Below are positions 1 through 64,000 of a DNA stretch of 64,000 bases, piece by piece (position 1 is the stretch's first letter; each line of letters starts with the position of its first letter). The notes beneath the pieces were generated by a model, which saw nothing but the letters and a program-made list of their open reading frames with translations, made no database searches and was not told where the DNA came from. The position numbers and the translations under genes were made by a program. This DNA is from Limibacillus halophilus. GTDB taxonomy: Bacteria; Pseudomonadota; Alphaproteobacteria; Kiloniellales; CECT-8803. The stretch lies in NCBI RefSeq assembly GCF_014191775.1, contig NZ_JACHXA010000004.1, positions 1 through 64,000 of the forward strand. The letters run 5' to 3'.

Positions 1-98
1 GGTGAAACACCCGATCCCATCCCGAACTCGGACGTGAAACCCTTCAGCGCCAATGGTACTGCGTCTTAAGGCGTGGGAGAGTCGGTCGCCGCCAAGCC
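1..98 (+). rRNA. rrf: 5S ribosomal RNA, 3' part (5' end outside window)
   Basis: The first bases match the conserved interior of bacterial 5S rRNA (the GGTGAAACACCCGATCCCAT stretch followed by CGAACTCGG), and the 3' end pairs as expected near position 98. The 5' end is cut by the window edge. An initiator tRNA follows on the same strand, the usual order at the end of alphaproteobacterial rrn operons. The exact 3' end is estimated by eye. Confidence 0.93.
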
Positions 99-183
99 TT
101 CCAAGAACAGGCTCAAAGCAAAACAACAACACAACCGCCACAAAGACAGCACAATAAACAAGCAAACCCTTTAAACCTCTGAC

Positions 184-488
<305 letters not shown>

Positions 489-496
489 TTATATCA

Positions 497-530
497 AGGG
501 CTTAGCCAAACAAGGCTAAGCCCTCTTTGC
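497..530 (+). terminator. Hairpin terminator-like sequence just after tRNA-fMet
   Basis: An 11-bp perfect stem (AGGGCTTAGCC at 497-507, GGCTAAGCCCT at 514-524) with a 6-nt loop is followed by a short CTTTG tract. It lies nine bases after the tRNA, inside the element. It probably replaces the native rrn terminator, which now sits beyond attR. Confidence 0.6.
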
Positions 531-536
531 ATGTCC

Positions 537-554
537 GGAAGCATACTGGAAGCA
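537..554. promoter_or_regulatory. Putative integrase arm-type sites, left end
   Basis: GGAAGCATACTGGAAGCA contains two direct GGAAGCA copies, 11 bp apart. A nearly identical sequence lies near the other end of the element at 9264-9281 (17 of 18 bases match). A shared motif near both ends and close to the att cores suggests integrase or excisionase binding. The rest of 555-789 holds no gene or clear signal. Confidence 0.5.
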
Positions 555-789
555 GGCGGGGAGGAAAATAAACAGGAGCGGAGCTAGACAATACCCACCA
601 GTGCGTCAAAGCGGGCATGGGTTAGTGTTACGCTGTCCGGAAATGATCCGCTGCAGAATTTCGGCGATCGAAGTTGTTGTGTGGTAAGGCATCAGAGACA
701 CTTGAGCTAGCAATGAGGCCAAAGCATGGTCCTACTAGGAGCTAGAGGGGGATAGCGGCAAGGCAAATAGCCTGGTTGTAACTTTCCGA

Positions 790-3741
790 TTATTCGCTGA
801 TCAGCCACTTGCCAGTGGCCGCGCCACCGCGCAGTACATAGTCGAGACTAAATGCCATGAGATCAGCCAGGTGGTCATTGATTGCAGCCTTAGAAATGCC
901 AGGTTGCACACCAAACACTGAAAATACGAGCTGGTTTGCCGGAGTATTGAGTAATAGCGATTTTGCTCTATCAAGATCGCCGACTATGAAGGTCGAAGGC
1001 TTTTTGTGCCGCTTTGGATTAATCCGATGTTCAATGTGGTCTGCAAGGATTGCAGCGTCGCAATAAACTACAGACTTGAGTAGTTGGCATGTAACTTCAT
1101 AGACATCGTTTACTCGCCCACCGCTCGGCAAACCGCCTGCACCCTTGCAATGATAGAGAGATACAACTACGCGATTATCAGCTTCTAGAGTTATAGCTAT
1201 AAAGTCTGCTGCTTCCCCGCTCCGATGATCATAAATCAGCGCTTCGGTGTTGGGTTGATCCCGAAGGCGATTGGCAAGGAACTCGTGAACGGTTGGGCGG
1301 CCATTAGCATTTTTAGTTTCAAACTCAACGGTGATGGCACAACCATTCCAGTCTGCGGTCTCCACATTCTCATCTGCCAGTGTCGAAGCAACGATCAGCG
1401 GCGGAGGGAACAAATTGATTCCCTGGAACGACGATTTGTCTGAAGCATAAAATACTGGTGGGTGAACCGAGAGCCAGATCGCCAAGTCATCCCAATCGTC
1501 TTGATGGGTCATCACTTCGCTTTCCCAGCTCGGTTCAGCAGAACGAAAAAGCGGGCCACCACCAAGTGAGAATATGAAGGGCAGGCTGTCATCATCGTTT
1601 TCGATGTTAAAAGACAACTCTTGTCCGGCAGTCGCAAATGCTCCTAGCTCGAGATCGGTAATTTGCGTGAACCTCCATTCAGACTGCCCGGCTCGCCGAT
1701 ATCTGACACGCAGTGCATGTCGATAGGCTGTCTTATGCCAACTCCCGCCGATGATGGCAGGTGGAATCGCTTTCAATGAACGAGAGTGCTGAACGAGATC
1801 AAGTTGAGAAGCCGAAATTCCGACCGTGCTGTTAAGCCGCCCGTTGATTTTAGTAATCCAATCCAAATATTCAGACACAGTTAGCCGCTTATTGCTCCAG
1901 ACGCGGGAACTGCTGCTTGCACCAATTGTCTCTCGGTCGCCTTCATCCAACCCGCTTCCAAAAAAATGGCCTTGAACAAATGCCCGACTGTCACCTTCGG
2001 TGACCGCACGCTCTGCACGCGGTCCAGTGAGAACGCGATAGGATTCAGCCTGAGCGTTTAAGGCAGTGTTCTTGAGCCCCACATTGTAGAATCTGAGATC
2101 GCCTAAACCAGCAACCGCACGCCGAGTGGTCTCGAAGCTAATCGGCCGATGCTGGTTTTTGCATACTGTTTGCATCAAATCGATGTAAAGGCGGTCGGTC
2201 CTCCGCGTTGACCCGATAAAGCAGAGCTGGGTTGTCGCGTTGAAAGCGAGCAAGAATGCATCATGACGAACGTTGACCAGAACGTCAGATGTCGCCCAAT
2301 TTGGCGGTTCGTGATCTACTGTGAGAAGAAGGGAGATTAGTCCATCATCGGAAATCCACTGTTTCGCCAGTTTGAGCTTGCGGCCAATGATAGCGCTAAA
2401 CTGGTTAAAGTTCGGGGGAGTAGCGCACTCAAATATCCGAGTATGGGCATAAAGCTTTAGCGACAGAGGAGACACCGCATCGTAGTCCGACTCTGCCTGA
2501 ATTTTGGTTTTCAGGACTTCCAAAATCTTACGATCTATCGCACCTTCGGCAATCTTTTGCTGGGCGGCATCATCGATGAGCGTCGCTATATCGACACCAT
2601 CTTCGAAAAGCTTGGATGTTGCATCTCGCAACCTACTTGTTGGCGCAATTAGTGTTGCGTCACCCGTTGCAACATCGGTTGTCCTGGCAAATCTACCAAT
2701 AAATTGCAGTGTCGGAACGAGAGAACGATGTGGCGAGTGGAGCGCTGCAATCTTTAATTTTGGGAAGTCATAGCCTTCGCCAAACATATCGACACAAACA
2801 ATGCCATCCAGATCGCCTGCGAGAAGGTCAGCTTCGATTTGATCCTGGCGACGTTTTGCAGTCTGGCTGTCGATTGCCGCAACTTTAGCGCCTTCTTCTG
2901 TATAAATATCGACCAATTTTCGAGCTGACTTGATTGAGGATGCACGTGCAAAAAGGCGATGGTCGTAGCTCGCTTGGCGATCGTCACGAAGTTGTTGTAT
3001 GGCAGCACGCGCAATTGCCCTGTCAACTCCATCCTCGTCTTGATCGTTTTCTACAATTGCTGGTCGGAAACTTACGCGGCCGAAAGCTTTTTCCCGTGAT
3101 GCTCGCGATACCGGGTAGGAATAAGCGAGCCGGCCGGGAATCGTTTTCTTGTCACGGCGGAAGGGTGTCGCTGTAACAAATACGAAACGTGCGTCCCGAT
3201 AATGATCGATGTATGCAGCCCATGTATTGGCAGGAGCGTGGTGCGCCTCGTCGAAGACTATCAGGTCGAAAAGATTGTTTGTGCTACGTGGCTCGTTCAC
3301 CGGCGACGTGCTAGCTGGCGTCGAAACAACGACATCTTTGGACTCAAGTCGCTTCCACTCGGCCGCCGTGGTAGGTCGCCCTTTCTGGCCTAATACTGCC
3401 GGGTTTGGGAAAGCGTCATTGATGATCCTAAGTTTGCGCAGTGTGGAAAGAGTGGTGAAATGTGCGGCCGTCTGACGACGCAACACATCGGACGGTTCGA
3501 CGACCAGAAGCTGACGCGCTCCGAGTACAAATGGCAGAGCCATGATGACAGCTGTTTTTCCATAACCAGTTGGGAGGGACACAATGGCGGGTTCATCATA
3601 GACAGAGAAGTGGGAAACAACCGAATGAAGGGCACCAAGTTGCCCCGGTCGAAATCCAGTATTTGGAGCCGTCAACCGACGCAACGGCAAGTCTACGGAG
3701 TGGTCCAAAAAATAATTAGTCATTACTCCTTTTTCTCCCAA
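790..3741 (-). CDS. SF2 DEAH-box helicase with possible C-terminal nuclease domain
   Basis: This 983-aa protein has an N-terminal superfamily 2 helicase core. It shows Walker A LPTGYGKT (56-63), DEAH (164-167), TATP motif III (190-193) and motif VI QFIGRFAR (346-353), the arrangement of restriction-type and defence helicases. Residues from about 400 to 830 are not recognised. Near the C-terminus, ADFIAI (845-850) followed by SLYHCK (861-866) resembles the D...xxK core of PD-(D/E)XK nucleases with His in the acidic position; this is inference. The gene ends the element's gene string. The start may be Met7. A stand-alone anti-phage role is plausible, but no named defence system was recognised. 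Confidence 0.85.
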   Translation of the reverse strand: MGEKGVMTNYFLDHSVDLPLRRLTAPNTGFRPGQLGALHSVVSHFSVYDEPAIVSLPTGYGKTAVIMALPFVLGARQLLVVEPSDVLRRQTAAHFTTLSTLRKLRIINDAFPNPAVLGQKGRPTTAAEWKRLESKDVVVSTPASTSPVNEPRSTNNLFDLIVFDEAHHAPANTWAAYIDHYRDARFVFVTATPFRRDKKTIPGRLAYSYPVSRASREKAFGRVSFRPAIVENDQDEDGVDRAIARAAIQQLRDDRQASYDHRLFARASSIKSARKLVDIYTEEGAKVAAIDSQTAKRRQDQIEADLLAGDLDGIVCVDMFGEGYDFPKLKIAALHSPHRSLVPTLQFIGRFARTTDVATGDATLIAPTSRLRDATSKLFEDGVDIATLIDDAAQQKIAEGAIDRKILEVLKTKIQAESDYDAVSPLSLKLYAHTRIFECATPPNFNQFSAIIGRKLKLAKQWISDDGLISLLLTVDHEPPNWATSDVLVNVRHDAFLLAFNATTQLCFIGSTRRTDRLYIDLMQTVCKNQHRPISFETTRRAVAGLGDLRFYNVGLKNTALNAQAESYRVLTGPRAERAVTEGDSRAFVQGHFFGSGLDEGDRETIGASSSSRVWSNKRLTVSEYLDWITKINGRLNSTVGISASQLDLVQHSRSLKAIPPAIIGGSWHKTAYRHALRVRYRRAGQSEWRFTQITDLELGAFATAGQELSFNIENDDDSLPFIFSLGGGPLFRSAEPSWESEVMTHQDDWDDLAIWLSVHPPVFYASDKSSFQGINLFPPPLIVASTLADENVETADWNGCAITVEFETKNANGRPTVHEFLANRLRDQPNTEALIYDHRSGEAADFIAITLEADNRVVVSLYHCKGAGGLPSGGRVNDVYEVTCQLLKSVVYCDAAILADHIEHRINPKRHKKPSTFIVGDLDRAKSLLLNTPANQLVFSVFGVQPGISKAAINDHLADLMAFSLDYVLRGGAATGKWLISE

Positions 3742-3887
3742 ATGCTGGCGATCCAGTGAAATTCACTAGTTATGAGAAAGTAACAAGAGATGAAAAAATA
3801 CTTAAGAGGGTATGACTGTTCAAGAGCTGAGGAGCCAATGTAGGGGTAGAGCTTCAACTCGGACAGGTTGCTATGGCTTAGCGTTCG

Positions 3888-5033
3888 TCACTCTAAAAAC
3901 ACCAAGCGATCACGAGTGCGCTTGATGGCGGCTCGGAGCTCCTCGCCCTTCGCTCGAAAGTGGCGTGCAATAGATTCTCTTAGAAGTATTGGCAGCTGAG
4001 TCTGTATTTCATTGTCGCTCAAGCCTTTAGAGACCCCAAGGCCGATAGCGTTTCCTATGCAAAGAGCCAGATAGGTTTCCTGAGCTGCTGCCCGTTCAAC
4101 CTTCTTTATCTGCCCTGGCGTGAGACCGGCGCGCAAAGCCAGTAGATTACGATTGGCGACCTCCTGGGCTGCGGTCCAGAGTGGGTGTAGGGCTTGCCGC
4201 GTCACATTGCTGTCTGATTGCCAATCATCCAGATAGCGCACCTCATCCAGCGCGTTGACGATTACATCGCCTATGGCCGTCTCGAAGTCATGGAAGGTGC
4301 GTATCTGGTACTTGTCTTTGAGCTCTTTCTTACCGGCGCGCGCCTCGACACGCCAAACTTCCAAGTCCGGGTTGTGGCGGTCTTCGCCCCAAGCTTTAAA
4401 CCAGAAGTGCTTTTGCTTCTCGGTGGCTTCGCGCCGCTTGTCATAGACGATAATTTGACGGCCTGGCTGTTTGCCAACGGTCATGGATTCCAGACGGCGG
4501 CCGCGTAGGACAGCGCTCGGTTGCGAGCGATCTTTGTGGTCTTGCTTTTCTCCCCAATGGGGCGAGACCTTGGTGTGAGAATGGGCGACAAACTGATCTT
4601 GATGCAGTTCAAAGCCTTTGGTGCGGAAGTCCATGGCGAAATCGACACGGTTGATGCTGTGATTCGTGACCTTCGCGCCCATCGCTTCTAGCTCAGCATA
4701 GAGCTTATCGCGGGTGCCTTGATAACCATGACTGAGGAGCAACGTTGCGCGGGGAGAGGCAAAAAGGTTCCACTGCTGGATATCGTTGTTCTTCTTCACC
4801 TTCCAGATGATACCAGTGGGGCCAGTGTCCATCACATAGGCATAGCCACCCTTGGAGCCATAGCCCTTTACATGCATGTCGAGCTTACCGGGGCCAAGCC
4901 TTAGCAAGCTGTCTTCTTGGCTCTCCTGGGCTTTCAGGCGGGCTTGCTCCAGTTCTTCCAGGGCTTCTATCGGCAGGGCTCCGGCAAAGGCCACATCGAG
5001 GCTGTCAAACCCGGCATAGAGAAGATGATACAT
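3888..5033 (-). CDS. Replication initiation protein, Rep_trans / rolling-circle type
   Basis: The 381-aa product resembles the replication-initiation-factor family (pT181 RepC and ICE relaxase relatives). RVDFAMD (129-135) fits the conserved acidic metal-binding strand. YDKRRE (197-202) fits the region of the nicking tyrosine, and WRVEAR (227-232) gives a further conserved strand. Such proteins nick a double-strand origin and start rolling-circle replication or mobilisation. A 327-bp hairpin-rich stretch directly upstream is a candidate origin. In an integrated element this implies replication after excision. Family membership is judged from motifs alone. Confidence 0.75.
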   Translation of the reverse strand: MYHLLYAGFDSLDVAFAGALPIEALEELEQARLKAQESQEDSLLRLGPGKLDMHVKGYGSKGGYAYVMDTGPTGIIWKVKKNNDIQQWNLFASPRATLLLSHGYQGTRDKLYAELEAMGAKVTNHSINRVDFAMDFRTKGFELHQDQFVAHSHTKVSPHWGEKQDHKDRSQPSAVLRGRRLESMTVGKQPGRQIIVYDKRREATEKQKHFWFKAWGEDRHNPDLEVWRVEARAGKKELKDKYQIRTFHDFETAIGDVIVNALDEVRYLDDWQSDSNVTRQALHPLWTAAQEVANRNLLALRAGLTPGQIKKVERAAAQETYLALCIGNAIGLGVSKGLSDNEIQTQLPILLRESIARHFRAKGEELRAAIKRTRDRLVFLE

Positions 5034-5360
5034 TTCGTACGCTCCACTACGTTGGAGTAATTGAAGGGAGGGGTGTTACAAGGACCCCTCCTTACAGGCT
5101 TCGCCTGTCGTGCTGGTCTAGCTTTTTGGTAAGAGACGCGCCCTTGCGGGCGCTTTATTCCGGCCCTAGCGGGCCGGGGCCGCATTATGTTTTAGGGGTG
5201 GGTAGGAAAGGACGAGGGCGGGTACATCCCCGCCCTCGCTTTTGAGTGAGTTTGGAACGGTTGGAGCAAGCTGCAAGCTTTTTCTTCCCGATCCGTTCTC
5301 CCACCCCCAAAATCCCTGGCAGCGCGGCCAGCCCTGCCAGGGCAAAAGCTGTCGGGGCGC
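5034..5360. other. Hairpin-rich intergenic region, candidate replication origin
   Basis: This stretch of 327 bp has no gene. It holds five inverted repeats in a row: GGAGGGGT/ACCCCTCC (5067-5091), ACAGGC/GCCTGT (5094-5108), GCGCCC/GGGCGC (5138-5153, then TTTATT), CCGGCCC/GGGCCGG (5160-5177) and CGAGGGCGG/CCGCCCTCG (5213-5238, then CTTTT). The last is terminator-like on the plus strand. The cluster lies between the excisionase-like gene and rep, where a nick site or single-strand origin would be expected. Confidence 0.5.
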
Positions 5361-5582
5361 TCACACATCAGAGGTCGAGAGACGGCTGCGCTCATCGGCC
5401 CAGGTGATGAGGTCACGCCGGCGATAGCGAATGGAGCGGCTGGAAATCCGAATGAACTTCGGCCCGCCACCGCGTACGCGCCAATTCTGCAAGGCGCGGG
5501 TTGTGTAAGAGAGGAAGTCTGCCGCCTCGCTCTCAGTCATCAGGCGGTCGAGATAATCCGGGTCGTGCTGTTCTATGGTCAT
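5361..5582 (-). CDS. Small HTH protein, AlpA/MerR-type excisionase or regulator
   Basis: The 73-aa product has a helix-turn-helix of the HTH_17/AlpA kind. TESEAADFLSYTTRALQNWR (residues 15-34) is followed by GGPKFIRISSRSIRYRRRDL and a short final helix (ITWADE). This is the layout of excisionases and AlpA activators. The ATG at 5582 has an AAGGA ribosome site; a longer reading to 5657 is possible but lacks one. Its likely role is control of excision or of the rep gene downstream. Confidence 0.8.
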   Translation of the reverse strand: MTIEQHDPDYLDRLMTESEAADFLSYTTRALQNWRVRGGGPKFIRISSRSIRYRRRDLITWADERSRLSTSDV

Positions 5583-5788
5583 TTTTGTATCCTTGTTGCT
5601 TTGGAGTGATTGATGACAACAAGGTGACGGCAGGAATGAGGGCTTAATAGCCTGCACAGAAAAGAATAATCGGCACGCAAAATCGGCGCTCGGCGTTACG
5701 GTTTAATGCAAGGAAAAACAACAGGTTAGAAGGTTGGCGTCAGAACCGTAACGCATTGCTGCGATGGGTGTGACGGTTTTGAGGCGCG

Positions 5789-6589
5789 CTACTTCTTGCG
5801 GCGGCCGCCCTGTTTCCAGCTGTCCGGTACGATCTCGGTCCAGAGCTGGCGGAAAAGCCGGATGGAAAGTCCCTCGATCAGGGATAGGGCTTCTTCCTGG
5901 TAGTCGTCCCGGCTTTTGGTTTTGCCCTTGGAAACCTCTTCTTTCAGGTAAGCCCGGCAGCGCATCTCAGGTGTCATCTCTTCTAGGCGCTCCAGCGTCT
6001 TGGGCTCGATGCCGTCAAGCCAGGTCTGGAAAGTTGCTCGTGGCAGGAAGACCGGCGCCCGCCGCAGGTTGCTGAGCTCTGGTGAGACCGTGGCAAGGGA
6101 TAGCGCTATGTCGAGCCGGAACCAGGGTTGGTTCTTCCAGTCTTGCCAGGCGAAAGGCTGATTAGGGCCATAGATTGCTGTGAGCTCGCCCTTATCCAAT
6201 GCACCTTTGATGAGACCTTCTGCCACCGCGCGGCGCTCATAGGCGGCACTGTCGCGGATATGGCTACCGGTTAGGCTCGGTAGGTCACGCAGACGATTGC
6301 GCGTCTCATTGAGCGCTTGGCGCGTGGCGGTGATCTCCGCATCAAGGGCGCGCTGCTCGTCGTGGTCGAGGACGGCATTATAGCGGCGGGTGAGGGCGTC
6401 CAGGGCGATCGTGCTTTTCTCAATCTCTGCCAAGAGCGCCTCACGCTCTTGGCGTATCTCCCGAGTAGAGCGTTGCGGCCGCGCCCAGGCTTCCAAGCCC
6501 GTCCAGTCATCGCCGTAGAGGTGCCGCCCGAGCAGGTCAAAAGCCTCTAACAGAAGGTAGTTTTGTGCCAGGTCCAGTTGCCGTCCCAC
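5789..6589 (-). CDS. Unknown protein with central coiled coil
   Basis: A 266-aa soluble protein, not matched to a named family. Residues of about 40-100 are rich in Arg, Glu, Leu and Ala with heptad-like spacing (REIRQEREALLAEIEKS onward), predicting a coiled coil. A Trp-rich segment follows (WQDWKNQPWF, about 165-175). The C-terminus ends in basic GGRRKK. The start codon is GTG at 6589 and uncertain. TATAAT lies five bases upstream, so either the transcript is nearly leaderless or the true start is further in. It may be a structural or DNA-associated element protein. Confidence 0.65.
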   Translation of the reverse strand: MGRQLDLAQNYLLLEAFDLLGRHLYGDDWTGLEAWARPQRSTREIRQEREALLAEIEKSTIALDALTRRYNAVLDHDEQRALDAEITATRQALNETRNRLRDLPSLTGSHIRDSAAYERRAVAEGLIKGALDKGELTAIYGPNQPFAWQDWKNQPWFRLDIALSLATVSPELSNLRRAPVFLPRATFQTWLDGIEPKTLERLEEMTPEMRCRAYLKEEVSKGKTKSRDDYQEEALSLIEGLSIRLFRQLWTEIVPDSWKQGGRRKK

Positions 6590-6786
6590 CTATTATACCT
6601 CGCTCGCGAATCGTCCGTGCCCGTCAGCGTAGAGCGAGCCTAATAGCCCGAGAGTTACTTGTGACCCCCTGGGAGTCGCATGGCAGGTTTTCGCTATTAT
6701 AGATGGTGACAAAACGGCGCTATGACACGGATGAGCTAAGCACCGCATTGGGTTCGGCGAGAGCTCAACCAGAGCAAGCGGTATTA

Positions 6787-7221
6787 TCAATTGAGGCTAT
6801 CGATCGCTGCATCCTGCTCCAAGACTTGCGCGAAGTGCTCAAACATGCGGCGCGTTGCCTTATCAGAGAGGTCCACGACTCCCTTTTGGCCTTCGGCCGT
6901 TATGCTAACCTTTGAGGTGGCAACAAAGACCGCCACCTGGGCGCCGGCGTGCAGCTGTTCAGTGAGAAACTTGTTGATGCGCAGAGAGGTGACTTGTGAC
7001 TTTCCAGGCGTGCGATAGCCATGGAAGCGCGATCGCAGGCTCGCCGCTTCCCCAATGTAGCGTGCCTCTGTGCCTTCGTGAGTGATGCAAAAGCGATAGA
7101 TGCCTAGCTCGATCGGCATGGTTAGGAAAACGAGCCGGCCATCTTGCCCAAGCCTGACGGCTCCTGATGCTTCCCATTCCAAGCTGAGAGAGGCAACGAG
7201 GGGAGCCGTCCCAAATAGCAT
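6787..7221 (-). CDS. GIY-YIG nuclease-domain protein
   Basis: The 144-aa product contains the two hallmark strands GIY (40-42) and YIG (55-57), then EAASLRSRFHGY with the conserved arginine helix. About 35 N-terminal residues precede the domain and an acidic-helical tail follows. GIY-YIG domains cut DNA in homing endonucleases, restriction enzymes and repair proteins. Here it stands alone in an integrated element, so it could serve in element defence, spread or processing. There is no clear ribosome site at the ATG (7221). Confidence 0.75.
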   Translation of the reverse strand: MLFGTAPLVASLSLEWEASGAVRLGQDGRLVFLTMPIELGIYRFCITHEGTEARYIGEAASLRSRFHGYRTPGKSQVTSLRINKFLTEQLHAGAQVAVFVATSKVSITAEGQKGVVDLSDKATRRMFEHFAQVLEQDAAIDSLN

Positions 7222-7283
7222 TCGTGGTCGGTGAGCTTAAATAATAAATTTTTATACGCTAGTAGAAGATAAGTATAAAATTG

Positions 7284-7937
7284 CTATTCTTGTTTACACA
7301 ATAAAAATATTTCAACATTTTGATTTTTATACTCTGCATTTACACTAGATAATGTAATAACACATTTAAGATTATTCTCTTTAAAGGGAAATTGTTCTCC
7401 TACGTCCAGAGTAACATCTTCATTTTTTACTTTTAAATTTGCCCAGCCATTAAAAACATTAAGAACGCCAACTGTCAATAATCCATCCATAAAAGTGTAT
7501 GAGTTCCCAGCGTCAATCTTAACGATTTTATCTGGTGTATATTTTATCAAAAGCTTTTCTTTTAGTAGTTTAATATCATTTCTCAGGGCAGTATTTTCTT
7601 CCAATGTAATTTTTATTTTTAACTGAGAGTTAGTTACGTTGTAATTTAATTTTTTTATTTCTTCTTCTAGTTTGCTATTCTCTTTTTCCAGTTGAGATAT
7701 CTGATCTGCAAGAGATCCGAACTGAAACAGCGTCTCATTGTAGGTTTTTAGGTCAGACAGGAACGAAATTAGCCCTTCTGTATTGACTGCTGCTTTAAGA
7801 ACATCAAGCTCTCGCTCCAGCTGTTTTGTTTCTGATGAAGCGCTGTCGCGACCGTAATAGTACCCCGCAACCGCGAACGCAGCCACGGCGGTCAAGCAAA
7901 CTGCGATGCAGGACAGGATTCTTAGCCACATCCACAT
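7284..7937 (-). CDS. AT-rich gene for a membrane-anchored coiled-coil protein
   Basis: The 217-aa product starts with one transmembrane helix (about residues 5-27, ending GYYYGRD). A long coiled coil follows (about 35-125, with KENSKLEEEIKKL and similar repeats) and then a beta-rich C-terminal part. The gene is visibly far richer in A and T than everything around it, with runs of AAA and TTT codons, suggesting separate acquisition. A GGAGG ribosome site sits 8 nt before the ATG. No family was recognised. Topology suggests the coiled coil is outside the inner membrane, which may point to surface exclusion, phage receptor masking or toxin-type roles. Confidence 0.7.
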   Translation of the reverse strand: MWMWLRILSCIAVCLTAVAAFAVAGYYYGRDSASSETKQLERELDVLKAAVNTEGLISFLSDLKTYNETLFQFGSLADQISQLEKENSKLEEEIKKLNYNVTNSQLKIKITLEENTALRNDIKLLKEKLLIKYTPDKIVKIDAGNSYTFMDGLLTVGVLNVFNGWANLKVKNEDVTLDVGEQFPFKENNLKCVITLSSVNAEYKNQNVEIFLLCKQE

Positions 7938-8074
7938 GACATTTACCTCCGCAGCCTAGTCAACTGCTATCAATGGGTTGCGATTACTATAAGTAGAGTA
8001 TGAACTTGCGAATTTGTCCAATTCTTGTTGGTGGCCGCAAGTTAGGGCGCCGCAGGTGGTGATGTAGAGGGCGT

Positions 8075-9241
8075 TTACCGATGCCGTCGTGGTGTCATTG
8101 ATATTGATATCTTGGCTGATACACGATCCGCGGCCGCCTTCATAGGATCATCTGCTAGGTGCGCATAGCGGGCCGTGGTCTGGACTTGAGAGTGGCCTAG
8201 GAGCTTCCCGATCATTGGCAGGCTTTCGCCCATGCCAACGGCGCTTGATGCGAACGAGTGTCGCAGATCATGGATACGGAGGTCCGGTAGGCCCGCTTTA
8301 GCTCTGATGCGTCGCCAGGGCTTTTGCATGTCGGTTAGGTGCGCGCCGGGTTTAGTTCCGGCAATGACATAGGGATTATCGGGCAGGCGCTTGATGGCCC
8401 CCAGGACTTCCAGGGCGGCTCCGCCAAGATAGACCCGCTTGGCTCCGGTCTTTGAATCTGGGAGCCAGATAGAGTCGCCCTGTATGTACTCCCATTTGAG
8501 GGTTTGTATCTCACCCAGGCGGCAACCGGTGAGGATCAAGAGCCGGATAGCATCGATCGCCGCTTGTGATTCCTCGCCGCTCGCTTCCAGTTCGGTGAGT
8601 GTTGCACCCAGGCGCTCTAGCTCATTGCTGTTCAGGAAACGCTCGCGTTTCTTCTCAGCGTACTTGCGAACATGGCGGCAGGGGTTGGAGCCATCCGGGC
8701 GCAAGCCCCATACCTCGGCTAGATTGAACATGATGGAGAGCACGCCCAGGGTCCGGTTAGCCTGATAGGGTTTATCGTGGTAGCGGGCATGGAGGGCTGC
8801 GACCTGAGCCCTGGTTACGTCCTCGACTTTGCAACGTCCCAGGGCAGGAATGATGAAAAGATCAATGTTGCGCCGGTATTCCTTCTGCGTGCTCGGCTTG
8901 CAGCGGTGGGTTACGTGATCGCGCATGAAGAGCTCGCACAAGGTATCGACAGTGGAGGCCATTGCTCTACGGCGTTTTTCTTCAGCCGGGTTACTGCCTT
9001 GCGAGATAGCAGCCAATTGCAGCCGCGCTTCTGTCCTGGCCTCGTCAGCCGTCACCACGCCATGCTTGCCAAGTCCCTTGCGTCGGGTCCGCCGTCCATC
9101 GTCACGGTATTGTATGAGGTAGCCTTTACGGCCCGAGGGCATCACCCGAACGCCAAAGCCCGGCAGTTCGCTATCCCATAAGAAGTAGTCTTTATCTTTG
9201 ACCTGGAGGGCATCGACGGTACGCTTAGTGAGCTTCGGCAT
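8075..9241 (-). CDS. Tyrosine site-specific integrase of the element
   Basis: This 388-aa integrase has the N-terminal arm-binding domain typical of tRNA-island integrases (about 1-90, beginning MPKLTKRTVDALQ). A core-binding domain follows (about 100-200), then the catalytic domain. Catalytic residues visible are Arg in TGCRLGE (about 241), HDLRH (about 324-328), LGH (about 350) and Tyr in TTARYAH (about 359). The ATG at 9241 has an AGGAAG ribosome site. The open frame continues upstream to a TTG inside attR, but that extension reads through the attachment site. GGAAGCA repeats cover the start, suggesting self-regulation. Confidence 0.95.
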   Translation of the reverse strand: MPKLTKRTVDALQVKDKDYFLWDSELPGFGVRVMPSGRKGYLIQYRDDGRRTRRKGLGKHGVVTADEARTEARLQLAAISQGSNPAEEKRRRAMASTVDTLCELFMRDHVTHRCKPSTQKEYRRNIDLFIIPALGRCKVEDVTRAQVAALHARYHDKPYQANRTLGVLSIMFNLAEVWGLRPDGSNPCRHVRKYAEKKRERFLNSNELERLGATLTELEASGEESQAAIDAIRLLILTGCRLGEIQTLKWEYIQGDSIWLPDSKTGAKRVYLGGAALEVLGAIKRLPDNPYVIAGTKPGAHLTDMQKPWRRIRAKAGLPDLRIHDLRHSFASSAVGMGESLPMIGKLLGHSQVQTTARYAHLADDPMKAAADRVSAKISISMTPRRHR

Positions 9242-9242
9242 A

Positions 9243-9282
9243 TTGCTTCCTAGATTCGATTCTGGAAGCATATTGGAAGCAA
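9243..9282. promoter_or_regulatory. Putative integrase arm-type sites, right end
   Basis: Three copies of GGAAGCA occur here: one inverted (TTGCTTCC, 9243-9250) and two direct (9264-9281). The direct pair matches 537-554 at the left end in 17 of 18 bases. The inverted copy coincides with the integrase ribosome binding site, so occupancy would repress integrase translation or transcription. Confidence 0.5.
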
Positions 9283-9412
9283 CAGACGGCGAAATGCAAG
9301 GCCCAATGATGATAGGTGAGCGGAGTAGAGTATCAGAATCATCAAATAATATGAGCATGTTAGAACATATCAGCGCCTTACAGCGTTCTCGGTGATAAGC
9401 CCCAGAAGCTAT

Positions 9413-9458
9413 CTCATAACCTGAAGGTCGTAGGTTCAAATCCTACCCCCGCAACCAA
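9413..9458 (+). other. attR: 46-bp copy of the tRNA-fMet 3' end
   Basis: An exact copy of 443-488. It is not a functional tRNA because the 5' part is missing. After it the sequence is chromosomal again: an intrinsic terminator follows at once, as expected for the native end of the rrn operon. Confidence 0.93.
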
Positions 9459-9466
9459 ATACAAAA

Positions 9467-9497
9467 GCCCCCGGGAAGAACCCCGGGGGCTTTTTTT
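9467..9497 (+). terminator. Intrinsic terminator, originally of the rrn/tRNA-fMet transcript
   Basis: A 9-bp GC-rich stem (GCCCCCGGG at 9467-9475, CCCGGGGGC at 9482-9490) with a short loop is followed by seven T. It is separated from the tRNA gene by the integrated element. In the uninterrupted chromosome it would lie directly after the tRNA. Confidence 0.9.
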
Positions 9498-9525
9498 CGT
9501 CGTCGATCGGCTGCGAGAGAGGGCG

Positions 9526-10317
9526 TCAGATGCCTTTGATGCTGCCACCGTCGACAGCGATAAGTGACCCGGTCACATAACTGGCTTTCTCGCTGACCAG
9601 GAAGGCGGCGACGGCTGCAAACTCCTCGACGCGGCCATAGCGACCAGCGGGGATGGCGTTGCGGGAGGCCGTGGCGACCTCTTCCACCGTCTTGCCGGTT
9701 CGGGCGGCGGCGGCGGCGTCGAGTTCGTCGACCCGCTCGGTATGGATACGGCCTGGCAGGATGGTGTTGACGGTCACGCCATCGCCTGCGACCTCCGCTG
9801 AAAGAGTCTTCGCCCAGCCGACAATCGAGGCACGGAGGGCGTTGGAAATCCCCAGGTTGGGGATCGGCTGGCGGACGCCGGAGGAGGCGGTGTTGAGGAT
9901 GCGGCCCCAGCCTTGCGCGCGCATGTCGGGCAGGACCAGTGCCGTCAGGTCGAACACACGACCGACCATGCTGTCGAACTGCTGGCGCCAGACCTCGGCG
10001 GGTACGGCGGCAATGCTGCCCGGCGGCGGACCGCCGGTGTTATTCACCACGATATCAATCGAGCCCCCCAGCGCCTCCTTTGCTGCGCGGTAAAGCTCCT
10101 CGGCGCTATTGTCCGCCGAAAGGTCGATGACCACAGGGTAGGCGGTGCCCTCATAAGCGTCGTTGAGCCGCCGTGCGGCAGCGTCGAGCTTGTCCTGGGA
10201 GCGCCCGCAGATGACAACCTTCGAGCCTTCCGCGCAAAGCGCTTCGGCAATTCCGAGGCCGAGGCCGCGACTCGACGCCAAGACGAGCGCGCGCTTTCCC
10301 TTCAATCCAAGATCCAA
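9526..10317 (-). CDS. SDR-family oxidoreductase with substituted active site
   Basis: The 263-aa protein has a Rossmann fold start (LVLASSRGLGLGIA, 12-24) and the NNTGG segment (92-96) of short-chain dehydrogenases. The active-site Ser is present (about 145). The usual Tyr-x-x-x-Lys reads Ser158-x-x-x-Arg162 (ISNALRAS), so classical SDR chemistry is doubtful. This variant is seen in a divergent SDR branch often annotated as 3-oxoacyl-ACP reductase. It lies 35 bp after the GntR gene on the same strand and is probably cotranscribed with it, as an accessory enzyme of the cluster. Confidence 0.88.
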   Translation of the reverse strand: MDLGLKGKRALVLASSRGLGLGIAEALCAEGSKVVICGRSQDKLDAAARRLNDAYEGTAYPVVIDLSADNSAEELYRAAKEALGGSIDIVVNNTGGPPPGSIAAVPAEVWRQQFDSMVGRVFDLTALVLPDMRAQGWGRILNTASSGVRQPIPNLGISNALRASIVGWAKTLSAEVAGDGVTVNTILPGRIHTERVDELDAAAAARTGKTVEEVATASRNAIPAGRYGRVEEFAAVAAFLVSEKASYVTGSLIAVDGGSIKGI

Positions 10318-10352
10318 TGTATTTCCTCCAAACGGTTGGGTGTTGTGACGGT

Positions 10353-11360
10353 TTACTCTCCGTCAGGTGGCTTGCGGTCGGATGCCGCAATTCGCGTCGC
10401 GGTGATGCGTGCGTGATCAAGATGCTCGTGCATCAATTGTGAGGCCTTTACGCGGTCACCTTGTTCCAGCGCCACGATAATAGCCAGATGCTCGCGCGAC
10501 CAATCGGTAATGCGGCGACGGTTGTCGTAACCGCGATACTCCAACATGCGCCGCAAGCGGTTTTGCTGCTGGATGGCCTGCAGGAACATCGGATTGCCGG
10601 TGAAGCCGGCGATGGTTTCGTGAAAGCTGGTGTCGACGCGGTAGATTTCCTCGCTGCTGACCCAGCGCCGGCCTTCCTGCTCGATCAGAGCTTCGTGGTC
10701 GCGTCGCAGACGCGTCAGGGCGATGGGGTCGATGGTGAAGTTCGGCAGCAGGATGCCTTCCGGCTCCAGAATACGGCGAAACTCATAGCTGGCCCGCCGT
10801 GCCTGCTGGCTGTCCAGCGTGGGCAGGAAGGTCCAACCCTGCCCCGGATTGCGGACCACAAGGCCTTCGTCCGTCATCTGGCTGAGAACCTGGCCCAAAA
10901 GAGCGCGATTAACATCATAGAGCCGCAGCATCTCGACCTGGGTGATGCTGTCGGGCAACCGCCCGGAGATCCGATCATTGACGATCCGTAGATAAAGTTG
11001 CTCCGCGTTGGAAGGGGGTAGGGCAAGTTCGATTTCGTAAAGATCGGCCACTGACTTGGCGACGAAGAAACCCAGATTTGGAACTGATGTTACTGCGCCT
11101 CGGCGTTCCAGCAGCATCAGGGCATTGCGGATCGGTGTTCTGGAAACCGAAAAATGCTGCGCCAGTTGCTGCTCAACAAGGTGGCTATCAACCTTCAAAC
11201 CCTCCTGACGGATATAGCCCAGGATGCGCAATGCCATCTCTATCTGGCGGCGGCTTTCCGGCTGCCCTTGGGCGGATGCCTTGGATTTCCGGGCGGCAAC
11301 GCTCCGCGAAGATTGCGCAGGTTCCTTCATGTTTTCTGGTCTCTGAGATCGGGGTGCCAT
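10353..11360 (-). CDS. GntR/FadR-type regulator with two winged-helix domains
   Basis: A 335-aa regulator. The first winged helix (about 37-105) contains VEQQLAQHFSVSRTPIRNAL, the GntR recognition helix. A second winged-helix-like unit follows (about 120-185, ITQVEMLRLYDVNRALLGQV), then a helical FCD ligand domain (about 190-325). Tandem HTH units before FCD are less usual than one. It is divergent from the ABC transporter genes, and the shared spacer holds a motif repeated in front of the aminotransferase at 20863. The expected ligand is the imported compound or an intermediate. The start could also be Met11. Confidence 0.9.
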   Translation of the reverse strand: MAPRSQRPENMKEPAQSSRSVAARKSKASAQGQPESRRQIEMALRILGYIRQEGLKVDSHLVEQQLAQHFSVSRTPIRNALMLLERRGAVTSVPNLGFFVAKSVADLYEIELALPPSNAEQLYLRIVNDRISGRLPDSITQVEMLRLYDVNRALLGQVLSQMTDEGLVVRNPGQGWTFLPTLDSQQARRASYEFRRILEPEGILLPNFTIDPIALTRLRRDHEALIEQEGRRWVSSEEIYRVDTSFHETIAGFTGNPMFLQAIQQQNRLRRMLEYRGYDNRRRITDWSREHLAIIVALEQGDRVKASQLMHEHLDHARITATRIAASDRKPPDGE

Positions 11361-11389
11361 GATGATCGAAAAACCGTATGTCGAATGTG

Positions 11390-11428
11390 TTGACAGCAAG
11401 ATTGTATAAAACGTAGCATAAAACGCAA
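11390..11428 (+). promoter_or_regulatory. Promoter with overlapping putative GntR operator
   Basis: TTGACA at 11390-11395 is a consensus -35. TAGCAT at 11414-11419 is a poor but correctly spaced -10 (18 bp). From 11401 to 11428 runs ATTGTATAAAA, five spacer bases, then CATAAAACGCAA. This has a direct repeat of ATAAAACG. The same two blocks recur at 20887-20914. The operator would cover the -10 region and block the transporter promoter. Confidence 0.65.
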
Positions 11429-11492
11429 CGCGGGGAAAGATAGGAGAGCCCAGCGTTTGCTCAGATCTAACAATGGAACGGGAGAGGGTAGA

Positions 11493-12308
11493 ATGTTTAC
11501 AAAAAAATTGGCTTTGATGGGATTTGCCGCCGTGCTGTTCGCCGGCGGTGCCATGGCGCAGGATGTTATGGCGCCGAAGAAATTGATTAATCCTGGCAAA
11601 CTCACTTATGGGACGGCTGCGACATTTGCGCCATTCGAGTATACGGAAAACGGCAAACTGGTTGGGTTCGATATCGAGCTTGGCGAAATGCTTGCCGAGA
11701 AGATGGGGCTTGAGACAGCGCCACTTAACATGGAGTTCAAGGGCCTGATCCCGGCGCTCCAGGGCACGCGTATCGATATCATCAACTCGGCGATGTACAT
11801 CAACGAGGAGCGCGCCAAGCAGGTTGAGTTCGTGCCATATCTCAAGATCGGTAACGAGATCATCGTGAAGGCCGGAAATCCGCATGGCATCAAGAGCCGC
11901 GCTGATGTCTGCGGTCGCACCATCGCCGTGACCCTGGGCGGTATCCAGGAAAGCTATGCCCGTGAGGACGCCACCCGCTGTGAAGGCGAGGGTAAGCCGA
12001 CAGTTACGGTTTTGACCTTCCCAACAGCCCAGGACTCTGCTTTGGCGGTTCGAGTCGACCGCGCCGATATCTTCTACAATTCGACGCCAGGTGCCGTTAA
12101 GCAGCTTAGCGAGCTTCCCGGCATCTATGAACTGGCGGGCGAAACCTTTGAATCGAACACGAGGATCGGCATTGCGTTGCGCAAGGACGACATGGATGGC
12201 AAGCGGGCCATCGAGGAGGCCTTGGCCGCCCTCGTCGCCGACGGCAGCTATGATGCTCTCATCGAGCGTTACAACCTGCCCAAGTCCGTCGCACTTTTGT
12301 CCCAGTAA
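11493..12308 (+). CDS. Amino-acid type ABC transporter, periplasmic binding protein (family 3)
   Basis: The 271-aa product has a clear signal peptide (MFTKKLALMGFAAVLFAGG, cleaved near AMA|QD). It then shows the family 3 pattern: GTAATFAPFEYTENGKLVGF, FDIELGEMLAEKMG and the Trp-free ligand region around DIINSAMYINEERAKQV. Such proteins bind polar amino acids, opines or derivatives. The ATG at 11493 has GAGAGGG upstream. It is the first gene of the import and breakdown operon, read divergently from the GntR gene. Confidence 0.92.
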   Translation: MFTKKLALMGFAAVLFAGGAMAQDVMAPKKLINPGKLTYGTAATFAPFEYTENGKLVGFDIELGEMLAEKMGLETAPLNMEFKGLIPALQGTRIDIINSAMYINEERAKQVEFVPYLKIGNEIIVKAGNPHGIKSRADVCGRTIAVTLGGIQESYAREDATRCEGEGKPTVTVLTFPTAQDSALAVRVDRADIFYNSTPGAVKQLSELPGIYELAGETFESNTRIGIALRKDDMDGKRAIEEALAALVADGSYDALIERYNLPKSVALLSQ

Positions 12309-12373
12309 CACACCTGGAACGGACCCGGTAATACGGGAGTTTCCGACAGCACCGGCAAAATGGATGGTGGTAG

Positions 12374-13102
12374 ATGTTTGATTCACCGGAACTCATAATC
12401 GAGTACCTGATATCTCCTGTTTTTCTGAATGCAGCCTGGTTAACCCTGGTGATCACGGTCGTGTCCATGACTTGTGCCATGATCATCGGGCTGTTCATCG
12501 CCTTGCTGCAGGAGACTAACTGGCCCTTCGTCAATGGGTTCGTAACGGTTTATCTGTGGCTTTTCCGAGGGACGCCCGTTCTTTTCCAGATCATCTTCAT
12601 TTTCAATGTGCTGCCAGTGTTTGGCATCCTTCTTTCAGGGTTCTTGAGCGGTGTCATCGCTTTGGCCCTGAATGAAGGTGCCTACATGGCGGAGATCTAT
12701 CGTTCGGGTATTCAATCGGTTGGCCGCGGCCAACGCACCGCAGGCAAATCTCTTGGCATGAAGGAATGGCAGGTAATGCGCTATGTCGTCATTCCACAGG
12801 CGCTGCGCGTGGTGATTCCACCCACCGGCAACCAATTCCTTGGAATGCTGAAACTTTCGGCATTGGTCTCGGTTATCGCCGTTGAAGAGCTGCTTCTGGT
12901 GGCTAATCAGACAGCGAGCGCAAATTTCCGCTACCTCGAGGCGCTGACAGCGGCCGGCATCTATTACCTCACAATGACCACGGTCTTTATGTTCATTCAG
13001 GCCAGAATTGAGCAGTGGGTCGGTGCTCGTCAGGGCGCGGTGGCTAAGCCGCGAACATGGACGCAGCGCCTCCTTGGCATGACCTCAAACGCAGGAGCCT
13101 GA
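12374..13102 (+). CDS. Amino-acid ABC transporter permease (HisM/GlnP type)
   Basis: This 242-aa integral membrane protein has about five hydrophobic segments. The binding-protein-dependent permease motif EAA lies near residue 125 (AGKSLGMKEWQVMRYVVIPQAL). The WLFRGTPVLFQIIFIFN segment (57-73) is typical of polar amino-acid permeases. Only one permease gene is present, so the channel is presumably a homodimer. It lies 65 bp after the binding-protein gene and two bases before the ATPase gene. Confidence 0.93.
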   Translation: MFDSPELIIEYLISPVFLNAAWLTLVITVVSMTCAMIIGLFIALLQETNWPFVNGFVTVYLWLFRGTPVLFQIIFIFNVLPVFGILLSGFLSGVIALALNEGAYMAEIYRSGIQSVGRGQRTAGKSLGMKEWQVMRYVVIPQALRVVIPPTGNQFLGMLKLSALVSVIAVEELLLVANQTASANFRYLEALTAAGIYYLTMTTVFMFIQARIEQWVGARQGAVAKPRTWTQRLLGMTSNAGA

Positions 13103-13103
13103 C

Positions 13104-13868
13104 ATGACCGCCGAATTGCAAGGGGGCGCAGGCCCCAAGGAGTTGATCCGCGTAAGGGGCCTTCATAAGTCCTTTGGCTCGCTAAAGGTCCTGCAGGATA
13201 TCGACATGACAGTCGAAACCGGAAAGACGGTTGTGCTGATCGGCCCGTCCGGGTCGGGAAAATCGACCCTACTGCGGTGCATGAACCTGCTGGAAACCAT
13301 CGAACAAGGCTCCATTACTTTTGATGGCCAGGAGATTGCTAATCTCACGCAACAAGCCCATCGCATCCGGCGTGATATAGCGATGGTCTTCCAAAACTTC
13401 GAGCTATTCAAACACCTGAGCGCGGCGGAGAACATCATGCTGGCGCCGATGAAGGTGAAGGGTGTTCCACGTCTGGAAGCCCATGACCGCGCCCTGGAGT
13501 TGCTTGAGAAGGTGAAGATACCCGATAAGGCGGACACCTATCCCGAGCAACTTTCGGGCGGGCAACAGCAGCGCGTGGCAATCGCGCGCGCACTTGCGAT
13601 GGATCCGAAAGCGATTCTTTACGACGAGCCGACCTCGGCCCTGGACCCGGAGATGATTCGCGAGGTTCTGGATGTGATGCTGGAGTTGAGTAACGCCGGT
13701 ATGACCAGTGTGGTCGTCACACATGAAATGAGCTTCGCCAGACGCGCTGCAGATCACATGGTCTTCATGGACAAGGGCCTTATCGTTGAGAGCTGCGCAA
13801 CTGATCAGTTTTTCGATGGCGAGGTCAGTGCCCGGACTAAGCAGTTCCTGGATCAAATTCTTCACTAA
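13104..13868 (+). CDS. Amino-acid ABC transporter ATPase (GlnQ/HisP type)
   Basis: A 254-aa ATPase with Walker A GPSGSGKST (about 47-55), Q-loop VFQNFELF, signature LSGGQQQRVAIARAL, Walker B ILYDEPTSALDPEM and switch His in VVTHEM. The length and motif spelling match the polar amino-acid uptake family. The start is one base after the permease stop, so translation is coupled. With the two preceding genes it makes a complete importer. Confidence 0.95.
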   Translation: MTAELQGGAGPKELIRVRGLHKSFGSLKVLQDIDMTVETGKTVVLIGPSGSGKSTLLRCMNLLETIEQGSITFDGQEIANLTQQAHRIRRDIAMVFQNFELFKHLSAAENIMLAPMKVKGVPRLEAHDRALELLEKVKIPDKADTYPEQLSGGQQQRVAIARALAMDPKAILYDEPTSALDPEMIREVLDVMLELSNAGMTSVVVTHEMSFARRAADHMVFMDKGLIVESCATDQFFDGEVSARTKQFLDQILH

Positions 13869-13910
13869 GTCCACGCGCCATCAGCGCGATCAACCTAGAG
13901 GTCACGTAAA

Positions 13911-15083
13911 ATGCCGATCGCACCAGATCCCAGTCGTATGAAGGCCGTCCTGGAGAAGCTTGTTTCTTTCAACACTGAAAACCCGCCGGGGCGTGAGGTG
14001 GAAGCGGCGCAATACCTGGCCGAAGAACTCAGGAATGCCGGATTTGATGTCCGTCTGGATCAATTCCTTCCGGGGCGAGCCAACGTCATCGCCACCTTCC
14101 GTAACGGCGACGGGCCCAGCTTCGCGTTCAACTCTCATATAGACGTGGTGCCGGCGGGGTCGGGATGGGCGCAAGACCCCTTCACCCTGACGGAGAAGGA
14201 AGGCAACCTTTACGGTCGCGGCTCTTGTGACGCCAAAGGTCCCATCGTTGCGATGATCGAAGCGCTTCGCATGTTGATTGCCGAGCCGCAAGCTTGGCGC
14301 GGAACCTTGATTGGCGCGTTCGTTGCGGATGAGGAAACCGAGAGTAAGGGAGCCAAGCATTACGTCGCCCAGGATGCGCCAAAGGTCGATCTGGTCGTCG
14401 TGGGCGAGCCGACCTCCAATACGACCGTTACGGCACATAAAGGGAGCCTACGCCCCATCATTCGAGTGATCGGTGAAACCGCGCACTCGGGAACCCCCAA
14501 TCTGGGTGTCAATGCGATCTTCAAGGCGGCCCGCCTATTGGGCTTGTTGGAAGACCACCATGCGGAGGTTGCTAAGCGTTGCCACCATCTTGTAGGGGGC
14601 GCCAGCTTGACCGTGACCCGGGTCGGCGGCGGGCACGCCGACAATATCGTACCCGATGCGTGTGAGTTCCTTGTCGACCGGAGGATGGTCCCCGGCGAAG
14701 ACGAGGAAGTTGCCAAGAAGGAAATCATGTCTCTTCTGGAAACAGCGCGTAGTGAATTCGGTATTCAAGCGGAAATCGTTGGTTACAAACCGACGACCGG
14801 CGGCCCTACGGAGACCGCACCGGAGCATCCCATCGTCAAGGCATCGCTCGAAGCTGGCCATGCTCACGGTGTTGCCGACAAGGAGCTGCATGGATTCCAG
14901 GGCGGTTGCGACCTCGTGCATTTCCGGTCGATCGGTGCCCAGGGTACCGTGATCGGTCCAGGTTCGCTTGCCGTAGCGCACAAGCCCAATGAGTTTGTTC
15001 CGATTCAAGAGTTCGTCGATGCGAGCCGCATTTACTGCGACGTTGCACGCCGCATGTTGCACGAGAGCGGCGCAGGCAACTGA
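13911..15083 (+). CDS. M20-family amidohydrolase/deacylase (ArgE/DapE-like)
   Basis: The 390-aa enzyme keeps all M20 metal and catalytic residues: His76 and Asp78 (NSHIDVVP), bridging Asp107 (GRGSCDAKG), Glu141-Glu142 (DEETES), an acidic ligand in VVGEPT and the C-terminal His in AHKPNEF. The family removes acyl groups from N-acyl amino acids or cuts dipeptides. Its place right after the importer suggests it acts on the imported compound, for example an N-acylated or N-carbamoylated amino acid. The substrate cannot be told from sequence. Confidence 0.92.
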   Translation: MPIAPDPSRMKAVLEKLVSFNTENPPGREVEAAQYLAEELRNAGFDVRLDQFLPGRANVIATFRNGDGPSFAFNSHIDVVPAGSGWAQDPFTLTEKEGNLYGRGSCDAKGPIVAMIEALRMLIAEPQAWRGTLIGAFVADEETESKGAKHYVAQDAPKVDLVVVGEPTSNTTVTAHKGSLRPIIRVIGETAHSGTPNLGVNAIFKAARLLGLLEDHHAEVAKRCHHLVGGASLTVTRVGGGHADNIVPDACEFLVDRRMVPGEDEEVAKKEIMSLLETARSEFGIQAEIVGYKPTTGGPTETAPEHPIVKASLEAGHAHGVADKELHGFQGGCDLVHFRSIGAQGTVIGPGSLAVAHKPNEFVPIQEFVDASRIYCDVARRMLHESGAGN

Positions 15084-16183
15084 TGACACGGCACATACGC
15101 CTCCTGACGGGCCGGTTGCATTACGGGCCGGAGGTCAAGTTACACACGGCCACCTCCGGCCCGGTTTCGCAGCTCGATGAGACCTATCTGCTGATTGAGC
15201 AGGAAGGGCGTACGCTCGGCGTTGGCGGCGTGCGCACGAATATCGCCTATCTAACCGGGATCACTGGGGACCGTATCAACAGGGAACTTGTTGATTGGGT
15301 CAATCGGATCGATTGGAGCCAATCGGTCGAGGCCCTGGCCGAGGAGGTCGTTGCGAGCAGGGAATTCCCGGGGCCAGTCAAGGCGCTCTTGGACCAGACG
15401 CTGCACGACGCCCTGGCGCGTGAAAGCGGCCTCACACTCTGCGAATGGCTTGGTGGTGCCTGGAAAGGTGCCGCCAGTACCAATCAAACCTTATTCTGGG
15501 GTGATAACCAGTCGCTTCTGAACCAGGCCGAAGCTTATGTGGCGCGTGGCTTCTGCAGTTTGAAGCTGCGGGTGGCGGTAGAGACTTTCGAGCAGGACTT
15601 TGCGCGCTTGAAGCTGCTCCGTGACCGCTTCGGCCATGAGATAAAGCTGGCTGCCGATGCAAACGGCCGTTGGACAGGAGAGTCAGCCAGACGCAACGTC
15701 GCGGCACTTGATGCGTTTTCGCTTGATTACATTGAGCAGCCGGTTGCAGCCGAGGACTGGGAAACATTACGGCTCCTATCCAGGGAAGCGCCGATGCCGG
15801 TCATGCTCGACGAATCATTGGCGGAACCATCCGCTGTCCGACGCCTTATCGAGATCGGCGGGAGCCTCGCCGGGCATTTGAAGTTGGTCAAATTTGGCGG
15901 CGTTGCGCCCTTGATGGAAGCGGCCGATGCGCTCGTCAAGGCGGGGGTCAGATGCATGGTTGGCCAGATGAACGAGGGATCGCTTGCCACAGCCGCTGCC
16001 GCTCATTGTGCGATGGCCCTCGGGGCGGAGGGTAACGAACTCTATGGCGCCGACGGCATCCTCGACGATCCTGCACACGGCCTTTCCTATGGCTCCGGTA
16101 TGGTCTCGCTGCCGAAGAGCCCGGGTCTAGGTATGACATTCAACACTTTAAATTTAACGCCGATTTGGGAGCGCAAGATATGA
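15083..16183 (+). CDS. Enolase-superfamily (muconate-lactonizing subgroup) enzyme
   Basis: This 366-aa protein has a capping domain and then a beta/alpha barrel with metal ligands Asp192 (ADANG), Glu218 (IEQP) and Asp243 (LDES). The general-base Lys267 lies in KLVKFGG and the barrel-end segment is QMNEGSLAT. The first base motif, usually Lys-x-Lys, reads Lys161-Leu-Arg163. That argues against a simple two-lysine racemase, though racemase, dipeptide epimerase or dehydratase activity all remain possible. Its ATG overlaps the preceding stop (TGATG). Confidence 0.88.
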   Translation: MTRHIRLLTGRLHYGPEVKLHTATSGPVSQLDETYLLIEQEGRTLGVGGVRTNIAYLTGITGDRINRELVDWVNRIDWSQSVEALAEEVVASREFPGPVKALLDQTLHDALARESGLTLCEWLGGAWKGAASTNQTLFWGDNQSLLNQAEAYVARGFCSLKLRVAVETFEQDFARLKLLRDRFGHEIKLAADANGRWTGESARRNVAALDAFSLDYIEQPVAAEDWETLRLLSREAPMPVMLDESLAEPSAVRRLIEIGGSLAGHLKLVKFGGVAPLMEAADALVKAGVRCMVGQMNEGSLATAAAAHCAMALGAEGNELYGADGILDDPAHGLSYGSGMVSLPKSPGLGMTFNTLNLTPIWERKI

Positions 16184-17346
16184 ACGCATCTTTCGTCAAA
16201 CAGGGCCAGGAAGCGGCTTTTTCAAAAGAAGAGCTGGCCAGCCGTGTCGAAGCAGCACGCCGCAGTCTTTCGGCCAAGAATATTGATGTGATGATCGTCA
16301 CCGGGCCGGAGAACATCTTCTACCTGACCGGGCAGCAGACGCCCGGGTATTACACCTTTCAAGCATTGGTGCTCCCTGTGGAAGGCGAGCCGCGATTTGT
16401 CGTGCGGCGGCTGGAATCACAAAACTGCATCGCCAACACTTACCTGGAGAATCTGGAGGTTTATGACGATGGAATAGATCCGTTGGACCTTCTGGTGGGA
16501 GTGGTCGCTAAGACCGGTGGAGCAAATCAGCGTGTTGCGATCGATAAGCGCGGATGGTTCCTGCCGATCACGGCGTTTGAGAAACTTCAGGAAAAGCTTG
16601 GCGTACTCGCCGATGGCGCGGGGATTGTCGAGAGTCTGCGCGCAGTCAAGTCACCGAGCGAAGTAGAGAAGATTTCCAGAGCCGCAAGCTATGTTGATGC
16701 CGGGATGGCGGCGGGGCTAGCGGCAATCCGTGAAGGGGCTAGCGAGAACGATCTAGTCGCGGCCATGATGGAGAGTGCGATCCGCGCCGGGTCTGAGTAT
16801 GTCGGAATGGAACCTTTGGTTTCCAGCGGCCGTCGTACGGGTGTTCCGCATGGCACTTGGAAGCGTCGCAAAATCCAAGGCGGGGAGCCGGTGTTCCTTG
16901 AGATGGCGGCTTGTCATGATCGCTATCACGCGGTTCTGATGCGCTCCGCCTGGATGGGCCAACCCAACGATGTGGCGCGTCGTATGATGGATGCCTGTCT
17001 GGAAGGACTAGACGCGGCGCTCGCCACTCTCAAGCCCGGCAACACCTGCGAACAAGTGCATCAAGCCGTTCAGGCGGTAATCGACAAAGCGGGTTACACC
17101 GAGAACTACCGGAAACGGAGTGGATACAGCGTCGGCATTTCTTTTGCGCCCGATTGGGGCGAATGGCAGGTCGCCAGCCTCTACGATGGTATCAAGAGGG
17201 AACTTGTCCCCGGCATGGTTTTCCATATCCCGCCTGCATTACGCATCTATGGCGATTTCACCGTTGGCGTCAGCGAGACCGTGGTTGTCACTGAGAACGG
17301 CAATCGCGTGTTGGGTAAGACAGCTCGCGACTTGGCAATTTACTAA
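16180..17346 (+). CDS. M24 'pita-bread' hydrolase, creatinase / ectoine-hydrolase-like
   Basis: The 388-aa product has a creatinase N-terminal domain (about 1-145, with ENIFYLTGQQTPGYYTFQAL) and an M24 catalytic fold. The Asp and His ligands expected in metal-dependent aminopeptidases are not where they should be. The segments FLEMAACHDRYHAVLMRS and SVGISFAPDWGEW match metal-free relatives such as creatinase and ectoine hydrolase. Hydrolysis of a cyclic amidine or C-N ring bond is therefore more likely than peptide cleavage. The ATG at 16180 overlaps the stop of the previous gene (ATGA). Confidence 0.88.
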   Translation: MNASFVKQGQEAAFSKEELASRVEAARRSLSAKNIDVMIVTGPENIFYLTGQQTPGYYTFQALVLPVEGEPRFVVRRLESQNCIANTYLENLEVYDDGIDPLDLLVGVVAKTGGANQRVAIDKRGWFLPITAFEKLQEKLGVLADGAGIVESLRAVKSPSEVEKISRAASYVDAGMAAGLAAIREGASENDLVAAMMESAIRAGSEYVGMEPLVSSGRRTGVPHGTWKRRKIQGGEPVFLEMAACHDRYHAVLMRSAWMGQPNDVARRMMDACLEGLDAALATLKPGNTCEQVHQAVQAVIDKAGYTENYRKRSGYSVGISFAPDWGEWQVASLYDGIKRELVPGMVFHIPPALRIYGDFTVGVSETVVVTENGNRVLGKTARDLAIY

Positions 17347-17358
17347 GGACCAACCGTT

Positions 17359-18669
17359 GTGAATGTTCCGCTGATCCTAGTCGAGCATCATACGGGCGAT
17401 CCGTCGGACGACTGCGTGGTGGCCGCTGAGCTTCACGCAGTCCTCCAGGGCATTTTTTCTGGGGGGGCCGCTTTTTCGAGGATTGTCGGCCCACAGACGG
17501 ACCAAGACCCGAATGCCTATCAGCACGTCTCTGCGTGTGGGACGTTGATGGGAAACCAATGGCTCTGGCCCGAGCGCTTAAGCGATCTATCCGCCGATCC
17601 GGCGTTGGAGTTCTCGGAAACGGGAGTGAGCGGGCCGGGTGGGGGGATCATCGCCTGCAACAACGTCGTCGCGCCAGGCCTTTCAGTTGATCGCCTGATG
17701 CATGGATTGCAGCAGAAACATCACGTCTTGCACGTCCGCGTGGAAAGCCAAGGGCGGGGCCTGACGGCGTACCTGCAACGAAGCGGCCTACAGCTGTCGG
17801 TTGACGTTATTGGACGTTGGACATTCGATGATTATTGCCGCCCCCGATTGTCGTTTCTCGATCTGTCTCCACTGGAACTGCCGACAAACGTTTTCTCGAA
17901 GATTTACCAGGCCGGGGATGTCGCGCCTGAGAATCGGCGGGCACGCCCATCTGTCCTGATCGTGGGCGAAGAGCAGAGATTGCGAAGGCAGTATCCGGCA
18001 TTGCTGGCGGCCATTGGCGATGCCGGCGACCTGCTCAAGATGAAACCGCATGTGGAGATTGTCTCGCCGCGCAATCTCGAGGCCGCGGAAGCGGAGGAAG
18101 CCGTCCATGCGACCGATGCCGTGCTTCTACCGGGTGGATGCGACAACAGTCAGGTTGACGGCCAAATTCGAATTGCAGCGGCAGCTCTGCGGGGCAATAC
18201 GCCAACTCTTGGCTCCTGCTTCGGCATGCAGACGATGGTGACCGCCTTTGTCAGAGAGAGATTAGGGAACGCTGGTGCACACCTGCAGGAAATAGAGCCC
18301 TCGGCGCGTCCCTTGACCTTTGTCCAAAACCCCGGCCCAAACGGGTCGATCCGGCATCGTTTGGGCGCGAAGACCTTCACCGTTTTACCGGGAACGCAAG
18401 CGCGATCGATCTACCAGTCGAGTCTGGGGCGCGAACGCATGCATCACCGCCACAGCCTGGCACTCGATCTCTGGCAACCGCTTTCAGAAGCGGGCCTGAT
18501 TATCTCCGGCAGGTCCGAGGAGGATCGTATCGCTGATGTGATCGAGCTTCCGGGGCATGCTTTCTATCTCGGAATACAAGGGCATCCTGAGTTGAGCAGT
18601 AGCGCGGCACGGCCACATCCAGCATTCATCGCATTCTTGGCCGCCGCCGCTGCGAATTCTCTTTCCTAA
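17359..18669 (+). CDS. CTP-synthase-type glutamine amidotransferase domain fused to an unknown N-terminus
   Basis: In this 436-aa protein, residues from about 196 to 430 follow the C-terminal GAT domain of CTP synthase. LLPGGCDNSQVDG is followed by nucleophile Cys287 in TLGSCFGMQ, then RHRLGA, ERMHHRHSLAL, and His409/Glu411 in IQGHPELSS. The synthetase domain is absent. Instead about 190 residues of no recognised family precede it (rich in Gly/Cys around 95-105). Ammonia supply to a partner, or hydrolysis of a gamma-glutamyl amide, are the options. The start is GTG at 17359, 12 bp after the previous stop. Confidence 0.82.
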   Translation: MNVPLILVEHHTGDPSDDCVVAAELHAVLQGIFSGGAAFSRIVGPQTDQDPNAYQHVSACGTLMGNQWLWPERLSDLSADPALEFSETGVSGPGGGIIACNNVVAPGLSVDRLMHGLQQKHHVLHVRVESQGRGLTAYLQRSGLQLSVDVIGRWTFDDYCRPRLSFLDLSPLELPTNVFSKIYQAGDVAPENRRARPSVLIVGEEQRLRRQYPALLAAIGDAGDLLKMKPHVEIVSPRNLEAAEAEEAVHATDAVLLPGGCDNSQVDGQIRIAAAALRGNTPTLGSCFGMQTMVTAFVRERLGNAGAHLQEIEPSARPLTFVQNPGPNGSIRHRLGAKTFTVLPGTQARSIYQSSLGRERMHHRHSLALDLWQPLSEAGLIISGRSEEDRIADVIELPGHAFYLGIQGHPELSSSAARPHPAFIAFLAAAAANSLS

Positions 18670-18696
18670 CTGCCTATAATCGATGGGAGACACCCA

Positions 18697-19623
18697 ATGA
18701 AATCTATGGACGAAGCACGTGAACGTACACAAGGCCTCTATAATATATGTGTAACGCCGTTCAGCGAAGACGGCACACTTAAGAAGGCTGCGCTTGAGGC
18801 AAACCTGGAGCGGGTTATCGGGTTGGGGTTCGACGGTATTCTGATTGGCGGGACCTATGGTGAGTTTCCCGCTATGTCGACCGAAGAGCGGGCCACGCTG
18901 TTCCGGGCTGCGGTCGAGGTGGTCGGCGATCGCGTGCCGCTGCTCCTCTGCTCGGCTGCGGCCGACCCGCGTGCGGCGGTGGAGTTGACGCAACTGGCAG
19001 CCGATCTTGGCGGCCTGCCGATGGTAACAGCGCCTTATGTATCGGAAATTACCGACGCGCAGATCGTGAGCTATTTCAAGGAAATCGCGAAGGTCTCTCG
19101 TACTGGAATCATGATCTACAACGCTCCGGGAATCGGCATTACGTTATCAGCGCCGCTAATTGAAGAACTGTCGGATATAGAGGGCATGATCGCATTGAAG
19201 CAAGGCGACCTATCTCCCACGGTAGTCGATCGCCTCGTAGGGCGCTTGAAGGGGAAACTAAAGATGTTGGCGGCTTCGGATCTTGCAATGTTGGGACCGA
19301 TCATGACCGGTTTTGACGGCTTGAGTTCGACCAACAGCTGTGCGTTGCCGGAAATCATCCATGGCACCTACAAAGCCGTGCTAGAGGGTGATGTCGGCCG
19401 GGCGACAAGTCTCAATCAGCTCTGGTACCCTGTGCGTGAAGCTTGCCGCGCATACGGTCAGCCGCAGACAACAAAAGCGATGATGGCTTTGCGCGGCTGG
19501 GACGGCGGCGTGGTACGTGCTCCTCTCCGTAGTTTGAGCCGCGCGCAACACGAAAGCCTCGCGGAAACACTTAGGCAGGTGGCCGCCAATACCGACGAGC
19601 GACTCCTAAAGCTGGCGGCTTAA
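18697..19623 (+). CDS. DHDPS / N-acetylneuraminate lyase family aldolase
   Basis: This 308-aa class I aldolase has GGTYGE (51-56), the Tyr141 of IYNAPG and the Schiff-base Lys168 in IALKQGD. The family condenses or cleaves pyruvate or 2-keto acids. In a breakdown cluster with a dehydratase-type enolase enzyme and aminotransferase, retro-aldol cleavage of a keto acid or a hydrolyase step is the natural fit. It is not the biosynthetic DapA by context. The ATG has GGGAGA upstream. It is the last plus-strand gene of the operon. Confidence 0.9.
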   Translation: MKSMDEARERTQGLYNICVTPFSEDGTLKKAALEANLERVIGLGFDGILIGGTYGEFPAMSTEERATLFRAAVEVVGDRVPLLLCSAAADPRAAVELTQLAADLGGLPMVTAPYVSEITDAQIVSYFKEIAKVSRTGIMIYNAPGIGITLSAPLIEELSDIEGMIALKQGDLSPTVVDRLVGRLKGKLKMLAASDLAMLGPIMTGFDGLSSTNSCALPEIIHGTYKAVLEGDVGRATSLNQLWYPVREACRAYGQPQTTKAMMALRGWDGGVVRAPLRSLSRAQHESLAETLRQVAANTDERLLKLAA

Positions 19624-19654
19624 TTTATAGATGTGCCGTAATGCCTGTGGGTGG

Positions 19655-20863
19655 CTAGTTAAGCCGCCCGCAGGCCGCACGGATTCGGCGGCATCCTTCA
19701 ACCAGATCCCGGTCATCGAGGCCGTAGGCGATACGAAGATAGGGCGATAAACCGAAGGCTGTCCCCGGCACGACGCCGACCTTAGCGTCGTCCGCCAAGT
19801 ATTTAGCGACATCCGTATCGCTCTCGAGGATCGCGCCATCCGCTGTCTTCCGCCCCAGCAAGGCCTGACAGTTCACGTAGACATAAAAGGCGCCGGGCGG
19901 GGTATCACACCGCAAACCTTGGGTCTGGTTCAATGCCGCAACCACCAGATCGCGACGTGTTCTTAATCGCTCCAGTCTTTCCGCCATAAAGTCCTGTGGG
20001 CCGACCAACGCCGCGCGCGTCGCTTCTTGGCACATTGCCGCCGCGTTGGTTGTGCTCTGGGACTGAAGAACCTGCATGGCGGAAATGAGCCAGGAAGGGC
20101 CCCCAGCAAAGCCGATACGCCATCCTGTCATGGAATAAGCCTTGGAAACGCCGTTGACGGTCAAAATCCGGTCGGCAAGGTCAGGGCGAACGGCTGCAGG
20201 AGTTGCGAACGCGCCTTCATAGACGATGTGTTCGTAAATATCGTCCGACATCACCAGAATACCGGGGTTGTCCGCAATCACCTCCAAGAGCGCATCAAGT
20301 TCCTGGGCGGAATATAAGGCGCCGGTCGGGTTGTTTGGAGAATTCAGTACAAGCCATTTGGTCGCGGGTGTAATCGCTTTGCTTAGCGCGGCGGGCGAGA
20401 TCTTAAAGCCATTCCTGTCTTCCCCGGGAACAATGACAGGAGTTCCGCCTGCCAGACGAACAATATCGGGGTAGGACACCCAGTAAGGGGCGGGAATGAT
20501 AACCTCGTCTCCGGCACTTACAGTTGCGAGGATCGCGTTGAAAATAAGCTGCTTTCCGCCAGTGCCGACGATCAATTGGTCGAGCGAAAAGTCGAGGCCG
20601 TTGTCGCGCTGGAACTTCGTCTGCACGGCTTTCTTGACCTCTATGGTGCCACCGACGGCCGTGTAACGCGTGATACCGCCCTCGATAGCTGAGATGCCAG
20701 CCTGCTTGATGAACTCCGGCGTTTCAAAATCGAGTTCACCTTCGCCAAAGTTAATGACGTGTTCGCCCTTGGCGGTCATTGCCCGAACCAAATCTGCTAC
20801 GACGGCTGTCGGGGACTCGCGAAGCTGTCCCATGCGAGGCGCCAAAAGGCTCCTGGAATTCAT
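19655..20863 (-). CDS. Class I PLP-dependent aminotransferase (aspartate aminotransferase-like)
   Basis: The 402-aa enzyme shows the family I pattern: SPNNPTG near 170, DDIYEHIVYE and PLP-binding Lys in NGVSKAYSMTGWRIGF (about 240). The chosen ATG at 20863 has a perfect GGAGGAAG ribosome site; a start 21 bp upstream is in frame but unneeded. It faces the aldolase gene convergently. The sequence upstream (20887-20914) repeats the operator found in front of the importer, so it belongs to the same regulon. Confidence 0.93.
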   Translation of the reverse strand: MNSRSLLAPRMGQLRESPTAVVADLVRAMTAKGEHVINFGEGELDFETPEFIKQAGISAIEGGITRYTAVGGTIEVKKAVQTKFQRDNGLDFSLDQLIVGTGGKQLIFNAILATVSAGDEVIIPAPYWVSYPDIVRLAGGTPVIVPGEDRNGFKISPAALSKAITPATKWLVLNSPNNPTGALYSAQELDALLEVIADNPGILVMSDDIYEHIVYEGAFATPAAVRPDLADRILTVNGVSKAYSMTGWRIGFAGGPSWLISAMQVLQSQSTTNAAAMCQEATRAALVGPQDFMAERLERLRTRRDLVVAALNQTQGLRCDTPPGAFYVYVNCQALLGRKTADGAILESDTDVAKYLADDAKVGVVPGTAFGLSPYLRIAYGLDDRDLVEGCRRIRAACGRLN

Positions 20864-20886
20864 GTGCTCTTCCTCCATTTTCATCT

Positions 20887-20914
20887 ATTGTATAAAAAGA
20901 AACATAAAACGCAA
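20887..20914 (-). promoter_or_regulatory. Putative GntR operator upstream of the aminotransferase
   Basis: ATTGTATAAAA followed by five bases and CATAAAACGCAA is the same as 11401-11428 apart from three bases in the middle spacer. It lies 24 bp before the aminotransferase ATG, read on the plus strand in the same orientation. The region from 20915 to 21087 is AT-rich and holds no gene; it should contain the promoter of the kinase gene. Confidence 0.65.
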
Positions 20915-21087
20915 TAATCGTTTTGTGAGTATCGAAGAACTCTGAAATAGAAACTCTGAGGGTGAATTGGAGCAGTTGTTAGAAATCCGTGAATATAATC
21001 ACAACCTAGAATTAACTGCTCGAATTCAATTTAATATATTGAATTTTATATAAATATTAAAAAATCGTATTAAGTTTTGCGACTTAA

Positions 21088-23403
21088 ATGTACAATTCTA
21101 CAACCTGGGAGAGATCAAAATTTTGGGTTGAGAAAAAACTTTTAGTAGCGCTGCGCAGTTACGCGAGTAGGTTAATGATCGGATTTTTGCAGGGCAAAGC
21201 GTCCACTGTTTACTCAGGTGGCATTTTTCGGCGTGCCGCAGTGATTTTTTTATTGCTTGCGTCTGCGGTTGCCGGGGTCATGTTCCTGCTGTTCCATGTG
21301 CAATGGGGTGCCGCACTTGCGGTAACTCGTGCGAATGAGGAGAAAGCCGCTGAAATCGCGCGGCAAAGAATCGTCACGGAGTTGGACTCGGTTCTCCTGG
21401 ATATTCGCTATCTAACGCAGCAGCAGTTTCTGAAACGCTGGTTTGAGCGTGGAGACTCAACTTCGCTTATCGATTTAGCGAATGAGTACCGGCTCTTCTC
21501 GATGGAAAAGCGCGTTTATGACCAAATTCGCCTGATTGACCTTAGCGGTCGGGAGCAGGTGCGCGTGAATTGGAATGCTGGTAATCCGGAAGTTACTCCA
21601 AGGAGCCGGCTGCAAGACAAAGTTGACCGATACTATGTCCATGAAACTTTGAAACTCTCGCCGAACGAAGTTTACATCTCTCCCTTTGATCTGAACCTGG
21701 AAGAAGGCGCAATAGAACAGCCAATCAAGCCAATGATTCGCTTTGGCGCGCTTGCTCATGATGCCGACGGCAACCGCAAGGGTATGGTCATCTTGAATTA
21801 CTTGGGGAAGCGTTTGATCAGCCGTATCAAGGCGTTAACAGATCAAACATCGGGCCACCTCTGGCTGCTCAACCAAGAGGGCTATTGGCTTATCGGCCCA
21901 ACGCCGGCGGATGAATGGACATTCATGTACCCGGACACACGCGGCCGCTCGTTTGCGAACAGTCATCCAACAGCTTGGGCGCGGATCAAAGGCTCTGATG
22001 TCTCTGGACAACTTATGGACGGAGGTAATCTCTTTACCTACTCGAAGATAGTATCTCTTGCCAGCAACCTGCCACCGGCGAAGCCGGACTCAAATCCAAC
22101 CTTCACGACCACAGAGCAAAATTGGTTCGTCGTGACGCAGGTGTCATCGGACGGGTTGGCGAACCGGCGGCTGGAATTGCTTGAGTACTTTGTGCTCGCA
22201 TTTTTTGCGCTGGCGATTTTGCTGATCTTGGTGGCGGCCTTGGTTGCCAGGCATGCACAGCGTCGCAAGGAAGCGGAGCAACACTGGCGTGACAGTGAAA
22301 AACGCTTTCGCAGCCTTTTGGAATCCGCGCCGGACTCGGTGGTTATCACCGACACCGAGGGAAAGATTGTGCTGGTGAACGCACAATCGGAAATGCTGTT
22401 CGGTTATCAGCGCGAAAGTCTCGTCGGTCAACCGGTAGAGATGCTTTTACCTGATCGTTTCAGAGAGCAGCACGTCGGTCACAGACGCGGTTATCTATCG
22501 GGTGCAAAAGCCCGTCCGATGGGGCTTGGCCTTGAACTTTTTGGGCTCCGTTCGGACGGTGGTGAGTTTCCTGTAGCGATCAGCCTCAGCCCGGTTGAAA
22601 CAGATGAGGGGAAGCTTGTCATCTCCTCCATTCGTGACGTCACCGAGATGCATGAAGCCGCGCGCGAGATCAACAACCTGAATAACAGATTAGAACGCGA
22701 CAATAATGAGTTGCTGGCCTTGAACAAGGAGATGGAGGCTTTCAGCTATTCGGTGTCGCACGATCTCCGCGCGCCGTTGCGTGCGATTGACGGTTTTAGT
22801 CAAGCCTTGCTGGAAGACTGTGCCGATGTCCTGACCGAGAATGGCAAGAGTCATCTTGAGCGAGTCAGGCAGGCGGCTCAAAGGATGGGCTATCTGATTG
22901 ATGACTTGCTCAAGCTTTCGCGGGTAACCAGATCGGAACTGCAGATTGGTACCGTCAACCTCAGTCTGGTGGCGCAGGGCGTTGTGGATGGGCTTCTTGA
23001 AAGTGGCGCCAGGCCTGATGTGAATGTCACGATTGCGCCCGATCTGATCGCGCGCGGGGACGCCCGACTTTTGGGAATTGCGCTGGAGAACCTCATCGGT
23101 AACGCCTGGAAGTTCACTGGTGACAGACCGTCCGCGCGGATTGAATTCGGGCAACGCATTACCAACGGGAAATCCGCATTCTTTGTTCGGGATAATGGCG
23201 TTGGCTTCGATATGGCCTACGCCGACCAATTGTTCAGAGCATTTCAGCGACTCCACGATGCCAGGGAATTCCCAGGGACCGGAATCGGACTGGCTACCGT
23301 TCAGCGCATCATCCGCAAGCACGGCGGTGACGTTTGGGCCGAATCCGAGACCGGCAAAGGGGCAGCCTTTTATTTCACGCTACAGCAGGAGAAAGCGTCA
23401 TGA
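21088..23403 (+). CDS. Membrane sensor histidine kinase (Cache-like sensor, PAS, HisKA, HATPase)
   Basis: A 771-aa kinase with a first transmembrane helix at about 50-72 and a large periplasmic sensor of double-Cache type (about 75-365). A second transmembrane helix follows at about 368-392. A PAS domain (about 410-530, FRSLLESAPDSVVITDTEGK) leads to HisKA with phospho-acceptor His558 in SVSHDLRAPLRAI. The ATPase motifs are NLIGNAWKFT, DNGVGFD and GTGIGLATV. The first 29 residues may be untranslated, because the ATG at 21175 has a better leader. It overlaps the response regulator gene by ATGA. Confidence 0.93.
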   Translation: MYNSTTWERSKFWVEKKLLVALRSYASRLMIGFLQGKASTVYSGGIFRRAAVIFLLLASAVAGVMFLLFHVQWGAALAVTRANEEKAAEIARQRIVTELDSVLLDIRYLTQQQFLKRWFERGDSTSLIDLANEYRLFSMEKRVYDQIRLIDLSGREQVRVNWNAGNPEVTPRSRLQDKVDRYYVHETLKLSPNEVYISPFDLNLEEGAIEQPIKPMIRFGALAHDADGNRKGMVILNYLGKRLISRIKALTDQTSGHLWLLNQEGYWLIGPTPADEWTFMYPDTRGRSFANSHPTAWARIKGSDVSGQLMDGGNLFTYSKIVSLASNLPPAKPDSNPTFTTTEQNWFVVTQVSSDGLANRRLELLEYFVLAFFALAILLILVAALVARHAQRRKEAEQHWRDSEKRFRSLLESAPDSVVITDTEGKIVLVNAQSEMLFGYQRESLVGQPVEMLLPDRFREQHVGHRRGYLSGAKARPMGLGLELFGLRSDGGEFPVAISLSPVETDEGKLVISSIRDVTEMHEAAREINNLNNRLERDNNELLALNKEMEAFSYSVSHDLRAPLRAIDGFSQALLEDCADVLTENGKSHLERVRQAAQRMGYLIDDLLKLSRVTRSELQIGTVNLSLVAQGVVDGLLESGARPDVNVTIAPDLIARGDARLLGIALENLIGNAWKFTGDRPSARIEFGQRITNGKSAFFVRDNGVGFDMAYADQLFRAFQRLHDAREFPGTGIGLATVQRIIRKHGGDVWAESETGKGAAFYFTLQQEKAS

Positions 23404-23837
23404 CGATACCGGTCATTTTGCTGGTTGAGGACAACCCGGACGATGAGGCACTGACGCTGCGCGCTTTTGATAAGAACAAAATTCGGAATAGCATCGTCGT
23501 CGCGCACGACGGCGCCGAGGCGCTTGATTATCTCTTCGGCGCTGGTTCTTACGAGGGACGCGATGTGGCTGACCAGCCACAAGTCGTACTGCTCGATCTC
23601 AAGCTACCCAAAATAAGTGGCCTGGATGTTCTGAAGCGGATTCGCGAGGACAAGAGGACTCGCTATTTACCTGTGGTCATCCTGACCTCCTCAAAGGAAG
23701 ACCAGGACGTGATTGAAGGCTATCGCCTCGGAGCGAACAGCTATGTTCGCAAGCCAGTAAATTTTGACGAGTTTATCGAAGCGGCAAAGCAGCTAGGGCT
23801 CTATTGGCTGCTGCTTAACGAATCGCCGCCCAGGTGA
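23400..23837 (+). CDS. Single-domain response regulator (Rcp1-like)
   Basis: This 145-aa receiver has the acidic pair VEDNPDDE, phospho-acceptor Asp in VLLDLKLPK, the Thr of ILTSS and the Lys of RKPV. There is no output domain. The DNPDDxxL form and the extended loop GAGSYEGRDVADQ are typical of regulators paired with phytochrome-like kinases. It sits between two kinases with overlapping start and stop codons on both sides, so it is probably a phospho-shuttle or motility-type effector. Confidence 0.93.
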   Translation: MTIPVILLVEDNPDDEALTLRAFDKNKIRNSIVVAHDGAEALDYLFGAGSYEGRDVADQPQVVLLDLKLPKISGLDVLKRIREDKRTRYLPVVILTSSKEDQDVIEGYRLGANSYVRKPVNFDEFIEAAKQLGLYWLLLNESPPR

Positions 23838-26167
23838 TGGGAAAAGACGCAGGAGCTGGAGCCATGCCTAGACCCATAAAAATTTTGATCGTGGAAGACT
23901 CTACCGCAGATGCGGCGTTGATTCTGCGTGAACTATCGCGTGGCGGTTATGAAACCGAGCATCGTCAAGTAGCCCAAGCCAGCACCTTTAATGAAGCGCT
24001 AAACGAGAACCATTGGGACGTGATTCTCTGTGACTATACCATGCCCGGATTCCGTGGGACCGAGGCGCTCCAGATTGCCCGGAACCGGGGAGTGAACACG
24101 CCCTTCATCTTCGTGTCAGGTACGATCGGCGAAGAAACGGCAGTGGCCGCCATGCGGGCGGGGGCTCAAGACTATGTGGTGAAAGACAACCTAAGCCGTC
24201 TCGTCCCGGCGATCGAACGGGAACTGCGAGAGACCGAGGTTCGCAAGGACTGGGAACGTTCGGAAAAGGAACGACGCGCAGCAGAAGGGCGTTTTCACAG
24301 CCTGCTGGACCTCGCGCCCGATGCGATTGTCGCGACCGATGACACCTTGCAAATCACGATTTTTAACCGTGCGGCCGAGGCCATGTTCGGGTTCGTTGCC
24401 GAAGAGGTTGTCGGCATGACCCTGGAGCACCTCTTGCCAACCGAGTGGTCGCATGAGGACCCGTTGCACAGAGCCGTTGATTTCGAGGCCATTTTCGTGA
24501 CGGGCGACGGTGCGGGCGGGCGCGCCGAGATTTCGGGCCGACGCAAGGACGGCGATACTTTTCCAGCGGAGGTCTCGATCGCCAGGTTGGTGGAGAACGG
24601 GCAAACAGGACTAATGCTGGTACTGCGCGACATCAGCGAACGTAAGCGTGCCGAGGCGACGCTGCGAAAGCTTTCGTCCGCGGTTCATCACAGTGCAAGT
24701 TTGATCATGATCACAGACCGGGACGGCGTCATAGAGTATGCCAATCCCAGCTTGCTCAGGAAAATGAACTTCACGGAGGAAGAGGTCGTCGGCAAGAAGC
24801 CCTCCATCTGGAAGTCGGGAAAGACCAAGGAGGCAACCTATAACCAGTTATGGAAAACGATCCTTGCGGGTATGGACTGGCATGGTGAACTTGAGAACAA
24901 ATGCGCGGATGGTCGTTCCATCCTGGTTTCCGCGACGGTCTCTCCGGTTAAAGATTCCACCGGGGAAATTACCAACTTCATCAGCATTCAAGAGGATGTC
25001 ACGGAAACCAGGGCAATTCAGAGGCAACTTCAACAGGCCCAGAAGATGGAGGCCGTCGGCCAACTGACCGGTGGTATAGCACATGATTTCAATAACTTGC
25101 TCAGCATCGTCATTGCCAATCTCGATTCCTTGATCGAACGGCTTCATTCGCCTGCTGCCCTGGAACTGGCGACCGAAGCTTTACAAGGCGCTCTTCACGG
25201 TGCCGACCTGACAAAGCAGATGTTGGCCTTTTCACGCAGTCAAACGTTGAATTCCGTCACCATAGACGTCAGAACTTTGCTGGAGTCATCCGCCACCATG
25301 CTCCAGCGGACGCTGGGTGAACTGGTAGATGTGCGCATTCGGGTTCCAGAGAATTTGTGGCCCTGCGTTGCGGATAGAAGTCAGTTGGAAACGGCCATCC
25401 TGAATCTCGCGATCAATGGTAGAGATGCGATGCCTGGTGGCGGGACATTGACCGTCGAAGCGTCGAATGCGTTCCTCGATGAAGCCTATGCAGCACTTCA
25501 CGCAGAAATACGTGCTGGGAACTATGTAAAGATTTCCATCTCTGATACCGGGTGCGGTATACCCGCCGACGATTTGGCCCGCATCATAGAGCCGTTTTTT
25601 ACAACCAAGGAACCAGGGAAGGGAACGGGCTTGGGCTTGAGCATGGTCCATGGCTTTGCCAAGCAGTCGGCCGGGCATCTGAATGTGTACAGCGAGCTGG
25701 GGCACGGCACGACGGTCAGCTTGTATTTACCGCGCGCCATTGATGAGAGTGATGGTGATACGGAAAGCCTCGCCGCGCCGGTTGGATCCGCGACGGGGAG
25801 CGAGTCAATCCTGGTAGTCGATGACAACCCCAGCGTCCGTAAGGCGGCCGTCATGCAACTGACGGAACTGGGGTATCAGGTAATCGAAGCGGTGGATGCA
25901 AAGTCGGCGCTGGAAATCATCGAAGCCAACACGCGCGTTGACCTCCTATTCACCGATGTGATCATGCCCGGCGGTTTGACCGGGTTTGATCTGGCCAACG
26001 AAGCCAGTCGGCTGCAGCCCGATATCAAGATTATTTTAGTGACGGGCTTTGCAGAGGCTGCGTTTCGCGATCAAATTGGTTTGGAGAACTCGGTTCAGTT
26101 ACTAACCAAACCATATCGGAAACAGGAACTGGCGTTGCGGGTTCGGCAAATCTTGGACGCGACGTAA
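23837..26167 (+). CDS. Hybrid histidine kinase: receiver-PAS-PAS-HisKA-HATPase-receiver
   Basis: The 776-aa cytoplasmic kinase begins with a receiver (Asp in ILCDYTMPG, about residue 65) and two PAS domains (about 155-275 and 285-400). HisKA carries His416 (GGIAHDFNNLLS), followed by a GHKL ATPase (NLAINGRDAMPGGG, GTGLGLSMV). A C-terminal receiver carries Asp in LLFTDVIMPGG. No membrane segment is present. The ATG at 23837 overlaps the preceding TGA. The gene order suggests membrane kinase to shuttle to hybrid kinase signalling; the output is not encoded here. Confidence 0.92.
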   Translation: MGKDAGAGAMPRPIKILIVEDSTADAALILRELSRGGYETEHRQVAQASTFNEALNENHWDVILCDYTMPGFRGTEALQIARNRGVNTPFIFVSGTIGEETAVAAMRAGAQDYVVKDNLSRLVPAIERELRETEVRKDWERSEKERRAAEGRFHSLLDLAPDAIVATDDTLQITIFNRAAEAMFGFVAEEVVGMTLEHLLPTEWSHEDPLHRAVDFEAIFVTGDGAGGRAEISGRRKDGDTFPAEVSIARLVENGQTGLMLVLRDISERKRAEATLRKLSSAVHHSASLIMITDRDGVIEYANPSLLRKMNFTEEEVVGKKPSIWKSGKTKEATYNQLWKTILAGMDWHGELENKCADGRSILVSATVSPVKDSTGEITNFISIQEDVTETRAIQRQLQQAQKMEAVGQLTGGIAHDFNNLLSIVIANLDSLIERLHSPAALELATEALQGALHGADLTKQMLAFSRSQTLNSVTIDVRTLLESSATMLQRTLGELVDVRIRVPENLWPCVADRSQLETAILNLAINGRDAMPGGGTLTVEASNAFLDEAYAALHAEIRAGNYVKISISDTGCGIPADDLARIIEPFFTTKEPGKGTGLGLSMVHGFAKQSAGHLNVYSELGHGTTVSLYLPRAIDESDGDTESLAAPVGSATGSESILVVDDNPSVRKAAVMQLTELGYQVIEAVDAKSALEIIEANTRVDLLFTDVIMPGGLTGFDLANEASRLQPDIKIILVTGFAEAAFRDQIGLENSVQLLTKPYRKQELALRVRQILDAT

Positions 26168-26218
26168 TGCGCCACCATGCGCTCGTTGCAAGGCGTGCCG
26201 CCTAAGGGCCGGGTATCT

Positions 26219-27493
26219 TTACTTGATTGCAGAAATCGCGGCCGTCATAGCAGCTTTGGTTTCCTCGATGTCGGCGTCGTTATGAGCAGCCGAAAGATAC
26301 ATCAAACCGCGCGGTATGATCTGAACGTTGCGGATGAGTAGCTCTTCTGCAAAAGCCGCTGTTGCCTTCCGGTCCACCAGCGCCGTATCTGCAAGGGATT
26401 GTACCTGAGGCGTGTTGACGAACACTTGCAATGCCGACCCGACGCGAGAAGCGCTCAACACAATTCCTTGCTCGGCAGCGGCTAGGCTTAAGTGACTACG
26501 GAGATCTTCGGCCATGCTGTCGATTTGGTCGTAAAGCCAATCCTTGTTGTTGCGGAGATATTTGATACAGGCAATGGCCGCTGCGACACACAAAGGATTC
26601 CCGTTGAATGTGCCACGATGAAGCAAACGCCCTGTAGCAAGAGGCTCCATGGCGGCAGCCGAGCCTGTGACCGCCGAGATGGGTACGCCGGCACCCATCG
26701 CTTTGCCAATCACGGCGATGTCCGGCGTTACGCCATAGGTTTGCTGGGCGCCGCCCAGAGACAGGCGAAATCCGGTGATCACTTCATCGAATATCAGTAT
26801 AACGCCGTGGCTTTTGGTAATGGCGCGCACTTCTTCCAGGAACCCTGCAGGTGGGGCAATGCACCCGCCGTTGATCGCCGCGGGTTCCAGGATTACGGCG
26901 GCATGTTCCGTTGTGATTGCTTCAGCTAGACCTTTGGCATCGCCCCAATCAAGTAAGGTCAAAGATTGCGCGGCCGATGTATCCTGGCCCAGCGTTGCCG
27001 GACCGTCGCTGGAAACATCGTTGCCAAAGGAGAGGCTGTCCAACCAACCGTGATAGTTGCCGCGGAACTTGATGACCTGATTCCTGCCCGTGACAGCCCG
27101 CGCAATCCGGAGAGCCAGGTGATTTGCCTCCGACCCACTGTTGACGAAGGCGGAAATCTCCGCGCAGGGCAGAGTGTCGCAGAGCAACTCCGCCAACTCT
27201 GCTTCACCTTCATGGATGGAGGCGGTACGTAGGCCGAGCGACAATTCATGGGTCAATGCGTCCATGACACAAGCGGGGCTATGCCCAAGAATCAAAGGCC
27301 CATAGCCAAGAGCGTAGTCAATGAAACGCACGCCGGTTTGATCTGTGATATGGGCGTTTCTACCTTGCTTTGTCACAATTGGCGCGGGCTTCTGGTTACC
27401 GCGCGGCGTCGAAGAGGCGCCGTAGCCTAACGTCTTTAGTGCCCGCTCCCGGTAGGTTTTGCCATAATCGAATGCAGATTTTGAATTGGTCAA
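26219..27493 (-). CDS. Class III aminotransferase, glutamate-1-semialdehyde aminomutase-like
   Basis: This 424-aa PLP enzyme has FVNSGSEANHLALR (about 118-131), the cofactor Asp-Glu in IFDEVITGF and the PLP Lys in AVIGKAMGAGVP (about 263). The segment GTFNGNPL is shared with HemL. Relatives outside haem synthesis transfer amino groups from beta- or omega-amino acids. Its operator-like upstream site and neighbours point to catabolism. It starts at TTG (27493) with AGAGGCG upstream; an internal start is possible. Confidence 0.88.
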   Translation of the reverse strand: MTNSKSAFDYGKTYRERALKTLGYGASSTPRGNQKPAPIVTKQGRNAHITDQTGVRFIDYALGYGPLILGHSPACVMDALTHELSLGLRTASIHEGEAELAELLCDTLPCAEISAFVNSGSEANHLALRIARAVTGRNQVIKFRGNYHGWLDSLSFGNDVSSDGPATLGQDTSAAQSLTLLDWGDAKGLAEAITTEHAAVILEPAAINGGCIAPPAGFLEEVRAITKSHGVILIFDEVITGFRLSLGGAQQTYGVTPDIAVIGKAMGAGVPISAVTGSAAAMEPLATGRLLHRGTFNGNPLCVAAAIACIKYLRNNKDWLYDQIDSMAEDLRSHLSLAAAEQGIVLSASRVGSALQVFVNTPQVQSLADTALVDRKATAAFAEELLIRNVQIIPRGLMYLSAAHNDADIEETKAAMTAAISAIK

Positions 27494-27533
27494 CGGCGCC
27501 TCTGTGGTTCGGCTTTGTGTCTGGCATAATGTC

Positions 27534-27554
27534 TTAAAGTATTATCATTAATGC
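27534..27554. promoter_or_regulatory. Putative operator of the second catabolic regulon (aminotransferase promoter)
   Basis: TTAAAGTATTATCATTAATGC matches 32981-33001 in 19 of 21 bases. The core is a near palindrome, GTATTA-TCAT-TAATGC. It lies about 40 bp before the aminotransferase start and after the 3' end of the next gene. A GntR/HutC-type regulator encoded at 30410 is the obvious candidate binder. Confidence 0.55.
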
Positions 27555-27663
27555 AAATCGGAAAACAAGGGCAGCCTCGCTGGTCGCGTTAATGGTCAAC
27601 AGCGTAGCTGATTCCATCAAACCCCAACAATCCACCGGGGAAACTGTGAGGCTCGGATTAAAA

Positions 27664-28221
27664 TTAAGATTTAGCCGCAGCGGCCTTTTCGATGACCTGC
27701 CGGTCATGGTCCATTTGGTCGCGCATGTAGAACATGCTTCCCATGAACTCAATACCACTGGCCATTGCATCCATCACGAGGGCAACCACGTCGGGTGTGC
27801 GGAGTCGATTGCCCTCCAGGAGGTACTCGTCGGGAACCTCGATCATACCCAATGTAGCATATGACTTGATGTACTTTTTGAGATGGTCGCAAGACCAGTT
27901 CATGGTGAGGTTGAGTGGACATCGAAGATAGGTGCTAGGCGAGGTATGCCAGATGGAAATTCCTTTATCGTCCTTAAGCTCAAACTTAAGGCTGACGGAT
28001 GAATTGAAGCCAAACTCACTGCGGAAGATTTCATTTGAAATCGACTGACAGCAATCGAGGATATCCGGCATCTCGTTACTTTTGAGAACAACCGAAACCT
28101 CCGAAGGCATCCGGCGGCCACTGTAAGAAACGGTAACCAGGCGTCCTTCCGCCTTGTCCGGGGCAGACTCATCAACAGTAATTTTATCAATTGATAGGTT
28201 GTAGCTGTCAGTTTCGTACAT
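27664..28221 (-). CDS. Unknown protein
   Basis: The 185-aa product was not recognised. It is predicted soluble and mixed alpha/beta, without signal peptide or membrane segment. It has a Cys pair in LDCCQSIS, CPLNLTMNWSCDHLKKYI in the middle, and a helical C-terminus rich in Met and Asp (SMFYMRDQMDHDRQVIEKA). The ATG at 28221 has an AAGG site; a TTG 30 bp upstream is an alternative. It lies between the aminotransferase and the divergent monooxygenase, both parts of one regulon, but may have its own role. Confidence 0.65.
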   Translation of the reverse strand: MYETDSYNLSIDKITVDESAPDKAEGRLVTVSYSGRRMPSEVSVVLKSNEMPDILDCCQSISNEIFRSEFGFNSSVSLKFELKDDKGISIWHTSPSTYLRCPLNLTMNWSCDHLKKYIKSYATLGMIEVPDEYLLEGNRLRTPDVVALVMDAMASGIEFMGSMFYMRDQMDHDRQVIEKAAAAKS

Positions 28222-28300
28222 GCAGTTTTTAACCTTTATGGTATTTCTCAATCATAAACCTCAGGCCATGTTCCGCAAGTTCGATCTCGACAGCCATAAA

Positions 28301-28325
28301 TGTATTTAGTATCATACTAGATACA
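28301..28325. promoter_or_regulatory. Palindromic operator upstream of the monooxygenase gene
   Basis: A 25-bp near-perfect palindrome, TGTAT-T-TAGTATCATACTA-G-ATACA, mismatched only at the centre and one position per arm. The inner TAGTAT-C-ATACTA is perfect. It sits 60 bp before the monooxygenase ATG. It shares the GTAT...ATAC outline with the other two sites of this region, but the middle differs, so the same regulator is possible rather than certain. Confidence 0.6.
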
Positions 28326-28384
28326 TATTAAGTGCAGGCCGGTACCGGGGCCCGCGCCCACTTTACCGGCGAGGCAAATTGTTC

Positions 28385-29587
28385 ATGACATCAAAGGCTA
28401 ACTCTCGAGTGCTGATTTGCGGCGCGGGGCCGGTCGGACTGACCGCGGCATTGGTTTTATGTCGACGTGGCGTGCCCTGCATTATTCTCGAACGGCGAGA
28501 GCAGCTCAATACCGCCTCCAAGGCATCAACCTTTCATCCCCCGACGCTGGAGATATTGGAAGAACTCGGCTTGCTCGGCCAAATGCTGCAGCAAGGATGC
28601 CTTGCGGATCGAATCCAATACCGTCATGTCGACGGCACGGTCTTTGCAGAGTTTAATCAGGGCATTCTCGCGAATGATACGCGCTGCCCCTTTCGAATGC
28701 ATCTCGAGCAATCGGCGATCACGCCACTGCTCCTTAAGAATGCGTTGGATACCGGGTTGGCGGAGATCAGGTTTGGCGCTGAGGTTGTGAAAGTTGGGAC
28801 CGACGCAGATGGGGCCTGGGCCGAACTGAAGGATGGTTCAAAGTTTCAAGGTACTTACCTGATTGGCACGGATGGCGCCCATAGTGTCGTGCGCGGCTCG
28901 CTTGGGTTATCCTTTGCAGGTGAAGATTATCCGGGTCGGGTGCTCCGGCTTATGGTGCGTGATGACCTGAATGAGTTTTTACCTAGCGTGGCCGGGGTGT
29001 CCTATCTCTACACCGACGATCATCGCTCCATAAGCCTATTGGAAATGCCCGATTGTTGGCGGGTTATCATCCGCGTGCCCGACGGGATTAGCGATGAAAC
29101 CGTCATGAAGCCGGAATGGTACTCACAGGTGCTGGAGGAATTCATTCCCGCGTGTAAAGGCAGGGTCGATGTGATCCGTACGGATATTTACAGTGCCAGC
29201 AAAATGCTTGCGGAAACCAATTTGGTTGGCCGGATCGCCTTGGCCGGCGATGCGGTCCATCTGACCAATACCCGCGGCGGGATGAACATGAACTGCGGGA
29301 TTCACGATGCCTACATACTGGCCGCGGCAATCGAGAATGCGATCCAAACAGGATCCCATAATCAGGTGCAAGAGGCACAGCAGGAGAGATTGCGCGTAGC
29401 GCGCGACGAATTGTTGCCGCGAACGGATCGGAACGTGGTGGGCAAGGAAGAGTGGCTTGCCTACATCACCGATGTTGCTGCCGACGAAATCAAGGCGCGG
29501 GAATATCTGCTCGGGAGTTCGATGATCGACATTTCGCCCAGCCGAATGAAGGTCAAAGACACGGCGCGAGAGGGGGCAAGGGGATGA
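28385..29587 (+). CDS. FAD-dependent monooxygenase (aromatic hydroxylase / UbiH-like)
   Basis: A 400-aa flavoprotein with the dinucleotide fold near the N-terminus (ICGAGPVGLTAALVLCRRG), the DG motif in GTDGAHSVVR (about 160) and the FAD ribityl motif in IALAGDAVHLTNTRGGMNMN (about 285). These are the three signatures of group A flavin hydroxylases. The C-terminal thioredoxin-like domain of phenol hydroxylases is absent. The substrate is probably aromatic or N-heterocyclic. The ATG at 28385 has GAGG upstream. The stop overlaps the next start (ATGA). Confidence 0.9.
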   Translation: MTSKANSRVLICGAGPVGLTAALVLCRRGVPCIILERREQLNTASKASTFHPPTLEILEELGLLGQMLQQGCLADRIQYRHVDGTVFAEFNQGILANDTRCPFRMHLEQSAITPLLLKNALDTGLAEIRFGAEVVKVGTDADGAWAELKDGSKFQGTYLIGTDGAHSVVRGSLGLSFAGEDYPGRVLRLMVRDDLNEFLPSVAGVSYLYTDDHRSISLLEMPDCWRVIIRVPDGISDETVMKPEWYSQVLEEFIPACKGRVDVIRTDIYSASKMLAETNLVGRIALAGDAVHLTNTRGGMNMNCGIHDAYILAAAIENAIQTGSHNQVQEAQQERLRVARDELLPRTDRNVVGKEEWLAYITDVAADEIKAREYLLGSSMIDISPSRMKVKDTAREGARG

Positions 29588-30333
29588 GTGTCAGCAGCCC
29601 TTCGATCCCTCCGGCCATTATGAATCCTACCCATCGTGTCGCCGTGCTGGTGCCCCCGTCCAACCCCACGGTCGAGCCTGAAACGCGGTTCTTGCTGCCA
29701 CCCAATGTTGGGGTTTTCTTTTCTCGTTTTCCGCAAATGCCGGACAAGGATTTGGACGGCCGCAACGCCGCCTACTTGGGGCTCTATGACAAACACATTC
29801 GGGATTTCGGTGCTATCAACATCGACGCCTTGATGATTGGGCTGACAGGGCCGTCTTACCGTTTGAACCCGGACGGCGATGATGCGCAGTGCCGCCGTCT
29901 CTCCGACAGTTTGGGTAAGCCAGTCGGCACGGCGAGCAAGGCGATCTCGGAAGCTTTGAAAGAAACGTCGGCAAAAAGCATCACCTTGGTATCACCCTAT
30001 CCAGACTGGCTGACGGCGCTTTCCGTCGCATTCTGGGAGGCGCAAGGGTTTGCGGTGGCGAAAACCTTGAAGATGTCAGAGGAGTTTCGTGCTTACGACC
30101 TGACAACCGAAGAGGTCGCCGGTGCTTTGACGCGGATTGCGGGTGAGAAGTCAGACGCAGTCGTGCTTAGCGGTACCGGCATGTTAACCATTCCGGCGAT
30201 CCGCGAGGTTAAGGGTAAGACTGGAAAGCCGTTGCTTTCCTCCAATCTTTGCGCAGCCTGGTGGCTTCTGCGTCGCTTGAAGGTTGCCGAGGCGCCGTGT
30301 TTGGCCGAGGTTGCGCCGGAACTGTCGCTCTGA
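29584..30333 (+). CDS. Asp/Glu racemase-fold protein (maleate isomerase / arylmalonate decarboxylase-like) lacking catalytic cysteines
   Basis: The 249-aa protein has the superfamily start RVAVLVPPSNPTVEPE (18-33). At the first active-site loop, where a Cys is expected, it reads GLTGPSYR (86-93). At the second it reads LSGTGML (195-201). The only cysteines (103, 223, 239) lie elsewhere. Isomerase or decarboxylase chemistry by the usual two-cysteine route therefore looks lost or changed. It is translationally coupled to the monooxygenase, so it probably acts on the ring-cleavage or hydroxylated product. Confidence 0.8.
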   Translation: MSVSSPSIPPAIMNPTHRVAVLVPPSNPTVEPETRFLLPPNVGVFFSRFPQMPDKDLDGRNAAYLGLYDKHIRDFGAINIDALMIGLTGPSYRLNPDGDDAQCRRLSDSLGKPVGTASKAISEALKETSAKSITLVSPYPDWLTALSVAFWEAQGFAVAKTLKMSEEFRAYDLTTEEVAGALTRIAGEKSDAVVLSGTGMLTIPAIREVKGKTGKPLLSSNLCAAWWLLRRLKVAEAPCLAEVAPELSL

Positions 30334-30409
30334 GTGGACGATTTTTCCTGCTCGACTGGCAGGCTATGTCAAACTAGACGGCAGAAATCTTTGGGGATAC
30401 TGTGCCCGC

Positions 30410-31228
30410 ATGATAAACACGCGTTCCACGAATAACCCCGCAAAAACTCCTAAGGAACGTTCGATTTCGGACGTGATCCCCTTGTATTTCAGCGTCTACC
30501 TAGTGCTGCACAAGGACATAACGGAAGGTAAGTATCCCGATGGGGTGGCGCTGCCAAGCGAGCAGGAACTGGCAAAGCGCTTTGGGGTATCTCGTGTGAC
30601 GATCCGGCGAACGATGTTGCTTCTGGGCGAGGCGGATATGATCGTTCGCCAGCGCGGCCGGGGAACTTTTGCCAACCCGTCTGCGATTAAAAAAACTGAA
30701 AGCTCGAACTTCAGCGGCCTGACTGAGAATATAAAGGCGTTCGAGGAAGAAACGTCTGTCAGGATACTGGAGTATGCGCCGGCCGAGCCGCCGGAATGGG
30801 TGCTTACGGCCGCGGGAAGCGAGAACGCCGGCCCGATGCTCAAGATTGTGCGCGTACGCAGCACGGCATCGCAGAGTTTTTCCTATTCGGTTTGTTACGT
30901 ACCCTATCCGGAAGCCAACCTCTTGTCGGTCGAAAGCCTGAGCAACCGCACGATCATGGCGCTTTTGGAGGCAGAAGGAGCTATCGCCAAGCATGTTGAT
31001 CAGCGTCTGACGGCGGTCGCTGCCACACCGGAGATTGCCGGTTTACTCGGCATCAATGTCGGGGAGCCGCTTGTCACCGTACGACGCCTGGTGCGTGACT
31101 CAAGCAATAGGCTTATCGAGGCTATTCAGGTTTTCTATCGGCCGGACAGCTTTGAGTATCAGGTTTCGCTTTCCCGCGAAGCCACTTTGGGAGAAGCGCC
31201 GCGCTGGGTGTCCAGTTCGACAGCGTAA
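30410..31228 (+). CDS. GntR-family regulator, HutC/UTRA type
   Basis: This 272-aa regulator has an N-terminal winged helix (about 25-95: LPSEQELAKRFGVSRVTIRR, then RQRGRGTF) and a C-terminal UTRA ligand domain (about 115-260, ending VRRLVRDSSNRLIEAIQVFY and SFEYQVSL). The UTRA strands bind small effectors. It follows the racemase-fold gene by 76 bp and probably controls the surrounding operons through the GTATTA-N4-TAATAC sites. ATG at 30410; reading frames upstream are extensions without support. Confidence 0.92.
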   Translation: MINTRSTNNPAKTPKERSISDVIPLYFSVYLVLHKDITEGKYPDGVALPSEQELAKRFGVSRVTIRRTMLLLGEADMIVRQRGRGTFANPSAIKKTESSNFSGLTENIKAFEEETSVRILEYAPAEPPEWVLTAAGSENAGPMLKIVRVRSTASQSFSYSVCYVPYPEANLLSVESLSNRTIMALLEAEGAIAKHVDQRLTAVAATPEIAGLLGINVGEPLVTVRRLVRDSSNRLIEAIQVFYRPDSFEYQVSLSREATLGEAPRWVSSSTA

Positions 31229-31280
31229 ACTGCGCCGAAATCCCTGCGCAGCGGTATGTTTTCGGTACCTTCGTTGCTTT

Positions 31281-32828
31281 TCAGCGCCGCGTGAAGGGGT
31301 TGGCAATCTCAACTCCGGTCGATAGCCAAACGCTCTTGAGTTCAAGATACTCCATCATTCCCGCGATACCGCCTTCGCGACCGATGCCGCTCATCTTGAA
31401 GCCGCCGAAGGGGGAGGTGGTGCTGGTCGAGCGATAGTTGTTCACCCAAATGGTGCCTGCACGGACGCGCTCTGACATTCGGATGCCGCGGGCGAGATTC
31501 TCAGTCCAGATTCCTGCCGCCAGCCCAAATTGTATGTCGTTGGCAATCGCCACCGCATGATCCTCGTCGTCGAAGGGAATGACCGCGAGGATGGGGCCGA
31601 AGACTTCTTCCTGGGCAATTCGCATAGAGTTATCGACGTCGGCGAAAATCGTTGGCTCAAAGAACAGACCGTTCGGGTAGCCTTCCACGACAGCGCGTTT
31701 GCCGCCACGCACGAGGCGAGCGCCGTCGTTGATGGCGATCTGGACGTAATCCTGAATCTTACGCATCTGAGGTTCCGTGGAAATCGGCGCGATCTGCGTT
31801 TCCGGGTCGGACGGATGGCCAAATCGGACACCATCGAGGAAGCGGTCGAGCTCATCCAAAAATGCATCGTGAATGGATCGTTGCAACAAGAGCCGGGAAC
31901 CGGCGACGCAGGTTTGGCCGGAGGCGGCAAAAATGCCCGCGACGGCGCCTTTTATTGCCTTCGAAAGATCCGCGTCCTCGAAGATGATGTTGGGGGACTT
32001 CCCACCGAGTTCCATGGTCACGCGCTTCATGGAACGTGCGGCCTGTTCGTTGATGATCCGTCCGGCCTCCGGGCCTCCGGTAAAGGCAATGCGTTCGACG
32101 TGCGGGTGTGAGACCAGGGCGTTGCCCATCTCGTTTCCGTAGCCGGTGACCACGTTCACGACCCCTTTGGGAAAGCCAGCCAATTCGACGAGCTTAACGA
32201 ACTCCAGAAGCGATGCCGACGTAAACTCCGAGGGCTTCAGAACAACAGTGTTGCCGGCGGCTAGCGCGGGCGCCAGCTTCAGACTGGTCAAGGGGAGGGG
32301 GGAATTCCATGGCATGATGCAGGCCACGACGCCGACCGGCTCATAACGGGTGTAGTTCAAGACACCCGGCTTATCCGTTGGAATGGTTGCGCCTTCTATC
32401 TTGTCCGCCAGGCCGCCGTAGTAATAGTAGTAGTTGGCCATATAGCGCATTTGGTTACCCAACTCGGCGATCAGCTTGCCGTTATCCTTCATCTCTACGG
32501 CAGCCAACCAATCGGCATTCTCGGTAATCAGGTCGCCGAGCTTCCTCATCAAGGCGCCGCGGGCAGATGCGGTGAGGCCGCGCCATGCCTTGTTCTCAAA
32601 GGCATCTTTCGCTGCCTGACAGGCGCGATCGACATCATCCGGCGTTCCGCGGGGAATCTCCGCCCAATCCTCGCCCGTCACCGGGTCCTGGCTGCGAATC
32701 GCCGCGCCCTTGCATGGTGCGACGAATTCACCGTTGATATAGAGTTGGTAGCTGACGAGCCCATCACTGTTTACCGCCGTGGGCTTGATGTCTGTGTTCG
32801 AAGGTGCCGGGAGAGGGGACTGAGCCAT
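31281..32828 (-). CDS. NAD(P)-dependent aldehyde dehydrogenase
   Basis: The 515-aa enzyme has the full ALDH pattern: PWNSPLPLTSLKLAPALAAG, catalytic Glu in ELGGKSPN (about 277), nucleophile Cys in SGQTCVAGSR (about 311) and EEVFGPI. It is in the class that oxidises amino-aldehydes and aromatic aldehydes. The ATG at 32828 has no strong ribosome site; a TTG 18 bp upstream is in frame. It is divergent from the importer, with two inverted repeats in the shared spacer. Together with the aminotransferase at 26219 it would turn an amine into an acid. Confidence 0.94.
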   Translation of the reverse strand: MAQSPLPAPSNTDIKPTAVNSDGLVSYQLYINGEFVAPCKGAAIRSQDPVTGEDWAEIPRGTPDDVDRACQAAKDAFENKAWRGLTASARGALMRKLGDLITENADWLAAVEMKDNGKLIAELGNQMRYMANYYYYYGGLADKIEGATIPTDKPGVLNYTRYEPVGVVACIMPWNSPLPLTSLKLAPALAAGNTVVLKPSEFTSASLLEFVKLVELAGFPKGVVNVVTGYGNEMGNALVSHPHVERIAFTGGPEAGRIINEQAARSMKRVTMELGGKSPNIIFEDADLSKAIKGAVAGIFAASGQTCVAGSRLLLQRSIHDAFLDELDRFLDGVRFGHPSDPETQIAPISTEPQMRKIQDYVQIAINDGARLVRGGKRAVVEGYPNGLFFEPTIFADVDNSMRIAQEEVFGPILAVIPFDDEDHAVAIANDIQFGLAAGIWTENLARGIRMSERVRAGTIWVNNYRSTSTTSPFGGFKMSGIGREGGIAGMMEYLELKSVWLSTGVEIANPFTRR

Positions 32829-32871
32829 GATATCGAATTGGTCCAAATGTTATAAAGTAGCTATTATAATA

Positions 32872-32890
32872 CAATGCGATAAACGCATTG
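32872..32890. promoter_or_regulatory. Inverted repeat in front of the aldehyde dehydrogenase gene
   Basis: CAATGCG-ATAAA-CGCATTG is a perfect 7-bp inverted repeat with a 5-bp spacer, 44 bp before the ATG. It is bordered by TATTATAATA, which may contain the -10 element for the minus-strand gene. ATAAACGCA loosely resembles half of the operator at 11401-11428. Confidence 0.5.
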
Positions 32891-32980
32891 CAACGCCTAA
32901 CTCGCGCTAGGAACCTCCCCCTTCATACATTTTCCGTCGCATAATGTTGAAAGAAAAATTTGCACCCAAACAAAAAAGTA

Positions 32981-33001
32981 TTAAGGTATTATCATTAATA
33001 C
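32981..33001. promoter_or_regulatory. Putative operator upstream of the polyamine-type importer
   Basis: TTAAGGTATTATCATTAATAC contains the perfect palindrome GTATTA-TCAT-TAATAC (32986-33001). It is nearly identical to 27534-27554. It lies 94 bp before the binding-protein ATG. HutC-type regulators usually bind short palindromes of this outline. Confidence 0.6.
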
Positions 33002-33094
33002 TAACTGCTAATCATGGTATCGAGATTGGTTGCAAGACCGTCATGTCCCGGGACGCGACCAGAAGCCTTCATAGCAATGACAGGGGAAAGAAGT

Positions 33095-34126
33095 ATGAGA
33101 ACCATAGCTAAAGTAACAGTTGTCGCCTTGGTGGCGGCCCTGGCTCCGCAGGTGTCTGCGGCGCGCGACCTTATGATCGTGGGTTTCGGCGGCGGCTACC
33201 AGGATAGCGCGCGCGAACACCTATTCGAAGCTTATGAAGCCGCTTCCGGCGTTCCAGTCAGCGATGACGTGTACAACGGCGAAATGGCGAAGATCTACGG
33301 CATGGTTCAAGCCGGGGATGTAACCACCGATATCATCATGGTTGAGGCGCCTGAGTTGCTTCGTGGTTGCGAGGACGGCGTCTTTGCGCGGATTGACTAC
33401 AGCGTCATTGATGCGTCGAAGTTCATTGACGGCGCCGTGCACGAGTGCGGTGTGGGCGCAACCGGTTGGGGTGCGGCTCTGTTCTATGATAAGGCACGCC
33501 ACGAAAACGGCCCATCGACTTTCGCCGAGTTTTGGGACGTAAAGACGTTCCCCGGCAAGCGCGCCATGCGCACAGGGCCGAAAATGACCTTGGAGGCCGC
33601 TTTGATGGCTGATGGCGTTCCGGCGTCGGAAGTCTATACGGTTCTGTCAGCGCCCGGTGGCGTTGATCGTGCCTTTGCCAAGTTGGATGAAATCAAAGAG
33701 CACATTACTTGGTGGAAATCCGGTGCACAGCCGTTGCAGTTAGTCGGCAGCGGTGAGGTGGATTATGCGTTCGCCTACACGGGTCGTGTCATCAAGGCAA
33801 ATTCCGAAGGTGCGAACTATTCCATGAGCTGGAATACGTTGCTTTATTCTATCGACTACTGGGCCGTTGTCGAAGGCTCTCCGATGTCGGCGGAAGCGAT
33901 GAAAATGATCGATTGGATCACGGATGAAAAGCCCTTGCTTTCTCAGGCATCGGTCTGGCCGATTTCTCCGGCGAACGCCAGTGTTAACCAGAATGCCGAG
34001 GTGCGTGCAGCCAACCCCGGCATGGTTCTGAATCACAGTGACGAAGGGTTGTTCCTGAACACGGAATTCTGGATCGCCAACGGCGACGATCTTGAAGCCA
34101 AGTTCACCGCCTGGGCCGCTCAGTAA
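33095..34126 (+). CDS. ABC transporter binding protein, spermidine/putrescine type (PotD-like)
   Basis: This 343-aa periplasmic protein has a signal peptide (MRTIAKVTVVALVAALAPQ, cleaved after VSA). The mature start is DLMIVGFGGGYQDSAREHLF, typical of the family 1 polyamine and opine-like cluster. YNGEMAKIYGMVQAG and DYAFAYTGR are further landmarks. The ATG at 33095 has AGGGGAAAG upstream. It heads a complete importer operon. A terminator-like hairpin follows before the permeases. The ligand is likely a cationic or amine compound, by analogy only. Confidence 0.92.
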   Translation: MRTIAKVTVVALVAALAPQVSAARDLMIVGFGGGYQDSAREHLFEAYEAASGVPVSDDVYNGEMAKIYGMVQAGDVTTDIIMVEAPELLRGCEDGVFARIDYSVIDASKFIDGAVHECGVGATGWGAALFYDKARHENGPSTFAEFWDVKTFPGKRAMRTGPKMTLEAALMADGVPASEVYTVLSAPGGVDRAFAKLDEIKEHITWWKSGAQPLQLVGSGEVDYAFAYTGRVIKANSEGANYSMSWNTLLYSIDYWAVVEGSPMSAEAMKMIDWITDEKPLLSQASVWPISPANASVNQNAEVRAANPGMVLNHSDEGLFLNTEFWIANGDDLEAKFTAWAAQ

Positions 34127-34142
34127 ACTTGACAAGTCTGGG

Positions 34143-34179
34143 TCGGGGCACCTTCGTAACGAGGTGCCCCGATTTTTTT
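34143..34179 (+). terminator. Terminator-like hairpin between binding-protein and permease genes
   Basis: An 11-bp perfect stem (TCGGGGCACCT at 34143-34153, AGGTGCCCCGA at 34162-34172) is followed by seven T. It ends 20 bp before the permease ATG. Partial read-through would give more binding protein than permease. Confidence 0.85.
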
Positions 34180-34199
34180 GCCTGCAGCATAGGTCTGCC

Positions 34200-35378
34200 A
34201 TGTCCCGCAACAACCGCATCTCTTTCCTCTTGATCGCTCCCTTGCTTGCCCTTGTTATGGCGGGATTTGTTCTGCCGATTGGCTATACGTTGCTGAAGGC
34301 GATCGATAATCCTCAGGTGACGGCGGCTTTGCCACGAACAACGGCTTTGTTGTCGCAGTGGGACGGCCGCACCGTGCCGGACGAGGGTGTCTTCGTCGCC
34401 TTCATGGAAGATATGACAACAAGCCGGGAGAACCGGACGTTTGGTTCAATGACCCGGCGCTTGAACTTCGAGGAGAACGGTGCACGCACCCTTCTTTTGA
34501 GCGCGCGCAGGGCGGCTCCGGAATTGAGTGCGCCCTATTCAGTCAGCCTGCCCGAGAGGGTGCCCGAGTTCGGTGAACCGGGGATTTGGCGCCTCATAAA
34601 GGCTCATTCGAACCCTTTTACCGCCTCTTATCTTTTGCGAGCGCTCGACCTGCGGATTGCATCGAGTGGCCAGATCGTCTCAGTGGATGACGATCAGGCC
34701 ATCTTCCTCGACTTGTTCGAGCGCACATTCGTCATCAGCATCTGGGTGACGGTCTTTTGTGTGCTTTTGGGCTACCCAACAGCCTACTTCATTTCCAGCC
34801 TGTCTGATCGGGCCGCGAGTTACGCGATGCTTTTCGTGTTGATTCCATTTTGGACGTCCATTCTGGTGCGTACAACCGCTTGGTTCATCCTGCTTCAGCG
34901 TGAGGGGCCAGTAAACGCAACGCTCTTGGGTGCCGGGATCGTCAGCGAGCCGGTCGATATGATTTTCACGCGATTTGCCGTCTATGTCGCGATGGTTCAC
35001 GTCCTGTTGCCATTCTTGATTCTGCCGCTCTACAGCGTAATGAAGCGCCAACGCAGCGAGTATCTGAAGGCCGCAGCGTCCCTGGGCGCTCCCCCGTGGC
35101 GGCAGTTCGTCAGCATTTATCTGCCGATGACCATGCCCGGTGTCGCCGCCGGCGCCGTGATCGTATTCATGCTTTCGGTTGGCTTTTACGTGACGCCGGC
35201 ATTGGTCGGCGGGCTCCAGGACCAGATGGTCAGCTATTACATCGCTTTCTTCGCGAACCAGACGATCAATCTGGGAATGGTTGCGGCTCTTGCTTTCCTG
35301 CTGCTTCTTTTCACCGCCATTTCCGTCGCCGTCACGCGCAAGCTCGTTCCTGGGCTTGGCGGCACCATCAAGGCTTGA
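34200..35378 (+). CDS. ABC transporter permease (PotB-like) with a large loop after the first helix
   Basis: A 392-aa membrane protein, longer than the usual 280-310 aa. Helix 1 (about 8-30) is followed by about 145 mostly soluble residues (about 35-180), then five helices with the EAA motif AAASLGAPPWRQFVSIYLPMT (about 295). The inserted loop would lie in the periplasm. The same layout occurs in some alphaproteobacterial polyamine and opine permeases. The ATG at 34200 lies directly after the hairpin. Confidence 0.9.
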   Translation: MSRNNRISFLLIAPLLALVMAGFVLPIGYTLLKAIDNPQVTAALPRTTALLSQWDGRTVPDEGVFVAFMEDMTTSRENRTFGSMTRRLNFEENGARTLLLSARRAAPELSAPYSVSLPERVPEFGEPGIWRLIKAHSNPFTASYLLRALDLRIASSGQIVSVDDDQAIFLDLFERTFVISIWVTVFCVLLGYPTAYFISSLSDRAASYAMLFVLIPFWTSILVRTTAWFILLQREGPVNATLLGAGIVSEPVDMIFTRFAVYVAMVHVLLPFLILPLYSVMKRQRSEYLKAAASLGAPPWRQFVSIYLPMTMPGVAAGAVIVFMLSVGFYVTPALVGGLQDQMVSYYIAFFANQTINLGMVAALAFLLLLFTAISVAVTRKLVPGLGGTIKA

Positions 35379-35392
35379 GGGGGGGCGAGGTC

Positions 35393-36190
35393 ATGATGCG
35401 CTTTGCCGTGCCGATATTCGCAGTTCTTGTACTGCTGTTTCTCGTCTCGCCGATTTTCGTGATTTTCCCGCTGTCGTTCTCCTCCGGTAACATTCTGACC
35501 TTGCCGACGCCCGGCTATTCGCTCCAGTGGTACGAGGATTTCTTTCTCAGCGAGCGGTGGCTTCTGGCGACCAAGAACAGCTTTGTCGTTGGTTTCGCAA
35601 CAATGTTTGCAGCGACGTTGTTGGGGACGCTGGCGGCTTTCGGTATCAATATGGCGAAGTTTCCGGGGAAGCAGATCATCGTCGGTACCCTGGCGTTGCC
35701 GATGGTCGTGCCGTTGATCGTGACCGCCGCCTCCATGTACCTGGCATTCTCACTGGTGGGGCTGGCGAATTCCCTCTGGGGGTTGGTCATCGCACATACG
35801 ATCATAGCGTCGCCCTATGTGGTTATTACCGTGCTGGCGTCATTGCAGACCTTCGACATGAACCTGTTGCGTGCATCGCTATCGCTTGGAGCGCCACCAG
35901 CCCGGGCCTTTTATGAAATCGTGCTGCCGATGATCCTGCCCGGCGTCGTTGCCGGAGCCATCTTCGCCTTCGCTATATCGTTCGACGAGTTGGTGATTGC
36001 CATCTTCATCACCAGCCCCGGTGAGTTCACCTTGCCGCGGCAAATGTTCGCTGGTTTGCGCGAGTTCCTAAGTCCGACGATCACCGCGGCTGCTGTCGTG
36101 ATGGTCGTTCTGTCGTTCATTCTTTTGTTCATTACCGAGACCGTTCGCCGAGCCGGTGAGCGGACGAAGCTGGGCAAGTCACCGTCCTGA
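35393..36190 (+). CDS. ABC transporter permease (PotC-like)
   Basis: The 265-aa protein has six helices, an N-terminal FAVPIFAVLVLLFLVSPIFV helix and the EAA loop RASLSLGAPPARAFYEIVLP (about 160). FSLQWYEDFF-type spacing follows helix 1 (GYSLQWYEDFF). GGGGGGCGAG precedes the ATG at 35393, 14 bp after the previous stop. It pairs with the preceding permease to make the membrane channel. Confidence 0.92.
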   Translation: MMRFAVPIFAVLVLLFLVSPIFVIFPLSFSSGNILTLPTPGYSLQWYEDFFLSERWLLATKNSFVVGFATMFAATLLGTLAAFGINMAKFPGKQIIVGTLALPMVVPLIVTAASMYLAFSLVGLANSLWGLVIAHTIIASPYVVITVLASLQTFDMNLLRASLSLGAPPARAFYEIVLPMILPGVVAGAIFAFAISFDELVIAIFITSPGEFTLPRQMFAGLREFLSPTITAAAVVMVVLSFILLFITETVRRAGERTKLGKSPS

Positions 36191-36200
36191 GGGAGTTTTG

Positions 36201-37298
36201 ATGGTCAAGGCCGAAAATGCGCTCGTCGTTTTTGACGATGTCAGCAAAACCTATGACGGCAAAGTGAAGGTCGTCGAAAACTTGAACCTGGAGATTGCCC
36301 GGGGCGAGTTCCTGACTCTGTTGGGACCATCAGGGTCCGGCAAGACCACGACCTTAATGATGCTGGCCGGCTTTGAAGTGCCGAGTGCGGGTCGAATCCT
36401 ATTTGACGGCACGCCCTTGGTCGACGTTCCTACCTACAAACGCAATTTCGGCATGGTGTTCCAGAACTATGCGCTGTTTCCGCATATGACAGTGGAGGCG
36501 AACCTCGCGTTTCCATTGCGCATGCATAAGTTTCCCCGCGCTGAGATCGCCGAAAGGGTGCGCCAAACGCTGGATATCGTGAAGCTGGGGCACCTGGCGG
36601 ACCGCAAGCCGCAGCAACTCTCCGGTGGCCAGCAGCAGCGCGTGGCCTTGGCGCGCGCTTTGGTCTTCAATCCTCGAATGGTCTTGATGGACGAGCCGCT
36701 GGGCGCGCTGGATAAACAACTGCGCGAGCATATGCAGATTGAAATCAAGAAGATCCATGATGATCTCGGGATCACCATGCTCTATGTGACACATGACCAG
36801 ACGGAAGCGCTGACCATGTCCGACAGGATCGCGGTCTTCAACGAGGGACGCATCCAGCATATTGGCCCTCCGACGGAAGTCTATGACAGGCCGCAGAATG
36901 CCTTCGTCGCTTCGTTTATGGGTGAGAACAATACTTTCCATGGAGAGGTTCTTGAGCGAAACGGCGACGAAGTAACCGTTCGTTGCGACAATGGAGGCGC
37001 TGTTGTGCGTGCGATTGCAAACGAACCGTTACAGCGCGGCGACAGGGTCCAGGTCATGGCGCGCCCGGAACGTATGCATATCGACCGCCAACTGACGGTA
37101 GAGAATGGATTCCAAGCCACGGTGGAAGGTGTCATCTTTCATGGCGACCATCTGCGCTTGAGCTTGCGAGTCGAAGCCCTCGGGCCGATTGTATCGAAGT
37201 TACCTTTCGAGGAATCCCGTCAGTCTTACAGTGCAGGCGACAGCGTGACGGTCGGTTGGGCCGCAGCAGGCATGCTTGCCTTTCGGGCAGAGGCGTAA
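36201..37298 (+). CDS. ABC transporter ATPase (PotA-like)
   Basis: The 365-aa ATPase has Walker A GPSGSGKTT, Q-loop FQNYALFPHM, signature LSGGQQQRVALARAL, Walker B VLMDEPLGALDK and switch His (VTHDQTEA). A C-terminal TOBE domain (about 280-365) is present, as in the polyamine and iron families. The ATG at 36201 follows GGGAG and lies 10 bp after the permease stop. It is the last gene of the importer operon. The spacer to 37425 holds no evident gene. Confidence 0.95.
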   Translation: MVKAENALVVFDDVSKTYDGKVKVVENLNLEIARGEFLTLLGPSGSGKTTTLMMLAGFEVPSAGRILFDGTPLVDVPTYKRNFGMVFQNYALFPHMTVEANLAFPLRMHKFPRAEIAERVRQTLDIVKLGHLADRKPQQLSGGQQQRVALARALVFNPRMVLMDEPLGALDKQLREHMQIEIKKIHDDLGITMLYVTHDQTEALTMSDRIAVFNEGRIQHIGPPTEVYDRPQNAFVASFMGENNTFHGEVLERNGDEVTVRCDNGGAVVRAIANEPLQRGDRVQVMARPERMHIDRQLTVENGFQATVEGVIFHGDHLRLSLRVEALGPIVSKLPFEESRQSYSAGDSVTVGWAAAGMLAFRAEA

Positions 37299-37425
37299 AG
37301 ACACGATTGGATAGGCTCTTAGCCACCGACCTGCCGAGCGCTTGAAGATTCGCACAAGGTAAAACCCGTCGCTCATGCTTATATGATAGACTGTGACCTT
37401 GACGAGCCAGATGTTGGCTTGAAAG

Positions 37426-38550
37426 TTGTCTCTGTTAGTGGTTTTGCCCTCGCACGAGGGCTCGGTATGGGTTGTGAATAGCAAATCCCCACTTGTTGGA
37501 ATTGAGCCCTGCGATTCGAGCGCTAAGGCGCCGTCGCCTTTGAAGATCGAGCCTGGCGCCGATTTGCGGGCGTTGACCGCGCCCTACGGAACGCCAAAGG
37601 TTGTGCGGAGCATTAGCCAGATAGCGAGCTCTTTTGGCGGATTCTTTATCGTATGCGTGGCGATGTATCTTGCATATGGCTGGTTCTTTTGGCTTGTCCC
37701 TGCGTTAGCCGTTGTCGCAGCCGGGTTCCTGGTAAGAATCTTCATTATCCAACATGACTGCGGTCATGGTTCTTTCTTCAAATCCAGGCGTGCCAACTCT
37801 TTCGTTGGTGTTTGCTGCAGTCTGGTGACCCTGGCTCCCTACGCAAGCTGGCGCCGCCAGCATGCTGGTCATCACGGTATCTGGAACGACCTCGACAGGC
37901 GCCAAAGCGGTGCCGATATCTACTCGTCCTGTATCACGGTGGCCGAATACGAGGCGCTCAACAGGCATCAAAGGTGGCTCTATCGCCTTGGGCGGCACCC
38001 GATCGTATCCAACATTCTTCTGCCGCCATTTGTCTTTATCCTGCTTTACAGGGTTCCCTTTGATACTGCGAAATCCTGGCGACGGGAGAGGCGAGGGGTC
38101 TTCATCACAGACATTGCCCTGGTTGCGGTGGTGCTGGTGTTGGGATTGCTGATCGGATTTGAGCGCGTTGCAGCCGTCCAATTGCCGATAATGGTGATTG
38201 CCTCCATCATTGGTGTCTGGCTGTTTTCGGTACAGCATCGCTTCGAGCAGAGCTACTGGGTGCGGCATGATGAATGGAACTTCAACCAGGCGGCGCTTCT
38301 AGGTTCATCCCACCTGAAGCTGCCGCGCCCGCTACAGTGGTTTACCGGAAACATCGGATTCCATCATGTGCACCACCTCAATCCGCACATTCCGAACTAC
38401 CGGCTGCAGGAATGTCACGATGCCAACCCTGTTATGAGCGAGGCCCCGGTTCTTACGTTCTGGAGTGGTTTACGTCAGGGGCGTTTTGCGCTGTGGGACG
38501 AGCATTTGAGGCGCATGGTGCCATTCAGGCGCACGTCAGGAGCGGCGTAG
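37426..38550 (+). CDS. Membrane fatty acid desaturase
   Basis: This product of up to 374 aa has the three histidine boxes of membrane di-iron desaturases: HDCGHGS (about 110), HAGHHG (about 145) and HHVHHLNPHIPNY (about 320). There are about four hydrophobic helices (70-105 and 195-265). It introduces a double bond in acyl lipids at the inner membrane. The start is uncertain: TTG at 37426 is the longest, and GTG at 37474 removes 16 residues that are not conserved-looking. It is a single-gene unit. Confidence 0.9.
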   Translation: MSLLVVLPSHEGSVWVVNSKSPLVGIEPCDSSAKAPSPLKIEPGADLRALTAPYGTPKVVRSISQIASSFGGFFIVCVAMYLAYGWFFWLVPALAVVAAGFLVRIFIIQHDCGHGSFFKSRRANSFVGVCCSLVTLAPYASWRRQHAGHHGIWNDLDRRQSGADIYSSCITVAEYEALNRHQRWLYRLGRHPIVSNILLPPFVFILLYRVPFDTAKSWRRERRGVFITDIALVAVVLVLGLLIGFERVAAVQLPIMVIASIIGVWLFSVQHRFEQSYWVRHDEWNFNQAALLGSSHLKLPRPLQWFTGNIGFHHVHHLNPHIPNYRLQECHDANPVMSEAPVLTFWSGLRQGRFALWDEHLRRMVPFRRTSGAA

Positions 38551-38605
38551 TCTCAGCTATTCCTGGACGCGCGCCTATATCATCGCCCGCTCTTATGGAC
38601 GCCGA

Positions 38606-38881
38606 TCAGTTGTGTTCGGTTGTTGGATCGATGATCCGTAAGATTGGCGTGATCTTGGTTGCGGGAAACCCGGAAAGCTTGGAGTGCTCGTGAATTGCCG
38701 CTTCATCTTCGGCGAGATAAACGCAAAAAGTTTTGTTCCCCGCCACGTAAGAATATTGCCATTGAATCTTTGGTTTGAGTTGGCGCAGCGCTTCATTGGA
38801 TTTGCTTGCAGCACCTTGAAGCTGCTCGCGTTTGAAAGTGCCAACCTCAGGGATTTCACGCTCTATCATGAACATATGCAT
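38606..38881 (-). CDS. DUF4242 / SCO4226-like small protein
   Basis: The 91-aa product matches the DUF4242 pattern from memory: MFMIEREIPEVG at the start, EALRQLKPKIQWQYSYV in the middle, CVYLAEDEAAIHEHS, then GFPATKI and a final IDPTT. This is a ferredoxin-like fold, and a nickel-binding role was proposed for a Streptomyces member. Function here is unknown. It is convergent with the desaturase gene. The region 38882-39088 upstream has no gene. Confidence 0.85.
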   Translation of the reverse strand: MHMFMIEREIPEVGTFKREQLQGAASKSNEALRQLKPKIQWQYSYVAGNKTFCVYLAEDEAAIHEHSKLSGFPATKITPILRIIDPTTEHN

Positions 38882-39088
38882 TGTTCAGATTCCTTGTTAC
38901 AGGCCGAGTTGAAGGAAAAAATATAGACGAAAAAAAACCCGCCCCCAAACAATATCAAATGAGAAACCGCAGGGCCGACACGGGTACGAGAAATCGAGCC
39001 GAAGAAAAACTAGGCTTTGTTCTGATTACTGTCCATGAATGTTTTCGAGCGTAGCACATGACCTGTAGAGGGCAACCAACCTGACGCA

Positions 39089-39388
39089 TCAGAAAAATAG
39101 CTTGCGAGCAATTCTTGCCTTGCAGTGAAACCAGCCTCCATTGCGCTCCTCAAAATAACGCTGACCGAGTATCCCGGTTTCGGTTCTGGTTTCGATAGGC
39201 GGATTAAAGCTGGCGATGTCTTCCGGCGGAATCAAAACGCAAACAGGCAAGAGAAACCAGGCGAGACTGGCAGTGAAGGCGAAGCAAGCCAGGACCGGCG
39301 CTATCCAGCGGCGTCGACGGAAAAAGGAGTAGGACAAGGCAAGTGCGGTCAGCCCAATGACGGTACTTAGGATAATTGCAAACCCCAA
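39089..39388 (-). CDS. Small membrane protein of unknown function
   Basis: A 99-aa protein with two hydrophobic helices (about 3-22 and 29-52) separated by a basic FFRRRRW loop, which by the positive-inside rule lies in the cytoplasm. The C-terminal half is soluble and outside. No family was recognised. It follows the 350-aa membrane protein gene by 41 bp and is probably cotranscribed. Confidence 0.6.
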   Translation of the reverse strand: MGFAIILSTVIGLTALALSYSFFRRRRWIAPVLACFAFTASLAWFLLPVCVLIPPEDIASFNPPIETRTETGILGQRYFEERNGGWFHCKARIARKLFF

Positions 39389-39429
39389 CCGCGGCTCCTC
39401 CTGTTTTTAATGTTCGAGCGTTCCCCGGT

Positions 39430-40482
39430 TTAGTCATCCAGGCAGTAACAGGTCCTGAAGGCCGTGTGAGAGTCGGGCCCGGGCGCACACAGGCGGTAAC
39501 CGGCCGCCGCCAAGCCTTTTGGTTCCAGGCGCTTTTGGATTTCGGCCCACTCCGTGGGTTTGCCCTGTAGGATGCTCTCGTGTCGCAAAATCGCATCAAG
39601 CTTGCTGCTGAGATCGGCAGTCATGTCGTAGGCGCCGGCGGCTATCCATAACGCCGAGAGGTTCGATCCGAGGTTGTAGATAGGATCAGTGACAGGCGAA
39701 TAGTTTTTTGAGGCGCAGCCCATCTCCGGCTTTTGGTCCGCGGTGCAAAGCGCAATGCCATAGCTTCTACTGTTGAGGCAAATTTGCTTGGGGTCGGGAA
39801 GATAGTCCACGGTTCCCGGAAGCAGAGCATAGGCAAGCGGCGTTACTTCGGTTTCGGAAAAGCGGCGGGATGACAGCCACTTTTCGTTCGGGCTCTCGGC
39901 CACCGGGTTCTCGAAGACTTTCTGGAAGAGCACCGACTTTAATAGCGTGAGGTTGCCAAGGGGGCGGTCGAGATAGTTGTTCTTCAGGTACCCGCTGCCG
40001 CTCGTCTGGCTGGCGGAAAGCTTTTCTCTTGAGACGCTCAGCTCCGGTCCCATTCTGATTTCAGGGGACAGGATCAAGGCTTTGATTCCGGCAGCGTGAT
40101 GCAGCTCTAGCGTTACTTCCAGGCCGATCGGGCCATCAAACCCGGGCCATAGGATCGGCGTTTCCTTGTAGTTCCTGATCTCCACCGTATCTGCAAGGCG
40201 CCAGCCCTCGTATCGTGCGAGCAGAAGTGACACCATTGCGCTGCCATGCGCGATCAAGGGGATGGAAAGGATGAGCCAACCGATCATCGCCTTGGCCAAG
40301 GATCGACCCACAGCCAGCCACCAGCCAAGCCCAAGGAGCAAGGCCACGCCAACCATCCCTGCGAGAATCGGCATGTCGCCCCATGACGAACCCTCTTTTA
40401 CGAAGGGTATTATCAGGACGAGGCCCAGCGCGGAAACGCAGCCGATCAGGAGTAAGAAGATTACGCGCAAAAGGATCGCCAA
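39430..40482 (-). CDS. Unknown membrane protein with periplasmic domain
   Basis: This 350-aa protein has three transmembrane helices in the first 90 residues (about 5-26, 38-60, 65-88). A soluble domain of about 260 residues follows and must lie outside the cytoplasmic membrane. It has seven cysteines in the C-terminal half (ICLNSRS, LCTADQ, GCASK, RLCAPG, CYCLDD), suggesting disulfides. No family was recognised. Together with the small membrane protein it forms a two-gene unit. Confidence 0.7.
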   Translation of the reverse strand: MAILLRVIFLLLIGCVSALGLVLIIPFVKEGSSWGDMPILAGMVGVALLLGLGWWLAVGRSLAKAMIGWLILSIPLIAHGSAMVSLLLARYEGWRLADTVEIRNYKETPILWPGFDGPIGLEVTLELHHAAGIKALILSPEIRMGPELSVSREKLSASQTSGSGYLKNNYLDRPLGNLTLLKSVLFQKVFENPVAESPNEKWLSSRRFSETEVTPLAYALLPGTVDYLPDPKQICLNSRSYGIALCTADQKPEMGCASKNYSPVTDPIYNLGSNLSALWIAAGAYDMTADLSSKLDAILRHESILQGKPTEWAEIQKRLEPKGLAAAGYRLCAPGPDSHTAFRTCYCLDD

Positions 40483-40587
40483 GCCGCACCTCGATCCACA
40501 AATCCAGCAGGAATGCCAGCCTCCTCAAGCGTCGAGGAAAGGACAGGAATCTTGATTTACTCCGTTCGACTATACCAGCTGCAGCGA

Positions 40588-41430
40588 TCACCGGAACAGC
40601 AGGACTGGAATCAGGCAGCTTCGCATCATCACCGTCGTGGTACTGCCCAGAATGAGGCTCCGAAGGGGAGAGTGCCCATAGGCACCCATCACCAACAGGC
40701 CAATGTCTTGCTCACTGACATAGCGTCGGATGATCTCTTCCTTAGCGCCGCTTATCCGGCGAATGACCGCCGAGGGGAGGCGCTCGGCAGCCCAAGATAG
40801 GTCCACCTGGTTGGTCGACTCAGCAGTGCTTGCCATCACTACATGGCACTCCAGTCCTTTTGCAAGCGGGGAAGCGGCCATGAACTCTACCGCCTTGCGT
40901 GCGCTGGGGCCGCCGTCAAAAGCGACCAATGCCTTTTTCGGTTCGGTGAAGGCCCGCGAGGCTACCAGCACCGGGCGCGTGCTCTCCCGCGCAACGCGCT
41001 CCACCTTGCTGCCCAGATGCCCCTTGGCAAAGTTCGCTGAGGCACCGCGCTTGCCGATCACGATAATATCGGCGTCGCTTTCGCGCTCGATTACCGTTTC
41101 CACGATCCCGCCATGGCGCTGGAGCGTCGCGATCCGGGTCAGTCCCTTGGCGCGGATACGTTCTTCGGCGGCCTGGAGTAACAGGCGGCCGCGTTCGCGC
41201 GCCAATCGGGCTTCCGCCTCGTCAATTGAAACCAGTTCTTCCAGAAGCGCGCTCTTGGCGCCCAAGCCGACGGCCCCGCTGAGATCATGACGCGCGGCGA
41301 CAGCGTCATTGCGTTGAATGACGTGAAGAAGTTCGATAGCAGCCGCAAGCCGTGCAGCAGCCCAGGCCGTGTGATCGCTAACACTGTCCGCATAGAGTGA
41401 ATCATCGATACAGGCGAGTATCTTTTTCAT
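40588..41430 (-). CDS. Universal stress protein with two UspA domains
   Basis: The 280-aa product has two tandem UspA units. The first starts MKKILACIDDSLYADS and carries the ATP-loop style IIVIGKRGASANFAKGHLGS. The second starts PKKALVAFDGGPSARKA and ends GLLVMGAYGHSPLRSLILGS with GSTTTVMMRS. The G-2x-G-9x-G pattern implies nucleotide binding. The gene starts after the SulP gene's stop, overlapping region and same strand, a pairing seen with sulfate/bicarbonate transporters. Confidence 0.92.
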   Translation of the reverse strand: MKKILACIDDSLYADSVSDHTAWAAARLAAAIELLHVIQRNDAVAARHDLSGAVGLGAKSALLEELVSIDEAEARLARERGRLLLQAAEERIRAKGLTRIATLQRHGGIVETVIERESDADIIVIGKRGASANFAKGHLGSKVERVARESTRPVLVASRAFTEPKKALVAFDGGPSARKAVEFMAASPLAKGLECHVVMASTAESTNQVDLSWAAERLPSAVIRRISGAKEEIIRRYVSEQDIGLLVMGAYGHSPLRSLILGSTTTVMMRSCLIPVLLFR

Positions 41431-41443
41431 GTCCGGCATCCCA

Positions 41444-42928
41444 TCAGTGGCTCGCGAATTCATCGACTGCACCCGGCTTTTCATACAAGGAGAAACGGTC
41501 GATCATTGCAGCGCTTGCTTCTGTAACGCCGACCAGTTTGACTGTGGTGCCCTCGCGGCGGAATTTCATGACAACCCTGTCCAGCGCCGCAATGGCGGAG
41601 ATGTCCCAGAAGTGTGCCTGACTGACATCGATGACGACAGCGTCTAGGACTTCCTTGAAGTCGAAGGCACTGGCGAAGCGGTCAACCGAAGCAAAAAATA
41701 CCTGGCCAGATACCCGGTATCGACGGGTGAGGCCACCAGGAAGAAGTGCCGACTGGATCGCGAAAAGCCGACGGACCTTGCTGGCAAAAAAGATGCCGCT
41801 CAGCAACACGCCGGCCAAGACGCCTTGCGCCAGGTTATGGGTCCACACCACGACAACGACGGTAGCTATCATGACGACGGACGAATGCCAGGGGTGGGTC
41901 CGTAGATCCTTGATCGAAGACCAACTGAAAGTCCCGATGGACACCATGATCATCACCGCGACGAGGGCAGGCATGGGAATTTGAGCCACCAATGGTCCCA
42001 ATACGACGATGAGAAACAGCAGGAATACGCCCGCGACAAAAGTAGAAAGGCGCGTGAAACCTCCTGATTTAACGTTGATCACAGACTGGCCGATCATTGC
42101 GCAACCGCCCATGCCGCCCAAGAAGCCCGTGAAAAAATTGGCCACACCCTGGCCCATTGCCTCACGCTGCTTATTGCTGGGTGTATCGGTCAGATCATCG
42201 ACAATCTGCGCGGTCAGCATCGATTCCAGCAGGCCAACAGCCGCCATCGTGATCGAGTAGGGGAGAATGATCTGCAGGGTCTCCAATGTCAGGGGAACAT
42301 TTGGGAGCAGCAAGTAAGGAATGGACGTCGGAAGCTCACCCATATCGCCCACCCGGTTGACCGGGAGATCTAGCCAGATGACCAGGGCCGACAGGATGAC
42401 GATGGCGATCAGGGGTGAGGGAACGGCTTTGCTGATCCGGGGAACGCCGTAGATGATGCCCAAGCCGCCAGCCACCAGCACGTAGGTTACCCAGGTCACG
42501 TCGGTGAGTTCCGGCAACTGCGCTAGAAAGATCAAAATGGCCAGCGCGTTGACGAACCCGGTGATGACAGATCGCGAGACGAACAGCATCAATCGGTCGA
42601 CCTTCAGCAAGCCGGCGCCGATTTGCAGCAGGCCCATCAAGATCGTGGCGGCGAATAGATAGTCGACACCATGGTCGCGCACCAACGGGCCTATCAAAAC
42701 GGCGATAGCGGCAGTTGCTGCGGAGATCATCCCGGGACGCCCGCCTACCAGCGCGGCGATCACTGCAATCGAGAAGGACGCATAGAGTCCGACGCGCGGA
42801 TCGACACCGGCAATAATTGAAAAGCCAATGGCCTCTGGAATCAAGGCGAGGGCGACGACCAGCCCAGCGAGGATATCGCCGCGCGGATTAGATAGCCAAT
42901 CGCGGCGAAGCGTAGCTGCGGTTTTCAT
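41444..42928 (-). CDS. SulP-family anion transporter with STAS domain (bicarbonate/sulfate type)
   Basis: A 494-aa transporter with 10-12 hydrophobic segments. The SulP N-terminal signature is [34 protein letters not shown] (split here: residues about 16-49). A STAS domain fills the last 110 residues ([19 protein letters not shown]). Ion specificity is unknown; related proteins in marine bacteria move bicarbonate or sulfate. The start at 42928 ([14 protein letters not shown]) matches the family's N-terminus; a longer frame to 43057 is not needed. The universal stress gene follows. Confidence 0.92.
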
Positions 42929-43301
42929 CAATAGTTTGTTGCCTGCAACGGAAAGGTAAAATGGCCTCCCGGCAAAGGCGATTACCAATGCGGGAACCAT
43001 AAAGGGTGTGAGGGGCTTGTGCCCAACACGCAATCGAAGCAGGCAGTCCGTAGACAATCAGGCGTTATATTGCAAGTGCGAAGAGATTATTGTGGTGGCA
43101 TGGCGGCTATGCTCCTTGCAGCAGGCCCTGTCCGATGAAGGTCGTTTCGATGTTTCGAATATTTGCGACATACCAGGGGACGACCTGCTTGCGCTCGCTT
43201 CAATCTGCCTGATCCCCCAGGGAGCGATTGATACTATTGGTGTATCACTGCAGGACTCGCTGAAGCGTTACGCAGGCAGGTCGACCGTGCCTACCGAAGG
43301 A

Positions 43302-43868
43302 TCAAGCGGCTTTCGCCCACTTCGGCAGGAATTGCGAAAACTGCTCGTTGACAGGTGGTTTGGCCACGTGATTGGCGTAGTTGGTGAGGGTTTTCACCGC
43401 TACGCCGAGAATGACATCAAGAACGTTGGCTTTTGTGTAGCCGGCGGCAAAGAAAGTATTGATGTCCGTATCGTCTGCCCAACCGCGTTTGTCGGTCAAT
43501 GTCTCGGCAAATCGACGGAGCGTTTCCAGCTTCGTATCGTCCAGCGGGGCGCCCTCTTGAAGGTTCTCAATATCGTCGGCGCTCAAGCCGTTCATGCTGG
43601 CCAGCATGCTGTGGGCCGCTGTGCAGTACTCGCACCTATTCTTGACGGAGACCGCCAGCATAACGACCTGCCGTTCGGCTTGTGTAAGTCCGATGTCATC
43701 GGAATCATAGGCGCCGAGTAGGCCAAGGAGACCGTTCATGGTTCCCGGGGCCTCTGCGAAGACAGCAGCCAAGTTTGGTACGAAACCATACTTCAGCTTG
43801 ATCTGCTCCAAGGTTGCCCGGGAAGCTTCGGGTGCTGTCTCGAGGGTGTGAATGGCAAAGCGCGACAT
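43302..43868 (-). CDS. AhpD-like (carboxymuconolactone decarboxylase family) protein
   Basis: This 188-aa all-helical protein has the active-site CEYCTAAHS (two Cys and a downstream His) of AhpD-type peroxidase partners, preceded by QAERQVVMLAVSVKNR. It probably acts as a disulfide reductase or peroxidase. The ATG at 43868 has GAGG upstream. It is divergent from a TetR gene with matched inverted sites between them, so TetR control is likely. The region 43058-43301 holds no gene. Confidence 0.9.
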   Translation of the reverse strand: MSRFAIHTLETAPEASRATLEQIKLKYGFVPNLAAVFAEAPGTMNGLLGLLGAYDSDDIGLTQAERQVVMLAVSVKNRCEYCTAAHSMLASMNGLSADDIENLQEGAPLDDTKLETLRRFAETLTDKRGWADDTDINTFFAAGYTKANVLDVILGVAVKTLTNYANHVAKPPVNEQFSQFLPKWAKAA

Positions 43869-43952
43869 TAGAAACCTCATAAGTGATTTGGAAACATATT
43901 ATGTGCAAAGATGTCTAAAAATAAAAGCCGGTCAAGACTATTTTTACTCATA

Positions 43953-44061
43953 AATGTACAAAAATAATTACTGGCCAATTGACTGATATTCTGCGGTTCT
44001 TGAAGGGAACGTTCCCAAGCAAGCAATGGCGTTTGACGCAACATAGGGGTTTTTGTACATT
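43953..44061. promoter_or_regulatory. Paired inverted 12-bp sites between the AhpD-like and TetR genes
   Basis: AATGTACAAAAA at 43953-43964 and its exact reverse complement TTTTTGTACATT at 44050-44061 face each other, 85 bp apart. Each contains the 6-bp palindrome TGTACA. One lies near the AhpD-like promoter and the other about 50 bp before the TetR start. This is a good candidate for TetR self-control and repression of the neighbour. Confidence 0.6.
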
Positions 44062-44110
44062 ATTGTATGATTTTATAACTGCGTAGGCGGCGACGTTTCG
44101 CTGATTCACG

Positions 44111-44734
44111 ATGCCGGACCATTCCACGATAAAGCGCGCGCACCGAGGGCGGGGCAGACCGCTGGAGTTTGATCGGGCAACGGCGGTCCGGCAGGCATTG
44201 GACGCGTTCTGGCGCCGTGGATATCAAGGGGTTTCGGTTACAGATCTGGCCGAAGTCATGTCGATCACCCGTACCAGCTTTTACAATTCCTTCGGTGACC
44301 GTCAGTCGGTGTTCAAGGAAGCGCTGGACGTTTATCGCCGCGAAGCGCCGGACAGTGCGCTGGCGGACATCCCCGCAGGGGTTGCAGTCGTTCCAGCAGT
44401 CAGACAGGTATTTCGGAATATTTGTCGCGCTCGAATCGAAGATCCAGAGGCAAGAGGGTGCCTTGTCGTCAATACGCTTGGACAAATGGGCAACCTCGAG
44501 GGCGAGGTCGACAGCTACTTAAAGCGAGCGATCAGCAACGGGACAAAAGTTATTGAGCGGCTCTTGAGCCAAGCAGTGGAGCAGGGGGAGATTCCCCCAA
44601 TCGCCGACCTCAAGGCTGCAAGCAAATCCTTCGTTGCCTTTCTGATCGGTTTGAACACGCTTTCCAAAGTGGTGCGCGATGAATCGCAGCTTTGGGATCT
44701 TTGCGAAAACTTTCTCGAACGATATGGATTCTGA
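44111..44734 (+). CDS. TetR-family transcriptional regulator
   Basis: The 207-aa regulator has an N-terminal HTH (about 25-70: AFWRRGYQGVSVTDLAEVMS, then ITRTSFYNSFGDRQSVFKEAL) and a helical C-terminal effector domain of the TetR_C type with GCLVVNT (about 117-123). The GRGRP basic lead is typical of the AcrR/YxaF-like branch. It is divergent from the AhpD-like gene and probably represses it in response to an electrophile or oxidant. Confidence 0.93.
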   Translation: MPDHSTIKRAHRGRGRPLEFDRATAVRQALDAFWRRGYQGVSVTDLAEVMSITRTSFYNSFGDRQSVFKEALDVYRREAPDSALADIPAGVAVVPAVRQVFRNICRARIEDPEARGCLVVNTLGQMGNLEGEVDSYLKRAISNGTKVIERLLSQAVEQGEIPPIADLKAASKSFVAFLIGLNTLSKVVRDESQLWDLCENFLERYGF

Positions 44735-45284
44735 GAATCGCCTTGATGGGTTCATCGGATTGAATTGTGGCTTATGTCGCCTGTGGGGTTTTCTTATGTT
44801 TGCCGGGGCCTCGTGATCTTAACCCCAATCCTGGAACGGCGTTTAGAGTTCGTGCTGTCAATGCGTGATTGTTATTGCCATCAAGGGCACTCGAATGCCG
44901 TAAAGGTGGTATAAACTGTAGAATCCTTGAATGATTTTCTACGAATCGGCGTGCAAAAATGCGACGAATTATCGCGACTATGGCGCGTAGACTAATTGTG
45001 AACCTCCTGTCAAAATGGAAATGCGAAACCCTGGTATCGAATAATAGCATACCTATGTAGGCGAGTTATTAGCGATCGTGCGGGCCACGCTACCACCAAG
45101 GCGTTGTGAAAACGGGGGCGGGTTCGGATTGCAAAGAGGAGGAAGGTCCGCTTTGCGTCCTCGTTCGTGTCTGTCGGTCTTTGAGGGAGGGCCGGCCACG
45201 TGTTTCAGGAAACGCTGGTGTTACAGGAGGGGGAAAACAGGGGCTTCGGCTTCAAATAAACATTGAGCAGGAGGGTGCCGGGTA
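44735..45284. promoter_or_regulatory. Intergenic region of 550 bp, leader of the HAAT transport operon
   Basis: No credible gene was found. From about 45061 the sequence is G-rich, with repeated purine runs (GAGGAGGAAGG, GGGAGGG, GGAGGGGG, GGAGGG). It has small inverted repeats: GCAAAG/CTTTGC at 45131-45156 and GTTTC/GAAAC near 45203-45214. It could be a structured leader, but it matches no riboswitch family I can recall. Confidence 0.4.
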
Positions 45285-46052
45285 TTGAGTAACGCCAACG
45301 CGGACGATTTTGTTCTCGAGACCGTAGGGCTAACAAAGAGCTTCAAGGGATTCGTCGCAGTCAACAATGTCTCGCTGAAAGTCCGAAGAAATACGATCCA
45401 CGCACTGATTGGACCGAACGGGGCAGGCAAAACCACAGTCTTCAACCTCATTACTAAGTTCCTTGAACCGAGTGCCGGGCATATCCACTACAATGGCCGC
45501 GATATCACGCGGACTTCGCCCGCAGATATCGCGCGTCAGGGCATGGTTCGGTCGTTTCAGATATCCGCCGTTTTTCCGCACCTTACTGTGCTGGAAAACG
45601 TTCGCATCGCGTTGCAGCGGCCAGTTGGAGTTTCATTCCATTTCTGGCGTCCCAAAACCATCCTCAACCGTTTGAACGACCGCGCTCTTGAGCTGCTGGA
45701 GGATGTCGGTTTGCAGGATGCCGCGGGTTCGCTGGCCGTTGAACTTCCGTATGGTCGCAAGCGGGCCTTGGAGATCGCAACGACGTTGGCCCTGGATCCA
45801 GAGGTTATGTTGCTGGACGAGCCGATGGCCGGCATGGGACGTGAGGATATCGAACGTGTTGCCGCTCTGATCAAACGCCTTTCCGCAAACCGCACGGTTC
45901 TCATGGTTGAGCACAACCTGGATGTTGTCGCCAATCTGTCGGACTGCATCACGGTTTTGCAGCGCGGCGAGATACTGACAGAAGGCAAGTACGAAGCCAT
46001 TTCAGAAGACCCGCGGGTCCGGGAAGCCTACATGGGGAATGTCGATGCCTGA
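45285..46052 (+). CDS. Branched-chain amino-acid type ABC ATPase (LivG-like)
   Basis: A 255-aa ATPase with Walker A GPNGAGKTT (about 44-52), RSFQISAVFPHLTVLENV, the degenerate signature region VELPYGRKRALEIATTLAL, Walker B MLLDEPMAGM and switch His in VEHNLDVV. The signature lacks the LSGGQ spelling and reads LPYGR, as in LivG proteins. It starts at TTG with GGAGGG upstream. It is the first gene of a five-gene HAAT importer. Substrates of this family range from amino acids to urea and amides. Confidence 0.92.
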   Translation: MSNANADDFVLETVGLTKSFKGFVAVNNVSLKVRRNTIHALIGPNGAGKTTVFNLITKFLEPSAGHIHYNGRDITRTSPADIARQGMVRSFQISAVFPHLTVLENVRIALQRPVGVSFHFWRPKTILNRLNDRALELLEDVGLQDAAGSLAVELPYGRKRALEIATTLALDPEVMLLDEPMAGMGREDIERVAALIKRLSANRTVLMVEHNLDVVANLSDCITVLQRGEILTEGKYEAISEDPRVREAYMGNVDA

Positions 46053-46791
46053 GGCCGCAAGCGAAACAGCCACGATCCAAACTAGTCCCAAGCACACCCT
46101 GCTAAGCGTTGCCGACTTACATGCCTTCTATGGCGAGTCACACATTTTGCACGGCATGAATTTTACCGTGAATCGGGGTGAAGTCGTGACCTTGCTCGGC
46201 CGCAATGGGGCCGGAAAGACTACGACCTTGCGCGGGATCATGGGCATGGTCGATCAACGCAAGGGCCGTGTTGAATTTGACGGTACGGAAATCATTGATC
46301 TTTCATCCGACAAGATTGCGCGCCGTGGCATAGCTTACTGCCCGGAAGAGCGCGGCATCTTTGCTAGCTTGGATGTGGAAGAGAATCTAATGCTGCCGCC
46401 AAAAATTCGGGATGGTGGCATGTCGGTGGAGGAGATCTACGAGCTCTTTCCCAACCTGAAGGAACGGTTACGTAGTTCTGGAACGAAGCTGTCCGGCGGC
46501 GAGCAGCAGATGCTGGCGATTGGTCGCATTCTTCGTACAGGGGCAAAGCTCTTGCTGTTGGACGAACCAACGGAAGGACTGGCGCCCATTATCATTCAGC
46601 AGATTGGCGAAGCTATTCGGCGCCTGAAAGCCCGAGATTTCACCATTCTGCTGGTTGAGCAGAATTTCCATTTCGCAGCGACCGTGGCTGATCGCCATTA
46701 CGTCGTCGAGCACGGTCGCGTCATCGACGAAATCGCGAATAGCGACGTCAAAGCAAACCTGGAAAAACTGCACGACTATCTCGGGGTCTAA
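46045..46791 (+). CDS. Branched-chain amino-acid type ABC ATPase (LivF-like)
   Basis: This 248-aa ATPase has Walker A GRNGAGKTT, GIAYCPEERGIFASLDVEENL (the LivF landmark), signature KLSGGEQQMLAIGRIL and Walker B LLLDEPTEGLAP. The start overlaps the preceding gene; the ATG at 46045 has GGGGA six bases upstream, and the ATG at 46039 is an alternative. It forms the ATPase pair with the preceding gene. Confidence 0.93.
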   Translation: MPEAASETATIQTSPKHTLLSVADLHAFYGESHILHGMNFTVNRGEVVTLLGRNGAGKTTTLRGIMGMVDQRKGRVEFDGTEIIDLSSDKIARRGIAYCPEERGIFASLDVEENLMLPPKIRDGGMSVEEIYELFPNLKERLRSSGTKLSGGEQQMLAIGRILRTGAKLLLLDEPTEGLAPIIIQQIGEAIRRLKARDFTILLVEQNFHFAATVADRHYVVEHGRVIDEIANSDVKANLEKLHDYLGV

Positions 46792-46840
46792 GACCACGGT
46801 CTCGATGACCTAATTATCAATCATTCAAGGAGGCATTCTC

Positions 46841-48052
46841 ATGAGACTAGGAAAGACAGCATTGTTGGGCGCGGTATTTGCCCTGGCGGCAGGCTCGGCG
46901 CACGCCGATATTTCCGATGGCGTGCTCCGAATCGGCGTTCTCAACGATCAATCCGGTCTCTACACGGACTTGGGCGGCCCGGGATCGGTAGAAGCCGCAA
47001 AAATGGCGGTAGAGGACTTCGGTGGAACGGTCAACGGCATGCCGATTGAGATCGTCTCCGCCGACCACCAGAACAAGCCGGACATTGGATCCAACATCGT
47101 GCGTCAGTGGATCGACGTTGACGGCGTGGACGTAATCGTAGACGTGCCGACATCATCTGTCGCTCTGGCGGTCCAGAAGGTGACGGCTGAAAAAGATACG
47201 GCGTTCTTGATGAGCGGCCCGGCGAGCACGCGGCTGACTAATGAGGATTGCGCGGCAACGGGTGTGCATTACTCCTACGATACCTATGCCCTGGCGATCG
47301 GTACCGGCAAGGCGATGGTTCAGGAGGGCGGCGACACATGGTTCTTCCTTACCGCCGACTACGCTTTCGGTCATTCGTTGGAGCAGGATACTTCGAACGT
47401 TGTTGAGGAAAACGGTGGCAAGGTCCTCGGTGTGGTCCGTCACCCGCTCAGCAGCTCTGATTTCTCTTCCTACCTGCTGCAGGCACAGGGTTCGGGCGCC
47501 AAGGTTATCGGACTGGCGAATGCCGGTGGCGATACCACCAACTCCATCAAGCAGGCCAGCGAGTTCGGCATCACGCAAAGCGGGCAGCGTCTGGCGGCTT
47601 TGCTGATGTTCATCACTGACGTTGACGCTCTGGGGTTGGACGTGGCCCAGGGCCTGACTCTGACCACCGGTTTCTACTGGAACATGAATGAAGAGACCCG
47701 CGCCTTCGCGGATCGTTTTGCTGCTCGCATGGACGGCCAGCGGCCGACCATGGTCCAGGCCGGCGTCTACTCTGCCGTGGCGCACTACCTCAAGGCTGTG
47801 GCTGAAGCCAATGACGATGGCGGTAAGGCCGCTGTCGATCAGATGAAGAAATTGCCGATCAACGATTTCTTCGCAACGAACGGTACCATCCGCGACGACG
47901 GCCGCATGGTGCATGATATGTATCTTGCACAGGTGAAGACTCCTGCTGAGTCGACCGGTAAGTGGGATTACTACAACATCTTGAGGACGATCCCCGGGGA
48001 TCAGGCTTTCCAGCCGCTGTCCGAAAGCCGTTGCCCGCTCATCAAAGGCTAA
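46841..48052 (+). CDS. HAAT-type ABC transporter binding protein (LivK-like)
   Basis: The 403-aa product has a signal peptide (MRLGKTALLGAVFALAAGSA, cleaved after HA). The type I binding-protein fold includes RIGVLNDQSGLYTDLGGPGS, and YAFGHSLEQDTS leads the second lobe. The SSVALAVQKVTAEKDT and GPASTRLTNEDCAATG segments resemble those binding amide-type or aromatic ligands rather than leucine. GGAGG lies seven bases before the ATG. A hairpin follows the stop. Confidence 0.92.
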   Translation: MRLGKTALLGAVFALAAGSAHADISDGVLRIGVLNDQSGLYTDLGGPGSVEAAKMAVEDFGGTVNGMPIEIVSADHQNKPDIGSNIVRQWIDVDGVDVIVDVPTSSVALAVQKVTAEKDTAFLMSGPASTRLTNEDCAATGVHYSYDTYALAIGTGKAMVQEGGDTWFFLTADYAFGHSLEQDTSNVVEENGGKVLGVVRHPLSSSDFSSYLLQAQGSGAKVIGLANAGGDTTNSIKQASEFGITQSGQRLAALLMFITDVDALGLDVAQGLTLTTGFYWNMNEETRAFADRFAARMDGQRPTMVQAGVYSAVAHYLKAVAEANDDGGKAAVDQMKKLPINDFFATNGTIRDDGRMVHDMYLAQVKTPAESTGKWDYYNILRTIPGDQAFQPLSESRCPLIKG

Positions 48053-48072
48053 TCAGAGCGAGGAAATGAGGG

Positions 48073-48112
48073 GCTCCCGGGATGACAGACAGTCGTTCCG
48101 GGGGCTGCTTTT
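48073..48112 (+). terminator. Terminator-like hairpin between LivK-like and LivH-like genes
   Basis: A 14-bp stem with three G-T wobbles (GCTCCCGGGATGAC at 48073-48086, GTCGTTCCGGGGGC at 48092-48105) and a 5-nt loop is followed by TGCTTTT. It sits 20 bp before the permease start and would trim permease expression. Confidence 0.7.
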
Positions 48113-48131
48113 CCAGTAGAGGAACGATGGA

Positions 48132-49022
48132 ATGCAAGAATTGCTGGGCGTGCCCGCCGCCGTACTCTTCGGACAGCTATTGCTTGGCTTGATCAACGGC
48201 TCTTTTTACGCGTTGCTGAGCCTTGGTCTTGCCGTGATTTTCGGCATGCTGAACGTTATCAATTTTGCACACGGCGCTCTTTATATGACGGGGGCGTTCG
48301 TAGCCTGGATGCTGCTCAACTATCTGGGAATTGGTTATTGGCCGGCTTTGGTCTTGGTGCCTATCGCCGTGGGGGCGCTGGGCGTTCTCATGGAGAAAAC
48401 CATGTTGAGCCGCCTTTACAAACTGGATCACCTATACGGGCTATTGCTCACATTCGGCCTTGCGCTGATTATCGAGGGCCTTTTCCGCAATGGGTACGGC
48501 GTTTCCGGTCAGCCTTATCCTATCCCCGATATTCTCAGCGGCGGCTACAATCTCGGGTTCATGTTCCTGCCGATTTACCGAGGCTGGGTTATCATTGCCT
48601 CGCTTATTATCTGTTTCGGGACCTGGTTCCTGGTAGAGCGCACCCGTTTTGGCGCCTACCTGCGGGCCGCTGTCGAGAACCAGCAATTGGTGCGCGCCTT
48701 TGGCATCAACGTGCCTTTGCTGATGACGATGGCGTTTGGGTTTGCCGTCGCACTGGCCGGGGTCGCGGGCGTTCTCGCCGCGCCGATCTATCAGGTTAGT
48801 CCGCTGATGGGGCAGCAGGTGATTATCGTTGTCTTCGCCATCGTCGTAATCGGTGGATTAGGGTCTATTATGGGGTCCATTATCACAGGCTTGGGAGTCG
48901 GTATCATCGAAGGCTTGACCAAGACCTTCTACCCTGAAGGGTCTGCGGTGGTGGTCTTTGTGCTTATGGCAATCGTCTTGGTGTTGCGTCCGCATGGACT
49001 TTTTGGGAGGCCTCGGACATGA
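48132..49022 (+). CDS. HAAT-type ABC permease (LivH-like)
   Basis: A 296-aa permease with about eight helices. The LivH start LINGSFYALLSLGLAVIFGM with NFAHGALYMTGA (about 40-51) is clear, and the EAA-like loop LRAAVENQQLVRAFGINV lies at about 177-194. It forms the channel with LivM. Its stop overlaps the next start by ATGA. Confidence 0.94.
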   Translation: MQELLGVPAAVLFGQLLLGLINGSFYALLSLGLAVIFGMLNVINFAHGALYMTGAFVAWMLLNYLGIGYWPALVLVPIAVGALGVLMEKTMLSRLYKLDHLYGLLLTFGLALIIEGLFRNGYGVSGQPYPIPDILSGGYNLGFMFLPIYRGWVIIASLIICFGTWFLVERTRFGAYLRAAVENQQLVRAFGINVPLLMTMAFGFAVALAGVAGVLAAPIYQVSPLMGQQVIIVVFAIVVIGGLGSIMGSIITGLGVGIIEGLTKTFYPEGSAVVVFVLMAIVLVLRPHGLFGRPRT

Positions 49023-49981
49023 CCGATATAGCGTCGTCTAAGCAGGACACCGGGATGGGGGCGAATAAGATTCGCAAGGCATTGATAGCGCTGGGTATCT
49101 TGCTGTTGCTGCTGGCCCCTTTCATTGGCATTTATCCCGTGTTTGTGATGAAGCTGTTGTGTTTCGCGCTGTTTGCCTGCGCCTTCAATTTGATGCTGGG
49201 GTATGTCGGGTTGTTGTCATTCGGGCACGCCGCCTTCTTCGGGATGGCGGCCTATGTAACCGGCCATTCGGTCAAGGTGTGGGGATTGACACCAGAGGTT
49301 GGGATCATAGCAGGGGCTCTGGTTGCCGCTGTGTTGGGGTTGGTGATCGGTTCTCTGGCAACGCGACGCCAGGGCATCTACTTTGCGATGATCACGCTCG
49401 CACTGGCACAGATGGTGTACTTTTTCAGCATTCAAGCACCGTTCACCCACGGCGAAGATGGAATTCAGGGAATTCCGCGGGGATTTCTCCTGGGATTGGT
49501 GGATTTATCCGACACTCTAAACATGTACTACTTCGTGGTTGGGGTGTTTCTTTTCGGGTTCCTGGTTATCTACCGCACGATCAACTCGCCTTTCGGTCAA
49601 GTCCTGAAGGCGATCCGCGAGAATGAGAATCGCGTTATCTCCCTGGGATATCGCGTAACGCATTACAAGATCGCAGCCTTCGTCATATCGGCCGCTTTTA
49701 CCGGCGTTGCCGGGGGCACAAAAGCGATCGTCTTCCAGGCCGCAACGCTGACGGATGTGCATTGGCAGATGTCCGGCGAGGTCGTGTTGATGACATTGGT
49801 TGGCGGCGTGGGGACGATATTCGGCCCGGTGATTGGGGCCGGCTTGTTGGTGGTGTTACAGAACTATCTAGCCAGCGTAGGCTCCTGGGTTACCGTGATC
49901 ACAGGTGTGATATTTGTGGTTTGCGTGTTGGCCTTCCGGCGCGGAATCGTCGGCGAGATCGCGGAACGCCTCAAGCGATAG
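49019..49981 (+). CDS. HAAT-type ABC permease (LivM-like)
   Basis: The 320-aa permease has the LivM landmarks NLMLGYVGLLSFGHAAFFGMAAY (about 58-80), ATRRQGIYFAMITLALAQM (about 114-132), and GQVLKAIRENENRVISLGY. It has about nine hydrophobic helices. It is translationally coupled to the LivH-like gene and ends the operon. A strong terminator follows. Confidence 0.94.
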   Translation: MTDIASSKQDTGMGANKIRKALIALGILLLLLAPFIGIYPVFVMKLLCFALFACAFNLMLGYVGLLSFGHAAFFGMAAYVTGHSVKVWGLTPEVGIIAGALVAAVLGLVIGSLATRRQGIYFAMITLALAQMVYFFSIQAPFTHGEDGIQGIPRGFLLGLVDLSDTLNMYYFVVGVFLFGFLVIYRTINSPFGQVLKAIRENENRVISLGYRVTHYKIAAFVISAAFTGVAGGTKAIVFQAATLTDVHWQMSGEVVLMTLVGGVGTIFGPVIGAGLLVVLQNYLASVGSWVTVITGVIFVVCVLAFRRGIVGEIAERLKR

Positions 49982-50006
49982 CCCCGCAGCCAACATCGCT
50001 ATAAGA

Positions 50007-50045
50007 GAAAACGGGCGCTTCTCAAACACAGAAGCGCCCGTTTTC
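50007..50045. terminator. Bidirectional intrinsic terminator
   Basis: A 16-bp perfect stem (GAAAACGGGCGCTTCT at 50007-50022, AGAAGCGCCCGTTTTC at 50030-50045) with a 7-nt loop. The T and A tracts at the stem base make it work in both directions: for the HAAT operon from the left and the short minus-strand gene from the right. Confidence 0.92.
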
Positions 50046-50065
50046 TTTAGCTAGCTATCGCCTAT

Positions 50066-50359
50066 CTATTTGTTCACTTGAACAGCGAATGTGATGCTCG
50101 ACGACGCACCACTTTGATCCGTCGCAGAGATGGTGACATTCTCGGTAATCGAGGCACCTTTAGGACCGGTCACATTTGGCGTTGAAAGATTCAGAGTAGA
50201 GCCACTGACCGACGCCCACGACGGCCCACTCGTCATGCTGAGTGAGAAGGAGTCTCCGGCACTATCTTCAAACCAACCGGACATATCGATAGACCCGCTG
50301 GTTTGCCGTGGCATCTCGACGATTCCATGATTGGCTAGCGGGAAAGGCGCGTTTCTCAT
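50066..50359 (-). CDS. Short cadherin/Ig-like domain protein, possibly a remnant
   Basis: The 97-aa product is one cadherin-like (He_PIG type) bacterial Ig repeat: MSGWFEDSAGDSFSLSMTSG, then PSWASVSG, a STPNV segment and TENVTISATDQSGASSSITF. There is no signal peptide, repeat array or anchor, so it looks like a leftover of a longer surface protein. It is bordered by a terminator and by the znuA promoter. Frames reaching 50455 add unsupported N-terminal residues. Confidence 0.5.
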   Translation of the reverse strand: MRNAPFPLANHGIVEMPRQTSGSIDMSGWFEDSAGDSFSLSMTSGPSWASVSGSTLNLSTPNVTGPKGASITENVTISATDQSGASSSITFAVQVNK

Positions 50360-50421
50360 ACAAAATGGTTGCAGGCTTAGATGCCGAAATGATCTTGTCA
50401 GAAAGGTAACCTTGCGCGGTA

Positions 50422-50444
50422 GAATTGTTATGTTATAACAATTC
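50422..50444. promoter_or_regulatory. Zur box upstream of znuA
   Basis: GAATTGTTAT-GTT-ATAACAATTC is a palindrome broken only at its three central bases. It fits the alphaproteobacterial Zur consensus as I recall it (TGTTATA..ATAACA). It lies 35 bp before the znuA start, which implies repression under zinc-replete conditions. Confidence 0.8.
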
Positions 50445-50478
50445 GTGAGAAGCAATTTACGCCAAGGGATACTTTTTG

Positions 50479-51447
50479 ATGTTCAGGCCTTTAGCCATCT
50501 GTGTCGTTGCTGCGGCAATATTTCTGACAGCAAGCGTTTTCCCCAGACAGTCACGTGCCGAGCCGGCCGTAGTGGTCTCGATCAAACCGATTAACTCATT
50601 AGTTGCGGCCGTGATGGAGGGCGTGGGGGAGCCCTATCTTCTCGTGCGCGGTGGCGGGTCACCGCATAGCTTCAACCTGAGCCCATCGGACGCTCGCGCC
50701 CTTGAGGGAGCGGATCTCCTGATTTGGGTGGGACGAAACCTTGAGCAGTTCTTGGAAGGACCTCTTGAGGCACTGCCGCATTCTGCCGCGGTGGTTTCGC
50801 TGGCGGCCTCGGACGGTATTGGGCTGCTGGCCTATAGAGAGCACGCCGAAGCCCACGATGCACATAACTTGGGGTCCCAGGGCAGTGATTCTGCCCCAGA
50901 GGGGCATGATCATCATAATGAGGACGATTACGACCCACATCTTTGGCTTGATCTGGGCAATGCCCGGGCGATTGTGAGTCTTGCCGCAACGTTGCTTTCG
51001 CAACACGACCCGTCGAATGAATCACTCTACGCAGACAATGCACAGAAAACGCTGGTTCGGCTTGATGCTTTGGAACGGTCGATGGAAAGTCGGTTGGCGC
51101 CAGTCAAGGACAAAGGCTATCTGGTGTTTCACGATGGTTTCCAGTATCTGCAACGTGCGTTCGACTTGAACGAGGTGGGTGTCGTGATCTTGTCACCGGA
51201 TCGCCAGCCGGGCGCCCGGCGCGTACGTGAAGTGCGCGAGCTTTTGAAAGCCAGTGGCGCAGGTTGCATTTTTGTCGAGCCGCAGTTCAAGCCGGAGATT
51301 GTCTCCATTATCACCGAAGGCCTGCAAGTGAAGGTGGCGGAAATCGACCCGCTGGGCGCTGATTTGGAGGATGGGCCGGAGCTGTACTTCACCTTGATGG
51401 AGCGTAACGCTGCCGCTCTGGCAAAATGTCTGGGCGGGAACCAGTGA
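50479..51447 (+). CDS. znuA: Zinc ABC transporter binding protein ZnuA
   Basis: A 322-aa protein with a signal peptide (ending SRA|EPAV). Family A-1 zinc ligands are visible: His in SPHSFNL (about 62), His in DPHLWLD (about 153) and His in FHDGFQYL (about 217). The acidic His-rich loop AHDAHN...GHDHHNEDD (about 122-150) is typical of zinc rather than manganese proteins. The Zur box upstream supports this. The permease and ATPase genes (znuBC) are not adjacent. Confidence 0.93.
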   Translation: MFRPLAICVVAAAIFLTASVFPRQSRAEPAVVVSIKPINSLVAAVMEGVGEPYLLVRGGGSPHSFNLSPSDARALEGADLLIWVGRNLEQFLEGPLEALPHSAAVVSLAASDGIGLLAYREHAEAHDAHNLGSQGSDSAPEGHDHHNEDDYDPHLWLDLGNARAIVSLAATLLSQHDPSNESLYADNAQKTLVRLDALERSMESRLAPVKDKGYLVFHDGFQYLQRAFDLNEVGVVILSPDRQPGARRVREVRELLKASGAGCIFVEPQFKPEIVSIITEGLQVKVAEIDPLGADLEDGPELYFTLMERNAAALAKCLGGNQ

Positions 51448-51517
51448 TGACCTTGCGCGGCCCGCTGTTTGCTGTCTAGGGTTTCAGCCTAGGACATCCC
51501 TCTATAGGAGTGGCTGC

Positions 51518-52042
51518 ATGTCGGATGCAGACCGCGGTATCAATTGGCCGCAGGAAATTTATGCGTCGTTCAAAGCCTGGGATATTCGGCAAGTCGGCTA
51601 TGTGCCGGACGCTGGACATAAACAGTTGATAGCGGCTTGCCTGGACGATCCGGAGATCACAACGAGCGTACTGACGACCGAAGAGGAAGGCGTTGGTTTG
51701 CTTGCGGGCGCCGATCTCGGTGGACAGCGCGGCGCGCTCCTCATGCAATCCAGTGGTGTTGGCAATTGCATCAACACCTTCTCACTTCTGAGCCTTTGCG
51801 GATTTCCCTTCTTGGCTTTAGTCACAATGCGCGGTGAGTGGGGAGAGGTGAATGCCTGGCAGATGCCGATGGGCCAGGCAACGCCGAAGGTTCTGGGTGA
51901 GATGGGGTTCTTGGTTCTTCGCGCTGATCAAGCGACCGAGGTAGCAGAGACACTACAATCGGCCTTGGCTTTGGTTTTCGAGGGGAAACAACGGGTCGCG
52001 GTTTTGCTGGGACAACGCCTGCTTGGAGCCAAAAGGTTCTAA
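51518..52042 (+). CDS. ThDP decarboxylase alpha subunit (sulfopyruvate/phosphonopyruvate decarboxylase-like)
   Basis: This 174-aa protein corresponds to the pyrimidine-binding half of ThDP enzymes. VGYVPDAGHKQL leads to the Glu cluster TTEEEGVGLLAGA (53-65), where one Glu activates the cofactor, then LMQSSGVGNCINTFSLL. The size and spelling match ComD-type small subunits. The pyrophosphate-binding half is encoded separately at 53108, with an ICL/PEP-mutase family gene in between. Likely reaction: decarboxylation of a 3-substituted pyruvate. Confidence 0.85.
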   Translation: MSDADRGINWPQEIYASFKAWDIRQVGYVPDAGHKQLIAACLDDPEITTSVLTTEEEGVGLLAGADLGGQRGALLMQSSGVGNCINTFSLLSLCGFPFLALVTMRGEWGEVNAWQMPMGQATPKVLGEMGFLVLRADQATEVAETLQSALALVFEGKQRVAVLLGQRLLGAKRF

Positions 52043-52181
52043 CCCGCATTTTCGGATGGCAGCGGAACGCTGACTACATACGAACCAGGGGAAGGCATTT
52101 GCTAGGGACGCTGCCTACTGCGACTGTACGTTCAAAGGAGGCATGTCATATGGGAACGATGGTAAACGACAGGAGGCCAAA

Positions 52182-52988
52182 ATGAACCGCGGCGAGAAAG
52201 TTCAAGCCTTTCGGGCACTCCATGTGCCCGGCGTGCCGCTGGTGATGCCCAATCCGTGGGATATTGGGTCGGCAAAGCTGCTGGTAGCGTTGGGGGCGAA
52301 GGCGATTGCCACCACGTCATCGGGATATGCCTTTACGCTCGGCATTCCCGACGGTGGGGCAATGGACCGGGCGACGGCAATCAACCATGCCGCAACGCTG
52401 GCCGCTGCTGTCGATGTGCCGGTCAGCGGTGATTTCGAGAATGGATACGGCGACGATCCTGAAGTTGTGGCTGAAACCGTGCGCCTGGCGGCCGCGGCAG
52501 GATTGGCCGGGGCGTCGATCGAGGATATCGCGTTGCCAGCCGAGGATGCCTATCCGTTCGATCTGGCTGTTGCCCGGATCGAGGCGGCTGTTTCGGCGGC
52601 GCTGGATGTTGACATCGTGCTGACCGCCCGGGCGGATGGATGGCTGCGTCGATCCTATGACCAGGACGAGGCCGTGCGCCGGTGTGAAGCTTTTGCGGCA
52701 GCAGGTGCCGAAGTGATCTACGCCCCCGTTGTCGATGAGGCTACGACCCGGCGGCTGACGGCGATTGGCCCGGCGGTCAATGTGCTTGCAGCGCCCCCGA
52801 TGCTCGACCGCCCGGTGTCTGAAATCGGCGCCATGGGGGCGGCACGGATCTCGATCGGCGGTTCGCTGGCTCGTGTAACACACCGAGCCATAGTCGTTGC
52901 TGCACGGGCGATGCTTGACGATGGAGACCTGCGACGGCTCAAAGCGACGATCGGCGCGGCGGAACTCTCGGCGCTGATTGACGGCTGA
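52182..52988 (+). CDS. Isocitrate lyase / PEP mutase family protein
   Basis: The 268-aa barrel enzyme has PNPWDIGSAKLL (23-34), TTSSGYAFTLG (44-54), metal-binding SGDFENGYG (82-90, Asp84) and SIEDIALP (112-119). True PEP mutase has an EDK...NS loop, and true isocitrate lyase has a catalytic Cys in KKCGH; neither is seen. It belongs to the poorly defined short branch of the superfamily that may cleave or decarboxylate 3-substituted oxaloacetates. AGGAGG precedes the ATG at 52182. Confidence 0.85.
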   Translation: MNRGEKVQAFRALHVPGVPLVMPNPWDIGSAKLLVALGAKAIATTSSGYAFTLGIPDGGAMDRATAINHAATLAAAVDVPVSGDFENGYGDDPEVVAETVRLAAAAGLAGASIEDIALPAEDAYPFDLAVARIEAAVSAALDVDIVLTARADGWLRRSYDQDEAVRRCEAFAAAGAEVIYAPVVDEATTRRLTAIGPAVNVLAAPPMLDRPVSEIGAMGAARISIGGSLARVTHRAIVVAARAMLDDGDLRRLKATIGAAELSALIDG

Positions 52989-53107
52989 ACTGGTGCTAGA
53001 GTTGTTTCCAGGCAAAAGGTGACTGGTCATAATGCGCTTCACACCTTTTCAACTCCCGCAGAACGACGGCGCGGAATTGATAGATGGTCGTTTAACGAGG
53101 CAGGGCG

Positions 53108-53698
53108 ATGTCAGATGACATGATCTATACAGTCGATCGCCGTCAAGCCGTCGCTCGGATTCTTGAGAATCGTCCAGCGGACTTGGCTGTTGTGACGGGG
53201 CTTGGAACACCGACTTATGACGTGGCTGCGGCCGGCGATCATCCATTAAACTTTTATCTTTGGGGAGCAATGGGCAGCGCCGTGATGATTGGCCTGGGCT
53301 TAGCTCTGGCTCAGCCCAAACGCCGAATTCTCGTTGTCACCGGAGATGGGGAAATGCTGATGGGGTTAGGGTCTCTCGCCAGTGCTGCGGTGAAGGGCCC
53401 CGAGAACCTGGGAGTTCTGGTCCTGGATAACGAGCGCTACGGCGAAACCGGAGGGCAAAAAAGTCACAGCGGCAATACCGTGAAGATTGCCGATGTTGCG
53501 AAGTCCTGCGGTTTCCCAGCAGCCGGCACTTATAGCCAGCCTGGTGAGCTGTCCGACCTGCGAAAGAAGTTGCTGCTTGAAAAGGGGCCGGTCATGGCGG
53601 TGCTGAAGGTGGCTGCCGGTGAACAGGCCAGGGTTTTGCCGGAGCGAGACGGCGCCACCCTGCGTTTGCGCTTTCGCGCAGCAGTCATGGCGGCGTGA
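53108..53698 (+). CDS. ThDP decarboxylase beta subunit (sulfopyruvate/phosphonopyruvate decarboxylase-like)
   Basis: This 196-aa protein carries the ThDP pyrophosphate motif. GDG (79-81) in VVTGDGEMLMGLGSLASA leads to LDNERYGETGGQ (106-117) with the metal-binding Asn. It completes the alpha subunit at 51518. NFYLWGAMGSAVMIGLG is the usual domain lead. The two halves flank an ICL/PEP-mutase family gene on one strand, and the TRAP transporter follows at 53942, so the three enzymes and the importer may share a pathway. Confidence 0.85.
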   Translation: MSDDMIYTVDRRQAVARILENRPADLAVVTGLGTPTYDVAAAGDHPLNFYLWGAMGSAVMIGLGLALAQPKRRILVVTGDGEMLMGLGSLASAAVKGPENLGVLVLDNERYGETGGQKSHSGNTVKIADVAKSCGFPAAGTYSQPGELSDLRKKLLLEKGPVMAVLKVAAGEQARVLPERDGATLRLRFRAAVMAA

Positions 53699-53821
53699 CA
53701 GGCACAAGGCGCTGATTGCTCGACGATCCAGAACTTGACTGCCTTTAACGGTTACAACCATAGCGAGTTTTCAAAAATCAAATTTCGACTGACGACCAAG
53801 GTAGTCGCGGCGGTCTGGCTT

Positions 53822-53907
53822 GTTGACGCCCCCACCGTCACCCGTTAGCGTTTCCGCGCAGGTTTTCCTGTCGGTCGTGGGACTGTAGCTCTCAACCGAC
53901 GGTGGGG
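53822..53907 (+). promoter_or_regulatory. Promoter and 10-bp inverted repeat in the TRAP operon leader
   Basis: TTGACG (53823-53828) with TAGCGT 17 bp on may be the promoter. CCCCACCGTC (53830-53839) and GACGGTGGGG (53898-53907) are exact inverted copies 58 bp apart. They could form a long stem in the leader RNA or bind a regulator at two sites. The TRAP binding-protein gene starts 34 bp after it. Confidence 0.45.
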
Positions 53908-53941
53908 TATTTCACAAGAGCAGAATAGGGAGATAATCAAA

Positions 53942-54919
53942 ATGCGTAAAATTCTGGCCGTCGCATTGATGGCAGGAGGGCTTTCCACCTATGGCGTCGG
54001 TGCTTCGGCGGAAACGACCTGGGACATGCCCACGCCTTATCCGGATGGTAACTTTCTGACGCAGAACGTGCGGCAATTCGCGGCGGACGTTGAGAAAATG
54101 TCCGGTGGAGAGTTGAAGATCACGGTTCATAGCGGTGCTTCGCTTTTCAAGATGCCGGAGATCAAGCGGGCAGTTCGCACCGGTCAAGCCCAGATCGGTG
54201 AAATCCTCCTGTCTGCTTATGGCAATGAGAATGCGATTTTCGAAGTCGACGGCGTTCCGTTCCTGGCAACCGGATATGACAACGCCTGGAAGCTTTGGGA
54301 GGCGCAAAAGCCCGTGCTGACAGACGTGTTGGCGGAAGAGAACTTGATGCCGCTGTTTAGCGGGGTATGGCCGGGTCAGGGCCTCTACAACCAAGAGGAA
54401 ATTAGCTCTACCTCGCAGATGCAGGGCGTGAAATTCCGTGCGTACAACGCGGCAACCTCTCGTCTTGCAGAGCTGATGGGCGCCGTTCCCACGACAGTGC
54501 AGTATGCCGAGGTGCCCCAGGCTTTCTCAACAGGTCTCGTTAGCGCGATGCTGACGTCAGCGACCACGGGGGTCGACGTCAAGTCATGGGACTTCTTGAA
54601 GGTGTTTTACAAGACCGATGCCATGCACCCGAAGAACCTCGTATTCGTGAACAAGGATGCTTTTGCGGCCCTCGATGACAAAACCAAGCAAGCCGTGCTC
54701 GATGCCTCAGCAGCGGCCGAGAAACGCGCTTGGGAGCAGTCCAAGGTTGAAGCCGCCAATGCCGTCAAGGAACTTGGCGACAACGGTATGGCGGTCTTGG
54801 ATCCGCCCGCTTCATTGATCGCTGACCTGGAGAAGATCGGCGCTCAGATGACCAAGGAATGGCAGGAAAAGGCCGGCGAAAACGGTCAGCGCCTGCTTGA
54901 CGCATACAAGGCGATGTAA
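53942..54919 (+). CDS. TRAP transporter binding protein (DctP family)
   Basis: A 325-aa periplasmic protein with a signal peptide (ending ASA|ETTW). The mature form shows TRAP landmarks: TPYPDGNFLTQNVRQFAADV, VHSGASLFKMPEIKRAVRTG (with the conserved Arg for carboxylates near EIKRAV), and QGVKFRAYNAATSRLAELMG, where the carboxylate-binding Arg sits. Ligands of this family are usually carboxylic acids. The operon is binding protein, small permease, large permease. GGGAG precedes the ATG. Confidence 0.93.
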   Translation: MRKILAVALMAGGLSTYGVGASAETTWDMPTPYPDGNFLTQNVRQFAADVEKMSGGELKITVHSGASLFKMPEIKRAVRTGQAQIGEILLSAYGNENAIFEVDGVPFLATGYDNAWKLWEAQKPVLTDVLAEENLMPLFSGVWPGQGLYNQEEISSTSQMQGVKFRAYNAATSRLAELMGAVPTTVQYAEVPQAFSTGLVSAMLTSATTGVDVKSWDFLKVFYKTDAMHPKNLVFVNKDAFAALDDKTKQAVLDASAAAEKRAWEQSKVEAANAVKELGDNGMAVLDPPASLIADLEKIGAQMTKEWQEKAGENGQRLLDAYKAM

Positions 54920-54935
54920 AATAGTCGTTGAAGAT

Positions 54936-54970
54936 CGGCCGGTTAGCCTGGGCTAACCGGCCGTTTCTCA
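54936..54970 (+). terminator. Terminator-like hairpin between DctP and DctQ genes
   Basis: A 13-bp perfect stem (CGGCCGGTTAGCC at 54936-54948, GGCTAACCGGCCG at 54951-54963) with a 2-nt loop in this reading is followed by TTTCTCATTT. It lies 39 bp before the small permease start. As in two other operons of this window, it separates the binding-protein gene from the permeases. Confidence 0.8.
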
Positions 54971-55008
54971 TTTCTGCGTGCCGAGAAATTTGGAGCTGTC
55001 GAAAAGGA

Positions 55009-55557
55009 ATGTCCTTGATCAGAACTTCGCTTGATCGGCTTTACCGCGTGTGTGGATATATCGCCGCAATACTGCTCGCCGGTATTGCTATTCTTATTCT
55101 GGCTCAGATTGTCGGACGCTTTTTTGGCGTCCTGGTACCCGCTGCAAATGAGATGGCGGGCTTCTTCATGGCCGGTTCGACATTCTTGGCTCTTGCTTAC
55201 TCCTTCCGGGCTGGGAGCCATATCAGGGTTACGCTCGTACTCTCGGTCCTACCGCTGAAACTGCGCCGTTTCTTCGACATTCTGGTGCTGGTCGCAGGCG
55301 GAGCTTTGCTTGCTTACTCGACCTGGTACACCGCACTGCTCGTGAAGGATTCGCTGAGGTTTGGTGAGGTGTCGGACGGGCTCCTCGGAATTCCGTTGGC
55401 AATCCCTCAGTCCGCAATGTTGTTCGGTTTGGCGATGTTGACGGTTGCCATCGTCGACGAGCTGGTAAATCTGCTGCAGGGCAATACGCCAAGTTTTGAA
55501 GACAGCGCCGATGTCGTATTGGCTAAACCCGACGCGACGACGAAGACGGGGCACTGA
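55009..55557 (+). CDS. TRAP transporter small permease (DctQ family)
   Basis: This 182-aa protein has four transmembrane helices (about 18-40, 50-70, 90-110, 130-150) and the DctQ pattern NEMAGFFMAGSTFLALAYSFR with GSHIRVTLV. It supports the large permease in the inner membrane. The ATG at 55009 has AAAAGGA upstream. It ends two bases before the large permease start. Confidence 0.92.
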   Translation: MSLIRTSLDRLYRVCGYIAAILLAGIAILILAQIVGRFFGVLVPAANEMAGFFMAGSTFLALAYSFRAGSHIRVTLVLSVLPLKLRRFFDILVLVAGGALLAYSTWYTALLVKDSLRFGEVSDGLLGIPLAIPQSAMLFGLAMLTVAIVDELVNLLQGNTPSFEDSADVVLAKPDATTKTGH

Positions 55558-55559
55558 GG

Positions 55560-56867
55560 ATGGAACTCATAACGGAATCCATCCTGCTGGTCGTGTTGCT
55601 GTTCTTCTTCCTGGGGGCAGGGTTGTGGGTCGCCATGTCCCTTGCCGGAATTGGGTTGATTGCCATCCTACTTTTCTCCAGTGCGCCGCCCGGCCTGATC
55701 ATGGCCACGACGATTTGGGGGAACAGCGCCAGTTGGACGCTGACAGCCCTACCGCTTTTCGTTTGGATGGGCGAGATTCTGTTCAGGACCAAGCTTTCCG
55801 AAGACATGTTCCAAGGTTTGGCGCCTTGGGTGGCGAAGCTACCCGGCAGCCTCTTGCATGTGAACATCTTGGGGTGCGCCGTCTTTGCGGCCGTTTCGGG
55901 CTCGTCTGCGGCGACGGCTATGACGGTCGGAAAGATGTCGGTGCCAGAATTGGCGGGCCGTGGTTACGATGAACGTATGTCCATCGGATCTCTGGCAGGC
56001 TCCGGCACCTTGGGCCTGCTCATTCCACCCTCGATCATACTGATTGTTTACGGCGTGTCGGCGGAGGTCTCGATTGTCCGGCTTTTCCTGGCGGGTGTGT
56101 TACCGGGGATTGTTCTGGCGGCGTTGTTCATGGGGTACACCGCTATCTGGGCCCTGCTCAATCCCAGCAAAACGCCAACTGCGCATATCGTCATGAGCTT
56201 CCGCGAAAAGATTTGGGCCTCGCGGCGTTTGATACCAATCCTGATGATCATCGTTTTTGTCATCGGCTCTATCTATTTTGGTTGGGCCACGGCGACCGAG
56301 GCAGCAGCGATCGGCGTTCTCGGCGCACTTTTACTGTCATGGCTGACGGGTTCGCTGAATTGGCCGACCTTTCTCGACAGCCTGATGGGGGCGACACGAA
56401 CCTCTTGCATGATCGCCTTCATCTTGGCGGGTGCAGGCTTCCTGTCGGTGGCGATGGGCTTTACGGGATTGCCGCGGACCATGGCGGAGTTCATCAACGA
56501 GATGAACCTGTCGCCTTATCTTCTGTTGGCGGCCTTAACCGTCTTCTTTGTCGTTCTGGGATGCTTTTTGGATGGCATTTCAGTCGTGGTGCTGACAACG
56601 TCGGTAATTCTGCCAATGGTGGAGGCGGCCGGAATAGACCTAATCTGGTTCGGCGTTTATGTCGTTCTGGTGGTGGAAATGAGCCAAATCACGCCGCCGG
56701 TCGGGTTTAACCTTTTCGTCCTTCAAGGATTGACCGGAAGAAATATTCTCTACATCGCCTGGGCAGCGTTCCCCTTCTTCCTGCTCATGGTTTTGGCCGT
56801 CGGTATCCTCATTGCCGTGCCAGAGCTGGCCACTTGGTTACCGCAAGCAGCGACTGCTCGGAACTAA
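55560..56867 (+). CDS. TRAP transporter large permease (DctM family)
   Basis: The 435-aa permease has about 12 hydrophobic segments, with SGSSAATAMTVGKMSVPELAGRGY (about 115-138), SLAGSGTLGLLIPPSIILIVYG and the C-terminal EMSQITPPVGFNLFVLQGLTG. These are the sodium-coupled IT-superfamily signatures. It completes the TRAP system. It is convergent with the HyuB gene; a weak GC hairpin lies at 56881-56896. Confidence 0.95.
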   Translation: MELITESILLVVLLFFFLGAGLWVAMSLAGIGLIAILLFSSAPPGLIMATTIWGNSASWTLTALPLFVWMGEILFRTKLSEDMFQGLAPWVAKLPGSLLHVNILGCAVFAAVSGSSAATAMTVGKMSVPELAGRGYDERMSIGSLAGSGTLGLLIPPSIILIVYGVSAEVSIVRLFLAGVLPGIVLAALFMGYTAIWALLNPSKTPTAHIVMSFREKIWASRRLIPILMIIVFVIGSIYFGWATATEAAAIGVLGALLLSWLTGSLNWPTFLDSLMGATRTSCMIAFILAGAGFLSVAMGFTGLPRTMAEFINEMNLSPYLLLAALTVFFVVLGCFLDGISVVVLTTSVILPMVEAAGIDLIWFGVYVVLVVEMSQITPPVGFNLFVLQGLTGRNILYIAWAAFPFFLLMVLAVGILIAVPELATWLPQAATARN

Positions 56868-56901
56868 ATGGGGTAGGGTGGGGGCTGCGGCGCCCCGACT
56901 A

Positions 56902-58635
56902 TTATTCTGCAGCGGCGCTGGAGCGGAGTTTCAGGCTGGCCGCTTCGTCCAGATGGCCGTCGACACGGACGATAACCCCGTAGCTGCGGCGCGCTTCTTC
57001 AGGAGACACAAAGCCGCTGCGCACGTCCGCCGCGACCTCTTCCAAGGGGCGCGCAAAAGCATCTCCAAGTCCACCGCCGCCGGGCATTTCCATGATCAGC
57101 TTACGCCCGGCGGGAATGGGTTGGCGTCCCTTCCCGCGCATCATGGTTCCGTCATCCTGGCGTAGCTTGCCAATCATTCCATTCGCACCGCCCTGGCGTC
57201 CGCGTGGCGGGTGTATGCACCTGTCAAACATCGCTGAGATCGCAAAGGGGGCCCCCTCCAGATGACTGATCTCCATGACTTGCCCCAGGCCGCCGCGATA
57301 CCGTCCCGCGCCGCCTGAATCCTCGCGATACTCCTTACGCCATACGATCAAGGGACTGATCGTCTCGGTGACTTCGACCGGTGTGTTCCTTACCCCCGAA
57401 GGGAAGGCCGTCGCTGAGAGGCCATCTTTGCCTATCCGCGCACCCGTGCCGCCGGCATGGAACACATTGATGGCGAACGGCGTCGCTGATCCGTAATCCG
57501 CATCGCCCACCAATCCATGTCCGCCGAGTAGCATCGGATTCCAGAGACAAGAGGTACCCTCGGCCGGCACGCCGCCCTCCAGAGCGGGCTCCAGACACCC
57601 GAGAACCACATCAGGCAGCATCTGTCCAATCGCATGACGCGCAGCGACCGCACAGGGGTGGGGCGCATTCAACAGGCACCCTTCCGGCGCGGTGACGCGC
57701 ACGGCCGACAGTGATCCCGCGTTATTGGGGACCTTTCCGCCGATGATGCAACGCACGCCAAAACTGGCGTAAGCTTGGGTGTAGGTCAGGGGGACATTGA
57801 TGCCATAAGTTGAGACACCGGATGTGCCTTCGAAATCTACCTCGATCCCATCGTCCTTAACGGTGAGTGCAGCAACGAGATCGACCTCCTTTTCATAGCC
57901 GTCAATTCGCATTTTGTTGCGGTAGGTGCCCTTTGGCAGCTTGGCTATCTCGTCCAGCATTGCCTGGTGGGACCGCTCGATAACAAAATCCGCGAGTTCG
58001 GTTAGCGTTTCCATGTCGAACTCTGCCATCATGGCGACCAGGCGCCGACTGCCGGTCTCATTGCAAGCGGCAAGTGAGTAAAGATCGCCTTCTACCTGAA
58101 CCGGCTCTCGTACGTTGGCACGAACCATCTCTAGCAGTGACTGGTTCATGACGCCGGCATGGGCCAAATGCATGATCGGCACGCAGACGCCTTCCTCGTA
58201 AACTTGTCGTCCGTCGGGACCAAAGCCGCGCCCCCCTACATCCACCACGTGGCTGGTCGAGGCAAATAGCGCGACGACGCTACCGTTCAGAAAGGTTGGT
58301 GTGACGACGGTAAAATCGTGCAGATGTCCGGTCCCCAGCCAGGGGTCGTTAGTAATGAAGACATCGCCTTCGCGCATCGTGTCGATCGGGAACTTCTCTA
58401 GAAAGAAACCGACACTGGCCGCCATTGCATTGACGTGACCAGGTGTGCCGGTAACGGCCTGCGCCAACATCCGCCCGGTGGTGTCGAAGACACCGGCCGA
58501 AAGATCGCCGGCCTCACGCACGGAGGTCGAAAAAGCGGTGCGGATCAGGGTCTGTGCCTGCTCTTCGACTACGGAAAGCAAGCGGTTCCACATGATTTGC
58601 TTGCGGATTTCCGCGAGCGCGGTTTCCTTGCTCAT
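56902..58635 (-). CDS. Hydantoinase B / 5-oxoprolinase beta subunit
   Basis: This 577-aa protein has the HyuB landmarks: MWNRLLSVVEEQAQTLIRTAFS at the start, REAGDLSAGVFD, DVFITNDPWLGTGHLHDFT (about 100-118), FASTSHVVDVGGRG, and GGGGLGDAFARPLEEVAADV near the end. It is the second subunit of ATP-dependent lactam ring hydrolases acting on hydantoins, 5-oxoproline or related amides. AGGAG precedes the ATG at 58635, 19 bp after the HyuA stop. It faces the TRAP operon, which may import its substrate. Confidence 0.93.
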   Translation of the reverse strand: MSKETALAEIRKQIMWNRLLSVVEEQAQTLIRTAFSTSVREAGDLSAGVFDTTGRMLAQAVTGTPGHVNAMAASVGFFLEKFPIDTMREGDVFITNDPWLGTGHLHDFTVVTPTFLNGSVVALFASTSHVVDVGGRGFGPDGRQVYEEGVCVPIMHLAHAGVMNQSLLEMVRANVREPVQVEGDLYSLAACNETGSRRLVAMMAEFDMETLTELADFVIERSHQAMLDEIAKLPKGTYRNKMRIDGYEKEVDLVAALTVKDDGIEVDFEGTSGVSTYGINVPLTYTQAYASFGVRCIIGGKVPNNAGSLSAVRVTAPEGCLLNAPHPCAVAARHAIGQMLPDVVLGCLEPALEGGVPAEGTSCLWNPMLLGGHGLVGDADYGSATPFAINVFHAGGTGARIGKDGLSATAFPSGVRNTPVEVTETISPLIVWRKEYREDSGGAGRYRGGLGQVMEISHLEGAPFAISAMFDRCIHPPRGRQGGANGMIGKLRQDDGTMMRGKGRQPIPAGRKLIMEMPGGGGLGDAFARPLEEVAADVRSGFVSPEEARRSYGVIVRVDGHLDEAASLKLRSSAAAE

Positions 58636-58654
58636 GCAACGGCTCCTTGCAACA

Positions 58655-60751
58655 TCAGGCGTTCCTGCGCCTTTCGAGAATAACATAACCACGCGCGTTG
58701 ACCTCAGCTTCAAAGGCTGCGGAGATCACCGTTGTCGTTTGGGCCTCGACAACAACGGCGGGGCCTTGGATTCGATGACCGGGTGAGAGGTCGTCGCGCC
58801 AGTAGACGGCCGCTTCCACACGTTTGCCCAGTCCTGGATCGAAGAGACTACGGGTTCCCTTGGCAAGCAAGCTTCCGCTTGATGTCTCGGTCGGTTCAAT
58901 GACTGTCACGGGTTCGGGTTTGGTTGAGAGCGTCAGTGTCCAACTCAAAACCTCTATATCCATGCCGGGAATTGAACGGCCATAGAGCGCTTCATAGGCC
59001 GTGGTGAATGCCTGCCGAAGCTCGCGTCCATGTACTTCAGTCAGACGCCCGGTTGGGATGGCCACGCTGATCTCGTGGCCCTGGCCATGATAACGCATGA
59101 AGGCTTCAGCTGTTTCCACCAAAGCTGCGCCGGGAGCGCCTTGATCGAGGATCGCCTGCGCCTCGGCGCGCATCTCTTCCATAACCGCGTTGGCAACCTT
59201 GGCATCGAAGGACGAGAGCCGCATATAGCGGCTGCGCACCACCTCATAGGCGACCGGTGCCTTCAAGAACCCGATGGCCGAGCCGACGCCGGCACCTGTA
59301 GGAATCACAATGCGATCTATTTCCAGCTTTTCGCCAAGCCGCGCTGCGTGAAGCGGGGCGGCGCCGCCAAAGGCGATCATTGTGCGGCTGGCGACATCCT
59401 TTCCCCATTCAATAGCGTGGACACGCGCCGCATTCGCCATGTTTTCGTCCACCATCTCGACGATGCCGAACGCCGCCAAATCCTGATCCATATTCAGTTT
59501 ATCGCCGATGGCTTGGGCAACGGCGGCGGCAGCCTTCTCAGGATCAAGATTGACAGAGCCACCCGAGAAGACGCTCGGATCGATGCGCCCGAGGACAGTA
59601 TCGGCATCCGTAACGGTTGGTTCGGTACCGCCCAGACCATAGCAGGCGGGACCGGGCTCCGAACCCGCACTCTCTGGTCCAACGGCGATGCGCCCCAGTG
59701 AATCGATGGCAGCGATTGAGCCGCCACCTGCGCCAATCTCCACCATCTCAATGACCGGAATTCGGACGGGCAATCCAGAGCCCTTCATGAAACGATAGGC
59801 GCGATCGACCTCGAAGGTCCGGCTTTTCAATGGCAAGCCATCGTCAATCAGGCAAACCTTCGCGGTCGTACCTCCCATGTCGTAGCTCAGCACACTTTCC
59901 AAACCCAATTCCAGGGCAACGCGGCTGGCCAAGATGGCGCCGCCCGCCGGGCCGGATTCCACGAGGCGGATGGGGAGTCTCCGCGCGGTTTCCAGGTCGG
60001 TCAGGCCACCGCCGGAGGTGATCAGGAAGAAGGGGCAGGAAAAGCCGCGTTGCTGCAGGGCCAGCTCCAATTCCTTCAGGTAGCGAGCCATCAAGGGTTG
60101 GACGTAGGCATTCGCACAGGTTGTCGATTGGCGCTCGTATTCACGGATTTCCGGGCAGACTTCGCTAGCCAATGATAGCGAAATGCCGGGCAACTCGCGG
60201 CGGAGGATCTCCGCAATTCGCAGTTCGTGCACCGGATTGGCATAGCCGTGGATAAGGCCGATGGCGACGCTCTCGATCTTCTCCTTGCGCAGGACCGGGA
60301 TCAGCGCATGAACCGTATCTTCCGCCAGTTCGATCAGAACATCGCCGCTGGCTGATATTCGCTCGGTAACCGGTAACCGCAAGTGCCTGGGCACCAGGGG
60401 TTTTGGGCGGTCAACATTGATGTCGTATTGCTCAAAACGGTTTTCATAGGCCATTTCCAGGGAATCCCGGAAGCCTTCCGTGCAAATCAACGCTGTTTTT
60501 GCGCCCTTGCGTTCGATCAGTGCGTTGGTGGCGAGAGTTGTTCCATGAATCAGGATCGCGATATCTGCGGGAGAAAGCTTGGCGTCGGCCAACACCTTGG
60601 CAATGCCCGTCAATACGCCTTGTTCCGGCGCGCGAGGGGTCGTCAACGTCTTAGTGGTGGTTAGTTGATCGCCATGCTCAAGCGCTACGTCCGTAAACGT
60701 ACCGCCGATGTCCACTGCAAGACGAGCGCCACTGCCATTCGACTGCGCCAT
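58655..60751 (-). CDS. Hydantoinase A / 5-oxoprolinase alpha subunit
   Basis: The 698-aa ATPase-type subunit begins RLAVDIGGTFTDVAL, the hallmark actin-like phosphate loop. It continues with HGTTLATNALIERKGAKTALI, STTCANAYVQPLMARYL, DMGGTTAKVCLI, GAGGGSIAAID (about 340) and AFGGAAPLHAARLGEKL. It couples ATP hydrolysis to opening of a cyclic amide with HyuB. The ATG at 60751 has AGAAGAAG upstream. It lies 99 bp after the HAD gene on the same strand and probably in one operon. Confidence 0.94.
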   Translation of the reverse strand: MAQSNGSGARLAVDIGGTFTDVALEHGDQLTTTKTLTTPRAPEQGVLTGIAKVLADAKLSPADIAILIHGTTLATNALIERKGAKTALICTEGFRDSLEMAYENRFEQYDINVDRPKPLVPRHLRLPVTERISASGDVLIELAEDTVHALIPVLRKEKIESVAIGLIHGYANPVHELRIAEILRRELPGISLSLASEVCPEIREYERQSTTCANAYVQPLMARYLKELELALQQRGFSCPFFLITSGGGLTDLETARRLPIRLVESGPAGGAILASRVALELGLESVLSYDMGGTTAKVCLIDDGLPLKSRTFEVDRAYRFMKGSGLPVRIPVIEMVEIGAGGGSIAAIDSLGRIAVGPESAGSEPGPACYGLGGTEPTVTDADTVLGRIDPSVFSGGSVNLDPEKAAAAVAQAIGDKLNMDQDLAAFGIVEMVDENMANAARVHAIEWGKDVASRTMIAFGGAAPLHAARLGEKLEIDRIVIPTGAGVGSAIGFLKAPVAYEVVRSRYMRLSSFDAKVANAVMEEMRAEAQAILDQGAPGAALVETAEAFMRYHGQGHEISVAIPTGRLTEVHGRELRQAFTTAYEALYGRSIPGMDIEVLSWTLTLSTKPEPVTVIEPTETSSGSLLAKGTRSLFDPGLGKRVEAAVYWRDDLSPGHRIQGPAVVVEAQTTTVISAAFEAEVNARGYVILERRRNA

Positions 60752-60850
60752 TACGCTTCTTCTCCCAGGTCTCAATTGAGGCACTTACAAGATTGCAAGT
60801 AAGAGACCCTAGACGAAGGCAAAGTGCTTTGCAAAGCTCGGAAACGAGGG

Positions 60851-61729
60851 TCACCAGCGCAAAGTGGGAATGGCGAAGTTTGGCTTGTGGCCATGGGCCT
60901 TGCAGATGGCTGCCATCCGCTCTTCCTGCGGCATACGACCGTCCGTCATACCCAAGGTTTCCGCATGAATTCCGTCGAGGACCCAAAGGCTGCCCATGCC
61001 ACTGGCGTTGGCGCCTGCAATATCGGTTCGCAAGGAATCGCCGATGCACAGAACGTCCCTTGGGTTATCCAGGCCCAACAAATGCATCGCCGACTCATAG
61101 ATCGGAGGATGTGGCTTACCATGGTAGCGAACCTCGCCGCCCAGTTCCTCGTAACGGCCTGCTACGGCTCCGGCGCATATTTCCCGCCGACCGCCGCGAA
61201 TGACTTCCAGGTCCGGATTTGCGCAAATCATGGGCAGGCTCTGTGACAGACAAGCGTCGATGATCGCTTGGTAGCTCCCGACTGTGTCTTCGGCACCATG
61301 ACCACCGGTATTCAAGATAAAATCCGCCTCTACGGGGTCATGCGTAAAGTCTAGGTCCAGGCCATCGCGCATGCCGTGGTCGCGTTCCGGCCCCAAGTGG
61401 TAGCAAATGCGGCCCAAGCGCGCATACCAGGGGTCCCTGCGGGATCGGAGATTCTGCCAAGCGTCTTCGCCCGAAGACAGCAGCGCATGATAGCAGCTTT
61501 GGTCGATACCAAGTTCCCTGCACCGCTCGGCGACTTCACTGGACCGCCGTGGCGCGTTTGACAGGATCAGGATGCGACCACCTTGCGTCTTTAGATTCCT
61601 GACAGCCTCAACGGCGGCTGGAAAAGCTGTCACACCGTCATGTAGGACGCCCCACAGATCGACGATGTATCCCTGATGTCGACCGGCAAGTTCACGCAGG
61701 CCCTGAATATTGGAAATAGCTTCACTCAT
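60851..61729 (-). CDS. HAD-superfamily class IIA phosphatase-like protein
   Basis: A 292-aa protein of the HAD-IIA group (NagD/pyridoxal phosphatase-like; TIGR01459 style). Motif I reads VDLWGVLHDG, so the second Asp of DxD is Trp, as is usual in this subgroup and raising doubt about strong phosphatase activity. Motif II is ILSNAPR, the Lys lies in GKPHPPIYE, and motif IV is CIGDSLRTDIAGA. It is the first gene of the HyuAB operon, so it may handle a phosphorylated intermediate or a side product. Confidence 0.9.
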   Translation of the reverse strand: MSEAISNIQGLRELAGRHQGYIVDLWGVLHDGVTAFPAAVEAVRNLKTQGGRILILSNAPRRSSEVAERCRELGIDQSCYHALLSSGEDAWQNLRSRRDPWYARLGRICYHLGPERDHGMRDGLDLDFTHDPVEADFILNTGGHGAEDTVGSYQAIIDACLSQSLPMICANPDLEVIRGGRREICAGAVAGRYEELGGEVRYHGKPHPPIYESAMHLLGLDNPRDVLCIGDSLRTDIAGANASGMGSLWVLDGIHAETLGMTDGRMPQEERMAAICKAHGHKPNFAIPTLRW

Positions 61730-61877
61730 GATGCCTGCCTTTTGGCACAGCTTGGTCGCTCAGGGAAGTGACGAGCGCAGTGGGTGCAAATTTTTCTTTC
61801 GACGGGGCCCGTTGTTGGCTGCTATTCCATCCTCCTGTTCGGGAAGAGGGGCGGGTGTTGGACCGCGAGGAAAGACT

Positions 61878-62285
61878 ATGAGATTGACTGGAATCGTTAT
61901 TACCGCGGCGTTACTACTCGTTGGCTGTGCCTCATCACAGGAAATGGGAGAGAATCCGCTAACCGGCACGACTTGGATCGCAGAGAGTATCGGCGGCCAG
62001 GCAACGTTGCCCGACCAAACGGCATCCCTGACATTCGAAAGCGCGGTCAGTGTTAGCGGCGATACCGGATGCAACAGCTTTCTAGGGTCGGCACAAGTCG
62101 ATGGTTTCGGGCTTCGTTTCGGGCGTCTTGTGTCAACAAGGATGGCCTGTAGTGGCGCTGCAGGCGAACAGGAGGCGCTGTATTTGGCACTGCTCCAGAA
62201 AGTAGGGGCCTATCGTGAAGAGGGCGGCGATCTTCTATTGCTCGCAGAAGACGGTCGCACTCTGGTTCGTCTTAGGCGTCTGTAG
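61878..62285 (+). CDS. META-domain lipoprotein (HslJ-like)
   Basis: The 135-aa lipoprotein has a short signal peptide and lipobox LLVGC (Cys at about 18), then one META domain: LTGTTWIAESIGG, SLTFESAVSVSGDTGCNSFLGS and the STRMACSG turn with EALYLALLQ. META proteins are linked to stress or membrane integrity. The ATG at 61878 follows GAGGAAAG. Longer frames from 61710 are unsupported. Its last 14 bp overlap the convergent modC gene. Confidence 0.88.
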   Translation: MRLTGIVITAALLLVGCASSQEMGENPLTGTTWIAESIGGQATLPDQTASLTFESAVSVSGDTGCNSFLGSAQVDGFGLRFGRLVSTRMACSGAAGEQEALYLALLQKVGAYREEGGDLLLLAEDGRTLVRLRRL

Positions 62286-63399
62286 GCGTAGAAGCCGGGG
62301 CAGGCCGTGCGCTACGGCCACCGCGACGCTCGACGGTGACGGACTTCACGACCGCAAAGATGTCCAGTCCAGGCCTCAAATTTAGACGCTCCTTGGATTT
62401 GCGCGTGACGCGCGCCAGTAAGGTCGTATTGCCGCAGCCCAGCGAAACATCGACATAGGGGCCCGGGTCTTGGCGAATCTCGACGACCTTGGCGGCGATT
62501 TGATTGTTGGCGCTGACTTCCGAAAGAGGCGCAAGCGCCAGGATGATATCCCGAGCTCGGATGCGCACGCGCACTGAATCGCCCGGTCGCCCCTGTAGCC
62601 CCGGTACCGTAAGGCTGCCGTGGTCAAAGCGTAGTTCCGTCAAATTGAATGCGCTGTCCTGACGTTCGATCAGACAGTCAATGACCGCACCAGCTTCGAA
62701 GCGCCCAGTGAGCGGAAAGAGATCTAGCCTCGACATGATGCCCGATACCGACCCGCTGGCCGCCACCTTACCGTTGTTCAGAAGAACCATGTTGTCGGCG
62801 AGCCGGGTAACCTCTTCTATCGAATGACTTACCACTAGAATGGGCACGCGTGCTTCATCCCGTAGACCTTCAAGATAGGGAAGAATTTCCTCCTTGCGCG
62901 AATGATCCAACGCCGCCAGGGGCTCGTCGAGCAGCAGCAATTTCGGCCCTGACAGTAACGCCCGTCCCAGTGCAACGCGTTGACGTTCGCCACCGGATAA
63001 ACCAGCCGGTCGGCGCATCAATAGTGACCCGATACCCAACAGTTCGACAATTTTGTCGATTTCATGCTCGGGAACGGGCTTTCCCCTGCGGCGCCAACCG
63101 TAAAGCAGGTTGTCTCGGACCTTCAGGTGCGGAAAGAGTCTGCCATCTTGAAAAACATAGCCGATCCGCCGCCCTCTGGTCGGCACATAGAGTTTTGTCT
63201 CGCTGTCGTAGAGCGTCTCACCAGCAAGGCAAATTTTCCCCTTATCCGGTCGAATCAAACCGGCAATCACGTTGATCAAGGTCGTCTTACCTGCGCCGGA
63301 CGGGCCGAAGATCGCCGTAATGCCGCGCGCTTCGGCGGCAAAATCGATGGATAGCGGGAAGCCGCGTCGGTCCAATTCGAAAGAGACTTCCAGAATCAT
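62272..63399 (-). CDS. modC: Molybdate ABC transporter ATPase ModC
   Basis: This 375-aa protein has Walker A GPSGAGKTTLINVIAG, signature LSGGERQRVALGRAL, Walker B LLLLDEPLAALD and HSIEEVTRLAD. A MOP-type domain follows (about 290-355, with SANNQIAAKVVEIRQDPGPY and LLARVTRKS), which is diagnostic of molybdate systems. The family recognition is firm; tungstate selectivity cannot be excluded. Its ATG overlaps the modB stop by four bases. Confidence 0.94.
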   Translation of the reverse strand: MILEVSFELDRRGFPLSIDFAAEARGITAIFGPSGAGKTTLINVIAGLIRPDKGKICLAGETLYDSETKLYVPTRGRRIGYVFQDGRLFPHLKVRDNLLYGWRRRGKPVPEHEIDKIVELLGIGSLLMRRPAGLSGGERQRVALGRALLSGPKLLLLDEPLAALDHSRKEEILPYLEGLRDEARVPILVVSHSIEEVTRLADNMVLLNNGKVAASGSVSGIMSRLDLFPLTGRFEAGAVIDCLIERQDSAFNLTELRFDHGSLTVPGLQGRPGDSVRVRIRARDIILALAPLSEVSANNQIAAKVVEIRQDPGPYVDVSLGCGNTTLLARVTRKSKERLNLRPGLDIFAVVKSVTVERRGGRSARPAPASTPTDA

Positions 63400-64000
63400 C
63401 GGCCGCTCAGCCTCCGAACGCGCTTGGCGGCCACCTCGGAGAGGAGCAACCCACCGAAAGCTAGGGCGATCGACACCAGAGCGAGACGTGCAGCCAGGAC
63501 CTCGCCGCCGGGTGTTTGGATGGCCGTGTAGATTGCCAGCGGCAGTGTTCGGGTCTCACCCGGAATGTTCGACACGAACGTGATGATGGCGCCAAACTCC
63601 CCCAGACTTGCAGCAAAAGCAGTGATCGCGCCTGAGATGACACCCGGCAGCGCCAATGGCAAGGTGATGGTTGTGAAGCGGTCGAGCGGCCCCGCGCCCA
63701 GTGTCTCGGCGGCGACTTCGAGTCCGCTGTCTATTGCCTCCAGGGCCAACCGTATGGCGCGAACTTGAAAGGGGAAGGTGATGATGCCTGCCGCCAGAAC
63801 CGCGCCGGTCCAGCTAAAGGAAAAACGGATACCTAAGGTCTCCAGCAGCCAGGCACCAAGCGGTGCGCGGGTTCCAAAGGTGATCAGCAACAGGTATCCC
63901 ATGACCACCGGCGGCAGAACCAGTGGCAGATGCACTAATCCGTTGACGATGGCCTTGCCCGGGAACTCCTTTCGCGCCAGAAGGAGTGCTGTCACAAGTG
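63396..64000 (-). CDS. modB: Molybdate ABC transporter permease ModB (5' end outside window)
   Basis: The last 200 or so residues of a ModB permease: LARKEFPGKAIVNGLVHLPL, LPPVVMGYLLLITFG, the EAA loop AAETLGAGPLDRFTTITLPL (about 86 from the apparent start) and SLGEFGAIITFVSNIPGETR. The frame stays open to the window edge, so the N-terminal helices are missing here. It precedes and overlaps modC, as is usual. Confidence 0.93.
   Translation of the reverse strand, partial: LVTALLLARKEFPGKAIVNGLVHLPLVLPPVVMGYLLLITFGTRAPLGAWLLETLGIRFSFSWTGAVLAAGIITFPFQVRAIRLALEAIDSGLEVAAETLGAGPLDRFTTITLPLALPGVISGAITAFAASLGEFGAIITFVSNIPGETRTLPLAIYTAIQTPGGEVLAARLALVSIALAFGGLLLSEVAAKRVRRLSGR

Follow-up and report, generated by a model that had tools for sequence, protein, structure and literature searches.

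A rare but conserved gene cluster of Limibacillus halophilus with a CTP-synthase-like amidotransferase appears to import and degrade a modified amino acid

The 3.48-Mb genome of Limibacillus halophilus carries a gene cluster on both strands of contig NZ_JACHXA010000004.1, within the stretch of 64,000 nucleotides analyzed here (the window). Its likely left border is an intrinsic-terminator-like stem of 14 pairs behind the SDR gene (9463–9494, minus strand), the longest among 11 stems, with a runner-up of 10 pairs, although the number of stems does not exceed that of shuffled sequences (mean 12.1). The gene for an SDR oxidoreductase (adh_short in Pfam, also matched in NCBIfam; 9526–10317, minus strand) lies 35 bp downstream of, and on the same strand as, that of a GntR/FCD regulator (Pfam; 10353–11360, minus strand), which starts at 11330 or 11360, a start at 12386 having been rejected. 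Operator copy 1 (11402–11428, plus strand) is located between the regulator gene and the importer operon and overlaps a promoter-like site, such sites being no more frequent around it than in shuffled sequences. On the plus strand follow a periplasmic amino-acid-type binding protein of family 3 (SBP; SBP_bac_3 in Pfam; 11493–12308), an ABC permease of the polar amino acid type (BPD_transp_1; Pfam and NCBIfam; 12374–13102), an ABC ATPase (ABC_tran; 13104–13868; best NCBIfam model GlnQ, with a score below the cut-off), an M20 deacylase of the ArgE/DapE family (Pfam M20; 13911–15083), an MLE-type enolase-superfamily protein (ENO; MR_MLE_C in Pfam; 15083–16183), an ectoine-hydrolase-like M24 protein (Creatinase_N and M24; Pfam and NCBIfam; 16180–17346), a class I GATase protein (GAT; 17359–18669), and a class I aldolase/lyase of the DHDPS family (ALD; Pfam DHDPS; 18697–19623), with successive gaps of 65, 1, 42, -1, -4, 12, and 27 bp. 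The starts of SBP and M24 are probably at 11493 and 16180. An aspartate-aminotransferase-like class I protein (AT; 19655–20863, minus strand) probably starts at 20863, where GGAGGA precedes it, the longest open reading frame starting at 20884. Pfam was run on ten proteins, and the gene at 19655–20884 (minus strand) was searched against NCBIfam only. Operator copy 2 (20888–20914, plus strand) lies just upstream of AT, and its final base, 20914, is also the end of the region delimited by the original prediction. All open reading frames of that prediction are present where it had placed them, the overlapping or tightly packed genes are borne out by gaps of -4 to 65 bp in the forward run, and the SDR and the aminotransferase indeed occupy the opposite strand.

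The two operator copies are the only matches in the whole genome to a degenerate 27-bp pattern built from both, with up to three mismatches allowed; the pattern read backwards had no genome match, and none was obtained in 100 shuffles of the 64-kb window. Because the element is found only before the importer operon and before AT, i.e., at two divergent transcription units, one regulon spanning both strands is supported. The regulator combines a winged helix-turn-helix with an FCD domain, and two GntR winged-helix stretches are present in both the L. halophilus locus and that of A. fabrum C58. The GntR/FCD protein probably controls the regulon by binding two copies of one operator. In Pantoea At-9b, a related pair of elements occupies the GntR/SBP and AT intergenic regions (0 of 100 shuffles). 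A within-locus operator pair is clear in only two of the seven loci tested, i.e., the L. halophilus locus and L037 (0 of 100 shuffles each), and its score was reached by 1, 3, 4, 8, and 48 of 100 shuffles in L039, L046, L038, L045, and L003, respectively. A TTGTAT-N15-ATACAA dyad, derived from some of the sequences later used as the test set, matches at 9 or more of 12 positions in 19 of 20 intergenic regions, whereas other spacers (8–14 and 16–22) yield 2–16 of the 20. Its best score was reached by 0–8 of 200 shuffles in 19 regions and by 13 of 200 in that of L055, in which only 8 of 12 positions match. On its own, the short dyad lacks specificity, with 477 genome matches vs. 522 for the reversed control, and no perfect palindrome is common to the intergenic regions of all loci.

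The importer, M20, ENO, M24, and GAT genes occur together in 14 loci of Alphaproteobacteria, Gammaproteobacteria, and one unclassified metagenome-assembled genome, including the pAt replicon of A. fabrum C58, Pantoea, Shinella, R. lusitanum, Komagataeibacter, and Roseospira. GAT is present in 14/14 loci in which the other genes and the following stretch are visible, four of these loci having been located via GAT itself. In C58, the GAT, M24, ENO, and M20 genes are ATU_RS26150 to ATU_RS26165. The pairing of GAT with the M24 and enolase genes is thus conserved, and the gene set, rare but conserved among bacteria, appears to import and degrade a modified amino acid; in a sample of the phylum, ENO was found in one of 398 genomes, namely that of the host. 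No assignment of the gene set to a known pathway was found in the open-licence PubMed Central literature, and the importer, the operator common to both units, and conserved synteny lend good support to a catabolic regulon that lacks an assigned pathway. Four further clusters (L040, L041, L043, and L044) contain a homologous M24 gene (51–52% identity), likewise linked to VOC and D-amino-acid transaminase genes, but harbor PxpABC (5-oxoprolinase) instead of M20, ENO, and GAT, and in three of the four also a carbamoylase-type hydrolase; no described pathway was found in the literature for these clusters either.

Among the enzymes, M20 scores 257.8 bits against TIGR01910 (ArgE/DapE deacylase; cut-off, 217.6); AbgB is, we assume, likewise an M20 protein. 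ENO shares the MLE-type barrel, the metal triad, and the strand-6 lysine with dipeptide epimerase, N-acylamino acid racemase, and muconate cycloisomerase, and D192, E218, and D243, which we take to be its metal ligands, are invariant in nine aligned sequences. Its best solved relative is the dipeptide epimerase 1jpm (108 bits). Both 1jpm and 2p88 display K-x-K, the lysines of which are catalytic in N-acylamino acid racemase and dipeptide epimerase, whereas ENO has K-x-R, together with a GQMNEG motif, in 17/17 sequences examined (a set that excludes L062). Two-base epimerization is therefore less likely, since the second lysine of K-x-K is missing; the enolase-type assignment of the original prediction stands, and epimerization as its step has lost ground. 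In M24, all five metal ligands are replaced on alignment to P. furiosus prolidase 1pv9 (D209>E241, D220>V252, H284>Y316, E313>P351, and E327>S365, following what we take to be the ligand numbering of 1pv9), in agreement with the metal-free M24 hydrolase that had been proposed. These features bear on scavenging of dipeptides or gamma-glutamyl peptides, with ENO as epimerase, M24 and M20 as peptidases, and GAT as gamma-glutamyl hydrolase, which the kinship with 1jpm and the alignment of the GATase half with PuuD (Z 22.5) and SpuA (Z 22.6) would favor; nevertheless, we consider it unlikely, given the K-x-R motif, the loss of ligands that M24 peptidases require, and a class I aldolase that would be superfluous for peptides.

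Along its whole length, the predicted model of GAT (residues 1–436) can be superposed on solved structures of CTP synthase, with Z-scores up to 35.4 (4zdi_H; 409 aligned residues; rmsd, 3.4). The CTP-synthase-type amidotransferase of the original prediction is thereby retained, whereas a GAT domain joined to an unrelated extension is rejected, as the model matches CTP synthase over its full length; a novel N-terminal domain was likewise dropped after these alignments. For the N-terminal half alone (pLDDT 62), VIA-align yielded Z 9.7 for E. coli CTP synthase and 6.8 for the first entry of another kind; in Foldseek, phage P4 ATPase ranked first (E 0.012), with no CTP synthase among the best 50 entries listed. 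In hhalign, the probability for this half against CTP synthase was 52.6 with nine sequences and 8 with 14 GAT sequences, the score of 26.1 in the latter case being reached by 0 of 200 column shuffles (best, 21.2). On the predicted model of one protein, this half looks like a relative of CTP synthase, the signal from sequence alone being weak. GAT shares with PyrG the order of the two domains, the fold over the whole model, the glutaminase triad, and the glutamine-site residues. The C.GMQ and Q.HPE motifs are kept in 14/14 GAT proteins, and C287, H409, and E411, along with E311 and R364, are invariant in 13/13 aligned sequences. By contrast, GAT has 436 residues vs. 541 in the host PyrG, sits in a catabolic operon, and lacks the P-loop (0/14 vs. 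26/27 PyrG) and the GGTVGD-type and KTKPTQ-type (UTP-site) motifs (0/14 vs. 27/27 PyrG); the one PyrG exception, L012, reflects a frame that begins behind the P-loop, and L010 was excluded because of a wrong frame. Against the NCBIfam CTP synthase models, GAT scores 143.1 and 129.8 bits, below the cut-offs of 308 and 462.75. Moreover, CTP synthesis is an unlikely local function because the host encodes a true CTP synthase elsewhere in its genome. GAT thus looks like a whole CTP synthase that has shrunk, with a decayed synthetase half, and it most likely acts as an amidase. Among annotated members in public records, three are named CTP synthase, probably mistakenly, and three gamma-glutamyl-gamma-aminobutyrate hydrolase family protein. 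Should GAT still feed ammonia to another enzyme in a partly biosynthetic cluster, the retention in 14/14 proteins of 115–205 residues before the GATase half, superfluous for a plain amidase, would be accounted for; this region is, however, poorly conserved and, in two loci of Pantoea, reduced to 115 residues, and the absent P-loop and UTP-site motifs, along with an importer and a GntR regulator that indicate catabolism, render this decidedly improbable.

M24 is closest to DoeA (179 bits to 6twj) and shares with DoeA/EutD the family, a glutamate in place of the first metal ligand, and the pattern of replaced ligands, but differs in its gene neighbors and in its score against TIGR02993 (DoeA), 220.3 bits vs. 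a cut-off of 613. Ectoine hydrolysis is an unlikely local function since a true ectoine hydrolase (707 bits) is encoded elsewhere in the host. Accordingly, a variant route of ectoine or hydroxyectoine catabolism, with M24 as ring hydrolase, M20 as deacetylase, and AT as transaminase, was set aside as very improbable on these scores, despite the nearness of M24 to DoeA, a permease with EhuD as top NCBIfam model (159 bits; cut-off, 205), matches of the binding protein and ATPase to EhuB and EhuA that score below other models, and an abgB gene in putative ectoine clusters of Bacillota (in the part of PMC13188858 consulted), because a MocR-type regulator (EnuR), EutABC, and DoeB-like genes are absent among the families of the cluster and the ectoine route, as described in the part of PMC5924519 consulted, involves neither GAT nor ALD nor ENO.

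The end of the route varies among loci. ALD aligns its Schiff-base lysine and active tyrosine with those of 3hij, as in 4-hydroxy-2-oxoglutarate aldolase and other DHDPS-family aldolases, but remains under the cut-off of all seven NCBIfam models that it matches. Human HOGA, a DHDPS-related class I aldolase, is described in the consulted part of PMC3188589 as converting 4-hydroxy-2-oxoglutarate to pyruvate and glyoxylate. AT scores 486 bits against the aspartate transaminase model PRK06107 (cut-off, 617). In the SDR, the catalytic YxxxK is replaced by SN.LR, and this protein may not be an ordinary dehydrogenase. ALD and AT occur in nine of the 14 core loci, and the ALD homologue of L041 (Salipiger) has 26% identity; the SDR occurs in seven of the 14, with homologues inside the clusters of L005, L037, L038, L039, L045, and L046. 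In C58 and R. lusitanum, ALD, AT, and SDR are replaced by a VOC protein, a glyoxylate/hydroxypyruvate-reductase-like protein (GhrA), and a D-amino-acid transaminase; L056 and L057 have a GhrA-like reductase (37–40%) alone beside GntR, and L062 has no end module within the 12 kb examined. Consequently, the route has no fixed ending: ALD and AT could complete it in nine of 14 loci, the remainder having different or no visible ends.

Taken from the sequence, the gene set, its synteny, the shared element, the GAT kinship and P-loop loss, the M24 ligand loss, and the K-x-R motif are consistent with an inducible uptake-and-degradation regulon under GntR/FCD control, with GAT as an amidase, for a glutamine-like amino acid that is N-acylated, cyclic, or amidated, a reading whose substrate and order of steps we infer and whose merits we judge evenly poised. 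The importer would take up this compound, M20 would remove the N-acyl group, and ENO would work at the alpha-carbon, by elimination or a one-base reaction more probably than by two-base racemization. M24 would open a ring or amidine in the manner of ectoine hydrolase, and the glutamine analogue so formed would lose its side-chain amide by hydrolysis in GAT, via the glutaminase half of the ancestral CTP synthase. AT would convert the glutamate analogue to a 2-oxo acid, which ALD would cleave to pyruvate and an aldehyde such as glyoxylate, with the SDR handling the end product, a task that in two other loci may fall to GhrA with the D-amino-acid transaminase and the VOC protein; a 4-hydroxyglutamate-type intermediate would best fit AT, ALD, and GhrA. 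The sequence of ring hydrolysis, deacylation, dehydration or epimerization, retro-aldol cleavage, and transamination originally envisaged is chemically reasonable. More tentatively, and as a possibility rather than an expectation, an entire CTP synthase may have been recruited to catabolism; the synthetase half would then have decayed, and the glutaminase half would now provide the amidase for a pathway not described before. There, opening of a ring or amidine by the metal-free M24 would yield a glutamine-like product, which GAT would deamidate toward the 4-hydroxyglutamate-type intermediate.

Sources of several strains suggest that the substrate is probably a compound met by plant-associated bacteria. 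The regulon would add a catabolic pathway partly shared with the laboratory strain A. fabrum C58, and the presence of the cluster core in C58 makes the question directly testable. If the proposed recruitment is true, GAT would be a natural example of a nucleotide-synthesis enzyme converted to an amidase.

This locus holds a genuine catabolic regulon, which is conserved and uncharacterised. All genes of the original prediction were recovered at their positions and in the families proposed (ORF listing; Pfam/NCBIfam). The forward run comprises the importer (binding protein, permease and ATPase), an ArgE/DapE-family deacylase (M20), an enolase-superfamily protein (ENO), an ectoine-hydrolase-like protein (M24), a CTP-synthase-like protein with a glutaminase half (GAT) and a DHDPS-family aldolase (ALD), separated in this order by 65, 1, 42, -1, -4, 12 and 27 bp. 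A GntR/FCD regulator and an oxidoreductase (SDR) lie 35 bp apart on the opposite strand, ALD and an aspartate-aminotransferase-like gene (AT) are oriented towards each other, and a terminator-like stem of 14 pairs (9463-9494) is located behind SDR. A tyrosine integrase (Arm-DNA-bind_3 and Phage_integrase; 8075-9439, reverse strand) adjoins the SDR end, which suggests that the cluster may sit on or beside a mobile island.

Importer, M20, ENO, M24 and GAT occur together in 14 of the 18 ENO loci inspected (the window, L003, L004, L005, L006, L036, L037, L038, L039, L045, L046, L056, L057 and L062), a count that is biased for L003-L006 because these were located via GAT (L006 via ENO too), the remaining loci having been located via ENO, M24 or both. 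The neighbourhood joining GAT with M24 and ENO is conserved in these same 14 loci, and the regulon, for which the original prediction knew of no described pathway, is borne out as real. The regulator is present in 13 of the 14, the L062 sequence starting at the binding protein. L055 carries importer, M20, ENO and M24, and its contig stops short of the GAT position. M20 and GAT are absent from the neighbourhoods of L054, L058 and L059, in which ENO is present and, in L054, adjoined by M24. These three ENO relatives have K-x-R and lie beside thiamine-diphosphate-enzyme-like genes (Pfam-checked only in L054) and, as judged by eye, MmgE/PrpD-like and TRAP genes, without GAT; apparently they belong to other pathways drawing on the same ENO family. 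In L005 (Komagataeibacter saccharivorans; 3197-4753), binding protein and permease are fused into a single 518-aa ORF.

The end modules are variable. ALD and AT are found in 9/14 loci (the window, L003, L004, L005, L037, L038, L039, L045 and L046; AT identity 38% in L004), and SDR in seven of these, excluding L003 and L004. VOC, GhrA-like (glyoxylate/hydroxypyruvate-reductase-like) and D-amino-acid transaminase genes are found in L006 and L036 (2/14), a GhrA-like reductase (37-40%) adjoining the regulator is the sole end gene in L056 and L057 (2/14), and L062 (1/14) has no end module within the 12 kb examined.

Among 61 genomes of the order, GAT is found only in the host. A search of the class sample at E 1e-27 matched 75 of 385 genomes, of which only the host, G384 and G207 are clearly set apart (E-values no higher than 4.3e-42 and at least 41% identity); the matches in G207 and G384 are GAT within the cluster, as determined by neighbourhood inspection. 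Of the other 72, 26 have frames that were read as CTP synthase (PyrG), L010 was left out because of an incorrect frame and the rest are assumed to be PyrG. ENO was detected in 7/385 genomes of the class sample, 1/398 of the phylum sample, 3/17 of the family of G207, and 32 plasmid records, seven of which were inspected.

The predicted CTP-synthase type of GAT is upheld by a profile of nine GAT proteins, which matches the CTP synthase glutaminase half (1.9e-54), and by the full-length AlphaFold model (mean pLDDT 82.5; 7 sequences), which aligns with CTP synthases over residues 1 to 436 (Z 35.4, 409 aligned, rmsd 3.4); with this model, the best 35 Foldseek matches are all long CTP synthase chains. 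The N-terminal half modelled alone is less certain (pLDDT 62.4): VIA-align places CTP synthases on top (Z 7.6-9.7 in the best 14 matches; next fold 6.8), Foldseek returned no CTP synthase among the 50 matches listed, and sequence profiles give weak support. The C.GMQ and Q.HPE motifs are present in 14/14 GAT proteins, and the P-loop, GGTVGD-type and KTKPTQ-type motifs in none of the 14. E311 and R364, invariant in 13/13, align with the residues through which CTP synthase holds glutamine by its alpha-amino group and its carboxylate; this alignment and invariance point to a glutamine-like amide as the putative substrate. A full CTP synthase with P-loop is encoded elsewhere in the host genome (C5). 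GAT homologues in L036 (Agrobacterium fabrum C58; 14264-15487), L037 (13165-14241) and L046 (12154-13176) are annotated as CTP synthase despite missing P-loop/UTP-site motifs.

The nearest solved relative of M24 is ectoine hydrolase (179 bits), an enzyme (DoeA) whose opening of the ectoine ring is described in PMC5924519. The true DoeA of the host (C1:90776) scores 707 bits against a cut-off of 613, whereas M24 scores 220 bits with the same model. When M24 is aligned with 1pv9, each of the five metal-ligand positions carries a different residue, as expected of the metal-free protein originally predicted, and four of the replacements (E241, Y316, P351 and S365) are invariant across 11 M24 rows. 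ENO keeps the metal triad in alignment, and K-x-R is found in 17/17 sequences (L062 left out of the 18 loci; L058, missed by the regular expression, counted from its printed stretch VKLRVG). M20 scores above the ArgE/DapE subfamily cut-off, ALD has both the family lysine and tyrosine, and AT is closest to an aspartate transaminase model, under its cut-off. In SDR (9526-10317, reverse strand) and its homologues, Tyr and Lys of YxxxK are replaced in 8/8, the L041 sequence being partial.

A putative 27-bp operator, TTGTATAAAAnGnAnCATAAAACGCAA, lies between the regulator gene and that of the binding protein (11402-11428) and directly upstream of AT (20888-20914); the pattern, derived from these two copies, has no match elsewhere in the 3.48-Mb genome (up to 3 mismatches) or in window shuffles. 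The dyad TTGTAT-N15-ATACAA occurs at 9/12 or better in 19 of 20 intergenic regions (14 loci), against 2-16 of the 20 with other spacers (8-14, 16-22), and shuffles match the best observed dyad in 0-8/200 across the 19 regions and 13/200 in L055; since the dyad was taken from part of the tested regions, these counts are support and no independent test. The half-sites alone are unspecific genome-wide (477 matches versus 522 for the reversed pattern), and within-locus operator pairs are clear in the window and L037 and borderline or absent in the five other loci tested. The regulator, in the window (10353-11360, reverse strand) and in A. fabrum C58, has two GntR stretches ahead of FCD, which are tandem winged helices; this doubling may relate to the long operator.

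Furthermore, M24 homologues (51-52%) are found in sister clusters L040, L041, L043 and L044 with PxpABC, D-amino-acid transaminase, hydroxyacid dehydrogenase and VOC genes, and in L040, L041 and L044 also a carbamoylase-type hydrolase; L042 has M24, PxpABC, VOC and carbamoylase-type hydrolases without transaminase and dehydrogenase. Salipiger L041 additionally carries AT (57%), SDR (40%, partial) and a distant ALD (26%). No described pathway for the conserved cluster of L040, L041, L043 and L044 was found in the literature. If the target of PxpABC is a lactam of the 5-oxoproline type and that of GAT an open-chain amide, both routes would converge on a glutamate analogue, and for this reason 4-hydroxyglutamate is named as a candidate. 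A search of open-licence PubMed Central yielded no description of the gene set or of a CTP-synthase-derived amidase. The chemistry is of known kinds; what is new, to our knowledge, is the putative CTP-synthase-derived amidase and the combination of genes.
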